From positions 4,681,501 through 4,745,500 of the forward strand of contig NZ_CP099760.1 of the NCBI RefSeq assembly GCF_040760005.1: a DNA stretch of 64,000 bases. Direction: 5' to 3'. Source of the stretch: Pseudomonas sp. stari2. GTDB lineage: Bacteria; Pseudomonadota; Gammaproteobacteria; Pseudomonadales; Pseudomonadaceae. Every line of letters starts with the position of its first letter. The stretch's first letter is position 1. Under the pieces are notes generated by a model, which saw nothing but the letters and a program-made list of their open reading frames with translations, did not search any database and was not told the DNA's origin. This document shows positions 1 through 64,000 of the stretch, piece by piece. Both the position numbers and the translations under genes were made by a program.

Positions 1-1
1 G

Positions 2-1672
2 TTGTCGGCAAATCGCTTCGCCAGCCGCCGTTTCGATGCCAGTGCGCTGTTGCGTTGCCTCGGTTTGTCTCGCCGGGAAGCCATGGTGCTGTTCAGCCTG
101 CAACTGGCAGTGCTTGGCCTGTTCGCCAGCCTCAGCGGCGCCCTGCTCGGCTGGCTTGCTCAGTTGGGATTGTTTGCGCTGCTGCATGATCTGCTGCCGG
201 CCGATGTACCGCCGGGTGGCTTGCTGCCCGCATTGGCCGGGATCGGCACCGGGCTGGTGGCGCTGGCCGGTTTCGCCCTGCCGCCACTGGCCGCATTGGG
301 TCGCGTACCGCCACTGCGGGTATTGCGTCGGGACATGCTGCCGATTCCGTCGAGCACCTGGATGGTCTACGGCGCGGCACTCGGTGCGCTCGGGCTGATC
401 ATGTGGCGTCTGAGCCTGGATCTGCTGTTGACCTTTGCCCTGCTCGGCGGTGGTGTGGTCGCCGCGCTCGTGCTGGGTGGGTTGCTGTTGTTGCTGCTCA
501 ACAGTCTGCGTCGCCTATTGGCTCGTGCTTCGTTGCCATGGCGTCTCGGCCTCGGTCAGTTGCTGCGTCATCCGTTGGCAGCGGCCGGACAGTCGCTGGC
601 ATTCGGTCTGATCTTGCTGTCCATGGCTTTGATTGCGCTGCTGCGCGGCGAATTGCTCGACACCTGGCAAAACCAGCTGCCGAAAAACGCCCCCAACTAT
701 TTCGCCCTGAACATCCTGCCTGCGGACAAACAGGCCTTCACCGATCACCTCATCAACGTCTCGGCCCAGGCTGCGCCGTTGTATCCGGTGGTGCCGGGAC
801 GACTGATCAGCATCAACGGCGAAGCGGTGCAGCAAATCGTCAGCAAGGATTCCGCCGGTGACCGGGCGATCCAGCGCGACCTGAGCCTGACCTGGGCCAC
901 CGACCTGCCAGCAGGCAACAAGCTCACCGCCGGTGAGTGGTGGAAAGATCAGCCACAGGACGATGTGCCCGGTGTGTCAGTGGAAGGCAAGGTCGCTGAA
1001 AGCCTCAAGCTCAAGCTCGGCGATCATCTGGTGTTCACCGTTGGCGGAGTGAATCGCGAAGCGAAGGTCACCAGCCTGCGGGAGATCAACTGGGACAACT
1101 TCCAGCCGAACTTCTTCATGATCTTCCAGCCTGGCACCTTGAAGGATCTGCCAGCGACCTACCTCACCAGCTTCTATCTGGCCCCCGGCCACGATCAGCA
1201 GATTGTCGAGCTGTCGCGGGCGTTTCCGGCGGTGACCATCCTGCAGGTCGAAGCCTTGCTCGAACAGCTGCGCAGCATCCTCGCTCAGGTCACCCTGGCG
1301 GTGGAGTACGTGTTGTTGTTTGTGTTGGCGGCCGGTATGGCGGTGCTGTTTTCCGGGTTGCAGGCAACTCTGGATGAACGCATTCGCCAGGGCGCGCTAT
1401 TACGTGCGCTGGGGGCGGAACGGCAGTTGCTGGTCAAGGCACGGCGGATCGAGTTCGGCCTGCTTGGTGCGGTCAGCGGGTTGCTGGCGGCCATCGGTTC
1501 GGAAGTGGTGAGTCTGGTGTTGTATCGCTTCGCATTCGACCTGCCCTGGCATCCGCATCCATGGTTGCTGGTCCTGCCGTTGATCGGCGCGGCCCTGATC
1601 GGTGGCGCCGGCGTGTTCGGCACCCGTCGGGCACTGAATGCGAGCCCGCTGACAGTGCTGCGCGAGGGTTGA
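2..1672 (+). CDS. FtsX-family ABC transporter permease, 5' end outside window
   Basis: This is the C-terminal 556 residues of a large integral membrane permease of the FtsX/MacB (YbbP-like) type. Several hydrophobic segments precede residue 220, a soluble extracytoplasmic region spans about 225-420, and three more transmembrane segments close the protein. It ends in a motif typical of FtsX permeases ([10 protein letters not shown]). Family members have an N-terminal membrane segment and a first FtsX domain, so the gene must begin upstream of base 1; the apparent TTG at base 2 is only the edge. The partner ATPase is probably upstream too. The substrate cannot be told; relatives act in lipoprotein, peptide or lysophospholipase-linked export. 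Confidence 0.85.
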
Positions 1673-1706
1673 TAGACTCCAGCCCTCAATATCACAAGAA
1701 GTTGCC

Positions 1707-2204
1707 ATGAGCCGTTATCGCCCTCCCCGCACCGCTGGCACCGCGCTGATCACCCCCGAAGGTGAAGCGCGGATGCGCGCCGAATTCCATGAGTTGTGGC
1801 ACGTACGCCGCCCGCAGGTGACGCAGTCGGTCAGCGAAGCGGCGGCTCAGGGCGATCGTTCGGAGAATGCCGAGTACACCTACGGCAAGAAGATGCTGCG
1901 CGAGATCGACAGTCGTGTACGTTTTCTCACCAAGCGCCTTGAGGCCTTGAAAGTCGTCAGCGAAAAACCGAGCGATCCGAACAAGGTCTACTTTGGCGCC
2001 TGGGTGACCATCGAAGATGAAGACGGCAAGCAGTCGCGCTACCGCATCGTCGGCCCGGACGAGCTGGATCTGAAGCTGGGCCTGATCAGCATCGACTCGC
2101 CGCTGGCACGAGCATTGATCGGCAAGGCGCTGGACGCCGAAGTACGGGTCCAGACGCCAACCGGCGAGCAATTCGTTTACATCGTGGCGATCGACTATCC
2201 CTGA
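1707..2204 (+). CDS. greB: Transcription elongation factor GreB
   Basis: A 165-residue protein matching GreB over its whole length. The N-terminal coiled-coil hairpin (about residues 15-75) carries the acidic tip (GDRSENAEY) that enters the RNA polymerase secondary channel and stimulates cleavage of backtracked RNA. A C-terminal FKBP-like domain follows (about 85-160). The start ATG lies 35 bases after the stop of the preceding permease gene, with only a modest AAGAAG ribosome site. GreB rather than GreA is favoured by the N-terminal RYRPP-type extension before the conserved [14 protein letters not shown] segment. An ordinary housekeeping gene. Confidence 0.95.
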
Positions 2205-2207
2205 CAC

Positions 2208-2516
2208 TCAGCGTCGAGCAATCAGACCCTGGCGGGCAACGCGGGTCAGTTGACGGATCATTTCCGGGGCGTCTTCAGCGCTGGGCGACTGGATCACCGC
2301 CAGGTCGAAACTGTCATCGGCAAAACGCGCCAGCGACTCGCCGTCTTCAACAAACTGGATCAGGAAGGCGGCAGGACCGCCGCTGCGACGTGGCCAGCCA
2401 TCGAGATAACGCAACAGCGTCGGCTGGTGTTTGCCGCCAAGCAGGATTTTTGGATTGCGCTGGGTGACATGTGCCGTGATCGGCGCGGGACGTGCTGGAG
2501 GGCGAAGTGCATTCAT
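2208..2516 (-). CDS. Conserved hypothetical protein, 102 residues
   Basis: A small basic protein convergent with greB and only 3 bases from its stop. I do not recognise a named family. The C-terminal half (FDLAVIQSPSAEDAPEMIRQ, then LTRVARQGL) reads like the end of a class I methyltransferase core (D-V/I-hydrophobic, then L-x-R-V-x-R-x-G-L). The glycine-rich SAM-binding first half is absent, so it may be a degenerate or partial fold. The start chosen is the ATG at 2516; an upstream TTG would add seven residues. No strong ribosome site is seen, which lowers confidence in the start. Confidence 0.55.
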   Translation of the reverse strand: MNALRPPARPAPITAHVTQRNPKILLGGKHQPTLLRYLDGWPRRSGGPAAFLIQFVEDGESLARFADDSFDLAVIQSPSAEDAPEMIRQLTRVARQGLIARR

Positions 2517-2723
2517 CGTGTCGTGTCTCTGCCTCAAAAGTCTGCATGGCAGGTGAGAGGCAACACCGAACCAGCGCTTTAGCGGTATTTCGAAGCCCTG
2601 TTCCGGCTTCTGACGGCAACTTGAGAATAGTCACCTGGCGCCCCGCAAGTAGCTGTTTAAATCGGCGCATGAGCGGCATCCTAGAGAACGTGACCGGCCA
2701 GTGTCAAGAATCAGCCGCAACAA

Positions 2724-2750
2724 AAAAGGCCCGCACAATGCGGGCCTTTT
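2724..2750. terminator. Strong bidirectional hairpin downstream of doxX
   Basis: A perfect 12-base-pair stem (arms at 2724-2735 and 2739-2750) with a GC-rich core and A/T-tracts on both sides. It sits 17 bases after the stop of the reverse-strand DoxX gene, so it most likely ends that transcript. Confidence 0.85.
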
Positions 2751-2766
2751 GCTTGAGCCAGAGCCT

Positions 2767-3201
2767 TCAACCGGCGATGGCGCGATCCACCGAGAGCTTG
2801 CCAGCACCTTCGATCAGCACCGCGAGGCTGCCACCGAGCAGAGCCAGGGCGAACTCGTAACCATTGTTGGCCATGAACAGACCGTTGCTGATATGCACAG
2901 TGAAGATGGCCACCAGCGACAGGAAGGTCAGACCCAGTGCCGCCGGGCGCACCAGCAGGCCGATGATCAGCGCCAGACCGGCGAAGAACTCGGTGCCGCC
3001 GGCCAGGGTGGCCATCAGATAACCCGGGGTCAGACCGATGCTTTCCATGTATTGCGCGGTGCCTGCCAGACCGTAGCCACCGAACAGGCCAAAGAGTTTC
3101 TGCGAGCCGTGGGCGGCGAAGATCACGCCGACGGCAATGCGCAGAATGGTCAGACCGTAGCCGGCGCGGGTGAACAGGACCTTGTTGATCAGAGAGCTCA
3201 T
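2767..3201 (-). CDS. DoxX family membrane protein
   Basis: 144 residues with four hydrophobic segments and the DoxX signature near the N-terminus (GLTILRIAVGVIFAAHGSQK, followed by LFGLFGGYG). DoxX proteins are small inner-membrane proteins linked to redox or thiol stress in some bacteria; the biochemical role here is unknown. An AAGGA ribosome site lies about 8 bases before the ATG. It is a single-gene transcript with its own terminator and an AT-rich upstream region (3202-3308) that probably holds its promoter. Confidence 0.85.
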   Translation of the reverse strand: MSSLINKVLFTRAGYGLTILRIAVGVIFAAHGSQKLFGLFGGYGLAGTAQYMESIGLTPGYLMATLAGGTEFFAGLALIIGLLVRPAALGLTFLSLVAIFTVHISNGLFMANNGYEFALALLGGSLAVLIEGAGKLSVDRAIAG

Positions 3202-3308
3202 GTTGCGTTTCCTTGTTGTCAGAAGTGCTTGTTGGTTGGCCGCTATATTAATCAGTTAATTTCATGTTAAAAGCGCAAAAAATCCGCTATAACAATCAAT
3301 TTATTAGA

Positions 3309-4730
3309 TCATTTGCGTGAGACCACTTTTTGCCCTGCGGGCTCCAACGACTCCCGCTCCCGGTCGAACGCCAAGTAATACTTGTTCACGCTATTAACAT
3401 AGCTGACGGCTCCCATTCCCACCTGCTCCATGGCGATGCGCTCGACCTGGAAGAACCACTGGTTCGGGTTCAGCCCACGGCGCCGCGCCTCGGCGCGCAT
3501 GCCCTGCACACGTTCCGGGCCGATGTTGTAGGCAGCCAGGGTGAACGCCATGCGCTCGCGCTCGTTGAGCTTGGGGCTGTTGAAGAACTTGCGGCGGATC
3601 ATCGCCAGGTACTTGGCCCCTGCCTGCACATTCGCATCGAGATTCTGGATATTGTTGACGCCGACCCGCTGCGCGGCGGACGGCGTGATCTGCATCAGCC
3701 CGGTCGGCCCGCCGCCACCGCGTGCACTGGGTTGCAGCGCCGATTCCTTGAACGCCAGCGCAGCCAGGTTCAGCCAGTCCATGTTCTGCGCTTCGGCATG
3801 CTTTTGCAGGGTCGGACGCAGTTTTTCCAGGCGCTGGCGGTCAGCTTTGGCCAATGGATAGTGAACTTGATAGAGACGACGGTAAATCCGCAGAAACGCT
3901 GCGTCTTCATTCGAAGGCGTCTTGTAGCCAGTCAGGAAGCGGTCGATGCTCGCCCGCAGCATCGAGGCATCGCGTCGCACGAACCAGTATTCCTCGCCCG
4001 GTTCGCTGATCATCAACTGCCGGTCGAATCGCAGTTTGGGCAGGATCTTGCCCCAGCGTTCGGCAATTGGTTGCTCGACGATGGTCAGGTGGAAGATCCC
4101 GCCTTGGACCATTTCCAGCACGTCCTCGACCGCCAACGTAGGATCGACCCATTCGATCTTGATCGGCGCCAGTTTGTGCAGCGCCAGTTTCTGGTTGAGC
4201 TGACTGACCGCCTCCCCCGCCGCACTGCCGGTGGGCAGCGCCAGGGTCTTGCCGGCGAGTTGCTCGACCTTGGTGTAGCGCTTCTCCCCCTTGATGCCGA
4301 CCAGCACCAGCGGCACATTACTGGCAATCGGCTCGCTGCTGGCGACCGCATGACCCGGTTGCAGGTCGAGCAATTCACCCGGCGCCACCAGATCGCCTTC
4401 GCCACGCTGTAACGCGCCGAGCAATTGATCCTTGGCTTTGGGAATGATCTTGAGGGAAATTTCCTGGCCGTCGCGTGCGTGGCCATTGAGGTACTGCTCG
4501 AAGGCGCGCAAACGGTGATATTCGACGCCGATGGTCTGGCCCTGGACTTCGCCAGAGCTGTTGCGGCTCTGGTTGACCAGCACCCGCAACACACGGCTGT
4601 TGCGGATCTCGGTCAGGTCGCGGACCTTGGCGGCCGGCACGGCTTGCAGCGGCCCGGGCAAGCGCGCGACCGCCGCCATCGGCAGCAGCAACGAACCACA
4701 CAGCAGGAGCAAAACCGAGGGACGAATCAT
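3309..4730 (-). CDS. MltF-like membrane-bound lytic murein transglycosylase
   Basis: A 473-residue protein with a signal peptide (about residues 1-22) and a periplasmic solute-binding-like domain (about 45-280). The C-terminal SLT domain (about 312-460) has the catalytic glutamate in the KES motif (E329), the GPTGLMQITP motif and AAYNIGPERV. It cleaves peptidoglycan glycan strands to give 1,6-anhydromuropeptides. The two-domain layout is that of MltF, but it lies away from purL, the usual MltF neighbour, so it is probably a paralog. The start at 4730 is preferred over an in-frame ATG at 4877 because GGAGAGTGG precedes it and the signal peptide begins there. Divergent from tatD. Confidence 0.85.
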   Translation of the reverse strand: MIRPSVLLLLCGSLLLPMAAVARLPGPLQAVPAAKVRDLTEIRNSRVLRVLVNQSRNSSGEVQGQTIGVEYHRLRAFEQYLNGHARDGQEISLKIIPKAKDQLLGALQRGEGDLVAPGELLDLQPGHAVASSEPIASNVPLVLVGIKGEKRYTKVEQLAGKTLALPTGSAAGEAVSQLNQKLALHKLAPIKIEWVDPTLAVEDVLEMVQGGIFHLTIVEQPIAERWGKILPKLRFDRQLMISEPGEEYWFVRRDASMLRASIDRFLTGYKTPSNEDAAFLRIYRRLYQVHYPLAKADRQRLEKLRPTLQKHAEAQNMDWLNLAALAFKESALQPSARGGGGPTGLMQITPSAAQRVGVNNIQNLDANVQAGAKYLAMIRRKFFNSPKLNERERMAFTLAAYNIGPERVQGMRAEARRRGLNPNQWFFQVERIAMEQVGMGAVSYVNSVNKYYLAFDRERESLEPAGQKVVSRK

Positions 4731-4966
4731 CCACTCTCCGGAAAGAATACGGGGCGTTTTTGCCGCTGAACGGTCGCAAAACACCGACGAAAACAGAGCG
4801 CCTGGAGCGCTGATAAAGTGCGAGAGACTGGCACAGTGATGGCAACCGCACCACCCCGTGTTGCCTCGCGGCCTCAACAGACAGCCATAAGCCGTTGTAG
4901 TTCTTGGTTTTTCTTTTAAATCTACTGCTCTGATATGCTTTCCGGCCTTCGGCCCGAGGTAGCACC

Positions 4967-5773
4967 ATGCAACTCATCGATATCGGCGTCAACCTGACCA
5001 ACCCCGGTTTCGCCGACAAACACCAGGCCGTACTCGACCGCGCCTATGCTGCCGGGGTCTGCCAACTGGTGCTGACCGGCACCAGCGTCGAGGGCAGCGA
5101 ACAGGCGCTGGAACTGTGCCAGCAACTGGATCCGGACGGGCAGCGACTGTTCGCCACCGCCGGTATTCACCCGCATTCGGCCAGTGACTGGAACGCCGAC
5201 AGCGCACGGCGTCTGCGCAGTCTGCTGAAGGAATCGAACGTAGTGGCGGTGGGTGAGTGCGGGCTGGACTTCAACCGCGATTTCTCGCCGCGCCCGCAGC
5301 AGGAAAAAGTCCTCGAAGAACATCTGACCATGGCCGTGGAACTGCAATTGCCGGTGTTCCTCCACGAGCGTGACGCCAGTCAGCGCCTGCTGGAAATTCT
5401 CCGTGATTTCCGCGATCAATTGCCTGCCGCCGTGGTGCATTGCTTCACCGGCGAACAGAAAGCGCTGTTCAGCTACCTCGACCTCGACCTGCATATCGGC
5501 ATCACCGGCTGGATTTGCGATGAGCGTCGTGGCACCCATTTGCACCCATTGGTGAAAGAGATCAAACGGGGTCGCCTGATGCTGGAAAGCGATGCGCCTT
5601 ACCTGCTGCCGCGTACTCTGCGCCCAAAACCGAAGAACGGACGAAACGAGCCGGCGTATCTGACCGAAGTGTTGCGTGAAGTCGCGCTGCATCGAGGCGA
5701 GACCGAGGAAGATCTGGCGGCCCATACCACCGCCTGCGCCCGGGCGTTCTACGGTTTGCCTGCCCTGCCCTAA
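4967..5773 (+). CDS. tatD: TatD family metal-dependent deoxyribonuclease
   Basis: A 268-residue TIM-barrel hydrolase resembling TatD itself rather than the YcfH/YjjV branch. It opens with [11 protein letters not shown] in place of the D-x-H-x-H metal motif. Further metal and active-site segments are [30 protein letters not shown] and [10 protein letters not shown]. TatD is a cytoplasmic Mg-dependent 3'-5' exonuclease implicated in DNA repair. The ATG has a clear GAGG ribosome site 7 bases upstream. Monocistronic, divergent from the lytic transglycosylase gene. Confidence 0.93.
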
Positions 5774-5882
5774 GCCCAGTCGAATGCATCACTTGTTGAT
5801 GCACATCAAGTTCCGAAGCCCTGCGTAGCGGCACAATGCTGGCACCTTGCCAAAACTGTTTCCGCTATCAGAGAAGACCTCC

Positions 5883-7364
5883 ATGGGTGCCTGGCTTAGC
5901 AATATCTCGCTGAAATACAAATTCTGGGCGGTCAATGCGGTCGCCTTTGTCACCACCCTGTTATTGGTGCTGTACGCCGTACAGCTCGAACAGCAGGCCC
6001 GCAGCCATGCCGCGCAGGCCTCGGCACAGGCCCAGGCGCAATTGCTCAAGGCCTGGCCTGCGGATCAGGCCCTGCCCAAGAGCGATCAGGTGCTGACGTT
6101 CAAACGCGGTGAAGCGCCGCGCCTCAACGATCAACCGCTGCTGGAAATCACCGACAGCAACGGCTGGATCGAGATCAGTCACTTGCCGTTGTTCGGCGAA
6201 AACCCGCTGCTCGGCGCCGAGGTGTTCAGCCGTGCCGATGGCCAGCAGGTCGCCGTGATTGCCTACGCCCCCAGCCTCAGCCAGGTGTTCAGCGAACGTT
6301 TCGCCAACTACGCGGTGGCGGTGTTCATCCTGATGCTGGCGATGCTCGGTGCTTCACAGTTGCTGATCCGCTTCCTGCTCAGCCAGCTCAACACGCTCAA
6401 AGACGTGATGCTGCACGTGGAGAAAACCGGCGATCTTTCGGCGCGGGTGCCGTTGGCCTGCAAGGACGAAGTCGGTCAGATGGCCAATGCGTTCAACGCG
6501 ATGCAGGCCGGCTACCAGCGTGTGGTCACTACCGTGGCCAACACTGCTCGGCAACTGGACGTCGGTGCTGCGCGGCTGGCATCGAGCATGAACGAGGTGC
6601 GCCACGGCATGCTCGGCCAACAGAGCGAAACCGATCAGGCGGCCACCGCGATCAACGAGATGACCGCCACCGTCTACCACATCGCCCAGCACGCCGGCGC
6701 CACCCGCGACCTGTCGCAGACTGCCGACGGCCTGGCCGGCAGCGGTCAGCAGGTGGTCACACGCGTTCAGCATTCGATTGCCGGCCTGTCCAGCGGCGTG
6801 CAGCAGACCGCCGAAATGATCCAGCGCCTGGCCGAGGACAGCCAGAAAATCAACGGCGTGGTCAGCGTCATCCACAGCATCGCCGAGCAGACCAATCTGC
6901 TGGCCCTCAATGCCGCCATTGAAGCGGCGCGCGCCGGGGAAATGGGTCGCGGGTTCGCGGTGGTCGCCGACGAGGTGCGCAACCTCGCCAAGCGCGTGCA
7001 GACCTCCACCGATGAAATCACCACCATGGTGTCGGCATTGCAGGCCGGCACCCGCGACGCGGTGGACTTCATGCAGGAGAGTTCGTACAAGGCCGACGAC
7101 TGCGTGCAGCAGGCGCAAGAGGCTGGTGAAGCGCTGGCGGAAATCACCGGGGCGGTGGCGCAGATGCGCGAAAGCAATACGCAGATTGCGGTAGCGGCAG
7201 AACAGCAGAGCCAAGTGGCCGAAGAGATGAACCGCGCGGTGGTGAGCATTCGTGATGTGACCGAAAACACCGTGCAGCAGACCGTGGATTCGGCGACCAC
7301 CAGTAACGAGCTGGCGACGCTGGCCGGTGAGCTGAACAAGGCAATCGGTCAGTTGAAGCTCTAG
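5883..7364 (+). CDS. Methyl-accepting chemotaxis protein
   Basis: A 493-residue transducer. It has an N-terminal transmembrane helix (about residues 13-33), a short periplasmic sensor region of about 110 residues, a second transmembrane helix (about 140-160), a HAMP domain (about 160-215) and a long cytoplasmic signalling coiled coil. The kinase-contact tip is exactly conserved ([18 protein letters not shown], then [13 protein letters not shown]). The small ligand domain is not a recognisable Cache or four-helix type, so its ligand is unknown. The start at 5883 is preferred to the in-frame ATG at 5847 because it places the first transmembrane helix normally. No che genes are adjacent. Confidence 0.92.
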
Positions 7365-7394
7365 GGACAACATCAAGAATGACCATTGTCCCTA
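7362..7394. repeat. Inverted repeat at the end of the chemotaxis gene
   Basis: Two perfect 9-base arms (7362-7370 and 7386-7394) separated by 15 bases overlap the stop codon of the chemotaxis receptor gene. There is no T-tract, so action as an intrinsic terminator is uncertain. Confidence 0.35.
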
Positions 7395-7483
7395 TCACTG
7401 CAATAGCCAACCTTGATTCGCCGCCCTGCCCACCCGGGCCTATTCTTCAACTATGAATCGAACATGGATTGAGGAGCAGCAAC

Positions 7484-7849
7484 ATGGGCAAACGTCACCC
7501 CAACCTTCCCGCGTGGCAATGGCGCGCGTACCCGGCCAATCATCAGCACCCGACCAATCTGGTGTTGCACCTGATCGCCGTGCCGCTGTTCATCGTTGCG
7601 TTTCTGTTGATCGTCTCTGGCGTGTTCAGCCTGAGTCTGGCGAGCGTGGCGATTGGCGTCATCGGGATCGTCGCGGCGCTGGGTCTGCAGCGCCACGGCC
7701 ACAGCCTGGAGGCGCAAGCCTCCGAGCCGTTCAGTGATCGCAAGGACGCGGTATCGCGCCTGCTGGTCGAGCAGTTTCTGACCTTCCCACGGTTCTTTCT
7801 CAGTGGCGGCTGGTATCGCGCCTGGCGTGAACGTCACCGCCGGCATTGA
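7484..7849 (+). CDS. Mpo1-like (DUF962) small membrane protein
   Basis: 121 residues with the family's N-terminal motif (HPTNLVLHLIAVPLF), two hydrophobic segments (about residues 27-70) and a histidine cluster (QRHGHSLE). Yeast Mpo1 of this family is an iron-dependent 2-hydroxy fatty acid dioxygenase of the ER; bacterial members are uncharacterised, and a lipid role here is only an analogy. The start at 7484 has GAGGAG 8 bases upstream, unlike the earlier in-frame ATG at 7469. Its stop lies 1 base before the stop of the convergent thioesterase gene. Confidence 0.75.
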   Translation: MGKRHPNLPAWQWRAYPANHQHPTNLVLHLIAVPLFIVAFLLIVSGVFSLSLASVAIGVIGIVAALGLQRHGHSLEAQASEPFSDRKDAVSRLLVEQFLTFPRFFLSGGWYRAWRERHRRH

Positions 7850-7850
7850 G

Positions 7851-8645
7851 TCAGGCGAAGATCGTCACCGTCTGCCGGCTCATGGCGATCAGTTCACCCT
7901 CCGCGCTCCACAGCTTGGCGGCGACGTGGCCGTAACCGTCGGCGGCATACTCGATGTCCGCCAGATACTGGCACCAGTCCAGCGTGCTCAAATCGTGTAA
8001 GGGCTGAACGAATTCGATGGTCCAGGTCAGCGTACTGCCCGGTGCCGGTTTCTTCAGATACGGCAACAGCGCCGGCGGCCAGGCATCGACCAGCGCCAGC
8101 AGATGCGCCTCGTTGACCGGCTCTTCCTTCACATCCCCACGCAAGCGCACCCAGCCGCCCATCAGCCGCGATTGAATGCCGGTAAATGGCATGCCGCCGA
8201 CACTCCAGCGCATCGCCAGATGACGCATGAACTCCGGGGTCACGCCTTTGATGTACGGCAGTTCCTGGCAGTCGTCCCAGTGCTTCATCTCGGGCGCCGG
8301 ATAGGCTGCAACCGCCACTTCCGAAGGGCGCGAAGCACCGAAGCTGCCTTGTACCATCGTCACCACCTGACCGTTCTGCACGGCGCGTCCCAGCACCTGA
8401 ATGACCGCTTTGCCTTCGCGCAACACCTCGACCTCGAAGCTCACCGGCACTTCGGGCTCGACCGGGCCGACGAAGGTGATCGCCAGCGAACGCACCGGCC
8501 GTCCAGTTGGCACCCGAGTGCGCATCACTTCAAATTGCAGTGCGGCAACCAACCCGCCAAAACTGGCTCGGCCCTGGCCCCACTCCGCAGGAATCGTGAC
8601 CTCCGGTTGACGACGGACAGCATCGATCAGATCGCAAAAGCGCAT
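7851..8645 (-). CDS. Acyl-CoA thioesterase, double hot-dog (TesB-like)
   Basis: A 264-residue protein with two tandem hot-dog halves, as in the TesB-like thioesterase superfamily. The N-terminal half carries GRASFGGLVAALQFEVM; the C-terminal half carries LDWCQYLADIEYAADGYGHV and ends with an SRQTVTIF strand. Expected reaction: hydrolysis of acyl-CoA to free acid and CoA; chain-length preference is unknown. The ATG at 8645 has CCGAGG just upstream, while the longer GTG start at 8660 would consume that site, so 8645 is preferred. Confidence 0.82.
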   Translation of the reverse strand: MRFCDLIDAVRRQPEVTIPAEWGQGRASFGGLVAALQFEVMRTRVPTGRPVRSLAITFVGPVEPEVPVSFEVEVLREGKAVIQVLGRAVQNGQVVTMVQGSFGASRPSEVAVAAYPAPEMKHWDDCQELPYIKGVTPEFMRHLAMRWSVGGMPFTGIQSRLMGGWVRLRGDVKEEPVNEAHLLALVDAWPPALLPYLKKPAPGSTLTWTIEFVQPLHDLSTLDWCQYLADIEYAADGYGHVAAKLWSAEGELIAMSRQTVTIFA

Positions 8646-8766
8646 GGGAACCTCGGACACGAAAAAGGGAATGACCGGATCTTAACCAGCGCGACAGAGC
8701 GGCGCAGCGTCCATTCCGGTCAAAGAGACTGACAGATAAGACAGCCGCGCCGAGCTGTAGAGGGTT

Positions 8767-9534
8767 TCAGGACTTGAAGCAGGCTGCGCTGAGCTTTTCC
8801 AGCACCCGGTCAGCCTTGATCTCGGCCTTGGCCATGGTCGCCTGCCAGGTAGCGATGCAGGGCTGCAAATCTGATTCCTGCTCGGCTTTCGCCAGCCACT
8901 GCCAGCAATCATGCCAGTCGCCCAAGGCGCCTTGCGCAGACTTCAGGCGCTCCAACGCAGCTTTAGGTAGGCGATCGAGTTCGGGATAGGCTTCGATCCC
9001 GTAGCGCACCCGCTTGATCAACAGGCGCAGACGATGGCGGTCGTGGGCCGGATCGTGCAGCGCCACGTCGAGGTTCTTCCATTGTTTGCCCAGGCGCTTT
9101 TCGATGCGCAGGCCTAGATCATCGAGCAAGCCCTGACGCTGGGATGCCCGCAGGAAACGCGGGAAGGCATCGAGTATCATCAGCAGCGAAGCCACTTCGG
9201 CACTGGCTGCCAAAGTCGGGTAAGCCTCGGCCATCTGCGCCATGCGCCGCTGCGCGGCTTCAGGCTGGCCATGTTCGGTCAGCCAGGCCGCCAGCACCTC
9301 GCGGTCACGCCAGGGCGTGGTCAGTTGCCCGACAGCAGCGGCCGCATCTTCCAGTTGCTCGACACCGGGCAAGCCGCGCAATGGCCGCAACAGGCTGCGC
9401 AAGCGGCGCACGGTGGTTCGCAGATCATGCAGCGCCTCAGGGTCGGTCCGAGCGGTCAAACGTGCCTGACAGGCCAGCAGCCTGACTTCCAGGCTCAGGA
9501 CATGAGCCACCAACCGGTCGACCAACGCAGACAT
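8767..9534 (-). CDS. CHAD domain-containing protein
   Basis: 255 residues, helical and rich in histidine, arginine and acidic residues. CHAD motifs include ALHDLRTTVRRLRSLLRPL near residue 35, HDRHRLRLLIKRVRYGIEAY near 165 and LGDWHDCWQWL near 205. CHAD proteins bind polyphosphate and are often found with CYTH triphosphatases or polyphosphate genes. None is adjacent here, so it stands alone. The ATG at 9534 has GGAG about 8 bases upstream. Confidence 0.85.
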   Translation of the reverse strand: MSALVDRLVAHVLSLEVRLLACQARLTARTDPEALHDLRTTVRRLRSLLRPLRGLPGVEQLEDAAAAVGQLTTPWRDREVLAAWLTEHGQPEAAQRRMAQMAEAYPTLAASAEVASLLMILDAFPRFLRASQRQGLLDDLGLRIEKRLGKQWKNLDVALHDPAHDRHRLRLLIKRVRYGIEAYPELDRLPKAALERLKSAQGALGDWHDCWQWLAKAEQESDLQPCIATWQATMAKAEIKADRVLEKLSAACFKS

Positions 9535-9611
9535 TACTTGCTCCTGAATTCAATGGCGCTGCACAAGTGTGTACCTGCGCAATGCAGCTGCACTTGCGCT
9601 ACGTCAGCAGC

Positions 9612-9890
9612 TTAGCGCCCGGCGCGGGATTCGCGAATGTAGAAACGTGCCTTCTCGGCTTTTTTGCTGCAACCCTCGAATCCCTCGAATTGCTGCTGAG
9701 TCTTGGCCGCGGTCAGCAACGACAGGGCTTTGGAGTAGCTGACCGTGCCGGCGAAACCCTCGGCCTTGGCCAGGTCCAGTTCATGCCACGCCGCGTCGAG
9801 CTGGCTGCCGCAGCTGTCGCGATAAGCAGTCTTGCCAGCGCAACCGGCCAATGCCAGGGCAATCAAGGGCACACAGATCCAGGCTTTCAT
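9612..9890 (-). CDS. Small predicted lipoprotein
   Basis: 92 residues starting with a lipoprotein signal (LIALALAGC lipobox, cysteine at residue 17), followed by a helical, alanine-rich soluble part with two further cysteines (SCGSQL and EGCSKK) that could pair. Function unknown; similar proteins are common in Pseudomonas. The ATG at 9890 is preceded by GAGGTG at good spacing; the GTG immediately upstream is in frame and would add one residue. Confidence 0.75.
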   Translation of the reverse strand: MKAWICVPLIALALAGCAGKTAYRDSCGSQLDAAWHELDLAKAEGFAGTVSYSKALSLLTAAKTQQQFEGFEGCSKKAEKARFYIRESRAGR

Positions 9891-10108
9891 CACTTACACC
9901 TCAAAGATAGGTCAAAAGTCGTGCAGTTAAGACGTTCGGGTGGTGAAAAAGTGCCTTGTGCCCCGTGAATCCACCACACGGCGAAAGATAACGCCAGCGG
10001 GTCATGAAGTATCGAAATAACGACGCCATCGCCACCCCGAGCGACCGTGACGATTGTAGCCCGACCCTCGATGGGTGCATTGTGGAAACCTGTCGGGGAG
10101 GAAGTCTG

Positions 10109-11146
10109 ATGAAAAAGCGTGTCGCACTGGTGCTGGGCTCCGGTGGCGCCCGGGGCTATGCCCATATCGGGGTCATCGAAGAGATTGAACGGCGTGGTTA
10201 CGACATCGCCTGTATTGCCGGTTGTTCGATGGGCGCCGTGGTCGGCGGAATCTATGCCTCCGGCAAACTCGACGAGTACCGCAACTGGATCGAAGGCCTG
10301 GATTATCTCGATGTGCTGCGGCTGGTGGACGTGAGTTTCCGTCTCGGCGCAATCCGTGGCGAAAAGGTCTTCGGCCAGATCCGCAAGATCGTCGGCGAGG
10401 TCAACATCGAGGAGCTGCGCATCCCCTACACGGCAGTGGCCGCCGACCTTACCAATCAACAGGAAATCTGGTTTCAGGAAGGCTGCCTGCATCAGGCGAT
10501 GCGTGCCTCGGCGGCGATTCCCAGCCTGTTCACGCCGGTGATGCAAGGCAACCGGATGCTGGTGGACGGCGGGATTCTCAACCCGTTGCCGATCGTGCCG
10601 GTGGTGTCGAGCCATTGCGATCTGATCATCGCGGTCAATCTCAACTCGACCAACCAGCGTCATTACAAATTGCCGGTGATCCAGCGGCCTGCCGCGTTTC
10701 GTAGCCGCTTCGACAACCTGATCAGTTCACTCGGTTCGAAGATGCCGTTCCGCCGCACTCAAGCCGAGCAATTGCTGCGACTCGAACAGGAGGCGTTGCG
10801 CGCCGAGGCCGCCGAGATCAACCCGTGGGTCGAAGGTGCGGAGCCTGAAACCCAGCAACCGGCGGCCGCTCCCGAACGTGAAGGCGCCCCGAAATCCGCC
10901 ACCGGTTCGTTCATCATCGATAACGTCGGGCCGGCATCGTTGCTGGACTTGATCAACCAGAGCTTCGAGGTGATGCAGACCTCGCTGGCGCAGTACAAGA
11001 TCGCCGGGTATCCACCGGACATCCTGATCAACGTACCGAAGCGGGTGTGCCGGTTCTTCGAGTTCTACAAGGCGCCGGAGCTGATCGCGCTGGGTCGCGA
11101 GATCGCCCGGGACACCCTCGACCGTTACGAGAGCGAACAGAACTAA
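10109..11146 (+). CDS. Patatin-like phospholipase (RssA-like)
   Basis: A 345-residue patatin-family hydrolase. It shows the oxyanion loop (GSGGARGYAHIG, residues 10-21), the nucleophile elbow GCSMG with Ser40, and the catalytic aspartate in DGG (Asp153). There is no signal peptide, so it is cytoplasmic. After the catalytic domain comes a proline/alanine/glutamate-rich linker and a C-terminal helical part. The start at 10109 has a strong GGGGAGGAAG site; the in-frame ATG at 10004 does not. Its stop overlaps the stop of the convergent kdpE by 4 bases. Confidence 0.88.
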   Translation: MKKRVALVLGSGGARGYAHIGVIEEIERRGYDIACIAGCSMGAVVGGIYASGKLDEYRNWIEGLDYLDVLRLVDVSFRLGAIRGEKVFGQIRKIVGEVNIEELRIPYTAVAADLTNQQEIWFQEGCLHQAMRASAAIPSLFTPVMQGNRMLVDGGILNPLPIVPVVSSHCDLIIAVNLNSTNQRHYKLPVIQRPAAFRSRFDNLISSLGSKMPFRRTQAEQLLRLEQEALRAEAAEINPWVEGAEPETQQPAAAPEREGAPKSATGSFIIDNVGPASLLDLINQSFEVMQTSLAQYKIAGYPPDILINVPKRVCRFFEFYKAPELIALGREIARDTLDRYESEQN

Positions 11147-11841
11147 AGGCTGTTCTCGTTCAACAACCGATAACCAACGCCGGCCTCGGTCACGATGAAC
11201 CGTGGCCGGGTCGGATCGTCCGCCAGTTTCTGCCGCAGATGCCCGACCACGATCCGCAGATAATGACTGTCTTCGGTGTGGGTCGGGCCCCAGATATCCT
11301 TGAGCAATTGCTGCTGGGTGATCACCCGCCCCGGATGCCGCGCCAGTTGCGCCAACACAGCGTATTCCTTGCGGGTCAGAGCGACTTCGACGCCGTCGAG
11401 CAACACGCGGCGATACGCTAGGTCCACGGTCAGCGGGCCGAAATTCAACGCGGCCTGCTGTGCTTCGCCGGACGGCGCCTGACGCAGCAACGCGCGCACC
11501 CGGGCGAGAAATTCCTGAATGCCGAACGGCTTGGTCACGTAGTCATTGGCGCCGCCATCCAGCGCCTGGACTTTTTGCCCTTCGCTGGCGCGCACCGAGA
11601 GCACCAGCACCGGTGCCGTAGCCCACTCGCGAAACTCGCGCAGCACTTGCTGACCGTCCATGTCCGGCAGACCGAGGTCGAGCACCAACAGGTCAGGTTT
11701 ATTCAGCGCCGCATGGGCCAGGCCCTCGGCACCAGTGCCGGCCTCCAGCACTTTGTAGCCTTGCGAGGCGAGGCTGATGCGCAGGAACTTGCGGATCTGC
11801 GGTTCATCATCGATGACCAAAATGGTCGCGGTCTGAGTCAT
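11143..11841 (-). CDS. kdpE: Potassium-responsive response regulator KdpE
   Basis: A 232-residue OmpR-type regulator. The receiver domain (about 5-120) has phosphoacceptor Asp in LLVLDLGLPDMDG and the conserved lysine in NDYVTKPF; the winged-helix DNA-binding domain (about 130-228) includes RKEYAVLAQLARHPGRVITQ. KdpE is phosphorylated by KdpD under potassium limitation and activates kdpFABC. It follows kdpD after 48 bases in the same operon. A matching operator is visible upstream of kdpF. Confidence 0.96.
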   Translation of the reverse strand: MTQTATILVIDDEPQIRKFLRISLASQGYKVLEAGTGAEGLAHAALNKPDLLVLDLGLPDMDGQQVLREFREWATAPVLVLSVRASEGQKVQALDGGANDYVTKPFGIQEFLARVRALLRQAPSGEAQQAALNFGPLTVDLAYRRVLLDGVEVALTRKEYAVLAQLARHPGRVITQQQLLKDIWGPTHTEDSHYLRIVVGHLRQKLADDPTRPRFIVTEAGVGYRLLNENSL

Positions 11842-11889
11842 GAGTTCACATCAACACAAAAGAGTGGCAAGAGAGTAGCGCAGCGCGGA

Positions 11890-14541
11890 TCAGGCTTCAC
11901 CGTCCAACCCCGGTTGTGCCTGCAAAGGAAGGTGCAGGGTGATGCAGGTGCCGCGCCCGTCGATGCCGTCGCCGACACTGATCCGCCCGCCATGGGCGCC
12001 GACCATGCCCTGACAGATCGCCAGCCCCAGGCCGGTGCCCTGCCCGCCGCGATCGCCCCGGGCGGCGGTGTAGAACATGTCGAAAATCTTCGCCCGCTCA
12101 TCGACGGGAATCCCCGGCCCCTCATCGCTGACCGAGAAAAACACCTCGCTGTCATCCGCCCCGGCACGCAGTTGCAGACGGCCGTGGGACGGCGAGAAAC
12201 GCGCGGCGTTTTCCAGCACGTTCACCAGCGCCTGTTCGATCAACGCGGCATGGACGAACAGAAGCGGCAACTCGGCCGGTACGTCGGTGCTGACTTGCAA
12301 TGATGACAATACGGCACGCAGGCGATTGAGCGCACTGCCGACGATGTCCGCCGGCGATACCCAGTCCCGCGCCAGTTTCAGGGCGCCGTGGCCGAGGCGG
12401 GTCATGTCCAGCAGATTCTGAATGTAACGGTCGAGACGTTCGGCTTCATCGCGAGTGCCTTCGAGCAACTCGCGGCGATCCTCCAGCGGGATTGCTTCGC
12501 CGAGTGCCAGCAGGCTGTCGATGCTGCCGCGCATTGACGTCAGCGGCGTGCGCAGATCGTGGGACACCGAAGCCAGCAAGGCGCTGCGCAGTTGTTCGGT
12601 TTCGCCGTGCAGGCGCGCGGCTTCCAGGTCATCGGCCAGTTGCGCTCGGGCCAGTGCCTGAGCGAGTGGCTGGCTCAGTGCGGTCAGTAAGCGGCGGCGT
12701 TGCCCACTCAAAGTCTGACCTTCTTTGGCACACACACCGAGCAGTGCGAGCGGCCCGTCCTCCACCGACAACGGCCACCACCACCAACGCCCGAAAGGCA
12801 ACGTGCCGGTGCCCATGCCCGCCGGTTGATCGTGTTGCCAGGCCCAGTCGGCAGCGGCGCGTTCGGATTCAGTGAACTGCAACGGCCCACCGGTCTCGAC
12901 TTTCCAGCCACCCTGCCCGTCGCGATTGAGCAGGCACAGTTGCAGATCGCTCCAGCCATTGAGGTGCTGTGCGGCGGCGCTGACCACGGCCTGACGGTCG
13001 GTGGCGGCGGTGAGTTTGCGCGAAAGGTCGAGCAGCTCGGTGGTCTCTTCCTGGGTATCGCGCAACGCCTGCAATTGCCGCCGCTGACGCGCCGCCAGGT
13101 TGCCGGTAAGCGCTGCCATCAGCAGGAAGAACAGCAAGGTCAGCACGTCTTCTTCGCGCTGGATAGCGAAGGAAAAATTCGGCGGAATGAACAGAAAGTC
13201 GTAGGTCAGAAACGACAACGCCGCACAAGCCAGCGAAGGCCCCAGACTGCTGCGTACCGCCACCAGCAATACCGCGGCAAGGAACACCAGTGAGATGTTC
13301 GGCAACGGCAATACGCTGGACACCGCCCACGCCAGCGCACTGGCCAACACCGTGGCCACCAGCGCCAGCGCGTAGTCGAACCACACCAGCGTTGGCGCCG
13401 TCCGCAGGCGTGGCGCGTGCTGCTCGTGATCGCTGTCCAGCACGTTGATTTCCAGGCCATGGGACTGACGCAACAATCGCGCTGCCAGACCACCACCGAA
13501 CAAGCACCGGCGCAGACTCGGGCGCGACTGGCCAACCAGCACCAGACTGGCCCGGCGCTCGGTTGCATGCTGAATCAGGGTCTTCGCCACTTCGCCGGCC
13601 CGCAGCAGCACCACTTCCCCGCCAAGCCGTTCGGCCAGTTGCTGGGCGCCTTGCAGGCGCAGCCGCGATTGCTCATCGCGCACACTGCCGTTGTCGACGT
13701 GCACCAGGCTCCACGGCAAATGCCGACGTTGGGCGACACGGCTGGCATGACGCACCAGACGTTCGGCATCGGCATTGCCATCGACGCCGACCAGCAAGCG
13801 TCCGCGCACTGCCGGCGCGGCCTGACCGAGCTTGCGGTAGCCCTGGGCCAGATCGTTGTCGACCTGCGCCGCAGCCGTCTGCATCGCCAGTTCCCGCAAC
13901 GCGGTGAGATTGGTCTGGGTAAAAAACGCATCGATCGCGGCCCGGGCCTGCTCGGGCACGTAGACCTTGCCTTCGCGCAAGCGCTCGAGCAGTTCCCGGG
14001 GCGGCAGGTCGATCAGCAGCAGTTCGTAGGCTTCCTGCAGCACCCAGTCCGGCAGGGTTTCGCGCACCTGCACGCCGGTGATGCCACGCACCTGATCGTT
14101 GAGGCTTTCCAGGTGCTGGACGTTGACCGTGGTGTAGACGTCGATGCCGGCGGCGAGCAGTTCCTGAATGTCCTGCCAGCGTTTGGCGTGGCGACTACCG
14201 GGGGCGTTGCTGTGGGCGAGTTCGTCGACCAGCACCAGTTTCGGTTTTGCTGCGAGCAGACCGTCGAGGTCCATTTCCTCCAGCGTCACGCCACGGTATT
14301 CCGAACGCACCAGCGGCAGTTGCGGCAAGCCGCCGAGCAGCGCTTCGGTTTCGGCGCGTCCGTGGGTTTCGACCACACCGGCGATGACTTTCACGCCCTG
14401 GCGCAGCTGGCTATGGGCGGCCTGCAGCATGGCGAAGGTCTTGCCCACGCCCGGCGCGGCGCCGAGAAAAACCTTGAGCCGGCCGCGTCCGTCGCGGGGC
14501 AGTTCTGCTAACAGCGCGTCGGCGCGGCCGGAGTCACTCAT
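11890..14541 (-). CDS. kdpD: Potassium sensor histidine kinase KdpD
   Basis: An 883-residue KdpD. In order: N-terminal KdpD domain with Walker A (GAAPGVGKT, about residue 27) and Walker B-like VLVDELAHSNAPGSRH; a universal-stress-protein-like domain (about 250-365); four transmembrane helices (about 390-490); a GAF-like region; a HisKA domain with the phosphorylated histidine in SVSHDLRTPLTSMRG; and an ATPase domain (NVLENAARFSPSHG, DEGPGIP, GTGLGLAICQG). It senses potassium limitation and turgor-related cues and phosphorylates KdpE. Full length, 28 bases after kdpC. Confidence 0.96.
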   Translation of the reverse strand: MSDSGRADALLAELPRDGRGRLKVFLGAAPGVGKTFAMLQAAHSQLRQGVKVIAGVVETHGRAETEALLGGLPQLPLVRSEYRGVTLEEMDLDGLLAAKPKLVLVDELAHSNAPGSRHAKRWQDIQELLAAGIDVYTTVNVQHLESLNDQVRGITGVQVRETLPDWVLQEAYELLLIDLPPRELLERLREGKVYVPEQARAAIDAFFTQTNLTALRELAMQTAAAQVDNDLAQGYRKLGQAAPAVRGRLLVGVDGNADAERLVRHASRVAQRRHLPWSLVHVDNGSVRDEQSRLRLQGAQQLAERLGGEVVLLRAGEVAKTLIQHATERRASLVLVGQSRPSLRRCLFGGGLAARLLRQSHGLEINVLDSDHEQHAPRLRTAPTLVWFDYALALVATVLASALAWAVSSVLPLPNISLVFLAAVLLVAVRSSLGPSLACAALSFLTYDFLFIPPNFSFAIQREEDVLTLLFFLLMAALTGNLAARQRRQLQALRDTQEETTELLDLSRKLTAATDRQAVVSAAAQHLNGWSDLQLCLLNRDGQGGWKVETGGPLQFTESERAAADWAWQHDQPAGMGTGTLPFGRWWWWPLSVEDGPLALLGVCAKEGQTLSGQRRRLLTALSQPLAQALARAQLADDLEAARLHGETEQLRSALLASVSHDLRTPLTSMRGSIDSLLALGEAIPLEDRRELLEGTRDEAERLDRYIQNLLDMTRLGHGALKLARDWVSPADIVGSALNRLRAVLSSLQVSTDVPAELPLLFVHAALIEQALVNVLENAARFSPSHGRLQLRAGADDSEVFFSVSDEGPGIPVDERAKIFDMFYTAARGDRGGQGTGLGLAICQGMVGAHGGRISVGDGIDGRGTCITLHLPLQAQPGLDGEA

Positions 14542-14569
14542 GCTTGAAGCTCTCTTCCTGAAGGATTCA

Positions 14570-15115
14570 TTACCGCTTTTCCAGCGCCATGTTCAACGCC
14601 AGCACATTCACCACCGGCGGCCCCACCAGCGGCTGTTCGATGTGGGCGTCGAGCAACTGTTGCAAGGTCGCCACCGGCAAGTTGCGCGCGTGGGCGACAC
14701 GCGCCAGTTGATAGGCAATCGCGGCCGGTGGCAAGTGCGGATCGAGACCGCTGCCGGACGTAGTCAGCAGCGCCAGCGGCACCGGGCCCTGACCGGGCAC
14801 CAGCAGTTTGTTGGCGTCATCGATCACCCGAGTGGCCAGTGCCGGATTACTCGGCGCCAGGTTGCTCGCGCTGCTCGACACGGTGGCAAAGGCACCGGCC
14901 GACGGACGTGGATGAAACCACGCATCGCCGACAAAATCCTGAGCAATCAGGGACGAGCCGCGCACCTTGCCTTCGGCATCGCGCACCAGGCTGCCGTTGG
15001 CCTGCTCGGGGAATGCGACTTGCGCAACACCGGTGACCACCAGCGGATAGGCAACGCCGGTGACCAGGGTCATCAGCACCAGCAGGCTCAGGGCCGGACG
15101 TAACAATGTGGACAT
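14570..15115 (-). CDS. kdpC: Potassium-transporting ATPase subunit KdpC
   Basis: 181 residues with one N-terminal transmembrane helix (about 8-30) and a periplasmic domain containing the family motifs [20 protein letters not shown] and [13 protein letters not shown]. KdpC stabilises the KdpFABC complex and raises its potassium affinity. The start at 15115 has GAGGAG upstream; the 15-residue longer open frame is not needed. It lies 57 bases after kdpB. Confidence 0.96.
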
Positions 15116-15172
15116 TTCAGACTCCTCGAATTCGGGCTTAAAGCGGTGTGCCCGGCACACCGCTGTTCAGGG

Positions 15173-17239
15173 TCAAACCAGATGCAACGCTGTCAGCAAC
15201 ATGTCGATCGCCTTGATCCCCACGAACGGCACCAGAATCCCGCCCAGGCCATAGATCAGCAGGTTGCGTCGCAGCAACGCCGCCGCATTCGCCGCCTGCA
15301 CCCGCACGCCGCGCAGGGCCAGCGGGATCAGCACGACGATGATCAAAGCGTTAAAGACGATGGCCGACAGGATCGCGCTCTGCGGGCTGCTCAAGTGCAT
15401 GATGTTCAGCACGCCCAGTTGCGGGTAGATCGCAGCGAACAGTGCCGGCAGGATCGCGAAGTACTTGGCCACGTCGTTGGCGATGGAAAAGGTCGTCAAT
15501 GCGCCGCGAGTCACCAGCAGTTCCTTGCCGATCTGCACCACATCCAGCAGCTTGGTCGGGTCGCTGTCGAGATCGACCATGTTGGCCGCTTCACGCGCCG
15601 CCTGAGTGCCGTCGTTCATCGCCATGCCGACGTCAGCCTGGGCCAGCGCCGGGGCATCGTTGGCACCGTCGCCGCACATCGCGACCAGGCGACCGTCGTT
15701 TTGCTCGTGACGGATGCGCGCCAGTTTCTTCTCTGGCGTCGCTTCGGCCAGTACATCGTCGACGCCTGCTTCAGCGGCAATCGCGGCGGCGGTCAGCGGG
15801 TTGTCGCCGGTGACCATCACCGTGCGGATCCCCAGTTTGCGCAGCTCGGCGAAACGCTCGCGGATGCCCGGCTTGACCACGTCTTTCAAGTGGATGACAC
15901 CGAGCAGTTTGCCGTCGGCACAGACCAGCAGCGGGGTGCCGCCGCTCTGGGCAATCTTGTCGATTTCCCGGGACAGCGCCGGCGCCAGATCCTTGCGTTG
16001 TTGACCGAGGAACGCCAGCAGCGAATCCACCGCGCCCTTGCGGAATACACGGCCCTGATAGTCGACACCGGACAAGCGTGTTTCCGCACTGAACGGCACC
16101 GCAGTCAACACATCCAGCGCAGGTTCCGTTTGCGGATGCAGGCCACGCAGGTACTCGACGATGGACTTGCCTTCGGCGGTTTCATCGGCGAGCGAAGCGA
16201 ACAGCGCGCCTTCGGCCAGCTCGCGACCACTCACGCCGGGAGCGGCATACACCGCGCTGCAACGACGGTTGCCGAAGGTGATGGTGCCGGTCTTGTCCAG
16301 CAGCAACACGTGCACATCACCCGCTGCTTCCACTGCACGACCGGACTTGGCAATCACGTTCAGGCGCACCAGACGATCCATCCCGGCGATACCGATCGCT
16401 GACAACAGGCCGCCGATAGTGGTCGGAATCAGCGTGACCAACAGCGCCACCAGGAACACCAGCGGCAGGCTGCCGTTGGCAAAGTGGGCGAACGGTTGCA
16501 GGGTCACAACCACCAGCAGGAAGATCAGGGTCAGACCGATCAGCAGGATGTCCAGCGCCACTTCGTTCGGGGTCTTCTGGCGTTTGGCGCCTTCGACCAG
16601 CGCGATCATGCGGTCCAGAGTCGATTCGCCGGGGTTGGCGGTGATCTTCACCAGCAGCCAGTCGGACACCAACCGCGTGTTGCCGGTGACCGCAGAACGG
16701 TCGCCGCCGGACTCGCGGATCACGGGAGCCGATTCACCGGTAATCGCCGCTTCGTTGACCGCCGCGATGCCTTCGATGACCTCGCCGTCACCGGGGATCA
16801 TCTCCCCGGCTTCAACGCGCACCACATCACCCTTGCGCAGGCTGGCGGCGGGCACCACCTGGAAGCTGCCGTTGGCCAGTTTGCGTCGGGCGCTCAGGCC
16901 TTCGCTGCCAGCCTTGAGGCTGTCGGCGCGGGCCTTGCCACGGCCTTCGGCCAGCGCTTCGGCGAAGTTGGCGAACACCACGGTGAACCACAGCCACAGG
17001 GCGATTTGCGCCGCGACGAAGGTCGGCACGACGTTGTCCGGGATGAAGCACAACACGGTGGTGAAAATCGCGGTCAATTCGACCACCAGCATCACTGGAG
17101 AGCGCACCAACTGGCGTGGGTCGAGCTTGACGAACGCTTGCACCAGCGCCGGACGCCACAGGGCGCTGATCGCGGTTTTGGGCGCTTCTGCCGACTTGGC
17201 AACTACCGCTGGTTTTGAAGCTGGAACATGCATATTCAT
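15173..17239 (-). CDS. kdpB: Potassium-transporting P-type ATPase subunit KdpB
   Basis: A 688-residue P-type ATPase. It has the actuator motif [11 protein letters not shown], the phosphorylation motif [14 protein letters not shown], the nucleotide-binding domain and the hinge motif [14 protein letters not shown], with transmembrane helices before and after these domains. It hydrolyses ATP to drive potassium uptake through KdpA. It starts 10 bases after the kdpA stop and is tightly coupled in the operon. Confidence 0.97.
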
Positions 17240-17249
17240 GATGGATTCC

Positions 17250-18944
17250 TTAGAAGCCCATGCTCAGGTGTTCGGCAATCGGGCCGAGCGCCAGGGTCGG
17301 CAAGAAGGTCAGGCCGCCCACCAGCAAAATGGTCACGGTCAACAGGGTCACGAACAACGGGCCGTGGGTCGGGAAGCTGTTCTGGCCGATCGGTGCGGTT
17401 TTCTTCATCGCCAGGCTGCCGGCCAGGGCCAGTACCGGGAGGATGTAACCGAAGCGACCGATCAACATGCCCAAGCCCAGCATCAGGTTGTGGAACGGGG
17501 TGTTGGCACTCAGGCCACCGAACGCCGAACCGTTGTTGGCACTGGCCGAGGTGTAGGCGTACAGCAACTGGCTGAAACCGTGGGGGCCGGGGTTGCTGAT
17601 GGTCGCCGCCGGGCCAGGCAGGGCAGCGGCAATCGCGCCCAGCACCAGCACGCCAACCGGCATCACCAGCAGGGTCACGACCAGCAGTTGCACTTCGCGG
17701 GCCTGGAGTTTCTTGCCGAGGTATTCCGGGGTGCGGCCGATCATCAGGCCGGCGAGGAACACCGCGATCAGCACGTTCAGCAACATGCCGTAGAGCCCGG
17801 CACCGACGCCGCCGAAGATCACTTCGCCGACCATCATGTTGACCAGCGCGACCATGCCGCTGAGCGGGTTGAGGCTGTCATGCATGCCGTTGACCGAACC
17901 GTTCGAGGCTGCGGTGGTGGTCACCGACCAGAGCACGGTGGCAGTGGTGCCGAAACGCGATTCCTTGCCTTCCAGCGGTGCGGTCTGTTCGACGGCCACG
18001 TTATTCAGCGCAGGGTTCGGCTGATACTCGGCCCACAGCGAAGTAGCGCCGCCGATCAGGAACAGCGCGAGCATGCAGCCGATGATGGCGCGGCTCTGAC
18101 GCAGGTCCTTGACGTAGTGACCGAAGGTGAACACCAGCGCCACCGGGATCAGGATGATCGAGGTGACTTCGAACAGGTTGCTCCACGCGGTCGGGTTCTC
18201 GAACGGATGCGCCGAGTTGACGCCGAAGAAACCACCGCCGTTGGTGCCCAGTTGCTTGATCGCAATCTGGCTGGCTGCGGGGCCGAGCGGGATTACTTGA
18301 TCGACGCCTTGCATCGTCACCGCATTCACATATTGCGCGAAGGTCTGTGGCACGCCCTGCCACACCAGGTACAGCGCCAGCAACAGACACAGCGGCAGCA
18401 GACCGTAGAGGGTGGCGCGGGTCATGTCGGCCCAGAAGTTGCCCAGGGTCTTGGTGGATTTGCGACCGATGCCACGGCACAACGCGACGAGCACGGCAAG
18501 ACCGGTGGCGGCGCTGACGAAGTTCTGCACGGTGAGGCCGACCATCTGGCTCAGGTAGCTGAGGGTCGCTTCACCGCTGTAGGACTGCCAGTTGGTGTTG
18601 GTCATGAAGCTGACGGCGGTGTTGAACGCCTGGGTCCACTCCTGGCCCGGCAGGTTTTGCGGGTTCAGCGGCAGGTGATCCTGGAACAACAGGATCGCGA
18701 ACAGCAACAGGAAACCCGCGAGGTTGAACGCCAGCAGCGCCAGCGTGTACTTCTGCCAGCTCTGTTCGGCTTGCGGATCGACCCCGGCAATTCGGTAACA
18801 GCCGCGCTCGACCGGGCCGAGAATCGGCGTCAGCCAGGTGCGCTGACCTTCCATCACCTTGTAGTAGAAGCGCCCGAGGAACGGCGCCGGCAGCAACACC
18901 AACGCGAAAAACGCGAGGATCTGCCAATAGTCATAACTGTGCAT
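17250..18944 (-). CDS. kdpA: Potassium-transporting ATPase channel subunit KdpA
   Basis: A 564-residue integral membrane protein homologous to potassium channels, with four repeats each bearing a selectivity-filter-like loop: [41 protein letters not shown] and [15 protein letters not shown]. It binds and conducts potassium for uptake. The true start is the ATG at 18944 (MHSYDYWQI), 8 bases after the kdpF stop; the open frame extends 64 codons further upstream but runs through kdpF and its leader. Confidence 0.96.
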
Positions 18945-18952
18945 AGCCGCTC

Positions 18953-19042
18953 CTAGTTCCGGTCCGCGCGCAACAGCGCAACCAACAGATAAATGAACAG
19001 CCCCACTGCCAGCAGCAGGGACACCCCGTCCAGAACGCTCAT
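18953..19042 (-). CDS. kdpF: KdpF, 29-residue membrane subunit
   Basis: A short frame reading MSVLDGVSLLLAVGLFIYLL and ending in LLRADRN, with one transmembrane helix. Length and sequence match KdpF, the small lipid-like stabiliser of the KdpFABC complex. The ATG at 19042 has GGAGATC 5 bases upstream. It is the first gene of the kdp operon and is shorter than common gene-calling cut-offs, so it is easily missed. Confidence 0.92.
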   Translation of the reverse strand: MSVLDGVSLLLAVGLFIYLLVALLRADRN

Positions 19043-19123
19043 GGAAGATCTCCGTGTTACGGCTTATTGCCGCGTGTGGAGGCATTGTCGGAAAGGAGGC
19101 TGTAAAGGAACGAGACCGAGGGT

Positions 19124-19150
19124 GCGGGCGGGGCATAAAGAATGCGTAAA
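19124..19150 (-). promoter_or_regulatory. Predicted KdpE operator upstream of kdpF
   Basis: On the reverse strand this reads TTTACGCATTCTTTATG (19150-19134) followed by a C/G-rich run ending at 19124. From memory, this two-TTTA arrangement plus a CCCCGCCCG tail closely resembles the E. coli KdpE binding site at kdpFABC. It lies about 80-110 bases before the kdpF start codon, where an activator site is expected. Binding is inferred, not shown. Confidence 0.7.
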
Positions 19151-19157
19151 GAGTGGG

Positions 19158-19174
19158 TTTATGCCTTCTTTACG
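19158..19174 (+). promoter_or_regulatory. Second KdpE-like site on the opposite strand
   Basis: The 17 bases TTTATGCCTTCTTTACG match the kdpF-side core at 14 of 17 positions but lie on the other strand, 7 bases from it, facing the divergent permease gene. The GC-rich tail of the first site is missing here. It may be a second KdpE half of a dyad, or it could let KdpE influence the permease. Confidence 0.5.
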
Positions 19175-19344
19175 ACTGCTCCCGATGGCCGACGCACCTG
19201 ACTGGCGCACAGAAATGTGGCTATCGAGTAGCGAACATCCCCGATACGACAGCTTTCAGCCCATTGCGACCCGCCAATACAAAATGGCACGCCCACTGCA
19301 CACGCCCTCCCCCGAGCTTTCCAAACCGTTCAGGGAGCAAACGC

Positions 19345-20709
19345 ATGAACACACAACTCAAACCCACGCTGGGCACATTGCACCTGTGGGGCATTGCGGT
19401 GGGGCTGGTGATTTCCGGGGAGTATTTCGGCTGGAGTTATGGCTGGGGCGTCGCCGGAACATTGGGCTTTCTGGTGACCTCGTTCATGGTCGCGACCATG
19501 TACACCTGCTTCATTTTCAGCTTCACCGAACTGACCACGGCGATCCCGCATGCGGGCGGGCCGTTTGCCTACAGTCGCCGGGCTTTTGGTGAAAAGGGCG
19601 GATTGATCGCCGGATTGGCAACGCTGATCGAATTCGTTTTTGCCCCACCGGCGATTGCGCTGGCGATTGGCGCCTATCTGAACGTACAGTTTCCGGCCCT
19701 CGATCCGAAACACGCAGCGGTTGGTGCATACATCGTGTTCATGGGCCTGAACATTCTTGGTGTGAAACTGGCCGCGACCTTCGAGTTGATCGTCTGCGTG
19801 CTGGCCGTCGCCGAGTTGCTGGTGTTCATGGGCGTGGTCGCACCCGCCTTCAGCTTCAGCAACTTCGCCCTCAATGGCTGGGCCGGCGCGGACGTGTTCG
19901 GCGCACCGGCGATCGCCGGGATGTTCGCGGCGATTCCGTTTGCGATCTGGTTCTTCCTCGCGATTGAAGGCGCGGCCATGGCGGCAGAAGAAGCCAAGGA
20001 TCCGAAACGCACGATTCCCAAGGCTTACATCAGCGGCATCCTGACCCTGGTGCTGCTGGCCATGGGCGTGATGTTCTTTGCCGGCGGCGTCGGCGACTGG
20101 CGCACCCTGTCGAACATCAACGATCCGCTGCCGCAGGCGATGAAAGCGGTGGTCGGCGACAATTCCGGCTGGCTGCACATGCTGGTGTGGATCGGTCTGT
20201 TCGGGCTGGTGGCGAGTTTCCACGGGATCATTCTCGGCTACTCGCGGCAGTTCTTCGCCCTCGCCCGTGCCGGTTACCTGCCCGCCTCGCTGGCGAAGCT
20301 GTCGCGCTTCCAGACGCCGCACCGGGCGATCATCGCCGGCGGAATCATCGGCATTGCCGCCGTTTACAGCGACGGCCTGATCAACCTCGGCGGCATGACC
20401 CTCACTGCCGCAATGATCACCATGGCCGTGTTCGGCGCCATCGTGATGTACATCATGAGCATGCTCAGTCTGTTCAAGCTGCGCAAAAGCGAACCGAATC
20501 TGGAGCGGACTTTCCGCGCGCCGTGCTACCCATTGATCCCGTTCATTGCGCTGGTGCTGGCGGTGGTGTGCCTGGTGGCAATGGCCTGGTTCAACGCACT
20601 GATCGGGCTGATCTTCCTCGGTTTCATGGCGGTCGGCTTCGGCTATTTCCTGCTCACTGGCCAGTTGCGCGCGAACGCGCCAGCCGACGCGATGCTGACC
20701 GGTCAATAG
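19345..20709 (+). CDS. Ethanolamine-type APC permease
   Basis: A 454-residue amino acid/polyamine/organocation permease with about 12 transmembrane helices. The N-terminal helix (GIAVGLVISGEYFGWSYGWG) and the segment EGAAMAAEEAKDPKRTIPKA match the ethanolamine permease (Eat) subfamily. Expected role: ethanolamine, or a related amine, uptake across the inner membrane. No eutBC ammonia-lyase genes are adjacent. The start at 19345 has AGGGAG 8 bases upstream; the longer open frame is not supported. It diverges from kdpF across the KdpE-like dyad. Confidence 0.8.
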   Translation: MNTQLKPTLGTLHLWGIAVGLVISGEYFGWSYGWGVAGTLGFLVTSFMVATMYTCFIFSFTELTTAIPHAGGPFAYSRRAFGEKGGLIAGLATLIEFVFAPPAIALAIGAYLNVQFPALDPKHAAVGAYIVFMGLNILGVKLAATFELIVCVLAVAELLVFMGVVAPAFSFSNFALNGWAGADVFGAPAIAGMFAAIPFAIWFFLAIEGAAMAAEEAKDPKRTIPKAYISGILTLVLLAMGVMFFAGGVGDWRTLSNINDPLPQAMKAVVGDNSGWLHMLVWIGLFGLVASFHGIILGYSRQFFALARAGYLPASLAKLSRFQTPHRAIIAGGIIGIAAVYSDGLINLGGMTLTAAMITMAVFGAIVMYIMSMLSLFKLRKSEPNLERTFRAPCYPLIPFIALVLAVVCLVAMAWFNALIGLIFLGFMAVGFGYFLLTGQLRANAPADAMLTGQ

Positions 20710-20838
20710 AAGCTGTGCGGGTGTACCTGGCATAACCGGCCTAGAATGGAACCACTGCGATTTCCCATCGCTCAAACGTGGTAAGCAGCATCGCCGGCGA
20801 AATCCTCGCCCGGCGACCTGCCATTAAGGAGAGCCGCT

Positions 20839-21006
20839 ATGCCCTGGTATGCCTGGTTGATTCTGGTCGTTGCAATCGGCTCGATCGTGGGGGGTCTGAT
20901 GATGCTGCGCGACACCGCCAACAAGGTCGAACTGACCGAAGAACAACGTCAACGCGTTGCCGAGCGCAATGCCGAAGCGGACATCAAGGACGCGCAGGAC
21001 CGCTGA
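20839..21006 (+). CDS. DUF2897 family small membrane protein
   Basis: 55 residues, starting MPWYAWLILVVAIGSIVGGL and ending in a charged helix (ELTEEQRQRVAERNAEADIK). It has one N-terminal transmembrane helix and a cytoplasmic amphipathic tail. I recognise it as the DUF2897 family, widespread in Pseudomonas and of unknown function. A GGAGAGCC ribosome site precedes the ATG, and a strong terminator follows the stop. Confidence 0.8.
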   Translation: MPWYAWLILVVAIGSIVGGLMMLRDTANKVELTEEQRQRVAERNAEADIKDAQDR

Positions 21007-21011
21007 ACGAA

Positions 21012-21044
21012 AAACCCCGCCTGAATCGGCGGGGTTTGTTTTTT
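21012..21044. terminator. Bidirectional intrinsic terminator
   Basis: A perfect 10-base-pair GC-rich stem (21012-21021 with 21028-21037) is followed by a T-run on the forward strand and preceded by an A-run. It sits between the convergent DUF2897 and DUF1989 genes and can end both transcripts. Confidence 0.88.
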
Positions 21045-21051
21045 GTCGCGG

Positions 21052-21903
21052 TTACTTTTCCCAGTCGGCCTTGGCAATGTGCAAGCCATGCAGGCCTTTG
21101 TACGCCGCGCGCTCCGGCGAGCTCCAGCCTTCCAGCAGAGACTCGTCCAGCCGATAGATTTCCACACCCAGCGGGCGGCACACGCTCAATGGATCCTGCG
21201 CGTCCGGCCCCCACATCGCCAGCGACAGATCACCGCCGGGACACGTCGATAATGCACACAGCAAGTCGATTTCCGCAAAGAACTCCAGATAATCGCCCTT
21301 CTGCGCCGGGCAGGCCTTCATGAAGTACAGGTCATCATGATTCAGCCCCGTGCACTGAAAGATGTTCAACACGTCATGCACATCGAATTCGGTCAGACCG
21401 TGCGGTAGCACGGCGCGGGTCAGGTTGGAGTGGCAGTGATGGTGGAAGTCTTCGCCGGTGAGCATTTTGTTCACATACGGATCACAGCGTGTGCCGAGCA
21501 AGTCGTGCAGGCGCCCGCCGTGTTCATCGATGCCGTAATCGGCCAGGCTGTCATCGGTGATGGTCACCAGAGGCCGTAGAAAAGGCAGGTTCGACCAGAG
21601 ACGATCATGGGTGCTGACATGCGCGCCCTGCAGTTGTCGGGTGCGCGCCGCCCACATCCGTTCACGCGGATCGTGGGCATTCCACACATTGAAGTCGCCC
21701 ACCTGAGGCCCCACCGGTGTGGTGACACGAAACACATGCCCCGCCGGAACATGCCAGGCGCGGCCGGTGCGGATCGGCACTTCGAATTGCTCGATCAGGG
21801 TCCGCGCAGCCTTCTGGTCGCGAATCCGCTCATAAAACGGTGTATTGACCTGCAAGGCCGAGCCCTTACTGACTTGATAGGCGGCCGGATAGTCTTTGTA
21901 CAT
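21052..21903 (-). CDS. DUF1989 (urea carboxylase-associated type) protein
   Basis: 283 residues. The protein fits DUF1989, a family often annotated as urea carboxylase/urea amidolyase-associated. Characteristic segments are GDFNVWNAHDPRERMW, VHDVLNIFQCTGLNHDDLYF and a cysteine/histidine-containing segment (GEDFHHHCHSNLTRAV) suggestive of metal binding. No urea carboxylase genes are nearby, so function is open. The start at 21903 has AGGAGAACC immediately upstream; the longer frame from 21966 does not. Confidence 0.78.
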   Translation of the reverse strand: MYKDYPAAYQVSKGSALQVNTPFYERIRDQKAARTLIEQFEVPIRTGRAWHVPAGHVFRVTTPVGPQVGDFNVWNAHDPRERMWAARTRQLQGAHVSTHDRLWSNLPFLRPLVTITDDSLADYGIDEHGGRLHDLLGTRCDPYVNKMLTGEDFHHHCHSNLTRAVLPHGLTEFDVHDVLNIFQCTGLNHDDLYFMKACPAQKGDYLEFFAEIDLLCALSTCPGGDLSLAMWGPDAQDPLSVCRPLGVEIYRLDESLLEGWSSPERAAYKGLHGLHIAKADWEK

Positions 21904-22078
21904 GGTTCTCCTGCTCCTTCGGTGATGGCAACTTTGTGAGCTGCTACCACTATCCGTGCCAACCATTGACGGCTGTTACGAACATGTTGGATTCACCGGC
22001 AGGCTTTTTAGAAGTAGAAGTACAGTCACCATTCAATTTGCATTGGTTAAGATGGCGGTCTTGTTGCGGAGAGTTTAA

Positions 22079-22636
22079 ATGCGTTACTCGCAAGATCATA
22101 AAGCCCAGACCCATCAGCGCATTATCAAGGAAGCATCCGAACGCTTTCGCAAGGACGGCATCGGCGCGACCGGTCTGCAACCGTTGATGAAAGCGCTGGG
22201 CCTGACCCACGGTGGCTTTTATTCGCATTTCAAATCCAAGGACGACCTGGTCGAAAAAGCCCTGCAGGCGGCTGGCGATCAGGTCGCGGGCTTGTGCGAG
22301 GAGCTGTTCGCCCAGGAAAAACCGCTGGAAGCCTTCATCGATACGTACCTGTCCGAATGGCACCAGACCTCTCCTCATGAAGGCTGCCCGCTGCTGACCA
22401 TTTCTTCGGAACTGGGATTGCGCGGACAACCGAGCCCGACCAGCGATCTCGTGCTCAAGGCTCGCCTGGATCAGATCCAGAACACCCTTGAAGGCGAGAA
22501 CGCGGCCGAACGCAGTATCGTCATCATGGCGACACTGGCGGGCGCGCTCCTGCTCTCACGCAGCGTCGCGGATGCCGGGTTTGCCCAACAGATCCTCGAC
22601 GTCACCCGCGAACAACTCAAGCGCTCCGAAGACTAA
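22079..22636 (+). CDS. TetR/AcrR family transcriptional regulator
   Basis: 185 residues. The N-terminal helix-turn-helix domain (about 8-54) contains GIGATGLQPLMKALGLTHGG and FYSHFKSKDDLVEKAL; a ligand-binding C-terminal domain follows. It probably represses a neighbouring gene, such as the divergent DUF1989 gene (start codons 175 bases apart) or the ketosynthase/dehydrogenase pair convergent with it. GGAGAG precedes the ATG. Its stop overlaps the stop of the FabF-like gene by 4 bases. Confidence 0.88.
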   Translation: MRYSQDHKAQTHQRIIKEASERFRKDGIGATGLQPLMKALGLTHGGFYSHFKSKDDLVEKALQAAGDQVAGLCEELFAQEKPLEAFIDTYLSEWHQTSPHEGCPLLTISSELGLRGQPSPTSDLVLKARLDQIQNTLEGENAAERSIVIMATLAGALLLSRSVADAGFAQQILDVTREQLKRSED

Positions 22637-23907
22637 GCCTGCCAGCGCTTGAACAGCACGCTGGCATTGACCCCACCGAAACCGAAGCCGTTGGACAGTG
22701 CGTATTCGATCGGCATTGACCGCGCCTGACCGTGGACGATGTCCACGCCTTCGCTGGCCGGGTCGGGATTGTCCAGGTTGAGGGTTGGCGGAACGGTCTG
22801 GTCGCGGATAGCCAACAACGTGAAGATCGCTTCCAGGCCACCGGCAGCTCCCAATAAATGGCCGGTGGCGGATTTGGTCGAGGTCACGGCGATTTTATTC
22901 TGTGCTCCAAATACCGACTTGATTGCAGCCAGTTCACCCAGGTCACCAACCGGCGTCGAGGTCGCATGTGCATTCAGATGCTGCACCTGATCCGGCGCGA
23001 TACCGGCCTGAGCCAGCGCCAGCGTCATGGCTCGTCGAGCTCCGCTGCCGTCTTCCGGCCCGGCAGTCAAATGATAGGCGTCGGCACTGGTGCCGTAGCC
23101 GACCAGTTCGGCCAGTGGCCTGGCACCACGGGCCAATGCGTGATCCAGCGACTCGATCACCAGCAACCCGGCCCCCTCGCCCATCACGAAACCGTCACGC
23201 CCGCTGTCGAACGGGCGCGAAGCACGCTCGGGCGTTTCGTTGTAGCCACTGGAGAGTGCCCGCGCCGCTGCAAATCCGGCGAGGCTCACGCGGTCGATGC
23301 ATGCTTCCGCACCGCCGCACACGGCAATGTCGGCCTCACCGGCACGAATCAGCCGAGCGGCGTCACCGATCGCCTGCACGCCAGCAGCACACGCGGTGAC
23401 CGGAGCGCCGAGCGGGCCCTTGAGCCCGTGCTGGATCGAGACATGGCCCGCCGCGAGGTTGACCAGAAACGAAGGGATGGTGAACGGCGACAAGCGTCGC
23501 GGGCCACGGCTGTCGGTGGTGCGCACGGCATCGGCAATCGCGCCGAATCCGCCGACACCGGAGCCGATGATGGTCGCTGTGCGCTCCTGAGCGAGGGGGT
23601 CGTTCGGGTGCCAGCCGGCCTGCTCAAGCGCCTGACGGGCAGCCTCCATGGCAAACAGAATGAAACGATCCATTTTCTTCTGCTCTTTGGGCGGCGTCGC
23701 CCGATCCGGATCGAAACCGGCCTCGGCGTCCTCTTCCATTGTCGGCACCACACCACCGACCCGGGCCGGCAGATCGGCAATCACCGCTTCCGGCAACTGG
23801 CGCAAGCCCGAGCGCCCGGCAAGCAAACGCTGCCAAACGACTTCGACACCACTGCCCAAGGGCGATACCAGGCCCATACCCGTAACAACTACTCGACGCT
23901 GATCCAT
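22633..23907 (-). CDS. FabF-like beta-ketoacyl-ACP synthase II
   Basis: A 424-residue condensing enzyme. It has catalytic Cys173 in PVTACAAGVQAI and the two histidine motifs HLNAHATSTPVGD and STKSATGHLLGAAGG. It elongates acyl-ACP with malonyl-ACP. No acpP or fabD is adjacent, and it is paired with a dehydrogenase, so this is an accessory copy rather than the housekeeping fabF. The start at 23907 is favoured by AGAGG upstream; a GTG at 23925 is an alternative. Confidence 0.88.
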   Translation of the reverse strand: MDQRRVVVTGMGLVSPLGSGVEVVWQRLLAGRSGLRQLPEAVIADLPARVGGVVPTMEEDAEAGFDPDRATPPKEQKKMDRFILFAMEAARQALEQAGWHPNDPLAQERTATIIGSGVGGFGAIADAVRTTDSRGPRRLSPFTIPSFLVNLAAGHVSIQHGLKGPLGAPVTACAAGVQAIGDAARLIRAGEADIAVCGGAEACIDRVSLAGFAAARALSSGYNETPERASRPFDSGRDGFVMGEGAGLLVIESLDHALARGARPLAELVGYGTSADAYHLTAGPEDGSGARRAMTLALAQAGIAPDQVQHLNAHATSTPVGDLGELAAIKSVFGAQNKIAVTSTKSATGHLLGAAGGLEAIFTLLAIRDQTVPPTLNLDNPDPASEGVDIVHGQARSMPIEYALSNGFGFGGVNASVLFKRWQA

Positions 23908-23939
23908 ATCGGGTTGACCTCTCACGACTCAAAAGTCCT

Positions 23940-24734
23940 TCACTTGTAACGGCTGGCCGCCGAGCTGTGGGACAGGTTGGGCGCCATCACATGACGCGCG
24001 GCGACGAAGGCTTGCCACTCTGCGGCGTCTGGCAGCGAAGGAATGGTGACGAGTTCGCCCTGATCCAGCCCGGACAATGCGGCATCGACCATTTCGCCCG
24101 CCTCCATGACCATCTCCGCGGGTATGCTACTGGCGTCAGTGCCGGACCGTTCCCAGATTTCAGTTCGGGTCACACCGGGCAATACCGCTTGCACCTTGAC
24201 CCCGGTGCCTTCAAGTTCCGTATTGAGCGACTGAGTGAGGCTCAACACGTAGGCCTTGCTGGCACTGTAGGTGGCATTGAAACGTTCGGGGAACAAGGCG
24301 ACCACCGACGCGATATTAATGATCGTGCCGCGCCCGGCGCTGGTGAATGCCGAGGCAGCAGCGGCTGCCAGCCGGGTGAGGGTTGTGACGTTCAATTGAA
24401 TCAGCTTCTCCAGCGCCTCGGGATCGGCATTGGCCAGCAATCCATTAATTGCCACCCCCGCATTGTTGACCAACAGGCTGATGCTGGAATCGCTGCGCAG
24501 GCGCTGCTCAAGCTTGAGCACCTCATTTTTTTGCGTCAGATCGGCCCTCAGCACTTCGACCTGGACACCGTGAGCATCCCGCAACCTGTCTGCAGCAGAC
24601 CCCAGGCGTTCCTGATCGCGAGCCACCAGCAACAGATCAAAACCACGCGCCGCCAATCGATCGGCATACACCGCACCGATGCCGGAAGAGGCGCCCGTGA
24701 CAAGCGCCGTGCCTTGGGTTTTCGGTGAATTCAT
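23940..24734 (-). CDS. Short-chain dehydrogenase/reductase
   Basis: A 264-residue classical SDR. It has the nucleotide-binding motif TGASSGIG (residues 13-20), the NNAG motif and the catalytic Ser143, Tyr156 and Lys160 (YSASK). The Arg at position 39 after strand 2 (LLLVARD) suggests NADP(H). It lies 32 bases upstream of the ketosynthase gene on the same strand and probably forms an operon with it. It could reduce a ketoacyl product, but the substrate is not known. AGGAGTATC precedes the ATG. Confidence 0.88.
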   Translation of the reverse strand: MNSPKTQGTALVTGASSGIGAVYADRLAARGFDLLLVARDQERLGSAADRLRDAHGVQVEVLRADLTQKNEVLKLEQRLRSDSSISLLVNNAGVAINGLLANADPEALEKLIQLNVTTLTRLAAAAASAFTSAGRGTIINIASVVALFPERFNATYSASKAYVLSLTQSLNTELEGTGVKVQAVLPGVTRTEIWERSGTDASSIPAEMVMEAGEMVDAALSGLDQGELVTIPSLPDAAEWQAFVAARHVMAPNLSHSSAASRYK

Positions 24735-24806
24735 AACGATACTCCTGAAATGCGTGAAGGATGAGCGACCTCTGAAAAGCAGAAGGCTTCAGTGGCGGCT
24801 GAAATT

Positions 24807-24845
24807 ATTATAGGCATAATCTCAAAGCAATATGATAGCCGTAAT
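24807..24845 (-). promoter_or_regulatory. Promoter and repeated operator-like sites before the SDR gene
   Basis: On the reverse strand a perfect TATAAT (24812-24807) lies about 70 bases before the SDR start codon, with only a weak -35. Two 11-base sites, ATTACGGCTAT (24845-24835) and ATTATGCCTAT (24820-24810), agree at 9 of 11 positions and are 25 bases apart. The second overlaps the -10 box. This arrangement suits a repressor, perhaps the nearby TetR protein. Confidence 0.42.
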
Positions 24846-24904
24846 TTTCTATTTTCCGACGGAAAGGCTGTCGTCCTTCTGCGATGTACTCAGGAACCGG
24901 GAAC

Positions 24905-24931
24905 CAAAAAGGGCCGGTCAATGACCGGCCC
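24905..24931 (-). terminator. Intrinsic terminator after the ComEA-like gene
   Basis: An inverted repeat, GGGCCGGTCA (24911-24920) with TGACCGGCCC (24922-24931), followed on the reverse strand by a run of five T. It lies about 20 bases after the stop at 24952. Confidence 0.85.
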
Positions 24932-24951
24932 CTTAGCGTTGAACAATAAGC

Positions 24952-25287
24952 TTAGTTCACTTCCAGCTTGTCGCGATTGCGATCGAGGATCGCCTTGCCG
25001 ATCCCCTTCACTTCCAGCAATTCATCCACCGACGCGAACGGCCCGTTTGTTTCACGATAAGCAACAATCGCTTTCGCCTTGGCCTCGCCTACGCCTGCAA
25101 GTTCCTTCTGCAGAGTGGCCGCATCGGCACCGTTCAGATCGACCTTCTGATTTTCAGAAGCGGCTGAGGCGTCCATCACCACAGGCGCCTTGTTCGTTTC
25201 GGAAGAAGCCAGAGGCGCAGCAATGGCGGCAATCGAGGCACTGGTCAGCAAGGCAAAAATCAGGGAGTAGAAATAACCGGTACGCAT
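24952..25287 (-). CDS. ComEA-like helix-hairpin-helix DNA-binding protein
   Basis: 111 residues with an N-terminal signal peptide (about 1-25) and a C-terminal pair of helix-hairpin-helix motifs (VDLNGADAATLQKELAGVGE and LLEVKGIGKAILDRN). These resemble ComEA, the periplasmic receptor that binds incoming DNA during natural transformation. The Pseudomonas form is short, and its role in uptake is inferred. The start at 25287 has GGAGCG upstream. It lies just outside the O-antigen locus, next to wbpM. Confidence 0.85.
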   Translation of the reverse strand: MRTGYFYSLIFALLTSASIAAIAAPLASSETNKAPVVMDASAASENQKVDLNGADAATLQKELAGVGEAKAKAIVAYRETNGPFASVDELLEVKGIGKAILDRNRDKLEVN

Positions 25288-25397
25288 AAGTGACGCTCCA
25301 TCATCAATTGAGAAAGCAGCTTTTCCGAAGCTGCTCTCCAAACTTAGGCGATGATGGGAGCCTGTCAAAAACGTGTCCGTTACAGGATGTGAAACAA

Positions 25398-27392
25398 TCA
25401 GGGTTCGAGACGGCGCTGCTGGTAGATCCAGTCGACGATTTCGCCGTCAGGGGTGTAGCCGCTGACGGTTTCGCGCAGAAGCTGGCGGACGCGGGAGTAG
25501 TCATCCGCATCGACAGCAGCGAGCAGCTCTCCCAACCGGGATTTAAGAACATCCCATGGCAAATGATCTTCACTGGCAGTCATGATCATCGGATGCGGCG
25601 TGGCGGCGACGTTGTCGCCGATCAATAGCTCTTCATAGAGCTTTTCTCCAGGCCGCAAACCGGTGAACTCAATTGAGATGTCACCCTGCGGATTACGCTC
25701 GGAGCGAATGCTCAGACCGGACAGATGGATCATCTTTTCCGCGAGCTCAACGATTTTCACCGGCTCCCCCATATCCAGCACGAACACATCGCCGCCCTGC
25801 CCCATGGAGCCTGCCTGGATAACCAGTTGTGCGGCTTCGGGGATGGTCATGAAGTAACGGGTGATTTTCGGATGGGTGACTGTCAGCGGGCCGCCGGACT
25901 TGATCTGGTTGTGAAACAGCGGAATCACCGACCCGGATGACCCCAGCACATTACCGAAACGGACCATGGTGAAGCGGGTTTTATTGACCCGAGAGACATT
26001 GGATTTGTCGCCAAACAAAACCGGCGCAATTTCACGGCTCAAGGCCTGAAGGGTCAACTCGGCCAAGCGCTTGGTGCTGCCCATGATGTTGGTCGGACGC
26101 ACAGCCTTGTCTGTCGAAATCAATACAAAGTTGGACACGCCTGATTGCAATGCTGCCTGAGCCGTATTGAGCGTGCCGATCACATTGTTCAGCACGCCTT
26201 CGGCAATGTTGTGCTCGACCATAGGCACATGCTTGTAGGCGGCAGCGTGATAAACGGTGTCGACCCGCCAGGTCTTCATGACATCGAGCAGTTTATGCGG
26301 GTGGCGGATAGAGCCGAGAATCGGCAGCAAGTGCACGGATACGGACTCCCGGCAACCACGCCGTTCCAGCTCGGACAGAATGCTGTACAGATTGAACTCA
26401 CTGTGATCGAACAGCAGCAGCGTGGTCGGTCCCAGTGCGAAGATCTGCCGGCACAATTCCGAACCGATCGAGCCGCCCGCTCCCGTCACCATCACAGTCT
26501 TGCCCTTGATACAGCGCTCCAGCAGATCCGGCTGCGCGGGCACCGAGTCGCGTCCCAGCAGGTCGGCAATATCCACCTCTTGAATATCCTCGACCTTGAC
26601 CCGGCCGCTCGCCAGATCGGTGAAATTCGGCACACTTCTTACGTGAAGCGGAAACCCTTCAAGCAGGTTAAGAATCTCCCGACGCCGCGCCCGGGTCGAT
26701 GACGGAAGCGCGAGGAGGATTTCCTGGGCGCCTGTGACATCGATCATCTCTTGAATGTGTTTGGGCTTGTAGACATGCAGCCCGGAAATCGAACGCTCCG
26801 CAATACTCGGGTCATCGTCAACGAACGCCACCGGGCGCATCACTTTACCCATGCGAAGTGCTGCCACCAATTGATTGCCGGCAACACCGGCGCCGTAGAT
26901 GGCGACCTTGGTCAAGCCGTTGTCGCGACTGGTGAACGGTACATGCAAAGACGCGGTAAACCAGTCCCCCATGAAGTACTGACGCATGCAAAGGCGCAAT
27001 CCGCCGATAATGACCAGACTCAGCCACCAGTAGTTGAATATGATCGAACGCGGAACAACGGTTTCGTGATTGCTGTACCAGTAGACAACTACAGCCAAAA
27101 TCAAGGAGGACAAACTGACGGCTTTGATAATCGCGATCAACGCGTCATTGCCGAAGTAACGCATGACCGCCCGGTACATGCCAAAACGAATAAACAGAGG
27201 AATCGCGACAACGGGTGCGCATGCGAACAGCCAGAGATGCACTTTGAAGGGGTTGTACATGTCGTCAATCCCCAGTCGGACAATGAATGCCAACCAGAGC
27301 GCGGCCCAGACCAGGATAATGTCTGTTGCCACTTGTATAAGACGCTTTCGCCGCCGGGGCAATCCCAGCAACCGCTCTCTGATCTTGTTCAT
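25398..27392 (-). CDS. wbpM: WbpM-like UDP-sugar 4,6-dehydratase
   Basis: A 664-residue membrane protein with four to five N-terminal transmembrane helices (to about residue 135), a first Rossmann-like region (VAIYGAGVAGNQLV) and a C-terminal dehydratase domain (MVTGAGGSIGSELCRQI). The active-site segment has Met in place of the usual Tyr (NIMGSTKR), as in WbpM/FlaA1. It converts UDP-GlcNAc to UDP-4-keto-6-deoxy-GlcNAc, the precursor of QuiNAc and FucNAc. The length agrees with P. aeruginosa WbpM. The ATG at 27392 has GAGG 8 bases upstream; 27434 is an alternative. It marks one end of the O-antigen locus. Confidence 0.92.
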   Translation of the reverse strand: MNKIRERLLGLPRRRKRLIQVATDIILVWAALWLAFIVRLGIDDMYNPFKVHLWLFACAPVVAIPLFIRFGMYRAVMRYFGNDALIAIIKAVSLSSLILAVVVYWYSNHETVVPRSIIFNYWWLSLVIIGGLRLCMRQYFMGDWFTASLHVPFTSRDNGLTKVAIYGAGVAGNQLVAALRMGKVMRPVAFVDDDPSIAERSISGLHVYKPKHIQEMIDVTGAQEILLALPSSTRARRREILNLLEGFPLHVRSVPNFTDLASGRVKVEDIQEVDIADLLGRDSVPAQPDLLERCIKGKTVMVTGAGGSIGSELCRQIFALGPTTLLLFDHSEFNLYSILSELERRGCRESVSVHLLPILGSIRHPHKLLDVMKTWRVDTVYHAAAYKHVPMVEHNIAEGVLNNVIGTLNTAQAALQSGVSNFVLISTDKAVRPTNIMGSTKRLAELTLQALSREIAPVLFGDKSNVSRVNKTRFTMVRFGNVLGSSGSVIPLFHNQIKSGGPLTVTHPKITRYFMTIPEAAQLVIQAGSMGQGGDVFVLDMGEPVKIVELAEKMIHLSGLSIRSERNPQGDISIEFTGLRPGEKLYEELLIGDNVAATPHPMIMTASEDHLPWDVLKSRLGELLAAVDADDYSRVRQLLRETVSGYTPDGEIVDWIYQQRRLEP

Positions 27393-27518
27393 TGAATCCT
27401 CAAACACCTCAGCCCCTCCCTTCAACTGATGCATCGCCTCGGTAAATCAGTAGCGCATCTCGTCTACTTTAAACCTAAATGACAATCTCAATACCGTTAA
27501 CAGTTATTCATCAACCTT

Positions 27519-28529
27519 CTATTCAAGTTCACCGGCCCGAAACCTGATTGCCAGCAACAGCAAAGGAGCATAGGCCACAATCAGGCCCAGGCTGCCGTCC
27601 AGCCCAAAACGTGTCACCGCCACGGCAACCGGCAACAGCCAGAACATATTGATCGCCGCAACGGCAATAGTTACCGGCAGATGACGACCAAACCGACGAG
27701 AGGCGAACTGATAGGCATGGCTGCGATGGGCTTCATACACTTTGTCACCGCGTAGCAATCGGCGAAGCAAGGTGTAAGTTGCATCAACAATGAATACGCC
27801 GAGCAGGATCAGCCAGCCCCATAAAAAATCACTCGAAACCGCCGCCGCCTGCAGCGACAGGCCTCCCAGCACGATGCCGAGGAAGCCACTACCGGCATCA
27901 CCCATGAAGATTTTTGCGGGCGGAAAATTCCAGAACAGGAAACCGGCGACGCACACCGCAAGCAGCAGCGGTGCCCAGACCAATTGCAACCAACCGCCTA
28001 GCCAGGCAAGCAGACACGCACTGAGACAGATGCTGATGGCTTCGACACTCGCGATACCGTCAATGCCATCCATGAAGTTGTATAGATTCAGCAACCACAC
28101 CAGATAAACCACGGCAAGCAACTGCCCAACCACGCCGAGATCGACCTGCCATCCGAAAATCGCGATAGGCGGCAGACCTCCCATCCAGAAAAGCAGCCAG
28201 GTGGCGGCTGCAAAATGACCCAACAGGCGCCAGCGAGCAGCGATATGCCCGTGGTCATCCATAAAGCCGATGACCGCGACCAGGCCGCCCGCTCCCGCAA
28301 TCGCCCAGAACTGAGCCGTGACGATCAGGTCCCGCCAGAGCAGGAAAACCAATGCGACCATGAAAGTCAGGACTATGGCTACTCCGCCACCACGCGGGGT
28401 CGGCACAGAATGCGAACTGCGCGCATTGGGAATATCCATCAGGCTGCGCGACAACGCGTAGTGGCGTAATAGCCAGGTACAACCGAAGGACAGAAGTGCA
28501 GCGACTGGTATGAACCATCCGTAATTCAT
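27519..28529 (-). CDS. wbpL: WbpL-like undecaprenyl-phosphate sugar-1-phosphate transferase
   Basis: A 336-residue polytopic enzyme of the MraY/WecA superfamily with about 10-11 transmembrane helices. Conserved loops are present: GGGVAIV, GFMDDHG, LYNFMDGIDGIAS, FMGDAGSGFLG and HRSHAYQFASRRFG. It transfers a sugar-1-phosphate (GlcNAc, QuiNAc or FucNAc type) to undecaprenyl phosphate to start O-chain synthesis. In P. aeruginosa, WbpL starts both the common (D-rhamnan) and the O-specific chains, which fits the gene content here. Its ATG overlaps the preceding stop by 4 bases. Confidence 0.9.
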   Translation of the reverse strand: MNYGWFIPVAALLSFGCTWLLRHYALSRSLMDIPNARSSHSVPTPRGGGVAIVLTFMVALVFLLWRDLIVTAQFWAIAGAGGLVAVIGFMDDHGHIAARWRLLGHFAAATWLLFWMGGLPPIAIFGWQVDLGVVGQLLAVVYLVWLLNLYNFMDGIDGIASVEAISICLSACLLAWLGGWLQLVWAPLLLAVCVAGFLFWNFPPAKIFMGDAGSGFLGIVLGGLSLQAAAVSSDFLWGWLILLGVFIVDATYTLLRRLLRGDKVYEAHRSHAYQFASRRFGRHLPVTIAVAAINMFWLLPVAVAVTRFGLDGSLGLIVAYAPLLLLAIRFRAGELE

Positions 28530-29497
28530 GATTGGCGAGTATCCAGAAAGTGTTGCGCCGTCATTGCCAGGGCGCGGTCCAGGGCTACCGGAGGCACCCA
28601 GTTCAACAGCCGCCGGTTTTTGCTGATATCAACTTGCAGGGAGGCAAAAATCCTTTGCGACAACGCCCGGCGCCCCAACACGGTGGCCACGCCATTCATC
28701 ACGCTGACCGGCACCGGCAACAGATGCGCATGGCGCCCCATGGCAACTGCCAGCTTGCGCAGGAGCTGAGTGGTCGATAGATCTTCGCCATCACTGGCCA
28801 GGAAAATCTGGTTGGCGGCGCCTGGGTGCTCGGCGCATGTCATGATCAGGTCGACCAGATTGTCGATGGCAACCAGGCTTCGCCGATTCCCTACAGCGCC
28901 AAACGGTAGCGGCACGCCGCGATACAGCCAGCGCATCATGCTGAGAAAGTTGGCTTTCACCCCGGGACCATAGACCAGCACCGGGCGGATGATCACCAGC
29001 TCCATGCCTGTTTCGGCCGCCAGCACCTGCAAGGCCTGTTCGGCCTCAAGTTTGGAGACGCCATAGGGATCGACGGGAGCGGGCAAATCGTCTGCGGTGA
29101 AGGGGTGCCCGGGCGTCGTGACCTCGCCATTGACCTTGATCGAACTGATGAAAACGAACCTGCCGACCCCGGCTGCAGCGGCCTGACGCGCCAGGTTCAA
29201 GGTGCCATCGACATTGACCAGGCGAAACGCCGCCAGCGGATCGGCCGCGGCTTCTTTCATGACATGAACGCGAGCGGCAGCGTGAATGACACACTCGACA
29301 CCGTTCAGCGCCGCACTCCAGTCCTGCGGCGACTCAAGACTCGCGCACGGGACCGAGCGTGCTCCGGGCGGAAGTGGTATCACCGAGCCCCGTACCGGAG
29401 CAACGACAGAACACTCTGGTGTCACTGACAGTCGTTCGATTAATGCGCGCCCCACAAAACCGCTGCCACCAGTAACCAGGAATATCTTGGAGCTCAT
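28526..29497 (-). CDS. NAD-dependent epimerase/reductase (WbpV-like)
   Basis: A 323-residue extended SDR with TGGSGFVG near the N-terminus, a serine segment (FISSIKVNGE) and YGVSK as the catalytic Tyr/Lys. In Pseudomonas O-antigen loci this gene precedes wbpL and wbpM, and the product reduces the WbpM 4-keto intermediate to UDP-QuiNAc or UDP-FucNAc. That role is inferred from position and family. The start at 29497 (MSSKIFLVTGG) is preferred over the 62-residue longer frame, which lacks conserved sequence. Confidence 0.82.
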   Translation of the reverse strand: MSSKIFLVTGGSGFVGRALIERLSVTPECSVVAPVRGSVIPLPPGARSVPCASLESPQDWSAALNGVECVIHAAARVHVMKEAAADPLAAFRLVNVDGTLNLARQAAAAGVGRFVFISSIKVNGEVTTPGHPFTADDLPAPVDPYGVSKLEAEQALQVLAAETGMELVIIRPVLVYGPGVKANFLSMMRWLYRGVPLPFGAVGNRRSLVAIDNLVDLIMTCAEHPGAANQIFLASDGEDLSTTQLLRKLAVAMGRHAHLLPVPVSVMNGVATVLGRRALSQRIFASLQVDISKNRRLLNWVPPVALDRALAMTAQHFLDTRQS

Positions 29498-30041
29498 GGG
29501 TGACCCTTGGGGAAACATGAATGAGGGCGAAGAGGACGCGCGGACTCTTCGTGAAATGGCAATCAACTGCCCCATCAATGAGGAGACAGACGTTATCCGG
29601 GGAATAGCTTTGGGTCGCAGTTTATTGAATCGGTGAACGGTTGACCACTTTCGCTGAACAGCCGTCTTGTAGCACTGGCTCACGATAGTCCGGACTCACG
29701 CCGAACAATGATTTGCAGCACAAGATATCGAATAGCCAGAAAATAAACTTTAGCGCGCACTGATTCTTGACGATTCGCAATCCAGTACGACACATCACGT
29801 TCAAATCAGTAGTGCCCGTCACGCCAGCGAAAATGCGGTTCCCACCTCCACAACACAAACAAATCGCCTAAATCCGCTTCGCTGGTTGGAGCTGGCTCAG
29901 GGTACGGATAGAATCCGTCCGGAAAAGTGGCACGAGCCCATGCCTGCAAGAGCCAACTGCATGCTCGGCACATAATATTATCGGCGAACACCGCCAAAAA
30001 TACATATATCGCACGTCTTTTGCTTCGAAATGGAGAGCCCC
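29498..30041. other. Divergent intergenic region without a gene
   Basis: About 540 relatively AT-rich bases separate the divergent wbpV-like and aminotransferase genes and must hold both promoters. A short reverse open frame (29622-29858) has no ribosome site and no recognisable sequence, so I do not call it. A 6-base dyad, ACGGAT with ATCCGT, lies near 29900. No JUMPstart/ops element was found. Confidence 0.5.
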
Positions 30042-31139
30042 ATGCAGCAGATCAATAACCTTGCAGCGAAGATAGAAAAGTTTCAATCGCAAATCAGTTC
30101 TTCGGTGCAACGCGTAATTGCCAGCGGCTGGGTGATTTTGGGACCGGAAGTCAAACGCTTTGAAACCGCCTTTGCGCAATATTTGAATGCCGGTCATTGC
30201 ATCACTGTCGCCAACGGTACCGATGCCATCGAACTGGCTCTCAAGGCTCTGGGCGTCGGCAAAGGCGATCAAGTGGCAACCGTCGCCAATGCCGGGATGT
30301 ACACCACTACGTCGGTTCTGGCCATCGGCGCCACCCCGATTTTCATGGACGTCGACCTGCAGACTCACGTAGTGACCCTCGAAGGCGTCAAGCAGGCGAT
30401 TGAAGCCGGTGCCAAAGCCGTGGTCGTCACCCACCTGTACGGCCTGGCAACCCCACAAATCAAGGCCATCGCCGAATACTGCAGCGAGCGGCAGATTCCA
30501 TTGCTCGAGGATTGCGCCCAGGCCCACGGCGCCGAGCGCGACGGACAGCGAGTCGGCACTTTTGGCGACGCTGCGAGCTTCAGCTTCTACCCAACCAAAA
30601 ACCTTGGCGCACTGGGTGACGGCGGCGCCGTCGTCACCAACTCCGCGACCATTGCCCAGCGCGTAGCGCAATTGCGCCAATACGGCTGGTCCTCGAAATA
30701 TTGTGTCGAACTGGACGGCGCCCGCAACAGTCGCCTGGATGAAATGCAGGCAGCGATCCTGTCCGAGTTTCTGCCGCACCTCGACGAGAGTAACGCACGC
30801 CGTCGTGAAATCGCGTCGCGCTACAGAAACGAAATCCATCACGCGGATGTAAATCACGCCGAAGATCAAGGCACCGCCTCGGTCGCCCACCTGTACGTGA
30901 TCAAGTCGGCGAAGCGCGATGCGCTGCAAGTGCACTTGCGCGAAGCACAGATCGCGTCCGACGTTCATTACCCGATCCCGGACTACAAGCAACCAGTCTT
31001 TGGCAAGCAGTTCGCCGACTACAGCCTGGCCAACACCGAACAACTGGCCTCGCTGATCCTGACCCTGCCTTGCTACCCGGAAATGACCGACGAAGAGGTC
31101 AGCACCGTGATCACCGCCGTCAACGGATGGGTGGCATGA
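30042..31139 (+). CDS. dTDP-sugar 3-aminotransferase (FdtB/QdtB-like, DegT family)
   Basis: A 365-residue PLP-dependent sugar aminotransferase. The predicted PLP lysine is Lys186 in FSFYPTKNLGALGDGG, and the family motifs ANGTDAIELAL and EDCAQAHGAE are present. The NLGALGDGG context and the ketoisomerase/acetyltransferase gene two positions downstream point to a 3-aminotransferase acting on a dTDP-3-keto-6-deoxyhexose, giving dTDP-Fuc3N or dTDP-Qui3N. GGAG lies 6 bases before the ATG at 30042; an ATG at 30030 is in frame. First gene of a forward operon. Confidence 0.85.
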   Translation: MQQINNLAAKIEKFQSQISSSVQRVIASGWVILGPEVKRFETAFAQYLNAGHCITVANGTDAIELALKALGVGKGDQVATVANAGMYTTTSVLAIGATPIFMDVDLQTHVVTLEGVKQAIEAGAKAVVVTHLYGLATPQIKAIAEYCSERQIPLLEDCAQAHGAERDGQRVGTFGDAASFSFYPTKNLGALGDGGAVVTNSATIAQRVAQLRQYGWSSKYCVELDGARNSRLDEMQAAILSEFLPHLDESNARRREIASRYRNEIHHADVNHAEDQGTASVAHLYVIKSAKRDALQVHLREAQIASDVHYPIPDYKQPVFGKQFADYSLANTEQLASLILTLPCYPEMTDEEVSTVITAVNGWVA

Positions 31140-32080
31140 GATATTCCGTTATCGTCCCGGTTTACAAGAACGCTGACTCGATACCCCGGCTGATCCAGGC
31201 CCTGACAGACATGAACGACACACTCGAGAATCAGCTCGAGGTGGTTTTTGTGGTGGATGGCAGTCCCGACGATTCGTTTGCCCTGCTCAAGAATGCACTG
31301 GGCACCATGCGCTTTTCCGCGCAATTGTTGGCTCATTCGCGCAACTTCGGCTCGTTTCCGGCCATTCGCACTGGCCTGATGGCTGCCAGGGGCGAGTATT
31401 TCGGCGTGATGGCAGCAGACCTTCAGGAGCCGCCAGAGCTTTTGATCAGCTTCTTCAAGTCGCTTTCCAATGACGAATGCGACGTCGCCATCGGCACCCG
31501 CAACGCTCGCCAGGATCCGCTTTCCAGCCGCATGGCCTCCTCGATCTTCTGGGGTCTGTATCGCCGACTGGTCGTGCATGACATGCCCAAGGGCGGCGTG
31601 GATATTTTCGGTTGCAACAAGGCGTTCCGTGAACAACTGCTACAGCTGAACGAGTCCCGCTCGTCGCTCATCGCACTGATCTTCTGGCTGGGCTTCCGTC
31701 GCAAGTTCATCGAGTACGAGCGTCAGACCCGCCTCGAAGGCAAATCGGCATGGACCTTCAAGAAAAAGCTCGAATACATGATGGACAGTGTGTTCGCCTT
31801 CACCGACTACCCAATCAGACTGCTGACCCGAATGGGCGCGATGGGCTCGCTCATCTCCCTGTTCATTGGCGTAATGGTCATCATCGCGCGACTGTCGGGA
31901 GCCATTGAGGTACCGGGTTACGCCGCAACCATGCTGGTGGTGCTGCTGCTGGGGACATTGAATCTGCTCGGGATTGGCCTCGTGGGCACTTATGCCTGGC
32001 GAGCCTACGAAAACAGCAAGCAGCGACCGCTGGCCATTGTCTGCATGAAACTCGACAACAAGGAAATTCCAAATGAGTGA
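31136..32080 (+). CDS. GtrB-like polyprenyl-phosphate glycosyltransferase (GT2)
   Basis: 314 residues. An N-terminal GT-A domain ([27 protein letters not shown]) resembles the DPM1/GtrB/ArnC group, and two C-terminal transmembrane helices (about 230-300) follow. Such enzymes move a sugar from a nucleotide to undecaprenyl phosphate on the cytoplasmic face. Its ATG overlaps the aminotransferase stop by 4 bases, so the donor is probably the sugar made by that operon. A GtrA gene lies two positions downstream. The sugar is inferred from context. Confidence 0.85.
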
Positions 32081-33029
32081 GCCGTTCATCCACGCCAGCG
32101 CCGATGTCAAAAGCAAGAACATCGGCAAGAACACGCGCATCTGGCAGTACGTGGTGGTCTTCCAGGATGCGGTGATTGGTGAAGACGTCAATGTCTGCTC
32201 GCACTCACTGATCGAAAACGACGTGGTGATCGGCGACCGCACGACCATCAAGTCGGGTGTCTATGTGTGGGACGGCCTAAGGATCGGCTCCGACGTATTT
32301 ATAGGCCCGAACGCGACGTTCACCAACGACAAATTCCCACGCTCGAAGGTCTATCCAGAGTCGTTCTCTCAGACGGTGATCCAGGACGGCGCTTCCATCG
32401 GCGGCGGAGCAGTCATCCTGCCAGGCATCACTATCGGCACGGGTGCGATGGTCGGCGCAGGTGCCGTGGTCACAAAATCTGTACCGCCATACGCCATCGT
32501 CACGGGATCCCCTGCCCGGATCACCGGCTACGTCGAGAACTCCGCCTTCAGCGATGCAGCCAAAAGCCCTGCGGCGAAACCCGAAGAGCAGTCGGATGCT
32601 GTGGTTCGGATCGGTGTGGGCGATGTCACCACCCACCGATTCAAATACATCGCCGACATGCGTGGTGACTTGTCGGTCGGCGAGTTCCACAAGGAAATCC
32701 CCTTCACACCAAAACGCTACTTCCTGGTATTCAACGTTCCGAGCCAGAAGACTCGTGGTGAGCATGCTCATCACAAATGCCACCAGTTCCTGATTTGTGT
32801 GAAAGGCAGCTGTGCGGTGGTGGTCGATGATGGTACCAATCGGGCAGAAGTTACTCTGGATGCGCCAAACAAAGGGATTTACCTGCCACCACTAACGTGG
32901 GGCATCCAATACAAATACTCTGAAGACGCAGTGTTGCTGGTGTTCACTTCCGATTACTACGAAGCTGACGACTATATTCGAGATTATTCGGAATTCGTCA
33001 AACTCACCTCGAAAAAATCACCATTGTGA
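32073..33029 (+). CDS. Bifunctional sugar N-acetyltransferase / 3,4-ketoisomerase
   Basis: A 318-residue fusion. Residues 1-155 form a left-handed beta-helix acetyltransferase (hexapeptide repeats, [19 protein letters not shown]). Residues 180-318 form a WxcM/FdtA cupin with the catalytic-type motif [14 protein letters not shown] (229-242) and the tail [13 protein letters not shown]. It resembles the Xanthomonas WxcM and Shewanella FdtD arrangement. Together with the aminotransferase it would convert dTDP-4-keto-6-deoxyglucose to dTDP-Fuc3NAc or dTDP-Qui3NAc; which isomer cannot be read from sequence alone. It overlaps the previous gene by 8 bases. Confidence 0.88.
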
Positions 33030-33427
33030 TAGCACTTAAAGACAATAACCAAGCTCGTCGCTGGATTCAGTTTCTGATCGGCGGCGGGCTCAACACCGGC
33101 CTGACCTACTGCCTCTACTTGATGTTGAGTTACTGGATCGACTATCAGATAGCCTATGCAATCGCCTATGCGGCCGGGATTGTTTTTGCCTACTTCTTCA
33201 ACTCGAAAGTTGTTTTCAAGGTTCAACAGTCATGGATTGGCATGGCGATCTATCCGAGCATCTACCTGGTGCAGTATCTGCTCGGCGCATTAATACTCAA
33301 CCTCCTGGTCGAGCACCTGCATTTACACAAAGCGATCGCTCCGATTCTGGTGATTTTGCTTCTGCTGCCATGCAGCTATCTATTGAATAAATTTGTCCTG
33401 AAGGTCACACATAAAACAAAACCATAA
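33026..33427 (+). CDS. GtrA family flippase-like membrane protein
   Basis: 133 residues with four transmembrane helices and the GtrA motifs [17 protein letters not shown] and [11 protein letters not shown]. GtrA proteins are thought to flip undecaprenyl-phosphate-linked sugars across the inner membrane. The start is a GTG overlapping the previous stop by 4 bases (GTGA), which implies coupled translation with the fusion enzyme. Together with the GtrB-like gene it makes two of the three parts of a Gtr-type periplasmic glycosylation system. Confidence 0.88.
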
Positions 33428-33446
33428 CAGGACCAACGGGCACCAC

Positions 33447-35630
33447 ATGACTGCAATTTTCAATCAGGCGCCAACTTTGGCGCCAGCAACACTTCATGGA
33501 AAAAAACTGATCTTGCTCGCCCATCTGGGCCCAGCTCTGCTTACCGTATTTTTTATCTGGCTTCCGTTTGGCTTCGCCCTGACCGGATTGCTCGAAGAGT
33601 GGGGGGTTGTTGGGTTATTCAGCAGAGTCGGTGTGTTTTTTCTGACCGATGCCGCCAGTGCAATGCCGGCGCATGCCCTTCGACCGCTCACTATTCTTCC
33701 TCATGCAATTGCATACAGCCTCGACCCTAACTCGTTCAACTATTGGCATGTCTTACTGATCATTGCCTTGGTGATCAAGGGATGGGCTGCCAGTGTCATC
33801 ACCACCCGCATCACAGGCGCAATCAAATGGGGAATGCTGGCGAGCGTGCTGGTCATCGTTTTCCCCGCTGACACCATGCAACTGTCGTTCAGGTCCATCC
33901 ACATCAACTGGGCCCTCAGCCTTGTCTTGTTGGCCAGCGTCCTGCTGATACGGGCACTCGACGAAAGAAACAGAGTCAAGTCCTTAATTCTCAGTGCCCT
34001 TGCAAGCCTGATACTCGCTGCCAGCTGCGCGATGTACGAAGTAGCGCTACTGCTGGCGGCCATTCCAGCATTCGTGGTCTTCATACAAGTCGGCATCAAA
34101 GGCATTGCTGCGCATATCAAGCGGTTCTACTGTCAACACCTGATCTGGGCGGTCGGCCCGGCCGCGTATATCATCTATGTAATACACACTCTGCCGCTGG
34201 TACACAGTTATCAAAGCGCAGTGGTGGGTGATAGTGCACTAGCCTCTGTAAAAATGTACTTCCCCAAACTGTTCACCCTGGGTGTAAAACGAAGCGTTTT
34301 CGGCGGCTGGATTGATGCATTCAGAATCACCGGTTCTGAAATCGGCAGTTATTGGTATGTGACCGTCGCTACCGCGCTACTGCTTGCATTGATTGCATTT
34401 GCCGCCTGGAAATCAAAAGACACCCTCCTGGTCGAGACAGGTTCGAACTCACGCTGGACGTTGCCCGTGCGCATGATCGCGATCGGACTCGTCCTGATTT
34501 GCCTGGGCTATCTGCCGTTCATTTTCAATCCTGCGCACATGGCCGTCAGCCAGAGAACTTTTCTATATGCAGCTCCCGGAGCGACGATGATATTTATCGC
34601 ACTGCTCCTGTGCATTTACCGATATTCGAAAACAGCCACAGCCACGCTGTCTGCAATGCTGATTTTCACCGGACTGTCAGCACAGCTGTTTCAGTTCCAG
34701 CACTACATTGAAATTTCCAAAAGGCAACAGTCGATCCTCAACGACATCGCCCATAACTTTGACGGAAATGCAGTCGGTAAAACTCTGCTGATCCTTGACT
34801 ACTCCAATCAACTCAATCATGACTGGATGTTTTTGAACCCAGACCTGAGCGCCATCCTTTTCCATATATACGAAAAGCCGGCGGACACCATTGAAGTCTG
34901 CTATATGCCTAGCCACGAGTGGCAACAGACCGACCCGTTGCAGCGCAAAGGTACATGCGAGAAAACCGAAGAAGGATGGACACTCAACTATCCCGTGCCG
35001 TTTGACACTCCCCCACCACCGAGCAAGAAACTTTCCAATGCGGACGTTGTAACTGTCGAAGTTGGAAGGGGCGAAGCACCTGCTGCCAATGCCGAGCTGA
35101 ATGCATGGCGCAAGGAGCTGGAGTCCGAGTCATCTCCGGCAGGTGCCCGGCTGCGAGGCATCACTGAATCGCACCCCTGGTTTCAATTCTTCCAGTTCCG
35201 CCAACCGCCCCCTGATGAGTACTACTGGGACTTTGGCAGGTGGTGGAGCATGACTCCGCCAATCGCCGGGTCTGGCTGGAGGAACACGCAATGGGAAACA
35301 AGACGCTTTGTTCATACAGCTTCGGCGTGGAAAAACGCACCGCAGTCATCTCTCGTTTTCGATTTGATACCTGCATCTGCCCCTTATGAGATCAATGGTT
35401 TTTTCAAAAGCTTCGCCAATAAACAGTTACGCGACAAGATGCAGGTAGAAGTCAACGGAATCCATATTCCGCTGCAGTGGATCCAGGACGGCAGATTCAG
35501 TGGAAGCGTGCCGGCCGACACACTCAAGCCAGGTCGAAACTCCATCGAATTCATTTCAGATGTGGACGCCGGAAATGGCGGCGTTTCCGCCGAACTGGAC
35601 TGGATAAACGTTACTAGGCAAATCAGATGA
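33447..35630 (+). CDS. Large membrane protein of unknown function, paralog A (GtrC-like by context)
   Basis: 727 residues with about 10-11 transmembrane helices (roughly 20-445) followed by a soluble C-terminal domain (about 450-727). I do not recognise a named family. Strong motifs shared with the next gene include PADTMQLSFRS, HINWALSL, HALRPLTILP and SQRTFL. The C-terminal part is beta-rich with a tryptophan motif (WDFGRWWSM), suggesting a carbohydrate-binding sandwich. By position after GtrB- and GtrA-like genes it may be the periplasmic transferase that puts the lipid-linked sugar on the polysaccharide; a Wzy-like role is an alternative. It lies 19 bases after gtrA. Confidence 0.8.
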   Translation: MTAIFNQAPTLAPATLHGKKLILLAHLGPALLTVFFIWLPFGFALTGLLEEWGVVGLFSRVGVFFLTDAASAMPAHALRPLTILPHAIAYSLDPNSFNYWHVLLIIALVIKGWAASVITTRITGAIKWGMLASVLVIVFPADTMQLSFRSIHINWALSLVLLASVLLIRALDERNRVKSLILSALASLILAASCAMYEVALLLAAIPAFVVFIQVGIKGIAAHIKRFYCQHLIWAVGPAAYIIYVIHTLPLVHSYQSAVVGDSALASVKMYFPKLFTLGVKRSVFGGWIDAFRITGSEIGSYWYVTVATALLLALIAFAAWKSKDTLLVETGSNSRWTLPVRMIAIGLVLICLGYLPFIFNPAHMAVSQRTFLYAAPGATMIFIALLLCIYRYSKTATATLSAMLIFTGLSAQLFQFQHYIEISKRQQSILNDIAHNFDGNAVGKTLLILDYSNQLNHDWMFLNPDLSAILFHIYEKPADTIEVCYMPSHEWQQTDPLQRKGTCEKTEEGWTLNYPVPFDTPPPPSKKLSNADVVTVEVGRGEAPAANAELNAWRKELESESSPAGARLRGITESHPWFQFFQFRQPPPDEYYWDFGRWWSMTPPIAGSGWRNTQWETRRFVHTASAWKNAPQSSLVFDLIPASAPYEINGFFKSFANKQLRDKMQVEVNGIHIPLQWIQDGRFSGSVPADTLKPGRNSIEFISDVDAGNGGVSAELDWINVTRQIR

Positions 35631-35762
35631 AAGCGCGATAAGTAACGTTGTACAGACGTCATGCTGCGACTGATCCAGCCTGCAAAATGACAAATATCGG
35701 ACGCTGCCTGTCAGGCCAGAACCCGATCAGGCACCAGAATTTATAAAGCCATGGAAAGATAA

Positions 35763-37967
35763 ATGAGCATCAGGTCATCCACAGCCCCATCCAGTACTCA
35801 CCCGGACGAAAACTCAGAGCCTGATGCCACTCCTGTGGCGGTAAAGCGCTGGCTCGCACACATTGCTCCCGCAGCCGTTATCATCTTGATACTTTGGCTG
35901 CCGTTCGGTTTCGCCATGACCGGGCTGATCGAGGAGTGGGGGATTTTAGGACTCTTCGTCAAAAACGGGATATTCTTCATCTCCGATACCTCCAGCCCGC
36001 TGCCGTTACACGCACTGAGACCACTGACGATCCTTCCTCAGGCCGTTGCTTTCTGGCTTGACAACAACTCGTTCTTTTTTTGGCATGTTCTGTTAATTCT
36101 TGCACTGCTGATAAAAGGCTCTTCCGTTAGCTACATCATCGAGAAACTGACGAGCAGTTCAAAACTCGGAATTATTGCATGTGCACTGGTCATCATTTAT
36201 CCAGCAGACACCATGCAACTTTCCTTCAGAAGCCTGCATATCAACTGGGCACTTAGCCTCACGCTATTGAGCAGTGCTGTTTTCCTGCACGCACTGTCAC
36301 TTAACCGAAAGTCCCATGCCCTAGTGCTAAGCATAGTGGCGAGTGCCCTGCTCTCCTCTGCCTGTTTCATGTATGAGGCTTCACTGCTGCTCGCCTGCAT
36401 TCCAGCTTTGCTGTTGTTTATCCGTGACGGCATGCTATCGGCGCTGATTCAAATCAAACAGAAACTGCTGGAGCACGCGATCTGGGTCGCCGGAGCCGTT
36501 GTTTACGTTGCATACGCCCTCCACACCGCACCACTTGTAAACAGCTATCAAACAAGTGTTGTCGGGTCCAATCTGCTGGCAACTCTGAAAATCACCTACC
36601 CAAAACTCTTCAGCATCGGGCTACTGCGCAGCACACTTGGCGGCTGGTTTGATGCCGTACGAATTACCAAACATGAATTTTCCAGCTACGGATATGTAAT
36701 CGCCGCAAGCGTTTTTTTCTTTTTGATTATCGCGGCGATACTTATATCTAATAGCAAGCACAACAAAGCTGCCACCAAACAAAGCCTTTCCTTTAATGGC
36801 AGGCTCGCAATTGCAGGCGTGACACTCATTCTCCTTGGCTACTTTCCATTTCTGATTTCCCCTAGCCATCTCTTGGTTAGTCAAAGAACATTTTTATTTG
36901 CAACACCTGGCGCCGCACTTCTGCTGTTGGCAATCATCAGCACCGGATACCGCCTCTCCAAATCGATAACCAATATAGTTTTTGGTTTCTTTTTCATTAT
37001 CGGAGTGTCATTCCAGCTTTACCAATTCCACCACTACATTGAAATCTCCCGCAAGCAGGCGACGGTACTCAATGAGATCACCGAAAAATTTGATGGCAAT
37101 ATCGAGAACAAGACCCTTCTGATTCTCGACCATGGGAATCAGCTGAACTACATATGGATGTTCATCAACGAGAGCCTGACCGGTTCTTTGTCCTTCTTGT
37201 ATAACAAACCGATATCAGACATCCAGGTTTGCCATATGCCCAGCAAGCACTGGCAGCACTCGGATTCGCTGGGGCGTAAAGGTCGGTGCGTAGAGAACGC
37301 TCAGAACTGGACGTTCGAATACCCGACCCCGGTCAGCGGGCCGGGCTTTCCAGCCTCGGAGCAACCCGCAAGCCTGGTAATCCCCAAGACCTCAATCGTC
37401 ACAGTGGAGATTGGCAACGAGAGTGAAGACAGTCAGAGCGGTCGTACAACTCCAGAGAGTCGAGGCGTTGTAGCGGAACGTCGAGATGCCATTGAAAGTG
37501 CACGCAACGCACAGACACGCTTCGTTCGCTTTGAAGACGCTGTTGTGAGTGACGAATACGACTGGACGTTTGGCAAATGGTGGAGCATGGAGTTGCCCAC
37601 TCACGGTACTGGCTGGCGAGAAGCCGAGTGGGATATAGGCAGTTTTTATCACCATCCATCGGCCTGGAAAATTGATAAGCACGCCAACCTTGCTTTCGAA
37701 TTCAAACCCGGAAGCGACATAGCTTATGAACTCAAAGGCCGGTTTACTCTATTCGCGGAACCAGACGCTCAAAGCAATATGATCATCAAACTCAACGGCA
37801 AGACCTTACCTGTCCAATGGAGTGAAAACGGAGAGTTCGAGGCAAAAATCGATAACGGCGTACTAAAAAACGGCTCCAACAACCTGGAGTTAGACTCGCC
37901 GACCAACGATACCTACTATGGACTGTCCGCCCGACTGGAAGGCATCCATATAAAAAGGCAACAATAA
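35763..37967 (+). CDS. Large membrane protein of unknown function, paralog B
   Basis: 734 residues, collinear with the preceding gene from about residue 30 to the end. It shares the same ~10-11 transmembrane helices, PADTMQLSFRS, HINWALSL, HALRPLTILP, SQRTFL and the C-terminal WTFGKWWSM motif. The two clearly arose by tandem duplication and have since diverged, most in the N-terminus and the linker near residue 545. Base composition is visibly more AT-rich than the flanking core genes. GGAAAG precedes the ATG after a 132-base gap. Possible roles: a second linkage specificity or a partner subunit. Confidence 0.8.
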   Translation: MSIRSSTAPSSTHPDENSEPDATPVAVKRWLAHIAPAAVIILILWLPFGFAMTGLIEEWGILGLFVKNGIFFISDTSSPLPLHALRPLTILPQAVAFWLDNNSFFFWHVLLILALLIKGSSVSYIIEKLTSSSKLGIIACALVIIYPADTMQLSFRSLHINWALSLTLLSSAVFLHALSLNRKSHALVLSIVASALLSSACFMYEASLLLACIPALLLFIRDGMLSALIQIKQKLLEHAIWVAGAVVYVAYALHTAPLVNSYQTSVVGSNLLATLKITYPKLFSIGLLRSTLGGWFDAVRITKHEFSSYGYVIAASVFFFLIIAAILISNSKHNKAATKQSLSFNGRLAIAGVTLILLGYFPFLISPSHLLVSQRTFLFATPGAALLLLAIISTGYRLSKSITNIVFGFFFIIGVSFQLYQFHHYIEISRKQATVLNEITEKFDGNIENKTLLILDHGNQLNYIWMFINESLTGSLSFLYNKPISDIQVCHMPSKHWQHSDSLGRKGRCVENAQNWTFEYPTPVSGPGFPASEQPASLVIPKTSIVTVEIGNESEDSQSGRTTPESRGVVAERRDAIESARNAQTRFVRFEDAVVSDEYDWTFGKWWSMELPTHGTGWREAEWDIGSFYHHPSAWKIDKHANLAFEFKPGSDIAYELKGRFTLFAEPDAQSNMIIKLNGKTLPVQWSENGEFEAKIDNGVLKNGSNNLELDSPTNDTYYGLSARLEGIHIKRQQ

Positions 37968-37979
37968 GCCCCGCGAGAC

Positions 37980-38019
37980 ACCGGCTCACCGGGCATGGAA
38001 ATATGCCCCGTGAGCTGGT
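37980..38019. terminator. Long imperfect hairpin between convergent genes
   Basis: Two 17-base arms (37980-37996 and 38003-38019), with one mismatch and one G-U pair, flank a 6-base loop. The hairpin sits 12 bases after the stop of paralog B and is followed by an A-run. It separates this operon from the convergent acyltransferase gene and probably serves both directions. Confidence 0.5.
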
Positions 38020-38067
38020 GAAAAAATTGAAGCTCTTGGCGGGCTTCAACAATGCATCAATGATCAG

Positions 38068-40104
38068 TCAGCGATCTGTGACACCCAACTCCCGAGCGAT
38101 CGCTCGCGCGACGAAATCCGAGCCGTGACGGGTCAAGTGAACGATGTCGAGATAAAAAGCATCACCACTCGATGCCGTCTCTCTCATGAGACAACCCTCC
38201 TCGTTACACATTTTCTGAGCCACTGAAATGTAAAGGGCGCCTGACTCCTGCGCCAAAATTCTCAAATCCCTTTCCGCAGCGTCGGTTCCAGTGTCCAGCT
38301 CACCATTCACCTCCTGCTCCTGACCCATTCCATACTTCTCGTAGTCCAACCGCTCTGATGGAATACGATGCAACGGATCATGACTCCACAAGTTGAAGGC
38401 AATACGAGAAGGCGTGTCTTTCCAGGCAGGCGTAGGCCCCAGGAGAATCACTCTACGACTCCCGGCATCCTGAATCTGTTTGACGGTCGCTGACAAAAGC
38501 GTCTTGTCATATCGCGGCCACATGCCAGCAAGAATCACAGTATCAGGCACCAGCTCGCGAACCTTATCGATGGTCCACTGATTGTTTGATTTGCACGCCG
38601 GATTCTTTCCCTGAAATCCGACTATCGGCGGGCATGACGAAGATGTGAATTGTGCCAGCCGGAATTGTCCGGAGCGATCCGCAAGCCCACGCAACCCCGA
38701 ATATATGGCGGCGGCATCGGAATCTCCCCACAACACCCACAACGGCTTGTCACCCTTGTCTACGCACTCAGGAGCGTACTGGGTCGCTTCTTGCCCGACA
38801 TCCATGAAACAGACGAGGTTACGAAGACCTGCGCGGTAGCCGTCGAGATCATATTCGGTCGCACGCTGGATGATTTGCGGGTACCGGGAAGGAAAGCCGC
38901 CAGATTTGAAAACGATGCCTGCCAATACACCCGCCACGCACATCAATGCACAAAGAACGAGGACACTGAAACGCTTACTGGAGCCCGAACGAAATGGACG
39001 CTCGATATAAACGTATGTAAGAGTCGCGAGAAAAGCACTGCCAGCCAGAAGACCTAAACGCACCAGCCAAGGCACACCTTCCGGATAGGCACTCCTGGCA
39101 AACGTCAGCAATGGCCAATGCCATAGATAAAGCGGGAAGCTGATCAGCCCGATAAACGTCATCACACGGTTGCTCAGCAGGGCTCGATTCATCCAGGCAC
39201 CAGGGCCAGCCACAATAATGAGTGCGGCACCAATAACCGGAAAAAGTGCCCACTTGCCGGGAAAAGGTAATGTGCTATTGATGCGGAAAACTGCATAGAC
39301 AATGAACAGCATTCCAATAACTGAAATTACAGTTCGCGTCTGCTGCCGATCAAATACCTGTGCAATCTTTTTCATTGATCGGCCGTACCTGTCAGCTCTC
39401 AAACACGAGCCCGACCCGAAGCAAGCCAACACCGCACCAACGACAAGCTCCCACCCTCGAGAAAGCGGCGAATAGAAAGTTGCGGTTGCGTGCTCATGCA
39501 CTCCGATGATGTTCAGTACAAAGGATAAGACTCCAACAATGGCAACAATTGGCAACAGCGGAATTCGCATTCGCCAGACAGCCCAAAACAAGAGCGGCCA
39601 TATGACATAGAACTGCTCTTCTATCCCCAGTGACCACAGATGAAGCAGAGGCTTGAGCTCTGATGCCTTGTCAAAATAATCGGCCTCACCCCACAAAATG
39701 AAGTTTGAGACAAAAGTGGCACCACCAAGAACATGTTTTGCCAGCAGCGTCAGGTCATCGGCAAGCATCGTGCTCCAGCCGAAAGCCAAACATACGGCCA
39801 ATACGGTAAATAGCGCGGGAAAAATGCGTCGGATGCGCCGGGAATAAAAGTCAGCAACGCTGAACGTACCCTGATCCAGCGTCGTGATGATGACCCTGGA
39901 TATCAGGTAACCGGAGATGACAAAGAATATGTCCACCCCTACAAAACCGCCCCGCAACAGCGCAGGGAAGGCGTGAAAAAACAATACAGACAAAACAGCG
40001 ATGGCCCGAAGCCCATCGATATCGGGCCGGTATCCAATATGACGGGTTTGATTACGCGAAACGGGAGAGACTACGGATTGGTTTTGAGTTGCGCTCATCG
40101 TCAT
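38068..40104 (-). CDS. OafA-type acyltransferase with C-terminal SGNH domain
   Basis: 678 residues. The N-terminal acyltransferase-3 membrane domain (about 20-400, about 10-11 helices) carries RPDIDGLRAIAVLSVLFFHA and SYLISRVI-type motifs. The C-terminal periplasmic SGNH domain (about 440-678) has the serine motif LWGDSDAAAIY and a DIVHLTRHG segment bearing the Asp-x-x-His dyad. Such proteins O-acylate (usually acetylate) lipopolysaccharide sugars outside the membrane. The usual GDSH block reads GDSD here. The start could also be the ATG at 40098; neither has a strong ribosome site. Confidence 0.87.
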   Translation of the reverse strand: MTMSATQNQSVVSPVSRNQTRHIGYRPDIDGLRAIAVLSVLFFHAFPALLRGGFVGVDIFFVISGYLISRVIITTLDQGTFSVADFYSRRIRRIFPALFTVLAVCLAFGWSTMLADDLTLLAKHVLGGATFVSNFILWGEADYFDKASELKPLLHLWSLGIEEQFYVIWPLLFWAVWRMRIPLLPIVAIVGVLSFVLNIIGVHEHATATFYSPLSRGWELVVGAVLACFGSGSCLRADRYGRSMKKIAQVFDRQQTRTVISVIGMLFIVYAVFRINSTLPFPGKWALFPVIGAALIIVAGPGAWMNRALLSNRVMTFIGLISFPLYLWHWPLLTFARSAYPEGVPWLVRLGLLAGSAFLATLTYVYIERPFRSGSSKRFSVLVLCALMCVAGVLAGIVFKSGGFPSRYPQIIQRATEYDLDGYRAGLRNLVCFMDVGQEATQYAPECVDKGDKPLWVLWGDSDAAAIYSGLRGLADRSGQFRLAQFTSSSCPPIVGFQGKNPACKSNNQWTIDKVRELVPDTVILAGMWPRYDKTLLSATVKQIQDAGSRRVILLGPTPAWKDTPSRIAFNLWSHDPLHRIPSERLDYEKYGMGQEQEVNGELDTGTDAAERDLRILAQESGALYISVAQKMCNEEGCLMRETASSGDAFYLDIVHLTRHGSDFVARAIARELGVTDR

Positions 40105-40237
40105 CGGTATCTACCAAAACTGAGTTACTACCAAAGGGCGGACCTGAAGCCGTCCAAAAAGTGCAGAAAGAAGTACCGGCGATTATTTGACCAGCAGAAG
40201 CGAGTTGCGCCGCAAGCCCAGGATGGCTCAGCAGTCA

Positions 40238-41356
40238 TCAGACTGCCTTGCAAACCTTCCGGTACAAGTCGGCATAGGCCTTGGCCATCTCATCGGCTGA
40301 AAACACATCCCTGTAACGACACAGAGCACGTTGCCCCATCTCGCGAGCCAACTCATCGTTGTTCCAGAGTGTATTCATTGCGCCGGCCAGCGCCGTGGAG
40401 TCGCGCGGCGGGACTACGAGGCCGGTTTCATTCGCAAGATTGATAAACGTGGTACCGGAACCGATTTCACAGGAAATAAGCGGTTTTCCGTACATCGCCG
40501 CCTCGAGCAACGAAATACCGAACGACTCCGAGCGAAGATGCGACGGGAATACAAATCCATGGCATAACGTCAGCAACGCGGCCTTGTCGTCATCACCCAA
40601 TCCGCCCAGAAAGTGCACATTGGTCAGGCCGAGGCGTGAAGCTTGCTCCTTCAGTTCGCTCTCCTGGTGCCCTCCTCCCAGAAGAACGACCGGCAACCCG
40701 GTAATCCGCGCCGCCTCAAGCAGATAGTCGAGGCCCTTGTAATAACGCAGGGCACCGACAAACAAAAAGAATTTCTCGCCAACCCTGACTCGCCAATCCG
40801 CGAGTTTTTGCGGCGTTGCGACTGGATAGGTTGTCGCGTCCAACCCATACGGGATGATTTCGACTTTATCGCGGAACCGGGTCAGCACCGGGCTGCTTTG
40901 CGCATAGTTCGGTGAAGAGGCAACGATGCAATCCACGCTGGACAGAAACCGGCTCATCAACGGCTCATATAGTTTGAGCAGCGTCTTTTGCTTGACGATA
41001 TCCGAGTGATAGCTGACCACCGAAGGCTTGCCATGCCGACTGGCAAAATGAAGCAGATCCATATAGGGCCAAGGAAAGTGGTAGTGCACCACATCCGCTT
41101 CTTTGGCCAGCTCGGAAAAATCCTTGAAGGCCGACAACGAAAAGCCAGTCGAAGCCACATGTAGATCAAGTTTCGAGCGGTGAGTCAGGTGATTGCCTAC
41201 CGTTTCGTTTCGCGCCGAGCCTCGCTCGCTGAGATAAAGAACCTGCGAAGAAAAACCGTGGCTGGCACCACCTTGGGCAATCTGAAAAATAACCTGTTCG
41301 ATACCACCCATGGTTTCCGGGTAATAGGTTTTGAAAAAGTGCAGGACCTTGATCAT
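40238..41356 (-). CDS. GT4 glycosyltransferase, possibly WbpZ-like
   Basis: A 372-residue GT-B enzyme. It opens with KVLHFFKTYYPETMGGIEQV and has the GT4 E-x7-E region (FGISLLEAAMYGKPLIS). It is the last gene of a reverse operon gmd-rmd-GT-GT, overlapping the previous gene by 4 bases. In the P. aeruginosa common-antigen cluster, three GT4 enzymes (WbpX, WbpY, WbpZ) polymerise D-rhamnose; length and neighbourhood make this a WbpZ-like candidate, but linkage and donor are not proven. Start at 41356 with AAAGGAAC upstream. Confidence 0.82.
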   Translation of the reverse strand: MIKVLHFFKTYYPETMGGIEQVIFQIAQGGASHGFSSQVLYLSERGSARNETVGNHLTHRSKLDLHVASTGFSLSAFKDFSELAKEADVVHYHFPWPYMDLLHFASRHGKPSVVSYHSDIVKQKTLLKLYEPLMSRFLSSVDCIVASSPNYAQSSPVLTRFRDKVEIIPYGLDATTYPVATPQKLADWRVRVGEKFFLFVGALRYYKGLDYLLEAARITGLPVVLLGGGHQESELKEQASRLGLTNVHFLGGLGDDDKAALLTLCHGFVFPSHLRSESFGISLLEAAMYGKPLISCEIGSGTTFINLANETGLVVPPRDSTALAGAMNTLWNNDELAREMGQRALCRYRDVFSADEMAKAYADLYRKVCKAV

Positions 41357-42498
41357 GTTCCTTTGATTACCCTCTGGTAGACCTGCATGGTTTCGACGGC
41401 ACAGCGCTCCCACGAGAAGCCCTGCGCATGCTGCTGTCCCTTGATGACCGCAATCTCGCGCCAGGCATCATCGGTCAGCCCTCGCTCGATCAGACGGGTC
41501 AGTTCGTCGACATCCATCGGCGCGCACATCAGCGCCGCCTCACCCGCGACCTCCGGAAGCGACGAACTGTTGGAACACACCACCGGCACCCCTGAACTCA
41601 TTGCCTCGAGCACCGGCAAACCAAACCCCTCGTAAAGAGACGGAAAGGCAAACAGACGAGCACCGGCAAAAAGCAGCGGCAGATCTGCGCTCGGCACGAA
41701 CCCGAGATAATGCGCCCAGCCTTCACGTCGCGCGCTCTCGAGCTTCCGATGAATCAAATCGCTGCGCCATCCCTGGTAACCGGTGAGAATCAGCGGCCAG
41801 CGCGTTCGCAAGGCCAGCGGCAGTCGCTCATAGGCATCAAGGAGCGTCTCGATGTTCTTGCGCGGCTCGATCGTACCGACAAACAGCGTATAACCACCTC
41901 GCTCCAGCCCATGCCGATCGAGCGTAGCCCTGAGCTCGTCATGCGACCGGGGGTAAAACTCTGGAGAACTTGCCAGCGGCACGGTATGTATCCGCTCAAT
42001 TGGCCATGAAAAATAGCTGGCCAACTCCTGGCGGGTAAACTCCGAATCAGTGATCAGCGCGTCAGCTCGCACCAATGTGGTTTTGAGCTCTTTTTGCAGG
42101 TAACGGACAAGTTGCGGCGCATGACAGTGGGCCCAGGTGAAGGGCGAAAGATCATGAAACGTAGCTACGCTACGCCCGGAAAAGGGAGGAAGGTAATAAT
42201 TGGGACTGTGATACAGAAAGTCGCCGTGCCCCTTGAGAGCAGCCTTTCGCAGCATCGGCATCAACAATCGATAGGCTTCTACAGCTAGAAAATTCTTCTG
42301 TACCGCACGCTTCAAACCATAGCCACTACCGGATTCGTTCGCAGCAGTGGGCAATTCGGGCAAGAAACGTCGACCGGCAAAAAACTGCAGGTCTGTAATT
42401 TCGGGACTTTGCTGAAGTCTCAGCGCAAGTTCGTAGGTATAGCGACCGATACCGGTCAGTGGAAAGCGGATCGGCTCAACAGAGAGAACTAGCTTCAT
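41353..42498 (-). CDS. GT4 glycosyltransferase, possibly WbpY-like
   Basis: 381 residues, GT-B fold. It has an N-terminal acceptor-domain motif (RFPLTGIGRYTYELALRL), the donor-domain start LFVGTIEPRKNIETLLDAY and the signature FPSLYEGFGLPVLEAMSSG. It starts immediately after the rmd stop codon (TAA then ATG), so it is co-transcribed with the GDP-D-rhamnose genes and most likely uses GDP-D-rhamnose. WbpY of the A-band polysaccharide is the nearest analogue I can name. The symbol is withheld because GT4 functions cannot be read from motifs. Confidence 0.84.
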   Translation of the reverse strand: MKLVLSVEPIRFPLTGIGRYTYELALRLQQSPEITDLQFFAGRRFLPELPTAANESGSGYGLKRAVQKNFLAVEAYRLLMPMLRKAALKGHGDFLYHSPNYYLPPFSGRSVATFHDLSPFTWAHCHAPQLVRYLQKELKTTLVRADALITDSEFTRQELASYFSWPIERIHTVPLASSPEFYPRSHDELRATLDRHGLERGGYTLFVGTIEPRKNIETLLDAYERLPLALRTRWPLILTGYQGWRSDLIHRKLESARREGWAHYLGFVPSADLPLLFAGARLFAFPSLYEGFGLPVLEAMSSGVPVVCSNSSSLPEVAGEAALMCAPMDVDELTRLIERGLTDDAWREIAVIKGQQHAQGFSWERCAVETMQVYQRVIKGT

Positions 42499-43394
42499 TT
42501 ATTCCGCCGAAAGCATCCAACTCAGTGTTTTATCCAATCCTGGCGTATCCCAGCCCGCCACCAACTGGCAGAGACGAGTGTTATCACCACAGAGGATCTT
42601 CACTTCATTGGCTCGGACAAATGCCGGATTCACCTCGACCTCCAACTGGTGGCCGGTGTATGCAGAACACATGTCGATCACTTCACGAAGGGTATGACTC
42701 TTTCCGGAACTGACGTTGACGGTTTGCCCCAATGGTCTGGCCTCGATCAAGCCACGATACGCCTTGACCACTGCCCGCACATCACTGAAATCACGGGAAA
42801 CATCCAGATTGCCCAGTTCGATCTTGTCGGCACGCCGACGAAAGTGCGTAACGATCTTGGGCAACAGGAAACTGTCGGCCTGACCCACGCCGGTATAGTT
42901 GAACGGGCGCGTAATCACGATCGGTAACCGGTTGAACCAAAGACTGGCCATGTACTCCATGGCGAGCTTACTGACCGCATAATCGTTGGCAGGTGCTGGT
43001 GAAGTGGTTTCGCTCAACAACCCCGCCGACGCATTGCCATAGACATTGGCGCTGCTAGCAAGCAGCACGCAATCTGGCACCTTGCCGCAGGCTTCAACAG
43101 CCTCCAGCAAATGGCGGGTGCCAATGAGATTGACGCGGTAGAACGCATCTGCGGCACCGTGCCCGACAAAGGCCAGCGCCGCAAGATGCACTACTACATC
43201 AGGTTGAATAGTTGCCAGCAACTCGCGCAAAGCAGGGCCATCGGCCAGATCCACCTGAAAATAACCAGGTTCGTCCGAGGGTTGCGTCCCCATTCCTATC
43301 ACTTCATAGCCACCGGCCTTAAGCTCGGCAGCCATGTATCGACCAGTGAATCCTTGAACCCCTGTAATCAGCGCGCGTTTACCAGCAGTACTCA

Positions 43395-43395
<1 letters not shown>
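42499..43395 (-). CDS. rmd: GDP-6-deoxy-D-mannose reductase Rmd
   Basis: A 298-residue extended SDR with ALITGVQGFTGRYMAAEL at the N-terminus, active-site serines in LLASSANVYG and YAVSK as Tyr/Lys. It reduces GDP-4-keto-6-deoxy-D-mannose to GDP-D-rhamnose, the donor for D-rhamnan. Its ATG shares one base with the gmd stop (TGATG). The gmd-rmd pair is diagnostic for D-rhamnose synthesis in Pseudomonas. Confidence 0.9.
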
Positions 43396-44815
<1,420 letters not shown>

Positions 44816-45616
44816 ATGCGCAATGGTTCTGTAAGTATCGCGCTGTCGGATATCGTCGCTGCGACAAAACGATACGCTCTGGTAGGGATGCTAGGCTGGC
44901 AAGACGTCCGGCAGCGCTATAGAAGGTCGGCACTGGGCCCATTCTGGCTGACGATCAGTATGGGCGTGATGATCGGGACCATCGGGATAGTGTTCGGCCA
45001 GATCTTCAACTCCCCCATGCACGAGTTCCTTCCGTTTCTCGCCATCGGCATGATTCTCTGGAGCTTCATGTCCTCGGTCATCACCGAGGGTTGTACCGGC
45101 TTCATCGCTGCCGAAGGCATCATCAAGCAATTGCCGATCCCTTTGTTCACCCACATTCTTCGCATGATCTGGCGCAACATCCTGATCCTGGGCCACAACA
45201 TCGTGATCTTCCCGCTGGTACTGCTTGCCGTCAGCAAGCCTCTGACCTGGCTGGCGTTCATCAGTATTCCCGGCCTTTTGCTGGCACTGCTGAACCTGAC
45301 GTGGATCGCCTTGCTGCTGGGCATCCTCTGCGCACGCTATCGTGACCTGCCTCAGATTGTCGGAAGCTTGTTGCAAGTAGTGTTCTACCTCACACCGATC
45401 ATGTGGATGCCGAGCTTGCTACCTCAAAGGGCCGGGCTTTACCTGCTTGACCTGAATCCGGTCTACCACATCATGTCGATCGTCCGCTCCCCACTGATCG
45501 GGCAGTTGCCAACCGCCACCAACTGGTGGGTTTCCCTGGGCATGGCCGCTGTCGGCTGGGTCGTTGCGCTCGTGGTCTACGGCCGTTACAAGCGCCGCAT
45601 CGCTTACTGGCTCTAA
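44816..45616 (+). CDS. wzm: O-antigen ABC transporter permease Wzm
   Basis: 266 residues with six predicted transmembrane helices and the ABC-2 polysaccharide-export signature (DVRQRYRRSALGPFWLTIS, TPIMWMPSLLP). Wzm forms the channel that exports a lipid-linked, already polymerised O-chain from cytoplasm to periplasm. The start is uncertain: the ATG at 44816 is chosen, but an in-frame TTG at 44792 would add eight residues, and neither has a good ribosome site. wzt follows 12 bases downstream. Confidence 0.9.
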   Translation: MRNGSVSIALSDIVAATKRYALVGMLGWQDVRQRYRRSALGPFWLTISMGVMIGTIGIVFGQIFNSPMHEFLPFLAIGMILWSFMSSVITEGCTGFIAAEGIIKQLPIPLFTHILRMIWRNILILGHNIVIFPLVLLAVSKPLTWLAFISIPGLLLALLNLTWIALLLGILCARYRDLPQIVGSLLQVVFYLTPIMWMPSLLPQRAGLYLLDLNPVYHIMSIVRSPLIGQLPTATNWWVSLGMAAVGWVVALVVYGRYKRRIAYWL

Positions 45617-45628
45617 GAAGAACTCCTA

Positions 45629-46372
45629 ATGTCGCTGATCGAATTCAAAAATGTTTGTGTGGATTTTCCGATCTACAACGCTAACGGCCGTTCCCTGAAG
45701 AAACGCCTGATTCAGGTTGCCACCGGTGGACAATTGGGCGCGGATCAACAGGGTCGCGTCATCGTCAGAGCGCTCGAAGACCTGACCTTCACCTTGCGTG
45801 ACGGTGACCGGGTCGGGCTGCTGGGCCATAACGGCGCCGGCAAGAGTACGCTGCTGCGCCTGCTCAGCAGTGTCTATGAGCCATCGTCGGGCACCGCTCG
45901 AATCGATGGAGAGATCGGTTCCCTGATCGACATTTCCCTGGGAACGGATCCCGAGGCTACCGGGCGGGAGAACATCTACCTGCGCGGCGGCATTTTGGGC
46001 ATGACCAAGGCACAGATCACCGAAAAGCTCGACGAGATCATTGAGTTTTCCGAACTGGGTGACTTTGTCGACATGCCTATCCGCACCTATTCCTCGGGCA
46101 TGCACCTGCGCCTGGCCTTCGCCGTCTCGACCACGATCAAACCGGAAATCCTGCTGATGGACGAATGGCTATCGGTGGGTGATGAAGGCTTCAAGCACAA
46201 GGCCGAGATCCGCATGAACGAGCTGGTGAAATCGACCAACATTCTGGTGATTGCCAGCCACTCCCGCGAACTGGTCATGCACACCTGTAATCGGGTGCTG
46301 TGGCTGGAGCACGGCAAGATAAAAATGGATGGAGACCCGACAACGGTCACCACTGCCTACTTTGGAGCTTGA
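45629..46372 (+). CDS. wzt: O-antigen ABC transporter ATPase Wzt, short form
   Basis: A 247-residue ABC ATPase. It has Walker A (GHNGAGKST), the signature YSSGMHLRLAFAVST and Walker B (ILLMDEWLSVGDEGF). It powers export through Wzm. It ends right after the nucleotide-binding domain and lacks the C-terminal carbohydrate-binding module found in Wzt proteins that recognise a chain-terminal cap, such as E. coli O9a and, as I recall, the ~420-residue P. aeruginosa Wzt. Export may therefore not need cap recognition. Confidence 0.92.
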   Translation: MSLIEFKNVCVDFPIYNANGRSLKKRLIQVATGGQLGADQQGRVIVRALEDLTFTLRDGDRVGLLGHNGAGKSTLLRLLSSVYEPSSGTARIDGEIGSLIDISLGTDPEATGRENIYLRGGILGMTKAQITEKLDEIIEFSELGDFVDMPIRTYSSGMHLRLAFAVSTTIKPEILLMDEWLSVGDEGFKHKAEIRMNELVKSTNILVIASHSRELVMHTCNRVLWLEHGKIKMDGDPTTVTTAYFGA

Positions 46373-46377
46373 AGCTA

Positions 46378-47703
46378 ATGAACAGCATTAAGCGCAATGG
46401 TGTGGAAATCGAAACGGCCTTTTCGATTGCGTCGAAGCGTTTGTTCGCGCGCGCAGTTTCCCATCCCGTCATCAGCGCGCCGACCGATGTCGAGATCGAT
46501 GTCGCCAGCAGTGCCAGTGATATCCCTCATGCAACCTCACCAGCCATGAGCCGGATGCTGCGCCATCACGTCAAGCAGACACTTCGGCGGATTGCCCAGA
46601 GCGTTTTTCGCGTCACCCGGCCTTTCACGCGTCCGGTGCTCTTCCGCCTGCGCACCTATTTGAATGCCACGATCCGCCAGGACATGCTGCAAGAGTTCGC
46701 CACTCTCCAACAGGCGTTCGCCAGCCTGCAGGAGCAACAGCGCGAACAAACCCAGCAAGTCATGCTGGAGCTTCAGCGACTGACCAACTCGACGAATGTC
46801 CAGGCTTCCCTGTCGCGAGAGCTTTTCGCCAGCCAGCTCCCGGTGGAAAAAGCCGGCCCGCAACTCGATCGAATCGAGCAATATGCATTGCTTGATGTCA
46901 ACCGCATCGCCATCAACTCCGGACCGGATGAAACACTGGTCAAAACTGCAGTCGGCTATATGCTCTGCGGCGCCAGGGATCACGCTCTGCTGGCCAACCT
47001 GATGGAAGCAGGAGAGCTTGAACCTGGAACGCGGATTCTGATCGAGCGCATTATCAAACCTGGGGATGTCTATATCGATGTCGGGGCCAATATCGGAATG
47101 CATTCGATAGCCGCTGCTCGAGCCATGTCGGGACAAGGCAGGATATTTGCTTTTGAGCCATTCGAGCCGACCCGAAAACTGCTGGAAAGAAACCTGTGGC
47201 TCAACGGTTTTTCATCCATCAGCGAAATCTCCCATTACGCACTTTCGGACAAAGCGGGCAGTCACAAACTGCACCTGGGCGCTACCAGCGGCCACCATTC
47301 ACTTTATGAGCTGGAACCCCCGACGTTTGCCCCGACGACTTCCGTGGACATCTCAACCATTACCCTGGACGAGTTTCTGCCGGAAGATCTGACTGCAAAG
47401 CTGCTGAAAATCGATGCGGAAGGCGCAGAAATCGATGTCATGAAAGGTGCGCGACGCCTGCTTGCCGCCAATCCAGAAATGCTTCTTATCGTTGAGCTTG
47501 GCCTCTCCCACCTGAAGCGAAATGCGATAAGCCTCGAGAACTGGCTCAAGAGTTTCACTGCTTCCGGACTGGTGTTCAGTGTTATCAATGAACGTACCGG
47601 CAACCTTGAAAGCTGGTCGGTCGAACAACTGTCGCACACAGACTCGGTCAATCTACTGTTTCACCGCCCGGAGTGGACTCATTCCGCAAGGAGTGACGCA
47701 TGA
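46378..47703 (+). CDS. FkbM family methyltransferase with N-terminal coiled coil
   Basis: 441 residues. About 1-90 is low in recognisable structure and basic. About 95-150 is a glutamine-rich predicted coiled coil (LQQAFASLQEQQREQTQQVM). The C-terminal FkbM SAM-dependent methyltransferase domain (about 225-400) has the SAM motif YIDVGANIGMHS and LKIDAEGAEIDVMKGA. It probably O-methylates a sugar of the polysaccharide; P. aeruginosa common antigen is known to carry 3-O-methyl rhamnose. The position directly after wzt fits a chain-terminal modifier. Start at 46378, 5 bases after the wzt stop. Confidence 0.85.
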   Translation: MNSIKRNGVEIETAFSIASKRLFARAVSHPVISAPTDVEIDVASSASDIPHATSPAMSRMLRHHVKQTLRRIAQSVFRVTRPFTRPVLFRLRTYLNATIRQDMLQEFATLQQAFASLQEQQREQTQQVMLELQRLTNSTNVQASLSRELFASQLPVEKAGPQLDRIEQYALLDVNRIAINSGPDETLVKTAVGYMLCGARDHALLANLMEAGELEPGTRILIERIIKPGDVYIDVGANIGMHSIAAARAMSGQGRIFAFEPFEPTRKLLERNLWLNGFSSISEISHYALSDKAGSHKLHLGATSGHHSLYELEPPTFAPTTSVDISTITLDEFLPEDLTAKLLKIDAEGAEIDVMKGARRLLAANPEMLLIVELGLSHLKRNAISLENWLKSFTASGLVFSVINERTGNLESWSVEQLSHTDSVNLLFHRPEWTHSARSDA

Positions 47704-48329
47704 AGACTGAAATCATCGTTGTAGGGGCCGGCGGCCATGCGAAAGTTTGCATCGAGCTACTGCAAGCCCAGGGCGAAAAAATTGCCTACTGCGTCGGCAA
47801 TCCAGACAGCCCGGACACTTGCCTGGGCATCCCGGTTCTGAAAAGCGACGACCACCTGCCGGCGCTGCACAAGGACGGGTATGAACGAGCATTCATCGCC
47901 ATCGGGTCAAACCCTGTCCGAAACAAACTGGCGAAAAAAGCAATTGAGACGGGCTTCAGACTGGTAAATGCCATCAGCCCTGCGGCAGTTGTTTCGCCCT
48001 CGGCCAACCTGGGCGTCGGCATTGCCGTCATGGCAGGCGCGGTGATCAATGCGGAGGCCTCCTTATCCGACCTTTGTATTATCAACACCGGGGCGACTAT
48101 CGACCACGATTGCGTGATCGGACTGGCGGCTCACATTGCCCCTCAGTGCGCACTGGCCGGTAATGTGCGCGTAGGCAATTTAAGTTTCGTCGGCATAGGC
48201 AGCAAAGTCATACCGGAAATTCATATCGGCGAGTCCGTCATGGTCGGTGCCGGCAGCGTCGTCATTTCGAATATCGATTCAGCAGTCACGGTTGTGGGTG
48301 TGCCTGCCAAAGCTTTGAACAAATTTTGA
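47700..48329 (+). CDS. GDP-perosamine N-acetyltransferase-like (NeuD/PglD/PerB family)
   Basis: 209 residues. An N-terminal Rossmann-like segment (IIVVGAGGHAKVCIELLQAQ) is followed by a left-handed beta-helix domain with hexapeptide repeats (NTGATIDHDCVIGLAAHIAP) and a final VVGVPAKAL. The His in the TIDHDC motif is the expected catalytic base. Being immediately upstream of a perosamine synthase gene, it most likely acetylates the 4-amino group of GDP-perosamine to give GDP-D-Rha4NAc. ATGA overlap with the methyltransferase gene. Confidence 0.85.
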   Translation: MKTEIIVVGAGGHAKVCIELLQAQGEKIAYCVGNPDSPDTCLGIPVLKSDDHLPALHKDGYERAFIAIGSNPVRNKLAKKAIETGFRLVNAISPAAVVSPSANLGVGIAVMAGAVINAEASLSDLCIINTGATIDHDCVIGLAAHIAPQCALAGNVRVGNLSFVGIGSKVIPEIHIGESVMVGAGSVVISNIDSAVTVVGVPAKALNKF

Positions 48330-48339
48330 AGGAAGAGAC

Positions 48340-49443
48340 ATGAAACGTATTTCCGTTGCACAACCAAAACTCGCTGGAAACGAACGCAATTACGTGCTCG
48401 ATTGCCTGGATACAAACTGGATCTCCTCCAACGGCAAGTACATCACCGCCTTTGAAGAAAGCTTTGCCGCGTTCTGTGGCGTCAAGCATGCGATCGCCAC
48501 CAACAACGGCACCACCGCTCTGCACCTGGCCCTGGTCGTACTTGACCTGCAACCTGGCGACGAAGTGATCATCCCTACCGTGACCTACATCGCAACGGCC
48601 AACGCCGTACGCTATTGCGGCGCGACTCCGGTACTGGTGGATGTGTGCGCAGATACCATGAACATCGATCCACAAACGATCGAAAGCAAGATCACTGCCA
48701 AGACCAAGGGCATCATCCCGGTGCACCTCTATGGTCATCCGGCACAGATGGACGTCGTCAACGAAATCGCCCGCAAGCACAATCTGTGGGTTGTCGAGGA
48801 CGCCGCCGAGGCTCACGGCGCCGAGGTCAAGGGCAGCAAAGTGGGCAGCCTGGGCACTTGCGCGACCTTCAGCTTTTTCGGCAACAAGATCATTACCACC
48901 GGCGAAGGCGGCATGATCACCACCAATGACGACGAACTCGCCGCCAAGCTGCGCCTGTTCCGTGGTCAGGGCATGGATCCGAATCGTCGCTACTGGTTCC
49001 CGGTAGTCGGTTACAACTATCGTATGACCAACATCCAGGCGGCCATTGGCCTGGCCCAGATGGAGAACATCGATACGGCACTTGCCGATCGCGAACGCCT
49101 GGCCGGCTGGTACAACGAAGCGCTGGCAGAACTCAAGGGCAAGATCGTCCTGCCGACCGAGGCGTCGTGGGCCAAGCAGGTCTTCTGGATGTACAACATC
49201 TTCCTGGCGGACGGTGATGAGCACAAACGTGACGCAGTCATGCAGAAACTGGATGCAATGGGCATCGAAACCCGTCCGGTCTTCTACCCGATGCACGTCC
49301 TGCCGCCTTACAAGGAAGACAACACCTACCCGGTAGCAGACCTGTGGTCTGGCCGTGGCATCAACCTGCCGACGCATCAGGATCTGACCCGGGAAGATGT
49401 CATCAGAATTGCGGCGAGCCTGCGCGAGGTCCTCGCGGCCTGA
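48340..49443 (+). CDS. per: GDP-perosamine synthase (GDP-4-keto-6-deoxymannose 4-aminotransferase)
   Basis: A 367-residue DegT-family aminotransferase closely matching Per/RfbE. It has AEP/AQPKL-type N-terminus, CLDTNWISSNGKYI, NNGTTALHLAL, VEDAAEAHGAEVKG, PLP lysine Lys183 in FSFFGNKIITTGEGG, and RGQGMDPNRRYWFPVVGYNY. It transfers an amino group from glutamate to GDP-4-keto-6-deoxy-D-mannose, making GDP-perosamine. It therefore competes with Rmd for the Gmd product. GGAAGAG lies 3 bases before the ATG. Confidence 0.92.
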   Translation: MKRISVAQPKLAGNERNYVLDCLDTNWISSNGKYITAFEESFAAFCGVKHAIATNNGTTALHLALVVLDLQPGDEVIIPTVTYIATANAVRYCGATPVLVDVCADTMNIDPQTIESKITAKTKGIIPVHLYGHPAQMDVVNEIARKHNLWVVEDAAEAHGAEVKGSKVGSLGTCATFSFFGNKIITTGEGGMITTNDDELAAKLRLFRGQGMDPNRRYWFPVVGYNYRMTNIQAAIGLAQMENIDTALADRERLAGWYNEALAELKGKIVLPTEASWAKQVFWMYNIFLADGDEHKRDAVMQKLDAMGIETRPVFYPMHVLPPYKEDNTYPVADLWSGRGINLPTHQDLTREDVIRIAASLREVLAA

Positions 49444-50480
49444 TGAAAATCGCCCTTTGCTCCTCGTTCATGCCCTTCATCAGGGGCGGTGGAAGAAATA
49501 TCGTCGACTGGCTGGCCTCGACCCTGACCGAAGCCGGGCACCAGGTAGAAGTCGTGTACCTGCCGGAACTCGACTCGCCTCCGGATATCCTGTTTCAGCA
49601 GATGATGGCGCTGCGCTGGGTAGACCTTCAGGCAGCGGACCGGATCATTTGCTTCCGGCCGCAGGCCCACCTGATACCGCATCCGCACAAGATCCTGTGG
49701 TTCATTCACCACATACGTACTTTTTACGATCTGTGGGACTCGCCTTATCGTGACTTCCCGGACACCGCGCACAATCGCGCTATCCGTGAATCCCTGATTG
49801 ACGTGGATACCCGGGCAATGGGTGAAGCAAAGACTATTTTCACCAACTCGAAGGTTGTCTCTGGTCGCCTCAAGACCTTCAACGGTGTGGACAGTGAAGT
49901 GCTGTACCCTCCGGTTTTCGAACCGGAGCGCTTTTTCAGTGCCGGATACAACGACGAAATCGTGTGCATCTGTCGCCTGGAACACTACAAGCGCCAGCAC
50001 TTGCTTATCGAAGCCCTCAGCTACACCAAGACTCCGGTTCGCTTGCGCATTATGGGAACTGGCGCAAGTCCGGACTACGGTATTGCGCTTCAACAAAAAG
50101 CCGAGACCTGCAATGTAGCCGATCGAGTGACTCTTGAAGACCGCTGGATCACCGAAGAAGAGAAAGTGGAGCACTTGTCGCAATGCCTGGCCGCCGCCTA
50201 TCTGCCGATCGATGAAGACTCCTACGGCTATCCTTGCCTGGAGGCCAGCCACGCTCAGAAGCCTGTCCTGACCACCTCCGATTCCGGTGGCGTGCTTGAA
50301 CTGATTCAGGACGGTTACAACGGCTACATCGCCGAACCGACTCCCGAATCACTGGCTCGAGCCATGGACAAATTGTACCGGGATAAAAACGTGACAGAAG
50401 CAATGGGCAAGAATGCCGCACAGCGATTGGTCGACTTGAAGATTTCATGGTCGCAGGTGCTGGAGCGTCTTTTGGCATGA
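49443..50480 (+). CDS. GT4 glycosyltransferase, tandem copy 1
   Basis: A 345-residue GT-B enzyme with a glycine-rich N-terminus (PFIRGGGRNIVDWLASTL), the donor-site start VCICRLEHYKRQHLLIEAL and the DEDSYGYPCLEASHAQKPVL E-x7-E-type region. It resembles the next gene over its whole length and has the same length, so the two are tandem duplicates. Its start ATG shares a base with the per stop (TGATG). It probably adds D-Rha4NAc or D-Rha; the specificity is unknown. Confidence 0.85.
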   Translation: MKIALCSSFMPFIRGGGRNIVDWLASTLTEAGHQVEVVYLPELDSPPDILFQQMMALRWVDLQAADRIICFRPQAHLIPHPHKILWFIHHIRTFYDLWDSPYRDFPDTAHNRAIRESLIDVDTRAMGEAKTIFTNSKVVSGRLKTFNGVDSEVLYPPVFEPERFFSAGYNDEIVCICRLEHYKRQHLLIEALSYTKTPVRLRIMGTGASPDYGIALQQKAETCNVADRVTLEDRWITEEEKVEHLSQCLAAAYLPIDEDSYGYPCLEASHAQKPVLTTSDSGGVLELIQDGYNGYIAEPTPESLARAMDKLYRDKNVTEAMGKNAAQRLVDLKISWSQVLERLLA

Positions 50481-51514
50481 AAGTATTAATCGTAAACAAC
50501 ATGGCACCGTTCATTTGGGGTGGCGCCGAAGAGCTGGCTGTCAACCTGCAGAAGAACCTGGTCATTTCCGGCCATGACGCGGAAATCCTGCGAATTCCGT
50601 TTCAATGGGAACCCTCGACAGGCATTCCCGCGCAAATGCTGTTGGCGCGCACCATGGAAATCGCCAATACCGATCACGTCATTGCCTTGAAGTTTCCCGC
50701 GTATCTGGTTCGGCATCACCGCAAATCGCTGTGGCTGCTTCATCAATACCGGCAAGCCTATGACTTGTATGATGCTGGCCAGACCAATCTGCCTCCGGGC
50801 CAGCACGGTGCGGATATCCGCAAGGTGATTGCCCATGCGGATAATGAAAGCTTCGCAGAGAGTCGCCACATCTACACCAACTCTGAAGTTACAAGACAGC
50901 GACTGCTCAAATACAACGGTTTTGACTCCAAGGTACTGCTTCCCCCGGTCAACGACCCGGAAGTCTTCACCGGTGGCGAGTCTGATGACTACATATTTGC
51001 CGGCGGCCGGGTAAATGGCATGAAACGCCAGTACCTGCTTCTGCAAGCACTGGCGAAGGCCGATCGAAGAGTCAAAATGATCATCGCTGGGCCACCCGAG
51101 TCTCCTGCCGACACGCAACAATTGCACGCCATCATTGAACAACTCGGCCTGAAGGATCGCGTGAAGCTCGACCTGCGCTTTCTGCCCCGAGCCACCTATG
51201 TGGATTATGTCAATCGTGCGCTTGCCGTAGCCTACATACCCTTTGATGAAGACTCACTTGGCTACGTGAGCATGGAAGCGGCCACTGCTCGCAAAGCGCT
51301 GATCACCACCACTGACAGTGGTGGCATTCTAGGCCTGGTCAAGCCCGGTGAAACCGGCTGGAGAGCAGAACCGACCGCAGAAGGTCTGGCCGAGGCGATG
51401 AGCGCCGCTTACGAAAGCAAGGCGCGAACCCGACAGTACGGAGAAGGAGCTCAGGCGCTGTGGAACAGCCTGGGCATAAATTGGCCCGAAACTGTCGAGG
51501 CGCTTCTGAAATGA
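50477..51514 (+). CDS. GT4 glycosyltransferase, tandem copy 2
   Basis: 345 residues, paralogous to the preceding gene. It shares the N-terminal APFIWGGAEELAVNL pattern, VTRQRLLKYNGFDSKVLLPPV, FAGGRVNGMKRQYLLLQAL and the donor segment DEDSLGYVSMEAATARKALI, with TTDSGGILGLV matching TSDSGGVLELI in copy 1. Start by ATGA overlap with copy 1. Two related transferases in series suggest consecutive residues of the same or similar sugar in a repeat or an adaptor. Confidence 0.85.
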   Translation: MKVLIVNNMAPFIWGGAEELAVNLQKNLVISGHDAEILRIPFQWEPSTGIPAQMLLARTMEIANTDHVIALKFPAYLVRHHRKSLWLLHQYRQAYDLYDAGQTNLPPGQHGADIRKVIAHADNESFAESRHIYTNSEVTRQRLLKYNGFDSKVLLPPVNDPEVFTGGESDDYIFAGGRVNGMKRQYLLLQALAKADRRVKMIIAGPPESPADTQQLHAIIEQLGLKDRVKLDLRFLPRATYVDYVNRALAVAYIPFDEDSLGYVSMEAATARKALITTTDSGGILGLVKPGETGWRAEPTAEGLAEAMSAAYESKARTRQYGEGAQALWNSLGINWPETVEALLK

Positions 51515-52809
51515 AACTTGTCATATTCACACCTGCGGTCAAAACATCGGCTATCGGTCGAATGGCCCGACTCGTCGTTCGTCAACTCCTGGCCAACCAG
51601 CATGAAGTTGTCGTGGTTCGTACCGAAAGCCAGCACGTATCGGTGAAGGAGCTGCATGACTTCGGCTGCGCTGTGCTGCCATGGGACAACGACTCCCAAG
51701 TCACCCGCGAAATCGAGAGCGCCGATTGCTGCGTCTATCAGATTGGTAACAGCTATGAATTTCACGAAGGCGCCATCGCCTGGCTTGCAAAGGTGCCAGG
51801 AATTGTCTGCCTGCATGACTTCTTCCTGGGGCATCTGTTTTTTGGCTGGTCACAAAACCGACGCGAAGAAGCCATTCGAGTATTGACTCAGTGGTACGGC
51901 GCAACGATTGCCGACGAATACTTCAAAATTCATGATGGCTCGGTGTTCATCAGCAAAACGCGAAACGAAGCACCACTGACCGAGTGGATCAGCTCAATGG
52001 CGACCTGCGTGATCACCCATAGCAATTGGGGCTGCGATCGCGTGATGGCCGCCTGCCCAGGCCCGGTTTTCGTTACGCCGCTGGCCTATGATGCGCCAGG
52101 AGCCACAGGCTCTGAGCTTCAGTCAGACAACGATAAGCTGAATGTCCTGACCATTGGCCATGTCAACCCCAACAAACGAGTCGAGAGTTGCATCCTGGCA
52201 ATTGCCAGCAGCCCTGCATTGCGCTCGAACGTTCGTTATCGCCTGGTCGGCGCCATCCAGCCGGAAACCGAAAAAAGGTTGTCCGAACTGGCAAATGACA
52301 ACGGCGTAGAGCTGATCATTTCCAATGAGGTCGACGACGCAGCGCTATCCATGGCCATCAGGGAAGCGGACGTCATCAGTTGCCTGCGCTGGCCTAGTCT
52401 GGAAGCCGCTTCAGCCTCGGCTATTGAAGCCATGCTCTATGGCAAAGCCACCATCGTTACCGATACCGGCTTCTACAGTGAGCTTCCCGATGAATTTGTG
52501 CTGAAGATATCCGTCGACAACGAAGTAGAAGACTTGAAGAAAATCTTCCTGTCTCTTCATAGCGACCAAACCTCGGCCAAGGCAATCGGAAAGCAGGCGC
52601 AGGAATGGGCACAAACCACCTTCACGGCCGAGAACTACGCACAGAAGCTGGAACAGGCCGTTCCTGCAGCGCTTCGAGCGAACGTCATCCTCTCGGCGGT
52701 CGAGCACTTTTCATCCATCTTCGAAAAATGGTCAGCGAACCCGGAACTGCTGGAAACCCCGGACATACTGCAGCCATTGAGTGTGTTTAACACCAATACC
52801 ATCGTGTAA
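51511..52809 (+). CDS. GT4 glycosyltransferase
   Basis: 432 residues. The N-terminal acceptor domain starts KLVIFTPAVKTSAIGRMARL; the C-terminal donor domain has LTIGHVNPNKRVESCILAI and LRWPSLEAASASAIEAMLYG, the GT4 glutamate region. Start by ATGA overlap with the previous gene, making the last member of the forward export operon. About 50 C-terminal residues extend beyond the usual GT-B fold. Acceptor and donor are unknown. Confidence 0.83.
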   Translation: MKLVIFTPAVKTSAIGRMARLVVRQLLANQHEVVVVRTESQHVSVKELHDFGCAVLPWDNDSQVTREIESADCCVYQIGNSYEFHEGAIAWLAKVPGIVCLHDFFLGHLFFGWSQNRREEAIRVLTQWYGATIADEYFKIHDGSVFISKTRNEAPLTEWISSMATCVITHSNWGCDRVMAACPGPVFVTPLAYDAPGATGSELQSDNDKLNVLTIGHVNPNKRVESCILAIASSPALRSNVRYRLVGAIQPETEKRLSELANDNGVELIISNEVDDAALSMAIREADVISCLRWPSLEAASASAIEAMLYGKATIVTDTGFYSELPDEFVLKISVDNEVEDLKKIFLSLHSDQTSAKAIGKQAQEWAQTTFTAENYAQKLEQAVPAALRANVILSAVEHFSSIFEKWSANPELLETPDILQPLSVFNTNTIV

Positions 52810-52814
52810 ACCGT

Positions 52815-52847
52815 ATGCGGTGGATCAGCGCTGCTGCTCCACCGCAT
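52815..52847. terminator. Hairpin between convergent glycosyltransferase genes
   Basis: Perfect 10-base arms (52815-52824 and 52838-52847) with a 13-base loop lie 5 bases after the forward stop and 27 bases from the reverse stop. They mark the meeting point of the two operons. The T-tract is poor. Confidence 0.5.
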
Positions 52848-52873
52848 TTCACAACCTTTGCTGCATTCGCCCC

Positions 52874-54259
52874 TTACTTCAAACTGCCGAAGACAAACTG
52901 CGCCGTGTCCTTCCACGCGACGGGCTTGTAGTCACGCTTGATTGCATCTTCCTTGGCAGCCAGCGCTGCAGGGTCGAACGCATACTTCTGCAGTTCCGCC
53001 ACCCATACCGAGACATCCCACGGTTCCAGGTAATCCAGCAGTTCACCACCCACTTCCGGTATGGACGCCGCACTGGAGGCAAGGCAGTACTTGCCGGCAG
53101 CCAGACTCTCTGCAACCGGCAGTCCCCAGCCTTCATACAGCGACGGAAATGCCGTCATCATGCAATGACGGTACAGGTGCATGAGGTCCGAATCGGAGAC
53201 ATTGTTCAGGATACGAATGTAGTCCTTGGTTCTCGGATCAAGCTGGATGTCCGCCATCAAGTCACCAACACCCCAGCCCTGCATCCCGACAAACACCAGT
53301 TTCGGCAGATCCTGAACACCACTATCAATCAGACGCGTGTAGGCACGATAAAGAACCTCGTGATTCTTGCGGCGTTCGATCGTTGAAACGAACAACACGA
53401 ACCGCTCTTTCAATAGCGCCTTCACATCAGCACTGATGTCATCGCTCAGTTCATGCGAGAGCTGGCATCCCAGCTTGACCACGGCCGTTTCCGGGACCGG
53501 CGCACCGAGTTCCTCGAGCAGAGCGATCAGGTCTTTGCGGGTGCATTCCGAAATACACAGGATCTTGTCCGCACACCAGGAGACATCAGTGAAATAGTTG
53601 GCAAACTTGGCCGCCACATCACCCACGCACAAATGAGGGAGTCTTACCGGGATCACGTCATAGCAGAACAGTATGACGCGCAGGCCAACTTGCTTCTTGA
53701 GCTCATAAAGATGCGGAAGATTCTTATTGTCCCAGTCCAACCCCACAGAAATGTAACTGTCGCCCTTCGAGAACGGGTGGCCGGCCATGCTTGCCTTGAC
53801 GGACGACGGAGTGAAGACATGAGTCCGGTTGGCTGGCTTCAGGAACCCCCTGACCGCCGAGCGCATGTGCCGGAGAGCGATCACGGCCTCGACGATTGAC
53901 ACGCGACGCAGCTGAAAGAACTGATAAATGCGCCCACTGACCTTTGGCGGCAAGCGGTTGAGTACCTTGGTTGCTTTCTCCTTCAGCCGTGCTTCAATCG
54001 AACTCTTGCTCGAGCTGCTCGCCACTACCTTGCCCGCCGCGGCCGAGTGGGCACCGGAAATTCGCTTCAGGGTTGCGGCCACATCAGAAGAGTCGACAGC
54101 GCTATAACCCGTGGAGTGACTGTAGAAGCAAAACTTCACATCTTCGCCGGCGGCGATCAGCTCGAGCGCGTGGGCAGCCGCTTCCGCTTCAGTACGAATA
54201 ATGCCTACCGCCGGCCGACGCCAGCCAAGGATGGTCGTTACGTCAAACCAGGTCGTCAT
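52874..54259 (-). CDS. GT4 glycosyltransferase, possibly WbpX-like
   Basis: 461 residues. The N-terminus (WFDVTTILGWRRPAVGIIRT) is followed by about 110 helical basic residues before the GT-B domains; the donor half has FVSTIERRKNHEVLYRAYTR and FPSLYEGWGLPVAESLAAGK. The size and opening segment suit WbpX, the D-rhamnan transferase of P. aeruginosa, but this is from memory and context, so no symbol is given. It overlaps the previous reverse gene by 4 bases (ATGA). Confidence 0.83.
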   Translation of the reverse strand: MTTWFDVTTILGWRRPAVGIIRTEAEAAAHALELIAAGEDVKFCFYSHSTGYSAVDSSDVAATLKRISGAHSAAAGKVVASSSSKSSIEARLKEKATKVLNRLPPKVSGRIYQFFQLRRVSIVEAVIALRHMRSAVRGFLKPANRTHVFTPSSVKASMAGHPFSKGDSYISVGLDWDNKNLPHLYELKKQVGLRVILFCYDVIPVRLPHLCVGDVAAKFANYFTDVSWCADKILCISECTRKDLIALLEELGAPVPETAVVKLGCQLSHELSDDISADVKALLKERFVLFVSTIERRKNHEVLYRAYTRLIDSGVQDLPKLVFVGMQGWGVGDLMADIQLDPRTKDYIRILNNVSDSDLMHLYRHCMMTAFPSLYEGWGLPVAESLAAGKYCLASSAASIPEVGGELLDYLEPWDVSVWVAELQKYAFDPAALAAKEDAIKRDYKPVAWKDTAQFVFGSLK

Positions 54260-55479
54260 GCTTGCGCCTTCTTCTCAATGACTTGTATTGCTGCATGCGG
54301 AATCGATTCCAGGCTTCGTGCCCAGGTCAACGATTCCCGGGACTCTCTGTCCGGGCCACGGACATCGATCGTCGCCGGCCCGGTCAAGCGCATGCGGATC
54401 GCCGCATGAAACTCGCCCGGTGTGCGGGCGACACTGATTTCCGGCAGATCCAGATGCTGCTCGAAGCCACGGAACGCCGACTCCGTTCCGACCACGTACT
54501 TGCCGGAGTAGATAGCTTCTGCAGTCTTGATGTTGGAACCGCCACCATGGGGAATCGGCAACAGGAACGCATGAGCGAGGGTTTTCACTGCATCCAGGTC
54601 ATCATCCGGCAGCATGTACAACAGTTGCAGGCGCGACAGGTTCAGTTGCCCCCAACGGCTGTCCCTAAGCGTCGACTCCAGGTGTTCGCACACACTGCCG
54701 ACCACCACCAGCTTGCTGTCAGGTGGAATGCACGCAAGGGAACTGCCCAGGCACTCATTGAAACCTTTGAAGTTGGGCGGATGGGCGCTGGCGACATAGA
54801 GAATCCACGGCGACTCGGGCAGGCGTTCCTTCCAGCTCTCGAGCACCTCGGCCTTCGCTGTCCAGGGTGCGATGCCATTGGGCGCCAACAGGGGCATTTT
54901 TGCACCCCAGGCCTTGAGAATGTCGTAGTCCGCTTGCGTAACAGCCACGGCAATATCGGCTTCCAGCGCAGCCTTGCGCTCAAGGGCTTCAATATCGGCA
55001 ATGACCGGCTCAGCGCCCTTGATACCGTAGCTGTCGAGGATTTCCTGCTTCAGCGGGGCCTCGATGTTCTGCGATCCATAAATCAGGCAGGCATTACTGT
55101 ATTGCGGCAGTTGCTTGATCTTCAGCACCAACGGCCAGAGCCAAGGCTGCTCGACATGAATGACGTCGATAACCGCAGGCAGTTTCTTGAGAATATCGGC
55201 AAACCCGCCCTCTTCCGACGCGGCGAACTCTCCCGAAAGCAGATCGTTGATCAACGGCACATAGGTGCCTTTGTATTTGCGGAAGCGGCTGCCGGCGGGA
55301 AAACTGACGTCGTTGGAACCCAATGTCGACGGCGGGTAACCCTCAGGCTCATAAACGGCCAGATGGGTAACGTCCCAGCCACTTTCCTCGAAGGTTTTCG
55401 CGATGTTGGCAACCCGGACCTGGCCCCCGTGGCGGGGACTGGCGATCGGATAGGTGCTTAGCAATAAAACCGTTTTCAA
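54256..55479 (-). CDS. GT4 glycosyltransferase
   Basis: A 407-residue GT-B protein. It opens VLLLSTYPIASPRHGGQVRV, the glycine-rich acceptor-side loop of GT4 enzymes, and contains ILYVASAHPPNFKGFNECLG as the start of the donor domain. The glutamate motif is weaker than in its neighbours (IKTAEAIYSGKYVVG). It lies 102 bases after manB on the same strand, followed by the WbpX-like gene. Specificity unknown. Confidence 0.8.
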   Translation of the reverse strand: MKTVLLLSTYPIASPRHGGQVRVANIAKTFEESGWDVTHLAVYEPEGYPPSTLGSNDVSFPAGSRFRKYKGTYVPLINDLLSGEFAASEEGGFADILKKLPAVIDVIHVEQPWLWPLVLKIKQLPQYSNACLIYGSQNIEAPLKQEILDSYGIKGAEPVIADIEALERKAALEADIAVAVTQADYDILKAWGAKMPLLAPNGIAPWTAKAEVLESWKERLPESPWILYVASAHPPNFKGFNECLGSSLACIPPDSKLVVVGSVCEHLESTLRDSRWGQLNLSRLQLLYMLPDDDLDAVKTLAHAFLLPIPHGGGSNIKTAEAIYSGKYVVGTESAFRGFEQHLDLPEISVARTPGEFHAAIRMRLTGPATIDVRGPDRESRESLTWARSLESIPHAAIQVIEKKAQA

Positions 55480-55581
55480 AATATGAACCTATAGTATTGA
55501 TATTTCACAACCCGCGACCGCACCGCGATGAATCGCTCACCGCAGCACGGGCGCCGTTGAATACCAAAGAGACCGAAGATC

Positions 55582-56946
55582 TCAAGCACCCTTGATCAGC
55601 GTTTCGAGCTCTTTCAGTCGAGCCCACATCAACGTTTGATCACCCCTTGCTTCAACGTTCAGTCGCAACAACGGCTCGGTATTGGAACCGCGCAAATTGA
55701 AGCGCCAGTCGGAAAAGGAGACACTGATGCCATCCGTCCTGTCGAGGACCGGATTCTGTGGCAAATAGTGTTCCAGCACCTTCTGCAGCATCGCCGGCAC
55801 ATCGTCCACCCGATAGTTGATCTCGCCGGTACACGGATAAGCCGCAATACGCTCGTCAACCAGTTGCGCAAGGGTCTTGCCGGTGGTGGACATCAGCGCG
55901 GTCACCAACAACCACGGAATCATCCCGCTGTCGCAGTAGGCAAAGTCACGGAAATAGTGGTGGGCGCTCATTTCGCCGCCGTAGATCGCATCCTCAAGCC
56001 GCATGCGTTCTTTGATAAAGGCATGCCCGGTCTTGCACAGCACCGGCACACCGCCGGCCTGTTCAACCTGGTCGATGGTGTTCCAGGTCAGGCGCGGGTC
56101 ATGAATGATCTTGCTGCCCGGGTGCTGTTTGAGCAGCATTTCCGCCAGCAGACCGACCAGATAGTAGCCTTCGATGAATCGACCGGTTTCGTCGAAAAAG
56201 AAGCAGCGGTCAAAGTCACCATCCCATGCCAGGCCCACGTCACAGCCTTTGTCCAACAGCGCCTGACGGGTCAGTTCGCGGTTTTCCGGCAGCAGTGGAT
56301 TGGGCACGCCGTTGGGGAAGTTACCGTCCGGTTCGGCATTGATCAGCACCCACTCGAAAGGCAGCTTGTCGATCAGTTCCAGCAGTACCGGGCCGGCGGC
56401 GCCGTTGCCTGGATCGGCGAGGACCTTCAGCGGTTTCAGATCCGCAACGTCGATATAAGTCAACAGATGGGCGATGTAGCGCGCCTTGTCCAGCTCGTGA
56501 CGAACAGCACCAGGCTCGTCTGCCAGCGGCCCGAGATCGCCACTTTCCACGCGGTCTCGGATCGCATTGAGCCCCGTATCACCACTGATCGGTCGCGACT
56601 GCGACTTGACCAGCTTCATGCCGTTGTACCCTTTGGGGTTGTGACTTGCGGTGATCATCACACCGCCATCGGCGCCGAATGCGCTGGTGGCGAAGTAGAC
56701 TTCTTCGGTGCCACACAAGCCGATATCAATGACCTGTGCCCCGGCCTCGCGCAGACCGCGGGTCATTGCTTCGGCCAGCATCGGGCTTTCCAGCCGCATA
56801 TCCCGCCCCAGCACAATGCTCTTGCCTTGCAGCTCGGCGACCATTGCACGGCCAATCCGATAAGCCACATCTTCGTTGAGGTCGGAAGGCACCTGGCCAC
56901 GGATGTCATAAGCCTTGAAGCAGCGGGTTTTGATAGGGGTATGCAT
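55582..56946 (-). CDS. manB: Phosphomannomutase ManB/CpsG
   Basis: A 454-residue alpha-D-phosphohexomutase. It has CFKAYDIRGQVPSDLNEDVA at the N-terminus, active-site Ser101 in TASHNPKGYNG, a metal loop DGDFDRC and the phosphate-binding RGSNTEPLLRLNVEA. It interconverts mannose-6-phosphate and mannose-1-phosphate. The sequence is of the CpsG/RfbK type tied to polysaccharide loci rather than AlgC, so it is a dedicated copy for GDP-mannose here. Confidence 0.9.
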   Translation of the reverse strand: MHTPIKTRCFKAYDIRGQVPSDLNEDVAYRIGRAMVAELQGKSIVLGRDMRLESPMLAEAMTRGLREAGAQVIDIGLCGTEEVYFATSAFGADGGVMITASHNPKGYNGMKLVKSQSRPISGDTGLNAIRDRVESGDLGPLADEPGAVRHELDKARYIAHLLTYIDVADLKPLKVLADPGNGAAGPVLLELIDKLPFEWVLINAEPDGNFPNGVPNPLLPENRELTRQALLDKGCDVGLAWDGDFDRCFFFDETGRFIEGYYLVGLLAEMLLKQHPGSKIIHDPRLTWNTIDQVEQAGGVPVLCKTGHAFIKERMRLEDAIYGGEMSAHHYFRDFAYCDSGMIPWLLVTALMSTTGKTLAQLVDERIAAYPCTGEINYRVDDVPAMLQKVLEHYLPQNPVLDRTDGISVSFSDWRFNLRGSNTEPLLRLNVEARGDQTLMWARLKELETLIKGA

Positions 56947-57036
56947 TCTGGTCTCTTGCCGGGAAACGGGGATGACACATTTCGAACGGGTCGTGCGTCA
57001 TCGATAGGAATTAAAGTCGAGGGTGGACACATGCAA

Positions 57037-57075
57037 ATAAGCCTGACCGGTTGAACAATCACCGGTCAGGCTTAT
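57037..57075 (-). terminator. Perfect 15-base-pair hairpin between wbpW and manB
   Basis: Arms at 57037-57051 and 57061-57075 pair perfectly around a 9-base loop, 17 bases after the wbpW stop. On the reverse strand the arm is followed by TTTGCAT, a short T-stretch. It probably terminates or attenuates wbpW transcription before manB. Confidence 0.6.
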
Positions 57076-57091
57076 GACTGCCAGCACGCTG

Positions 57092-58534
57092 TTACTTGTC
57101 AACGCGGCCGTAGATGTCTTCAAAACGAACGATATCGTCCTCACCCAGATACTCGCCGCTCTGCACTTCGATGAGCACCAAGTCGATCATGCCCGGATTC
57201 TCCAGCCGGTGCCGGTGACCTGCACGGATGAACGTCGACTCGTTGGTGTCGAGCATCAACTCCTGCTGATCATTGACCACCTTTGCCATGCCGCTGACAA
57301 CAATCCAGTGTTCACTGCGGTGGTGATGCATCTGCAGAGACAGGGACGCCTTCGGCTTGACGACAATACGTTTGATCTTGAAACGCTCGCCGTTTTCCAG
57401 GGTGGTGTAGGTGCCCCATGGACGATGTACCGTGCGATGCAGCAAGTGCACGGTATGGCTGCACGCCTTGAGCTGGTTGACGATGTGCTTGACGTCCTGA
57501 GCGTGATCCTTGTGGGCAATCATCACGGCATCGGGCGTGTCGATGACCAGCAGGTCTTCCACACCGACCAGAGCGGTCAGGCGCCCTTCACTGTTCACAT
57601 AGTTGTTGCGTGAGCCATGGGACAGAACCTCACCTTCGAAACGGTTGCCGTTTTCGTCAGCCGGGGTCAGCTCGCTCACGGCGTTCCAGGAACCGATGTC
57701 GCTCCAGCCAATATCGCAAGGAATGGTCGCAACTTTCGTCGAGCGCTCCATCAGGGCGTAGTCGATGGAAATATCCGGAACCTCGGCAAAACGCCCAGCA
57801 TCCAGCGCCAGGCAGCGATATTTGCTCGAGGAGGTCAGGCGCGAGGCTTCGATGGTTTTGGCCACGGCATCGACAACGTCAGGCGCGTGCTGGCGAAGCT
57901 CTTCCAGCACAGTGCCCACGCGGAAGCAGAACATGCCGGAGTTCCAGAAATAGTTGCCGGCGCTCACGTACCCCTGGGCTGTTTCCAGGTTGGGCTTCTC
58001 GACAAAACGCGCGACCTTCAAGCCACCCTCGAGTGGAGCATCCTTCTGCGCCTCGATGTAGCCGAAGCCGGTTTCCGGATAGGTCGGCTGAATACCAAAC
58101 GTGACCAGCCAACCCTTGCTGGCCAGCGCAACGGCCTTGCCGACCGCCGCCGCAAAGGCTTTTTCATCCTTGATCAGGTGGTCAGCTGCCAGCACCAGCA
58201 TATGCGCATCCGGGCCATGGGTGGCCTCCAGTTGCAGTGCCGCTGCCGCCACCGCCGCTGCCGTATTGCGTCCGAAAGGCTCCAGGATGAAGCCTTGGGC
58301 GTGCTTGGCCGTGTTGACGACACCGTACTCGTCTTCAGTCTTGAACAACAGTTCACGATTGGTGACAGTGAGAACCTCAACGACGCCTTCAAGGCGCGAA
58401 GCGCGCAGGAACGTCTTCTGGATCAGATTCTGGCCATCCGGCAGATCCATGAAAGGCTTGGGATGAGCTTCGCGAGAAACAGGCCACAGGCGGCTGCCTA
58501 CGCCACCAGACAAAATTACGGGAATCAGTTCCAT
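57092..58534 (-). CDS. wbpW: Mannose-1-phosphate guanylyltransferase / mannose-6-phosphate isomerase
   Basis: A 480-residue bifunctional enzyme of the WbpW/AlgA type. The N-terminal nucleotidyltransferase domain has ILSGGVGSRLWPVSREAHPK and FVEKPN; the C-terminal type II phosphomannose isomerase cupin (about 350-480) has LQMHHHRSEHWIVVSG. It forms mannose-6-phosphate from fructose-6-phosphate and GDP-mannose from mannose-1-phosphate. With manB and gmd it completes the route to GDP-4-keto-6-deoxymannose. The symbol is chosen from the D-rhamnan context. Confidence 0.9.
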   Translation of the reverse strand: MELIPVILSGGVGSRLWPVSREAHPKPFMDLPDGQNLIQKTFLRASRLEGVVEVLTVTNRELLFKTEDEYGVVNTAKHAQGFILEPFGRNTAAAVAAAALQLEATHGPDAHMLVLAADHLIKDEKAFAAAVGKAVALASKGWLVTFGIQPTYPETGFGYIEAQKDAPLEGGLKVARFVEKPNLETAQGYVSAGNYFWNSGMFCFRVGTVLEELRQHAPDVVDAVAKTIEASRLTSSSKYRCLALDAGRFAEVPDISIDYALMERSTKVATIPCDIGWSDIGSWNAVSELTPADENGNRFEGEVLSHGSRNNYVNSEGRLTALVGVEDLLVIDTPDAVMIAHKDHAQDVKHIVNQLKACSHTVHLLHRTVHRPWGTYTTLENGERFKIKRIVVKPKASLSLQMHHHRSEHWIVVSGMAKVVNDQQELMLDTNESTFIRAGHRHRLENPGMIDLVLIEVQSGEYLGEDDIVRFEDIYGRVDK

Positions 58535-58849
58535 GCTCTAAATCCTTAATCCCCTTTACTGACGGTAAGTATCAGAAAAACGGGCTCAGTTATGTTTCTA
58601 GTCATTCTTGCACCGAAATCAGTGCACATTCTTGCCCCAACCGTTCGCTTGAAACAGTGGAAGCTCTGCCACATCCCGCCCAAAGAGTACCTGCCTGCCC
58701 CTTTGACAACAGGCAAAGGGGCTGATTGAACCGCCCTCCGAGGCGTCAAATACATCGCTGGTTTCTGCCTGCCATTCTAGCGTGACAACCATGAATTAAT
58801 AACTCGGTAATTAGCCTCCGAGACCCATGGACCGACAGAAAGAACGATA
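58535..58849. other. Intergenic region between rmlA and wbpW, no gene
   Basis: 315 bases with no credible gene. It contains a 9-base perfect inverted repeat (58697-58705 with 58714-58722, 8-base loop) lacking a T-tract, which could be a weak terminator for rmlA or an operator. rmlC, usual next to rmlA, is not here. Confidence 0.5.
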
Positions 58850-59740
58850 TTAGATCGAAGGTTGGTCCAGCAGCTTTTGCAGGTACTGCCCATAACCGGT
58901 TTTCCGCAGACGCTCGGCCTGAGTCGCGACCTGTTCAGCGGTGATCCAGCCATTGTTGTATGCAATCTCTTCGAGGCAGGCGACCTTCAGGCCTTGGCGA
59001 TGCTCGATGGTATGCACAAAGTGACCGGCTTCAAGCAAGGAGTCATGCGTTCCGGTATCCAGCCAGGCAAAGCCGCGACCTAACATTTCGACATTAAGCG
59101 TTCTCTTCTCCAGATAGGTGCGATTGATGTCGGTGATCTCCAACTCGCCACGCTCAGAAGGCTTGATGCTCTTTGCGATCTCCACAACCTGATTATCGTA
59201 GAAATACAACCCGGTAACCGCGTAGTTGGACTTCGGTTTGAGAGGCTTCTCTTCAATGCTCAAGGCTCTGCCATTGGCATCAAATTCCACAACCCCGAAA
59301 CGCTCCGGATCGGAAACGTGATAACCGAACACCGTAGCACCCGATGCCTGAGCACTGGCCGAACGCAGGTTCTCGGTGAAATATTGTCCGTAGAAAATAT
59401 TGTCGCCCAGAATCAGGCAGCAAGGATCTTCACCAATGAACTCTTCACCGATGATGAAAGCTTGGGCCAGCCCGTCCGGGCTTGGCTGCTCGGCATAACT
59501 CAATTCGATGCCGTACAGGCTACCGTCACCCAGCAACTTGCGAAAATTCGGCAAATCCTCAGGTGTGGAGATGATCAGGATTTCCCGCATCCCTGCCAGC
59601 ATGAGCACCGACAACGGATAGAAAATCATCGGTTTGTCATAGATCGGCAACAACTGCTTGGACACACCAAGGGTGACCGGGTGCAGGCGTGTACCCGAAC
59701 CACCGGCCAGAATGATGCCTTTACGGTTAGTCTTGATCAT
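58850..59740 (-). CDS. rmlA: Glucose-1-phosphate thymidylyltransferase RmlA
   Basis: 296 residues with the nucleotide-binding motif [20 protein letters not shown] and the downstream [28 protein letters not shown] and [16 protein letters not shown] segments. It makes dTDP-glucose from dTTP and glucose-1-phosphate. The start at 59740 overlaps the rmlD stop by 4 bases (ATGA). It feeds the dTDP-amino sugar branch and, if an rmlC exists elsewhere, dTDP-L-rhamnose. Confidence 0.95.
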
Positions 59741-60630
59741 TTGTTGAGAATTTCCCTGAGCATTCGGGTGACACCACTTTGCCAATCCGGCAAGTGCAAA
59801 GAAAAGGCCCGGCACAGCTTTTGAGTATTCAGACGAGAATTCAAAGGGCGGCGTGCGGGGGTTGGATAGGCGCTGGTTTCAATCGGGTTGATCGTTGTCA
59901 CCGCAAACGCCTCGCCATGGCGTCGAGCAAAATCGATCACAAAAGACGCATAACCGTGCCAGGACACTTCACCGCCAGCCGCCAGGTGGTACACCCCGGC
60001 AAGTTCCGGAGAATGCATGACACGCTGAATAGCCAACGCCGTGACATCGGCAATCAGATCCGCACCGGTCGGCGAGCCGATCTGATCCACGATCACACTC
60101 AGCGTGTCACGCTCACTGGCCAGCCTCATCATGGTCTTGGCGAAGTTGCTGCCGCGCACGCCATAACACCAACTGGTACGGAAGATCAGGTGCTTGCAGC
60201 CTGAGGCGATAATCGCCTGCTCACCGGCCGCCTTGCTGAAGCCATAGCGGTTCAGGGGAGCAATTTCATCGGTTTCGACCCAGGGTGTCGAACCTTGGCC
60301 ATTGAATACGTAGTCGGTCGAATAATGAATCAACCATGCATCCAGCGCTGCTGCTTCTTCGGCCATGACCTGACTGGCCCGCGCATTCACGCAATCGGCC
60401 AGCTCGGTCTCGACTTCAGCCCTGTCGACAGCGGTGTATGCCGCTGCGTTGACGATAATGTTCGGGCGGACACTACGAATGGTGGCGCGCAGACCGACGA
60501 GGTCGGACAAGTCGCCGCACAAACCATCCGCGCCATGGCGATCCAGCGAAATCAGTTCCCCCAATGGAGAAAGGGAGCGCTGCAGCTCCCATCCCACCTG
60601 GCCACTTTTCCCTAGCAAGAGAATTCTCAT
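59737..60630 (-). CDS. rmlD: dTDP-4-dehydrorhamnose reductase RmlD
   Basis: A 297-residue SDR with [37 protein letters not shown] and YGFSKAAGE motifs typical of RmlD. It reduces dTDP-4-keto-L-rhamnose to dTDP-L-rhamnose. Start ATG at 60630 shares a base with the rmlB stop; an in-frame GTG at 60633 is possible. The epimerase RmlC, needed to make its substrate, is not encoded in the window. Confidence 0.93.
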
Positions 60631-61703
60631 CACTGGCCTGAGCGACTTGCGTAGTTCTGATCAATCCACTGTTGGTAACTGCCACTTTTGACATGAGCGA
60701 CCCAGTCGGCATTATTCAAATACCACTCGACCGTTTTACGGATGCCGGTTTCGAAAGTTTCCTGCGGCGTCCAGCCCAGCTCCCGCTGGATCTTGCTGGC
60801 ATCGATCGCGTAACGCTGGTCATGGCCCGGCCGGTCCTGAACATATGTGATCAGACTGGCATGTGGGCGATAAGCAGATTCAGGACGCAACTCATCAAGC
60901 AGCGCGCACAACGTATGCACCACTTCGATGTTCTGCTTTTCGTTATGACCACCGATGTTATAGGTCTCGCCGATCACACCTTCGGTAACAACTTTATAGA
61001 GTGCACGGGCATGATCTTCGACGTAGAGCCAGTCACGAACCTGATTACCCTTGCCATACACAGGCAGCGGCTTGCCCTCCAATGCATTTAGAATGATCAG
61101 CGGGATCAGCTTTTCAGGGAAATGGCAGGGGCCGTAATTGTTCGAGCAATTGGTCACCAGAGTCGGCAGACCATAGGTTCGAGCCCAGGCACGGACGAGA
61201 TGATCGGAGCTGGCCTTGCTCGCCGAATACGGGGAGCTCGGCTGATAAGGCGTTTCTTCGGTGAAAAGATCTTCAGGCCCTTCAAGATCGCCGTAAACCT
61301 CGTCCGTCGAGATATGGTGGAATCGGAAAGCGCTCTTGCGATGATCGTCGAGGGTTATCCAGTAGTGCCGTACAGCCTCGAGAAGCGTGTAGGTACCAAT
61401 AATATTGGTCTGGATGAATTCCGAAGGACCGGAAATCGAGCGGTCGACATGCGACTCTGCCGCCAGGTGCATGATCGCGTCTGGCTGATGCACTTGCAGG
61501 ACACGCTCAATCTCTGCGCGATCACAGATGTCCACACGTTCGAATACATAACGCGGGTCGTGACTGACCTGGGCCAGCGATTCAAGATTACCGGCATACG
61601 TCAACTTGTCGACGTTCACTACAGAGTCGGATGTATTGGAAATGATGTGACGGATAACTGCTGAGCCAATAAACCCGGCACCGCCGGTTACTAGAATTTT
61701 CAC
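60630..61703 (-). CDS. rmlB: dTDP-glucose 4,6-dehydratase RmlB
   Basis: 357 residues with [43 protein letters not shown] and [20 protein letters not shown]. It produces dTDP-4-keto-6-deoxy-D-glucose, the branch point for L-rhamnose and for Fuc3NAc/Qui3NAc. The start is a GTG at 61703, which begins the conserved sequence; the 22 codons upstream are not conserved. First O-antigen gene after lapA. Confidence 0.95.
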
Positions 61704-61925
61704 GCGAAACCATACCCTTGAGGTGCTGACAGGGCTGCCAACCGAGCGCTGTCTAATCCATGAATGCAAAGCCTGAGTCGAGAGGCTTCTTTAAGAGCAA
61801 GCCTTCAGCGACATGCAAATATGCCACTGTCGAATAAGGGCGGCATTTTACAGCTAAATGAACGTTTTACTAATGGATATAGACAGGTAGCGGTGCAAAT
61901 TCACGACCTCCCACCCCCCATCATT

Positions 61926-62165
61926 TCAGACCAGTCGCTTGCGAGCAGCTCTGGAGGAGCGCCCCAGAAACCAGCCCAGCACAGGCCCGATCAGCATCCC
62001 GACGAGCAGCGCGACAACCATGATCAGCGAGACGGGAAGTTGCGGACCAGCCCAGCCAAGAAACACCAGAGAGATTGACTGCTGATTCTCGAGAACGAAC
62101 GCCAGAATCACCAACACCAGCAGAAGAATGAAAACACCAAGAAGCATGCGCTTGAAATTACGCAT
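61926..62165 (-). CDS. lapA: LapA domain (DUF1049) small membrane protein
   Basis: 79 residues with two transmembrane helices (about 8-28 and 42-65) and the motif ENQQSISLVFLGWAGPQLPVS. This is the LapA/YciS family of the inner membrane; in E. coli LapA works with LapB in controlling LPS synthesis, but no lapB is seen here. It lies 27 bases after ihfB in the same operon, GGGGAG precedes the ATG, and it borders the O-antigen locus. Confidence 0.85.
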   Translation of the reverse strand: MRNFKRMLLGVFILLLVLVILAFVLENQQSISLVFLGWAGPQLPVSLIMVVALLVGMLIGPVLGWFLGRSSRAARKRLV

Positions 62166-62192
62166 GGAAAACTCCCCGAAGGATAGCAACTG

Positions 62193-62489
62193 TCAAAGCC
62201 CCTCCTCCTCTTCCTCGTTCACCCGATCACGCAATTCCTTTCCCGGCTTGAAATGCGGAACGAACTTGCCGTCAAGACTGACAGATTGACCAGTTTTTGG
62301 ATTGCGCCCGACCCGCGGGGCACGATAGTGCAGGGAGAAGCTGCCAAAGCCACGGATCTCGATGCGATCACCCGTAGCCAGGCATTGGGACATTTGTTCG
62401 AGCATGGTCTTGATGGCCAACTCCACATCCTTGGATGAGAGCAGCCCTTGATGGGTGACAATTCGTTCGATCAACTCCGACTTCGTCAT
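62193..62489 (-). CDS. ihfB: Integration host factor beta subunit
   Basis: A 98-residue HU/IHF-fold protein with [14 protein letters not shown], the beta-arm motif [20 protein letters not shown] and the helix [12 protein letters not shown] bends DNA at specific sites. The acidic C-terminus (EEEEEGL) is normal for Pseudomonas. ihfB is the classic left border of the Pseudomonas O-antigen locus. Confidence 0.97.
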
Positions 62490-62641
62490 ATTTTTCCCTT
62501 CTTTTTCAAGCAGCTAGATCAGCGCTTGAAAGGTTTTAGCACGCCCGGAAGATTTTGAACAGCCCAGGGGTTGACATATCTTTTCCCACACCAAAACGCC
62601 CACTTCCAAGGCATCTAGTCACCCGCCGGAACAACGCACTC

Positions 62642-62920
62642 TCAGCGACAGATGACCAGCATGGTACGAGTGACGTAGCCTGCGGGATTGAAGCCGAAGG
62701 GAAACAAATCCTCATCCTTGGCATCATCCGATCGGGTGACCACCTTATAACCCGCCCCCTTGCATTCTTTCGCCGCACGTTTTTGACACTTCTCCCAACC
62801 CGACCCCAAACCGGAGCAATCAACCTCAATGCCACTGACGCCGCGTACCGCATGAGTCTTCGCGCTGGTCGTACAGCCCGCCAAAGCCAGCATGCCCATC
62901 AAGACTATAAGCTTGTTCAT
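62642..62920 (-). CDS. Small predicted lipoprotein between rpsA and ihfB
   Basis: 92 residues with a lipoprotein signal (MGMLALAGC, cysteine at residue 16) and a soluble part containing several more cysteines (VDCSGLGSGWEKCQKRAAKE, ECKGAGYKV and a C-terminal VICR). Function not recognised. AAGGAAATGA precedes the ATG. It interrupts the usual direct rpsA-ihfB adjacency. Confidence 0.72.
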   Translation of the reverse strand: MNKLIVLMGMLALAGCTTSAKTHAVRGVSGIEVDCSGLGSGWEKCQKRAAKECKGAGYKVVTRSDDAKDEDLFPFGFNPAGYVTRTMLVICR

Positions 62921-63082
62921 TCATTTCCTTATGCCAGGCTTCACACCCGACTACTGCGATCCTCAGACTAAGCCTAGACGCGAATAGACGATTGATCCGA
63001 TTAAAGAAACAGACCGCCGCACAAAAGGAATGGTTTCACCGGGACAACACACAGCATGGCGCCACACCAAATCGCAGGCATA

Positions 63083-63110
63083 AAAAAGGGCGACCGAAGT
63101 CGCCCTTTTT
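63083..63110 (-). terminator. rpsA intrinsic terminator
   Basis: A perfect 12-base-pair stem (63083-63094 with 63099-63110) closed by a CGAA tetraloop and flanked by A- and T-runs lies 17 bases after the rpsA stop. Confidence 0.9.
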
Positions 63111-63126
63111 AATGATCAGACAGAAC

Positions 63127-64000
63127 TCAGTTCTGTTTGGCCATTGCTTGACGCAGCAGTGCCGCCATAGTGGTGTCAGCTGCTTCACCTTCCGGAGCCG
63201 CTTTCAGGCTCTGGATGGCTTCTTTCTCTTCAGCATCGTCTTTCGATTTGATCGACAGCTGGATTACGCGGCTCTTACGATCAACGCTGATGATCTTGGC
63301 TTCTACTTGCTGGCCTTCTTTCAGAACGTTGCGCGCGTCTTCAACGCGGTCACGGCTGATTTCGGAGGCTTTCAGAGTCGCTTCGATATCGTCGGCCAGA
63401 ACGATGATGGCGCCTTTGGCGTCAACTTCTTTCACGGTGCCAGTAACGATTGCGCCTTTGTCGTTAACCGAGACGTACTCGGAGAACGGATCGCTTTCCA
63501 GTTGCTTGATACCCAGGGAGATACGCTCACGCTCCGGGTCAACCGACAGGATAACGGTGTCCAGTTCGTCGCCCTTCTTGAAACGACGTACGGCTTCTTC
63601 GCCCACTTCGTTCCAGGAGATGTCGGACAGGTGAACCAGACCGTCGATGCCGCCGTCCAGACCAATGAAGATACCGAAATCGGTGATCGACTTGATGGTG
63701 CCGGAGATTTTGTCGCCCTTATTGAACTGGCCAGAGAAGTCTTCCCATGGGTTCGACTTGCACTGCTTGATGCCCAGGGAGATACGACGACGCTCTTCGT
63801 CGATGTCCAGAACCATGACTTCCACTTCGTCGCCGACCTGTACGACTTTCGAAGGGTGGATGTTCTTGTTGGTCCAGTCCATTTCCGAAACGTGTACCAG
63901 ACCTTCAACGCCTTCTTCCAGCTCAGCGAAGCAGCCGTAGTCGGTCAGGTTGGTTACACGAGCGGTAACGCGAGTGCCTTCTGGGTAACGGGCTTTGATA
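63127..64000 (-). CDS. rpsA: 30S ribosomal protein S1, 5' part outside window
   Basis: The C-terminal ~290 residues of RpsA; the reading frame stays open to the window edge. At least three S1 RNA-binding repeats are visible, each with a G-x-V-x-x-I/V-x-x-F/K-G core and [13 protein letters not shown] motifs (for example [16 protein letters not shown] and [20 protein letters not shown]). S1 binds mRNA on the small ribosomal subunit. Full-length S1 is about 560 residues, so roughly half the gene is missing upstream. Confidence 0.96.

What the first reader, a model, noticed from the sequence alone, without database searches (positions are those of the whole stretch)
31136..37967. Possible new Gtr-type periplasmic glycosylation system built around unknown ~730-residue membrane proteins
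Seen in sequence: a GtrB-like GT2, a GtrA protein and two large polytopic proteins lie in one forward operon with the enzymes for a dTDP-3-acetamido sugar. Known: Gtr systems use GtrB (loads lipid), GtrA (flips) and a strain-specific GtrC-type membrane transferase; K. pneumoniae O2 strains use such modules on ABC-exported O-chains. Inference: the ~730-residue proteins are the transferases and decorate a Wzm/Wzt-exported backbone with Fuc3NAc or Qui3NAc. I cannot place these proteins in a named GtrC or GT family.
Basis: partly seen in the sequence, partly recalled or inferred. Interest (0 to 1): 0.8.

Follow-up and report, generated by a model that had tools for sequence, protein, structure and literature searches.

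The report
O-antigen side-sugar module, paired membrane transferases
A Pseudomonas surface-sugar gene cluster holds a known type of three-part machine that probably adds 3-acetamido sugar branches to the lipopolysaccharide outside the cytoplasm, but its last step is probably done by an unstudied family of large membrane enzymes, present here as a divergent pair.

Summary
In detail: at 30030-37967, on one strand, lie a FdtB-type aminotransferase, a GtrB-type GT2, a WxcM acetyltransferase/ketoisomerase, GtrA and two paralogous polytopic proteins (727 and 734 aa, 44% identical), in an O-antigen locus with Gmd/Rmd, RmlA/RmlB and Wzm/Wzt. The Gtr-type reading is well supported by sequence: some relatives of the large proteins are fused to GtrA, nearly all carry a Glu just after the first hydrophobic segment, and three relatives just pass the Pfam GtrII cut-off (neither window protein does). 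'New system' overstates it. The same cassette is Xanthomonas wxcK-N, where published wxcK and wxcN mutants lose FucNAc branches from a rhamnan, and GtrB-WxcM-GtrA occurs in at least 24 of 298 Pseudomonas genomes searched. What is unstudied is the transferase: no Pfam or NCBIfam model matched it, and it is not detectably related to WxcO, which stands in its place in Xanthomonas. Relatives also occur beside other GtrB enzymes. Two anciently split copies stand here (the only one of 7 Pseudomonas genomes with two), perhaps serving two acceptor sites.

The parts
30030..31139 (+). FdtB/WxcK-type sugar aminotransferase (proposed dTDP-3-keto-6-deoxyhexose 3-aminotransferase)
   Evidence: PF01041 344 bits; PDB matches include QdtB 3frk, E 4.6e-73; 51-54% identical to the Xanthomonas gene at the same place in 7 of 7 regions
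31136..32080 (+). GtrB-type GT2 with two C-terminal hydrophobic segments; proposed to make undecaprenyl-phosphate-linked Fuc3NAc (WxcL counterpart)
   Evidence: PF00535; best PDB match sll0501, 5ekp, E 7.1e-43 (that sll0501 is GtrB is recalled); hydrophobic segments 239-257 and 266-284
32073..33029 (+). WxcM-type bifunctional N-acetyltransferase / 3,4-ketoisomerase
   Evidence: PF05523 and Hexapep; PDB 4mzu WxcM-like protein, E 2.7e-126 over residues 6-311
33026..33427 (+). GtrA flippase; the only PF04138 match (E<=0.001) in the genome
   Evidence: PF04138 75 bits; one match in the whole genome
33447..35630 (+). GTC1, 727 aa: N-terminal polytopic part, C-terminal soluble part; proposed periplasmic GT-C-type transferase
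   Evidence: At least 146 homologous clusters; Glu50 in 141 of the 141 rows with a letter there; GtrA-fused relatives
35763..37967 (+). GTC2, 734 aa: paralogue of GTC1 that keeps all 27 conserved residues I compared
   Evidence: 44% identity to GTC1; residue map; clade of its own, 100/100 support
38068..40104 (-). Acyl_transf_3 plus SGNH O-acyltransferase (OafA type), likely a separate O-chain modification
   Evidence: PF01757 and PF19040
40238..42498 (-). two GT4 glycosyltransferases, presumably of the O-chain (40238-41413 and 41353-42498)
   Evidence: PF00534
42499..44426 (-). Rmd-like reductase and Gmd: GDP-D-rhamnose route
   Evidence: PF16363/PF01370; the Rmd/Gmd naming is by homology and pairing
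44792..46372 (+). Wzm (44792-45616) and Wzt (45629-46372), ABC exporter of the O-chain
   Evidence: PF01061 and PF00005
58850..61769 (-). RmlA (58850-59815), an SDR that is probably RmlD (59737-60633, inferred) and RmlB (60630-61769), which make the dTDP-4-keto-6-deoxyglucose precursor
   Evidence: TIGR01181 514.9 bits and TIGR01207 519.7 bits, both over cut-off, at these places; a second copy of each lies elsewhere in the genome

Best explanation
A three-component (Gtr-type) O-antigen branching module. RmlA and RmlB make dTDP-4-keto-6-deoxyglucose; WxcM (isomerase half), FdtB and WxcM (acetyltransferase half) turn it into dTDP-3-acetamido-3,6-dideoxyhexose, most likely Fuc3NAc. GtrB loads the sugar onto undecaprenyl phosphate, GtrA flips it, and the two large membrane proteins (GT-C type, with a C-terminal periplasmic domain that may hold the acceptor chain) transfer it to a rhamnose-containing chain exported by Wzm/Wzt. 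The two copies most likely serve different acceptor positions. Shown here: gene content, order, homology, GtrA fusion, conservation and an old split of the two copies. Inferred: enzyme activity, fold, topology, acceptor, linkage and division of labour.
For: Gene content and order. dTDP precursor route in the window. GtrA fused to the N-terminus of 6 of the 120 listed homologues. GtrII PF14264 just over its 30-bit cut-off in 3 relatives (30.7-31.8 bits) and at E<=0.1 in 7 of 64, against 0 of 4 shuffled or reversed control stretches. Glu50 in 141 of 141 and Glu51 in 136 of 141 rows, soon after the first hydrophobic segment; in Pseudomonas donghuensis GtrII the E47A change abolished its role in killing C. 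elegans, and Glu40 is named critical in S. flexneri Gtr[type] (PMC8509367, passages). All 7 of 298 Pseudomonas genomes in which this family was found also hold WxcM, which 42 of 298 hold (Fisher p 7e-7, not corrected for kinship). The same cassette is Xanthomonas wxcK-N, where wxcK and wxcN mutants lose FucNAc branches (PMC4878081, abstract and passages).
Against: No PDB relative by profile. Neither window protein matches PF14264, nor do P0025 and P0037 or P0048, although P0048 bears a precomputed mark; comparison with the GtrII-type proteins beside the same cassette in other Pseudomonas is negative (hhalign 1.4%, E 0.036, 3 rows). In Xanthomonas the third part is WxcO, not this family; the wxcN mutant may be polar and one passage speaks of FucNAc traces. 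Only 8 and 11 hydrophobic segments were found, so the topology is rough. Of 34 genomic loci, 14 show no WxcM; of the 20 that do, GtrA was detected in 14 and FdtB in 18. Of the 7 Pseudomonas genomes only the window's own has two copies (which scored 3 candidates per genome), so a pair is not needed in general.
Confidence: 0.8

Rival explanations
1. The two large proteins are transferases, but only one uses Fuc3NAc on the O-chain; the other extends the branch or decorates another acceptor (core, capsule, protein).
For: The copies form separate, fully supported clades, and 5 of the 7 Pseudomonas genomes with the family have one intact copy beside the same cassette, so one copy suffices for something.
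Against: All 27 compared conserved residues are kept in both; the tandem pair lies in the same O-chain locus; GtrA is single in the genome, so a second GtrA-carried donor is less likely.
Confidence: 0.3
2. The donated sugar is Qui3NAc (gluco) rather than Fuc3NAc (galacto).
For: The ketoisomerase half also matches QdtA structures at 85-94 bits, and the aminotransferase matches QdtB.
Against: The ketoisomerase half is nearest to 4zu4/4mzu (about 205 bits) and then 2pa7 (121 bits); that these belong to Fuc3NAc pathways is recalled. Xanthomonas WxcM, 55-59% identical, serves FucNAc branches (PMC4878081). But 5tpv, named a TDP-fucose-3,4-ketoisomerase, scores below QdtA, so scores alone do not decide.
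Confidence: 0.25
3. The large proteins are not transferases but a polymerase, ligase or sugar translocase of the O-chain.
For: WxcO, which holds the same place in Xanthomonas, and some of its relatives are annotated 'sugar translocase' (annotation only).
Against: A flippase (GtrA) and an exporter (Wzm/Wzt) are already present; GtrA fusions and GtrII similarity fit a transferase; no polymerase, ligase or transporter match.
Confidence: 0.07

Closest known systems
Xanthomonas campestris wxcK-wxcL-wxcM-wxcN-wxcO (O-antigen region 3)
   Same: Same order of aminotransferase, GT2, WxcM, GtrA and a ~750-aa membrane protein, next to Rmd/Gmd; needed for FucNAc branches on a rhamnan (PMC4878081, abstract and passages; PMC12573098, passages).
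   Different: WxcO (750-753 aa) is not detectably related to the window's proteins: no HMM match at E<=10 in the seven regions, E 17 with filters off; hhalign 13.5% probability, E 0.0021, over 80 columns of the C-terminal domain only. The window has two transferase copies.
Shigella GtrA-GtrB-Gtr(type) and Pseudomonas donghuensis GtrA/B/II
   Same: Conserved GtrA and GtrB with a variable polytopic transferase; critical Glu near the N-terminus (PMC8509367, passages; PMC3259042, abstract).
   Different: The donor here is built by a dedicated dTDP-sugar cassette in the same operon; the window proteins do not match the GtrII Pfam model.
GT136 pentofuranose system, Citrobacter youngae ORF12 (PMC11127046)
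   Same: GT-C transferase with a C-terminal carbohydrate-binding domain that modifies a polymerised O-chain from a polyprenyl-phosphate donor (abstract, section 9 and part of 12 read).
   Different: That system uses a PPPRS and a MATE flippase instead of GtrB and GtrA; no sequence link was tested.
Klebsiella pneumoniae GmlABC (O2 galactan)
   Different: Adds galactose to galactan (recalled).

Membership tests
Three-component Gtr-type periplasmic glycosylation | GtrB-type polyprenyl-phosphate GT2 | tested here: met
   sll0501 as best PDB match, recalled as GtrB; two C-terminal hydrophobic segments
Three-component Gtr-type periplasmic glycosylation | GtrA flippase in the same unit | tested here: met
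Three-component Gtr-type periplasmic glycosylation | Third polytopic protein linked to GtrA/GtrB | tested here: met
   Adjacent; GtrA fused to 6 of 120 listed relatives
Three-component Gtr-type periplasmic glycosylation | Sugar transfer in the periplasm from an undecaprenyl-phosphate donor | not testable with these tools
   Needs biochemistry
Xanthomonas wxcK-O module | wxcK, L, M, N homologues in the same order | tested here: met
   7 of 35 Xanthomonas genomes hold WxcM at E<=1e-60; FdtB and GtrB called in 7 of 7 regions, WxcM and GtrA each in 6 of 7, the missing ones hidden by the ORF picker
Xanthomonas wxcK-O module | WxcO homologue as third component | tested here: not met
   No HMM match; hhalign not significant
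Pfam Glucos_trans_II (GtrII, PF14264) | Score over the curated cut-off | tested here: inconclusive
   Not met by either window protein; met narrowly by 3 relatives, P0031, P0040, P0046
GT-C superfamily | Conserved acidic residue in the first extracytoplasmic loop | tested here: met
   E50 141/141, E51 136/141, soon after the first hydrophobic segment, residues 21-39; which side of the membrane the loop lies on is inferred, and the motif rule is recalled
GT-C superfamily | GT-C fold | not testable with these tools
   Structure job failed, tool switched off; no PDB relative by sequence profile
GT136 three-component system | PPPRS donor synthase and MATE flippase | tested here: not met
   Genes at 31136-33427 are GT2, WxcM and GtrA instead

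The most novel reading that the evidence does not exclude
The large proteins found a new GT-C family with a C-terminal chain-binding domain, in which one shared pool of undecaprenyl-phosphate-Fuc3NAc is used by two anciently split, tandem transferases that place the sugar at two different acceptor positions of one ABC-exported chain, and whose members have repeatedly changed donor-sugar cassettes.
Probability: 0.45. Interest if true: 0.55.

Novelty: new variant of a known kind. Interest (0 to 1): 0.42.

Why it matters
It gives a testable identity to an unnamed family of at least 146 protein clusters, with members in Pseudomonas, Legionellaceae, Burkholderiales, Xanthomonadaceae and others. It also suggests that one donor cassette is served by at least four kinds of transferase (this family, WxcO, and the GtrII-type and DUF2142/PMT_2-type proteins near it in other Pseudomonas, whose role is inferred from position). 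That is the modular logic by which O-antigens, and so phage receptors, diversify: phage adsorption in Xanthomonas hortorum depends on genes for this kind of branch (PMC12573098, passages).

Tried and rejected
WxcO homology: not supported by HMM or by two profile comparisons; only the C-terminal domains aligned, weakly. Homology to the GtrII-type proteins beside the cassette in other Pseudomonas: not found by hhalign (only 3 rows on that side). P. fluorescens fuzY operon as the same system: the passages read (from the search) gave no GtrA or WxcM link; dropped. Phage or plasmid carriage: no relative in viral contigs (pattern-limited), plasmids or phages (GTC1 only). A second search with the profile did not widen the family: again 146 clusters among 8000 scored candidates. 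Whether XCC0613 of X. campestris ATCC 33913, a 730-aa protein in the place of WxcO (PMC2238763, passages), belongs to this family could not be tested, since no named sequence was on hand. The listings of literature searches showed no paper on these two proteins; one search returned off-topic papers; the library holds open-licence papers only.
Full report
What is there. The window lies in a 6.31-Mb single-contig genome whose nearest named relatives are Pseudomonas. On the forward strand at 30030-37967 lie a FdtB-type aminotransferase, a GtrB-type GT2, a WxcM-type bifunctional enzyme, GtrA and two large polytopic proteins, GTC1 (727 aa) and GTC2 (734 aa). Spacing is -4, -8, -4, +19 and +132 bases. 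Around them: an Acyl_transf_3-SGNH acyltransferase, two GT4 enzymes, Rmd-like and Gmd (reverse), Wzm and Wzt (forward). RmlA and RmlB, needed for the dTDP-4-keto-6-deoxyglucose precursor, are in the same window over their family cut-offs; the genome has a second copy of each.

The donor cassette is known. WxcM is nearest to the solved WxcM-like protein 4mzu (E 2.7e-126), and GtrB to sll0501 (recalled as the GtrB of known structure). Of 35 genomes of the genus Xanthomonas, 7 hold WxcM at E<=1e-60. In the seven regions read, the order FdtB-GtrB-WxcM-GtrA-(750 to 753 aa protein)-Rmd-Gmd recurs; the ORF picker missed WxcM in one region and GtrA in another, where frames on the other strand overlap. 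This is the published wxcK-L-M-N-O region. In X. campestris B100 the O-antigen is a rhamnan with FucNAc at every second rhamnose; the abstract reports no FucNAc in wxcK and wxcN mutants, one passage speaks of traces in wxcN, and the authors allow for polar effects (PMC4878081, abstract and passages). wxcN is described there as a small membrane protein; that it is the GtrA found here is by position. PMC2238763 gives WxcO as a 750-aa membrane protein (passages). In X. hortorum a wxcO insertion gives phage resistance with almost no adsorption, and the branch sugar is written Fuc3NAc (PMC12573098, passages). A reference title in PMC10181079 records 3-acetamido-3,6-dideoxy-D-galactose side chains in a P. 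syringae O-polysaccharide.

The cassette in Pseudomonas. WxcM at E<=1e-60 is in 42 of 298 Pseudomonas genomes. 30 of the 42 became loci; 27 of these are near-full-length matches (L077-L103). GtrB and GtrA lie beside WxcM in 24 of the 27 (not in L093, L096, L102), and FdtB was also seen in 23 of these 24 (not in L091); L103 looks interrupted. Seven carry this transferase family; they are all 7 of the 298 genomes in which the family was found, one of them (G034) apparently broken, and only the window's genome has two copies (which scored 3 candidates per genome and so may miss some). Fisher p is 7e-7 against all 42 and 2e-8 against the 27, without correction for kinship. In a sample of 369 genomes of the class, only 2, the window's own included, have the family. 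I fetched regions for the other 20 near-full-length cases and scanned nine membrane proteins from them: three, of 719-722 aa, match GtrII PF14264 (E 4.5e-27 to 5.9e-36), three match DUF2142 or PMT_2, and three match nothing; a further one is 82% identical to a PMT_2 protein. Some lie next to the cassette, others a gene or a strand away, and the remaining regions are unresolved. So one donor cassette appears to be used with several transferase kinds; the pairing is inferred from position.

The large proteins. Neither matches a Pfam model at E<=0.05 or an NCBIfam model at E<=0.1, nor a PDB sequence by profile at E<=1. Two searches each gave 146 clusters among 8000 scored candidates. Signs of a Gtr-type transferase: GtrA fused at the N-terminus in 6 of 120 listed homologues; PF14264 just over its cut-off in three relatives (30.7-31.8 bits against 30) and at E<=0.1 in 7 of 64 scanned, with none in four shuffled or reversed control stretches; Glu50 in 141 of 141 and Glu51 in 136 of 141 rows with a letter there, in a 143-row alignment (2 window proteins, 119 homologues, 22 of the 34 genomic loci). 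Its place soon after the first hydrophobic segment resembles that of the Glu named critical in S. flexneri Gtr(type) and P. donghuensis GtrII (PMC8509367, passages). Against: the window proteins do not match PF14264, nor do P0025 and P0037 or P0048 despite its precomputed mark; profile comparison with the GtrII-type proteins was negative; and no fold could be computed. The C-terminal part resembles carbohydrate-binding domains only weakly (PF14683 in 3 of 64 members, best E 0.036). GT136 ORF12 (PMC11127046, abstract, section 9 and part of 12) is a precedent for a GT-C enzyme with a C-terminal carbohydrate-binding domain.

WxcO is different. The family's HMM finds nothing in the seven WxcO regions at E<=10, and E 17 with filters off. 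Against an alignment of 29 WxcO relatives, hhalign gives 13.5% probability and a single-comparison E of 0.0021, only over 80 columns of the C-terminal domains; a shared C-terminal fold is not excluded. In Xanthomonas the 7 of 35 genomes with this family (one of them, G690, in two pieces) and the 7 of 35 with WxcM are disjoint.

Donor swapping and the pair. Of 34 genomic loci, 20 hold WxcM with a close GtrB and 14 hold no WxcM; of the 20, FdtB was detected in 18 and GtrA in 14, the six without being the Legionellaceae L009, L010, L011, L015, L019 and the Bdellovibrio-like L031. In 8 of the 14 a different GtrB (27-28% identical to the window's) lies upstream of the transferase. On a 40-row tree the label needs 6 changes, at least 5 forced by well-supported branches; shuffled labels need 11.8 on average, so the label is clustered but has changed several times. 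Caveats: the tool warned that long branches meet (L029 with L030, L031 with L034), which bears on two of the changes; labels were set by hand per locus, so the second copy in L014, which has its own GtrB, counts as cassette-bearing; matches under 500 residues were dropped, L034's second copy among them. GTC1 and GTC2 fall in two clades, each 100/100 (20 and 14 rows of 49); all members that bear a source name with an organism are Pseudomonas, many bear none. One further pair is visible by locus tags, EVS84_00700 and EVS84_00705 of P. koreensis, one in each clade. So the duplication is old. All 27 conserved residues that I chose to compare are kept in both; identity is 46% in residues 1-430, 51% in 431-520, 17% in 521-580 and 37% in 581-727. 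I read this as two acceptor specificities, which is inference; five of the seven Pseudomonas genomes have one intact copy only. Tandem copies also occur in L009 (three) and L010 (two).

Verdict. A Gtr-type Fuc3NAc branching module of known kind, with an unstudied transferase family as its third part.

Noticed in passing
46300-49443: FkbM/RfbT-like methyltransferase, PglD-like acetyltransferase and a second DegT aminotransferase follow Wzt. This could make an N-acylated perosamine and a methylated chain end; that naming is my inference.
   Followed up: no
38068-40104: An OafA-type acyltransferase with SGNH domain lies beside the module; 70-72% identical genes lie near the family in L006, L007 and L008, so O-acylation may travel with the branching module.
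   Followed up: partly
L014:2796-17824: One Burkholderiales locus appears to hold two Gtr-type modules, one with the WxcM cassette and one with a different GtrB (25% identical), each with its own member of this transferase family.
   Followed up: partly
G034:C1:5135707-5137851 (L042, L044, L045): The family member looks broken into several frames in this Pseudomonas genome; in Xanthomonas G690 the match also comes in two pieces. Phase variation, decay or sequencing error were not told apart.
   Followed up: no
L009:5738-12112: Three tandem copies of the transferase follow one WxcM gene in a Tatlockia (Legionellaceae) metagenome genome, with no GtrA detected.
   Followed up: partly
L016:5838-9904 and L023:5778-9890: The family occurs with a different GtrB; in L016 there are also two SDR enzymes and a nucleotidyltransferase, possibly a CDP-sugar donor. 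Inference only; L023 was not scanned against Pfam.
   Followed up: partly
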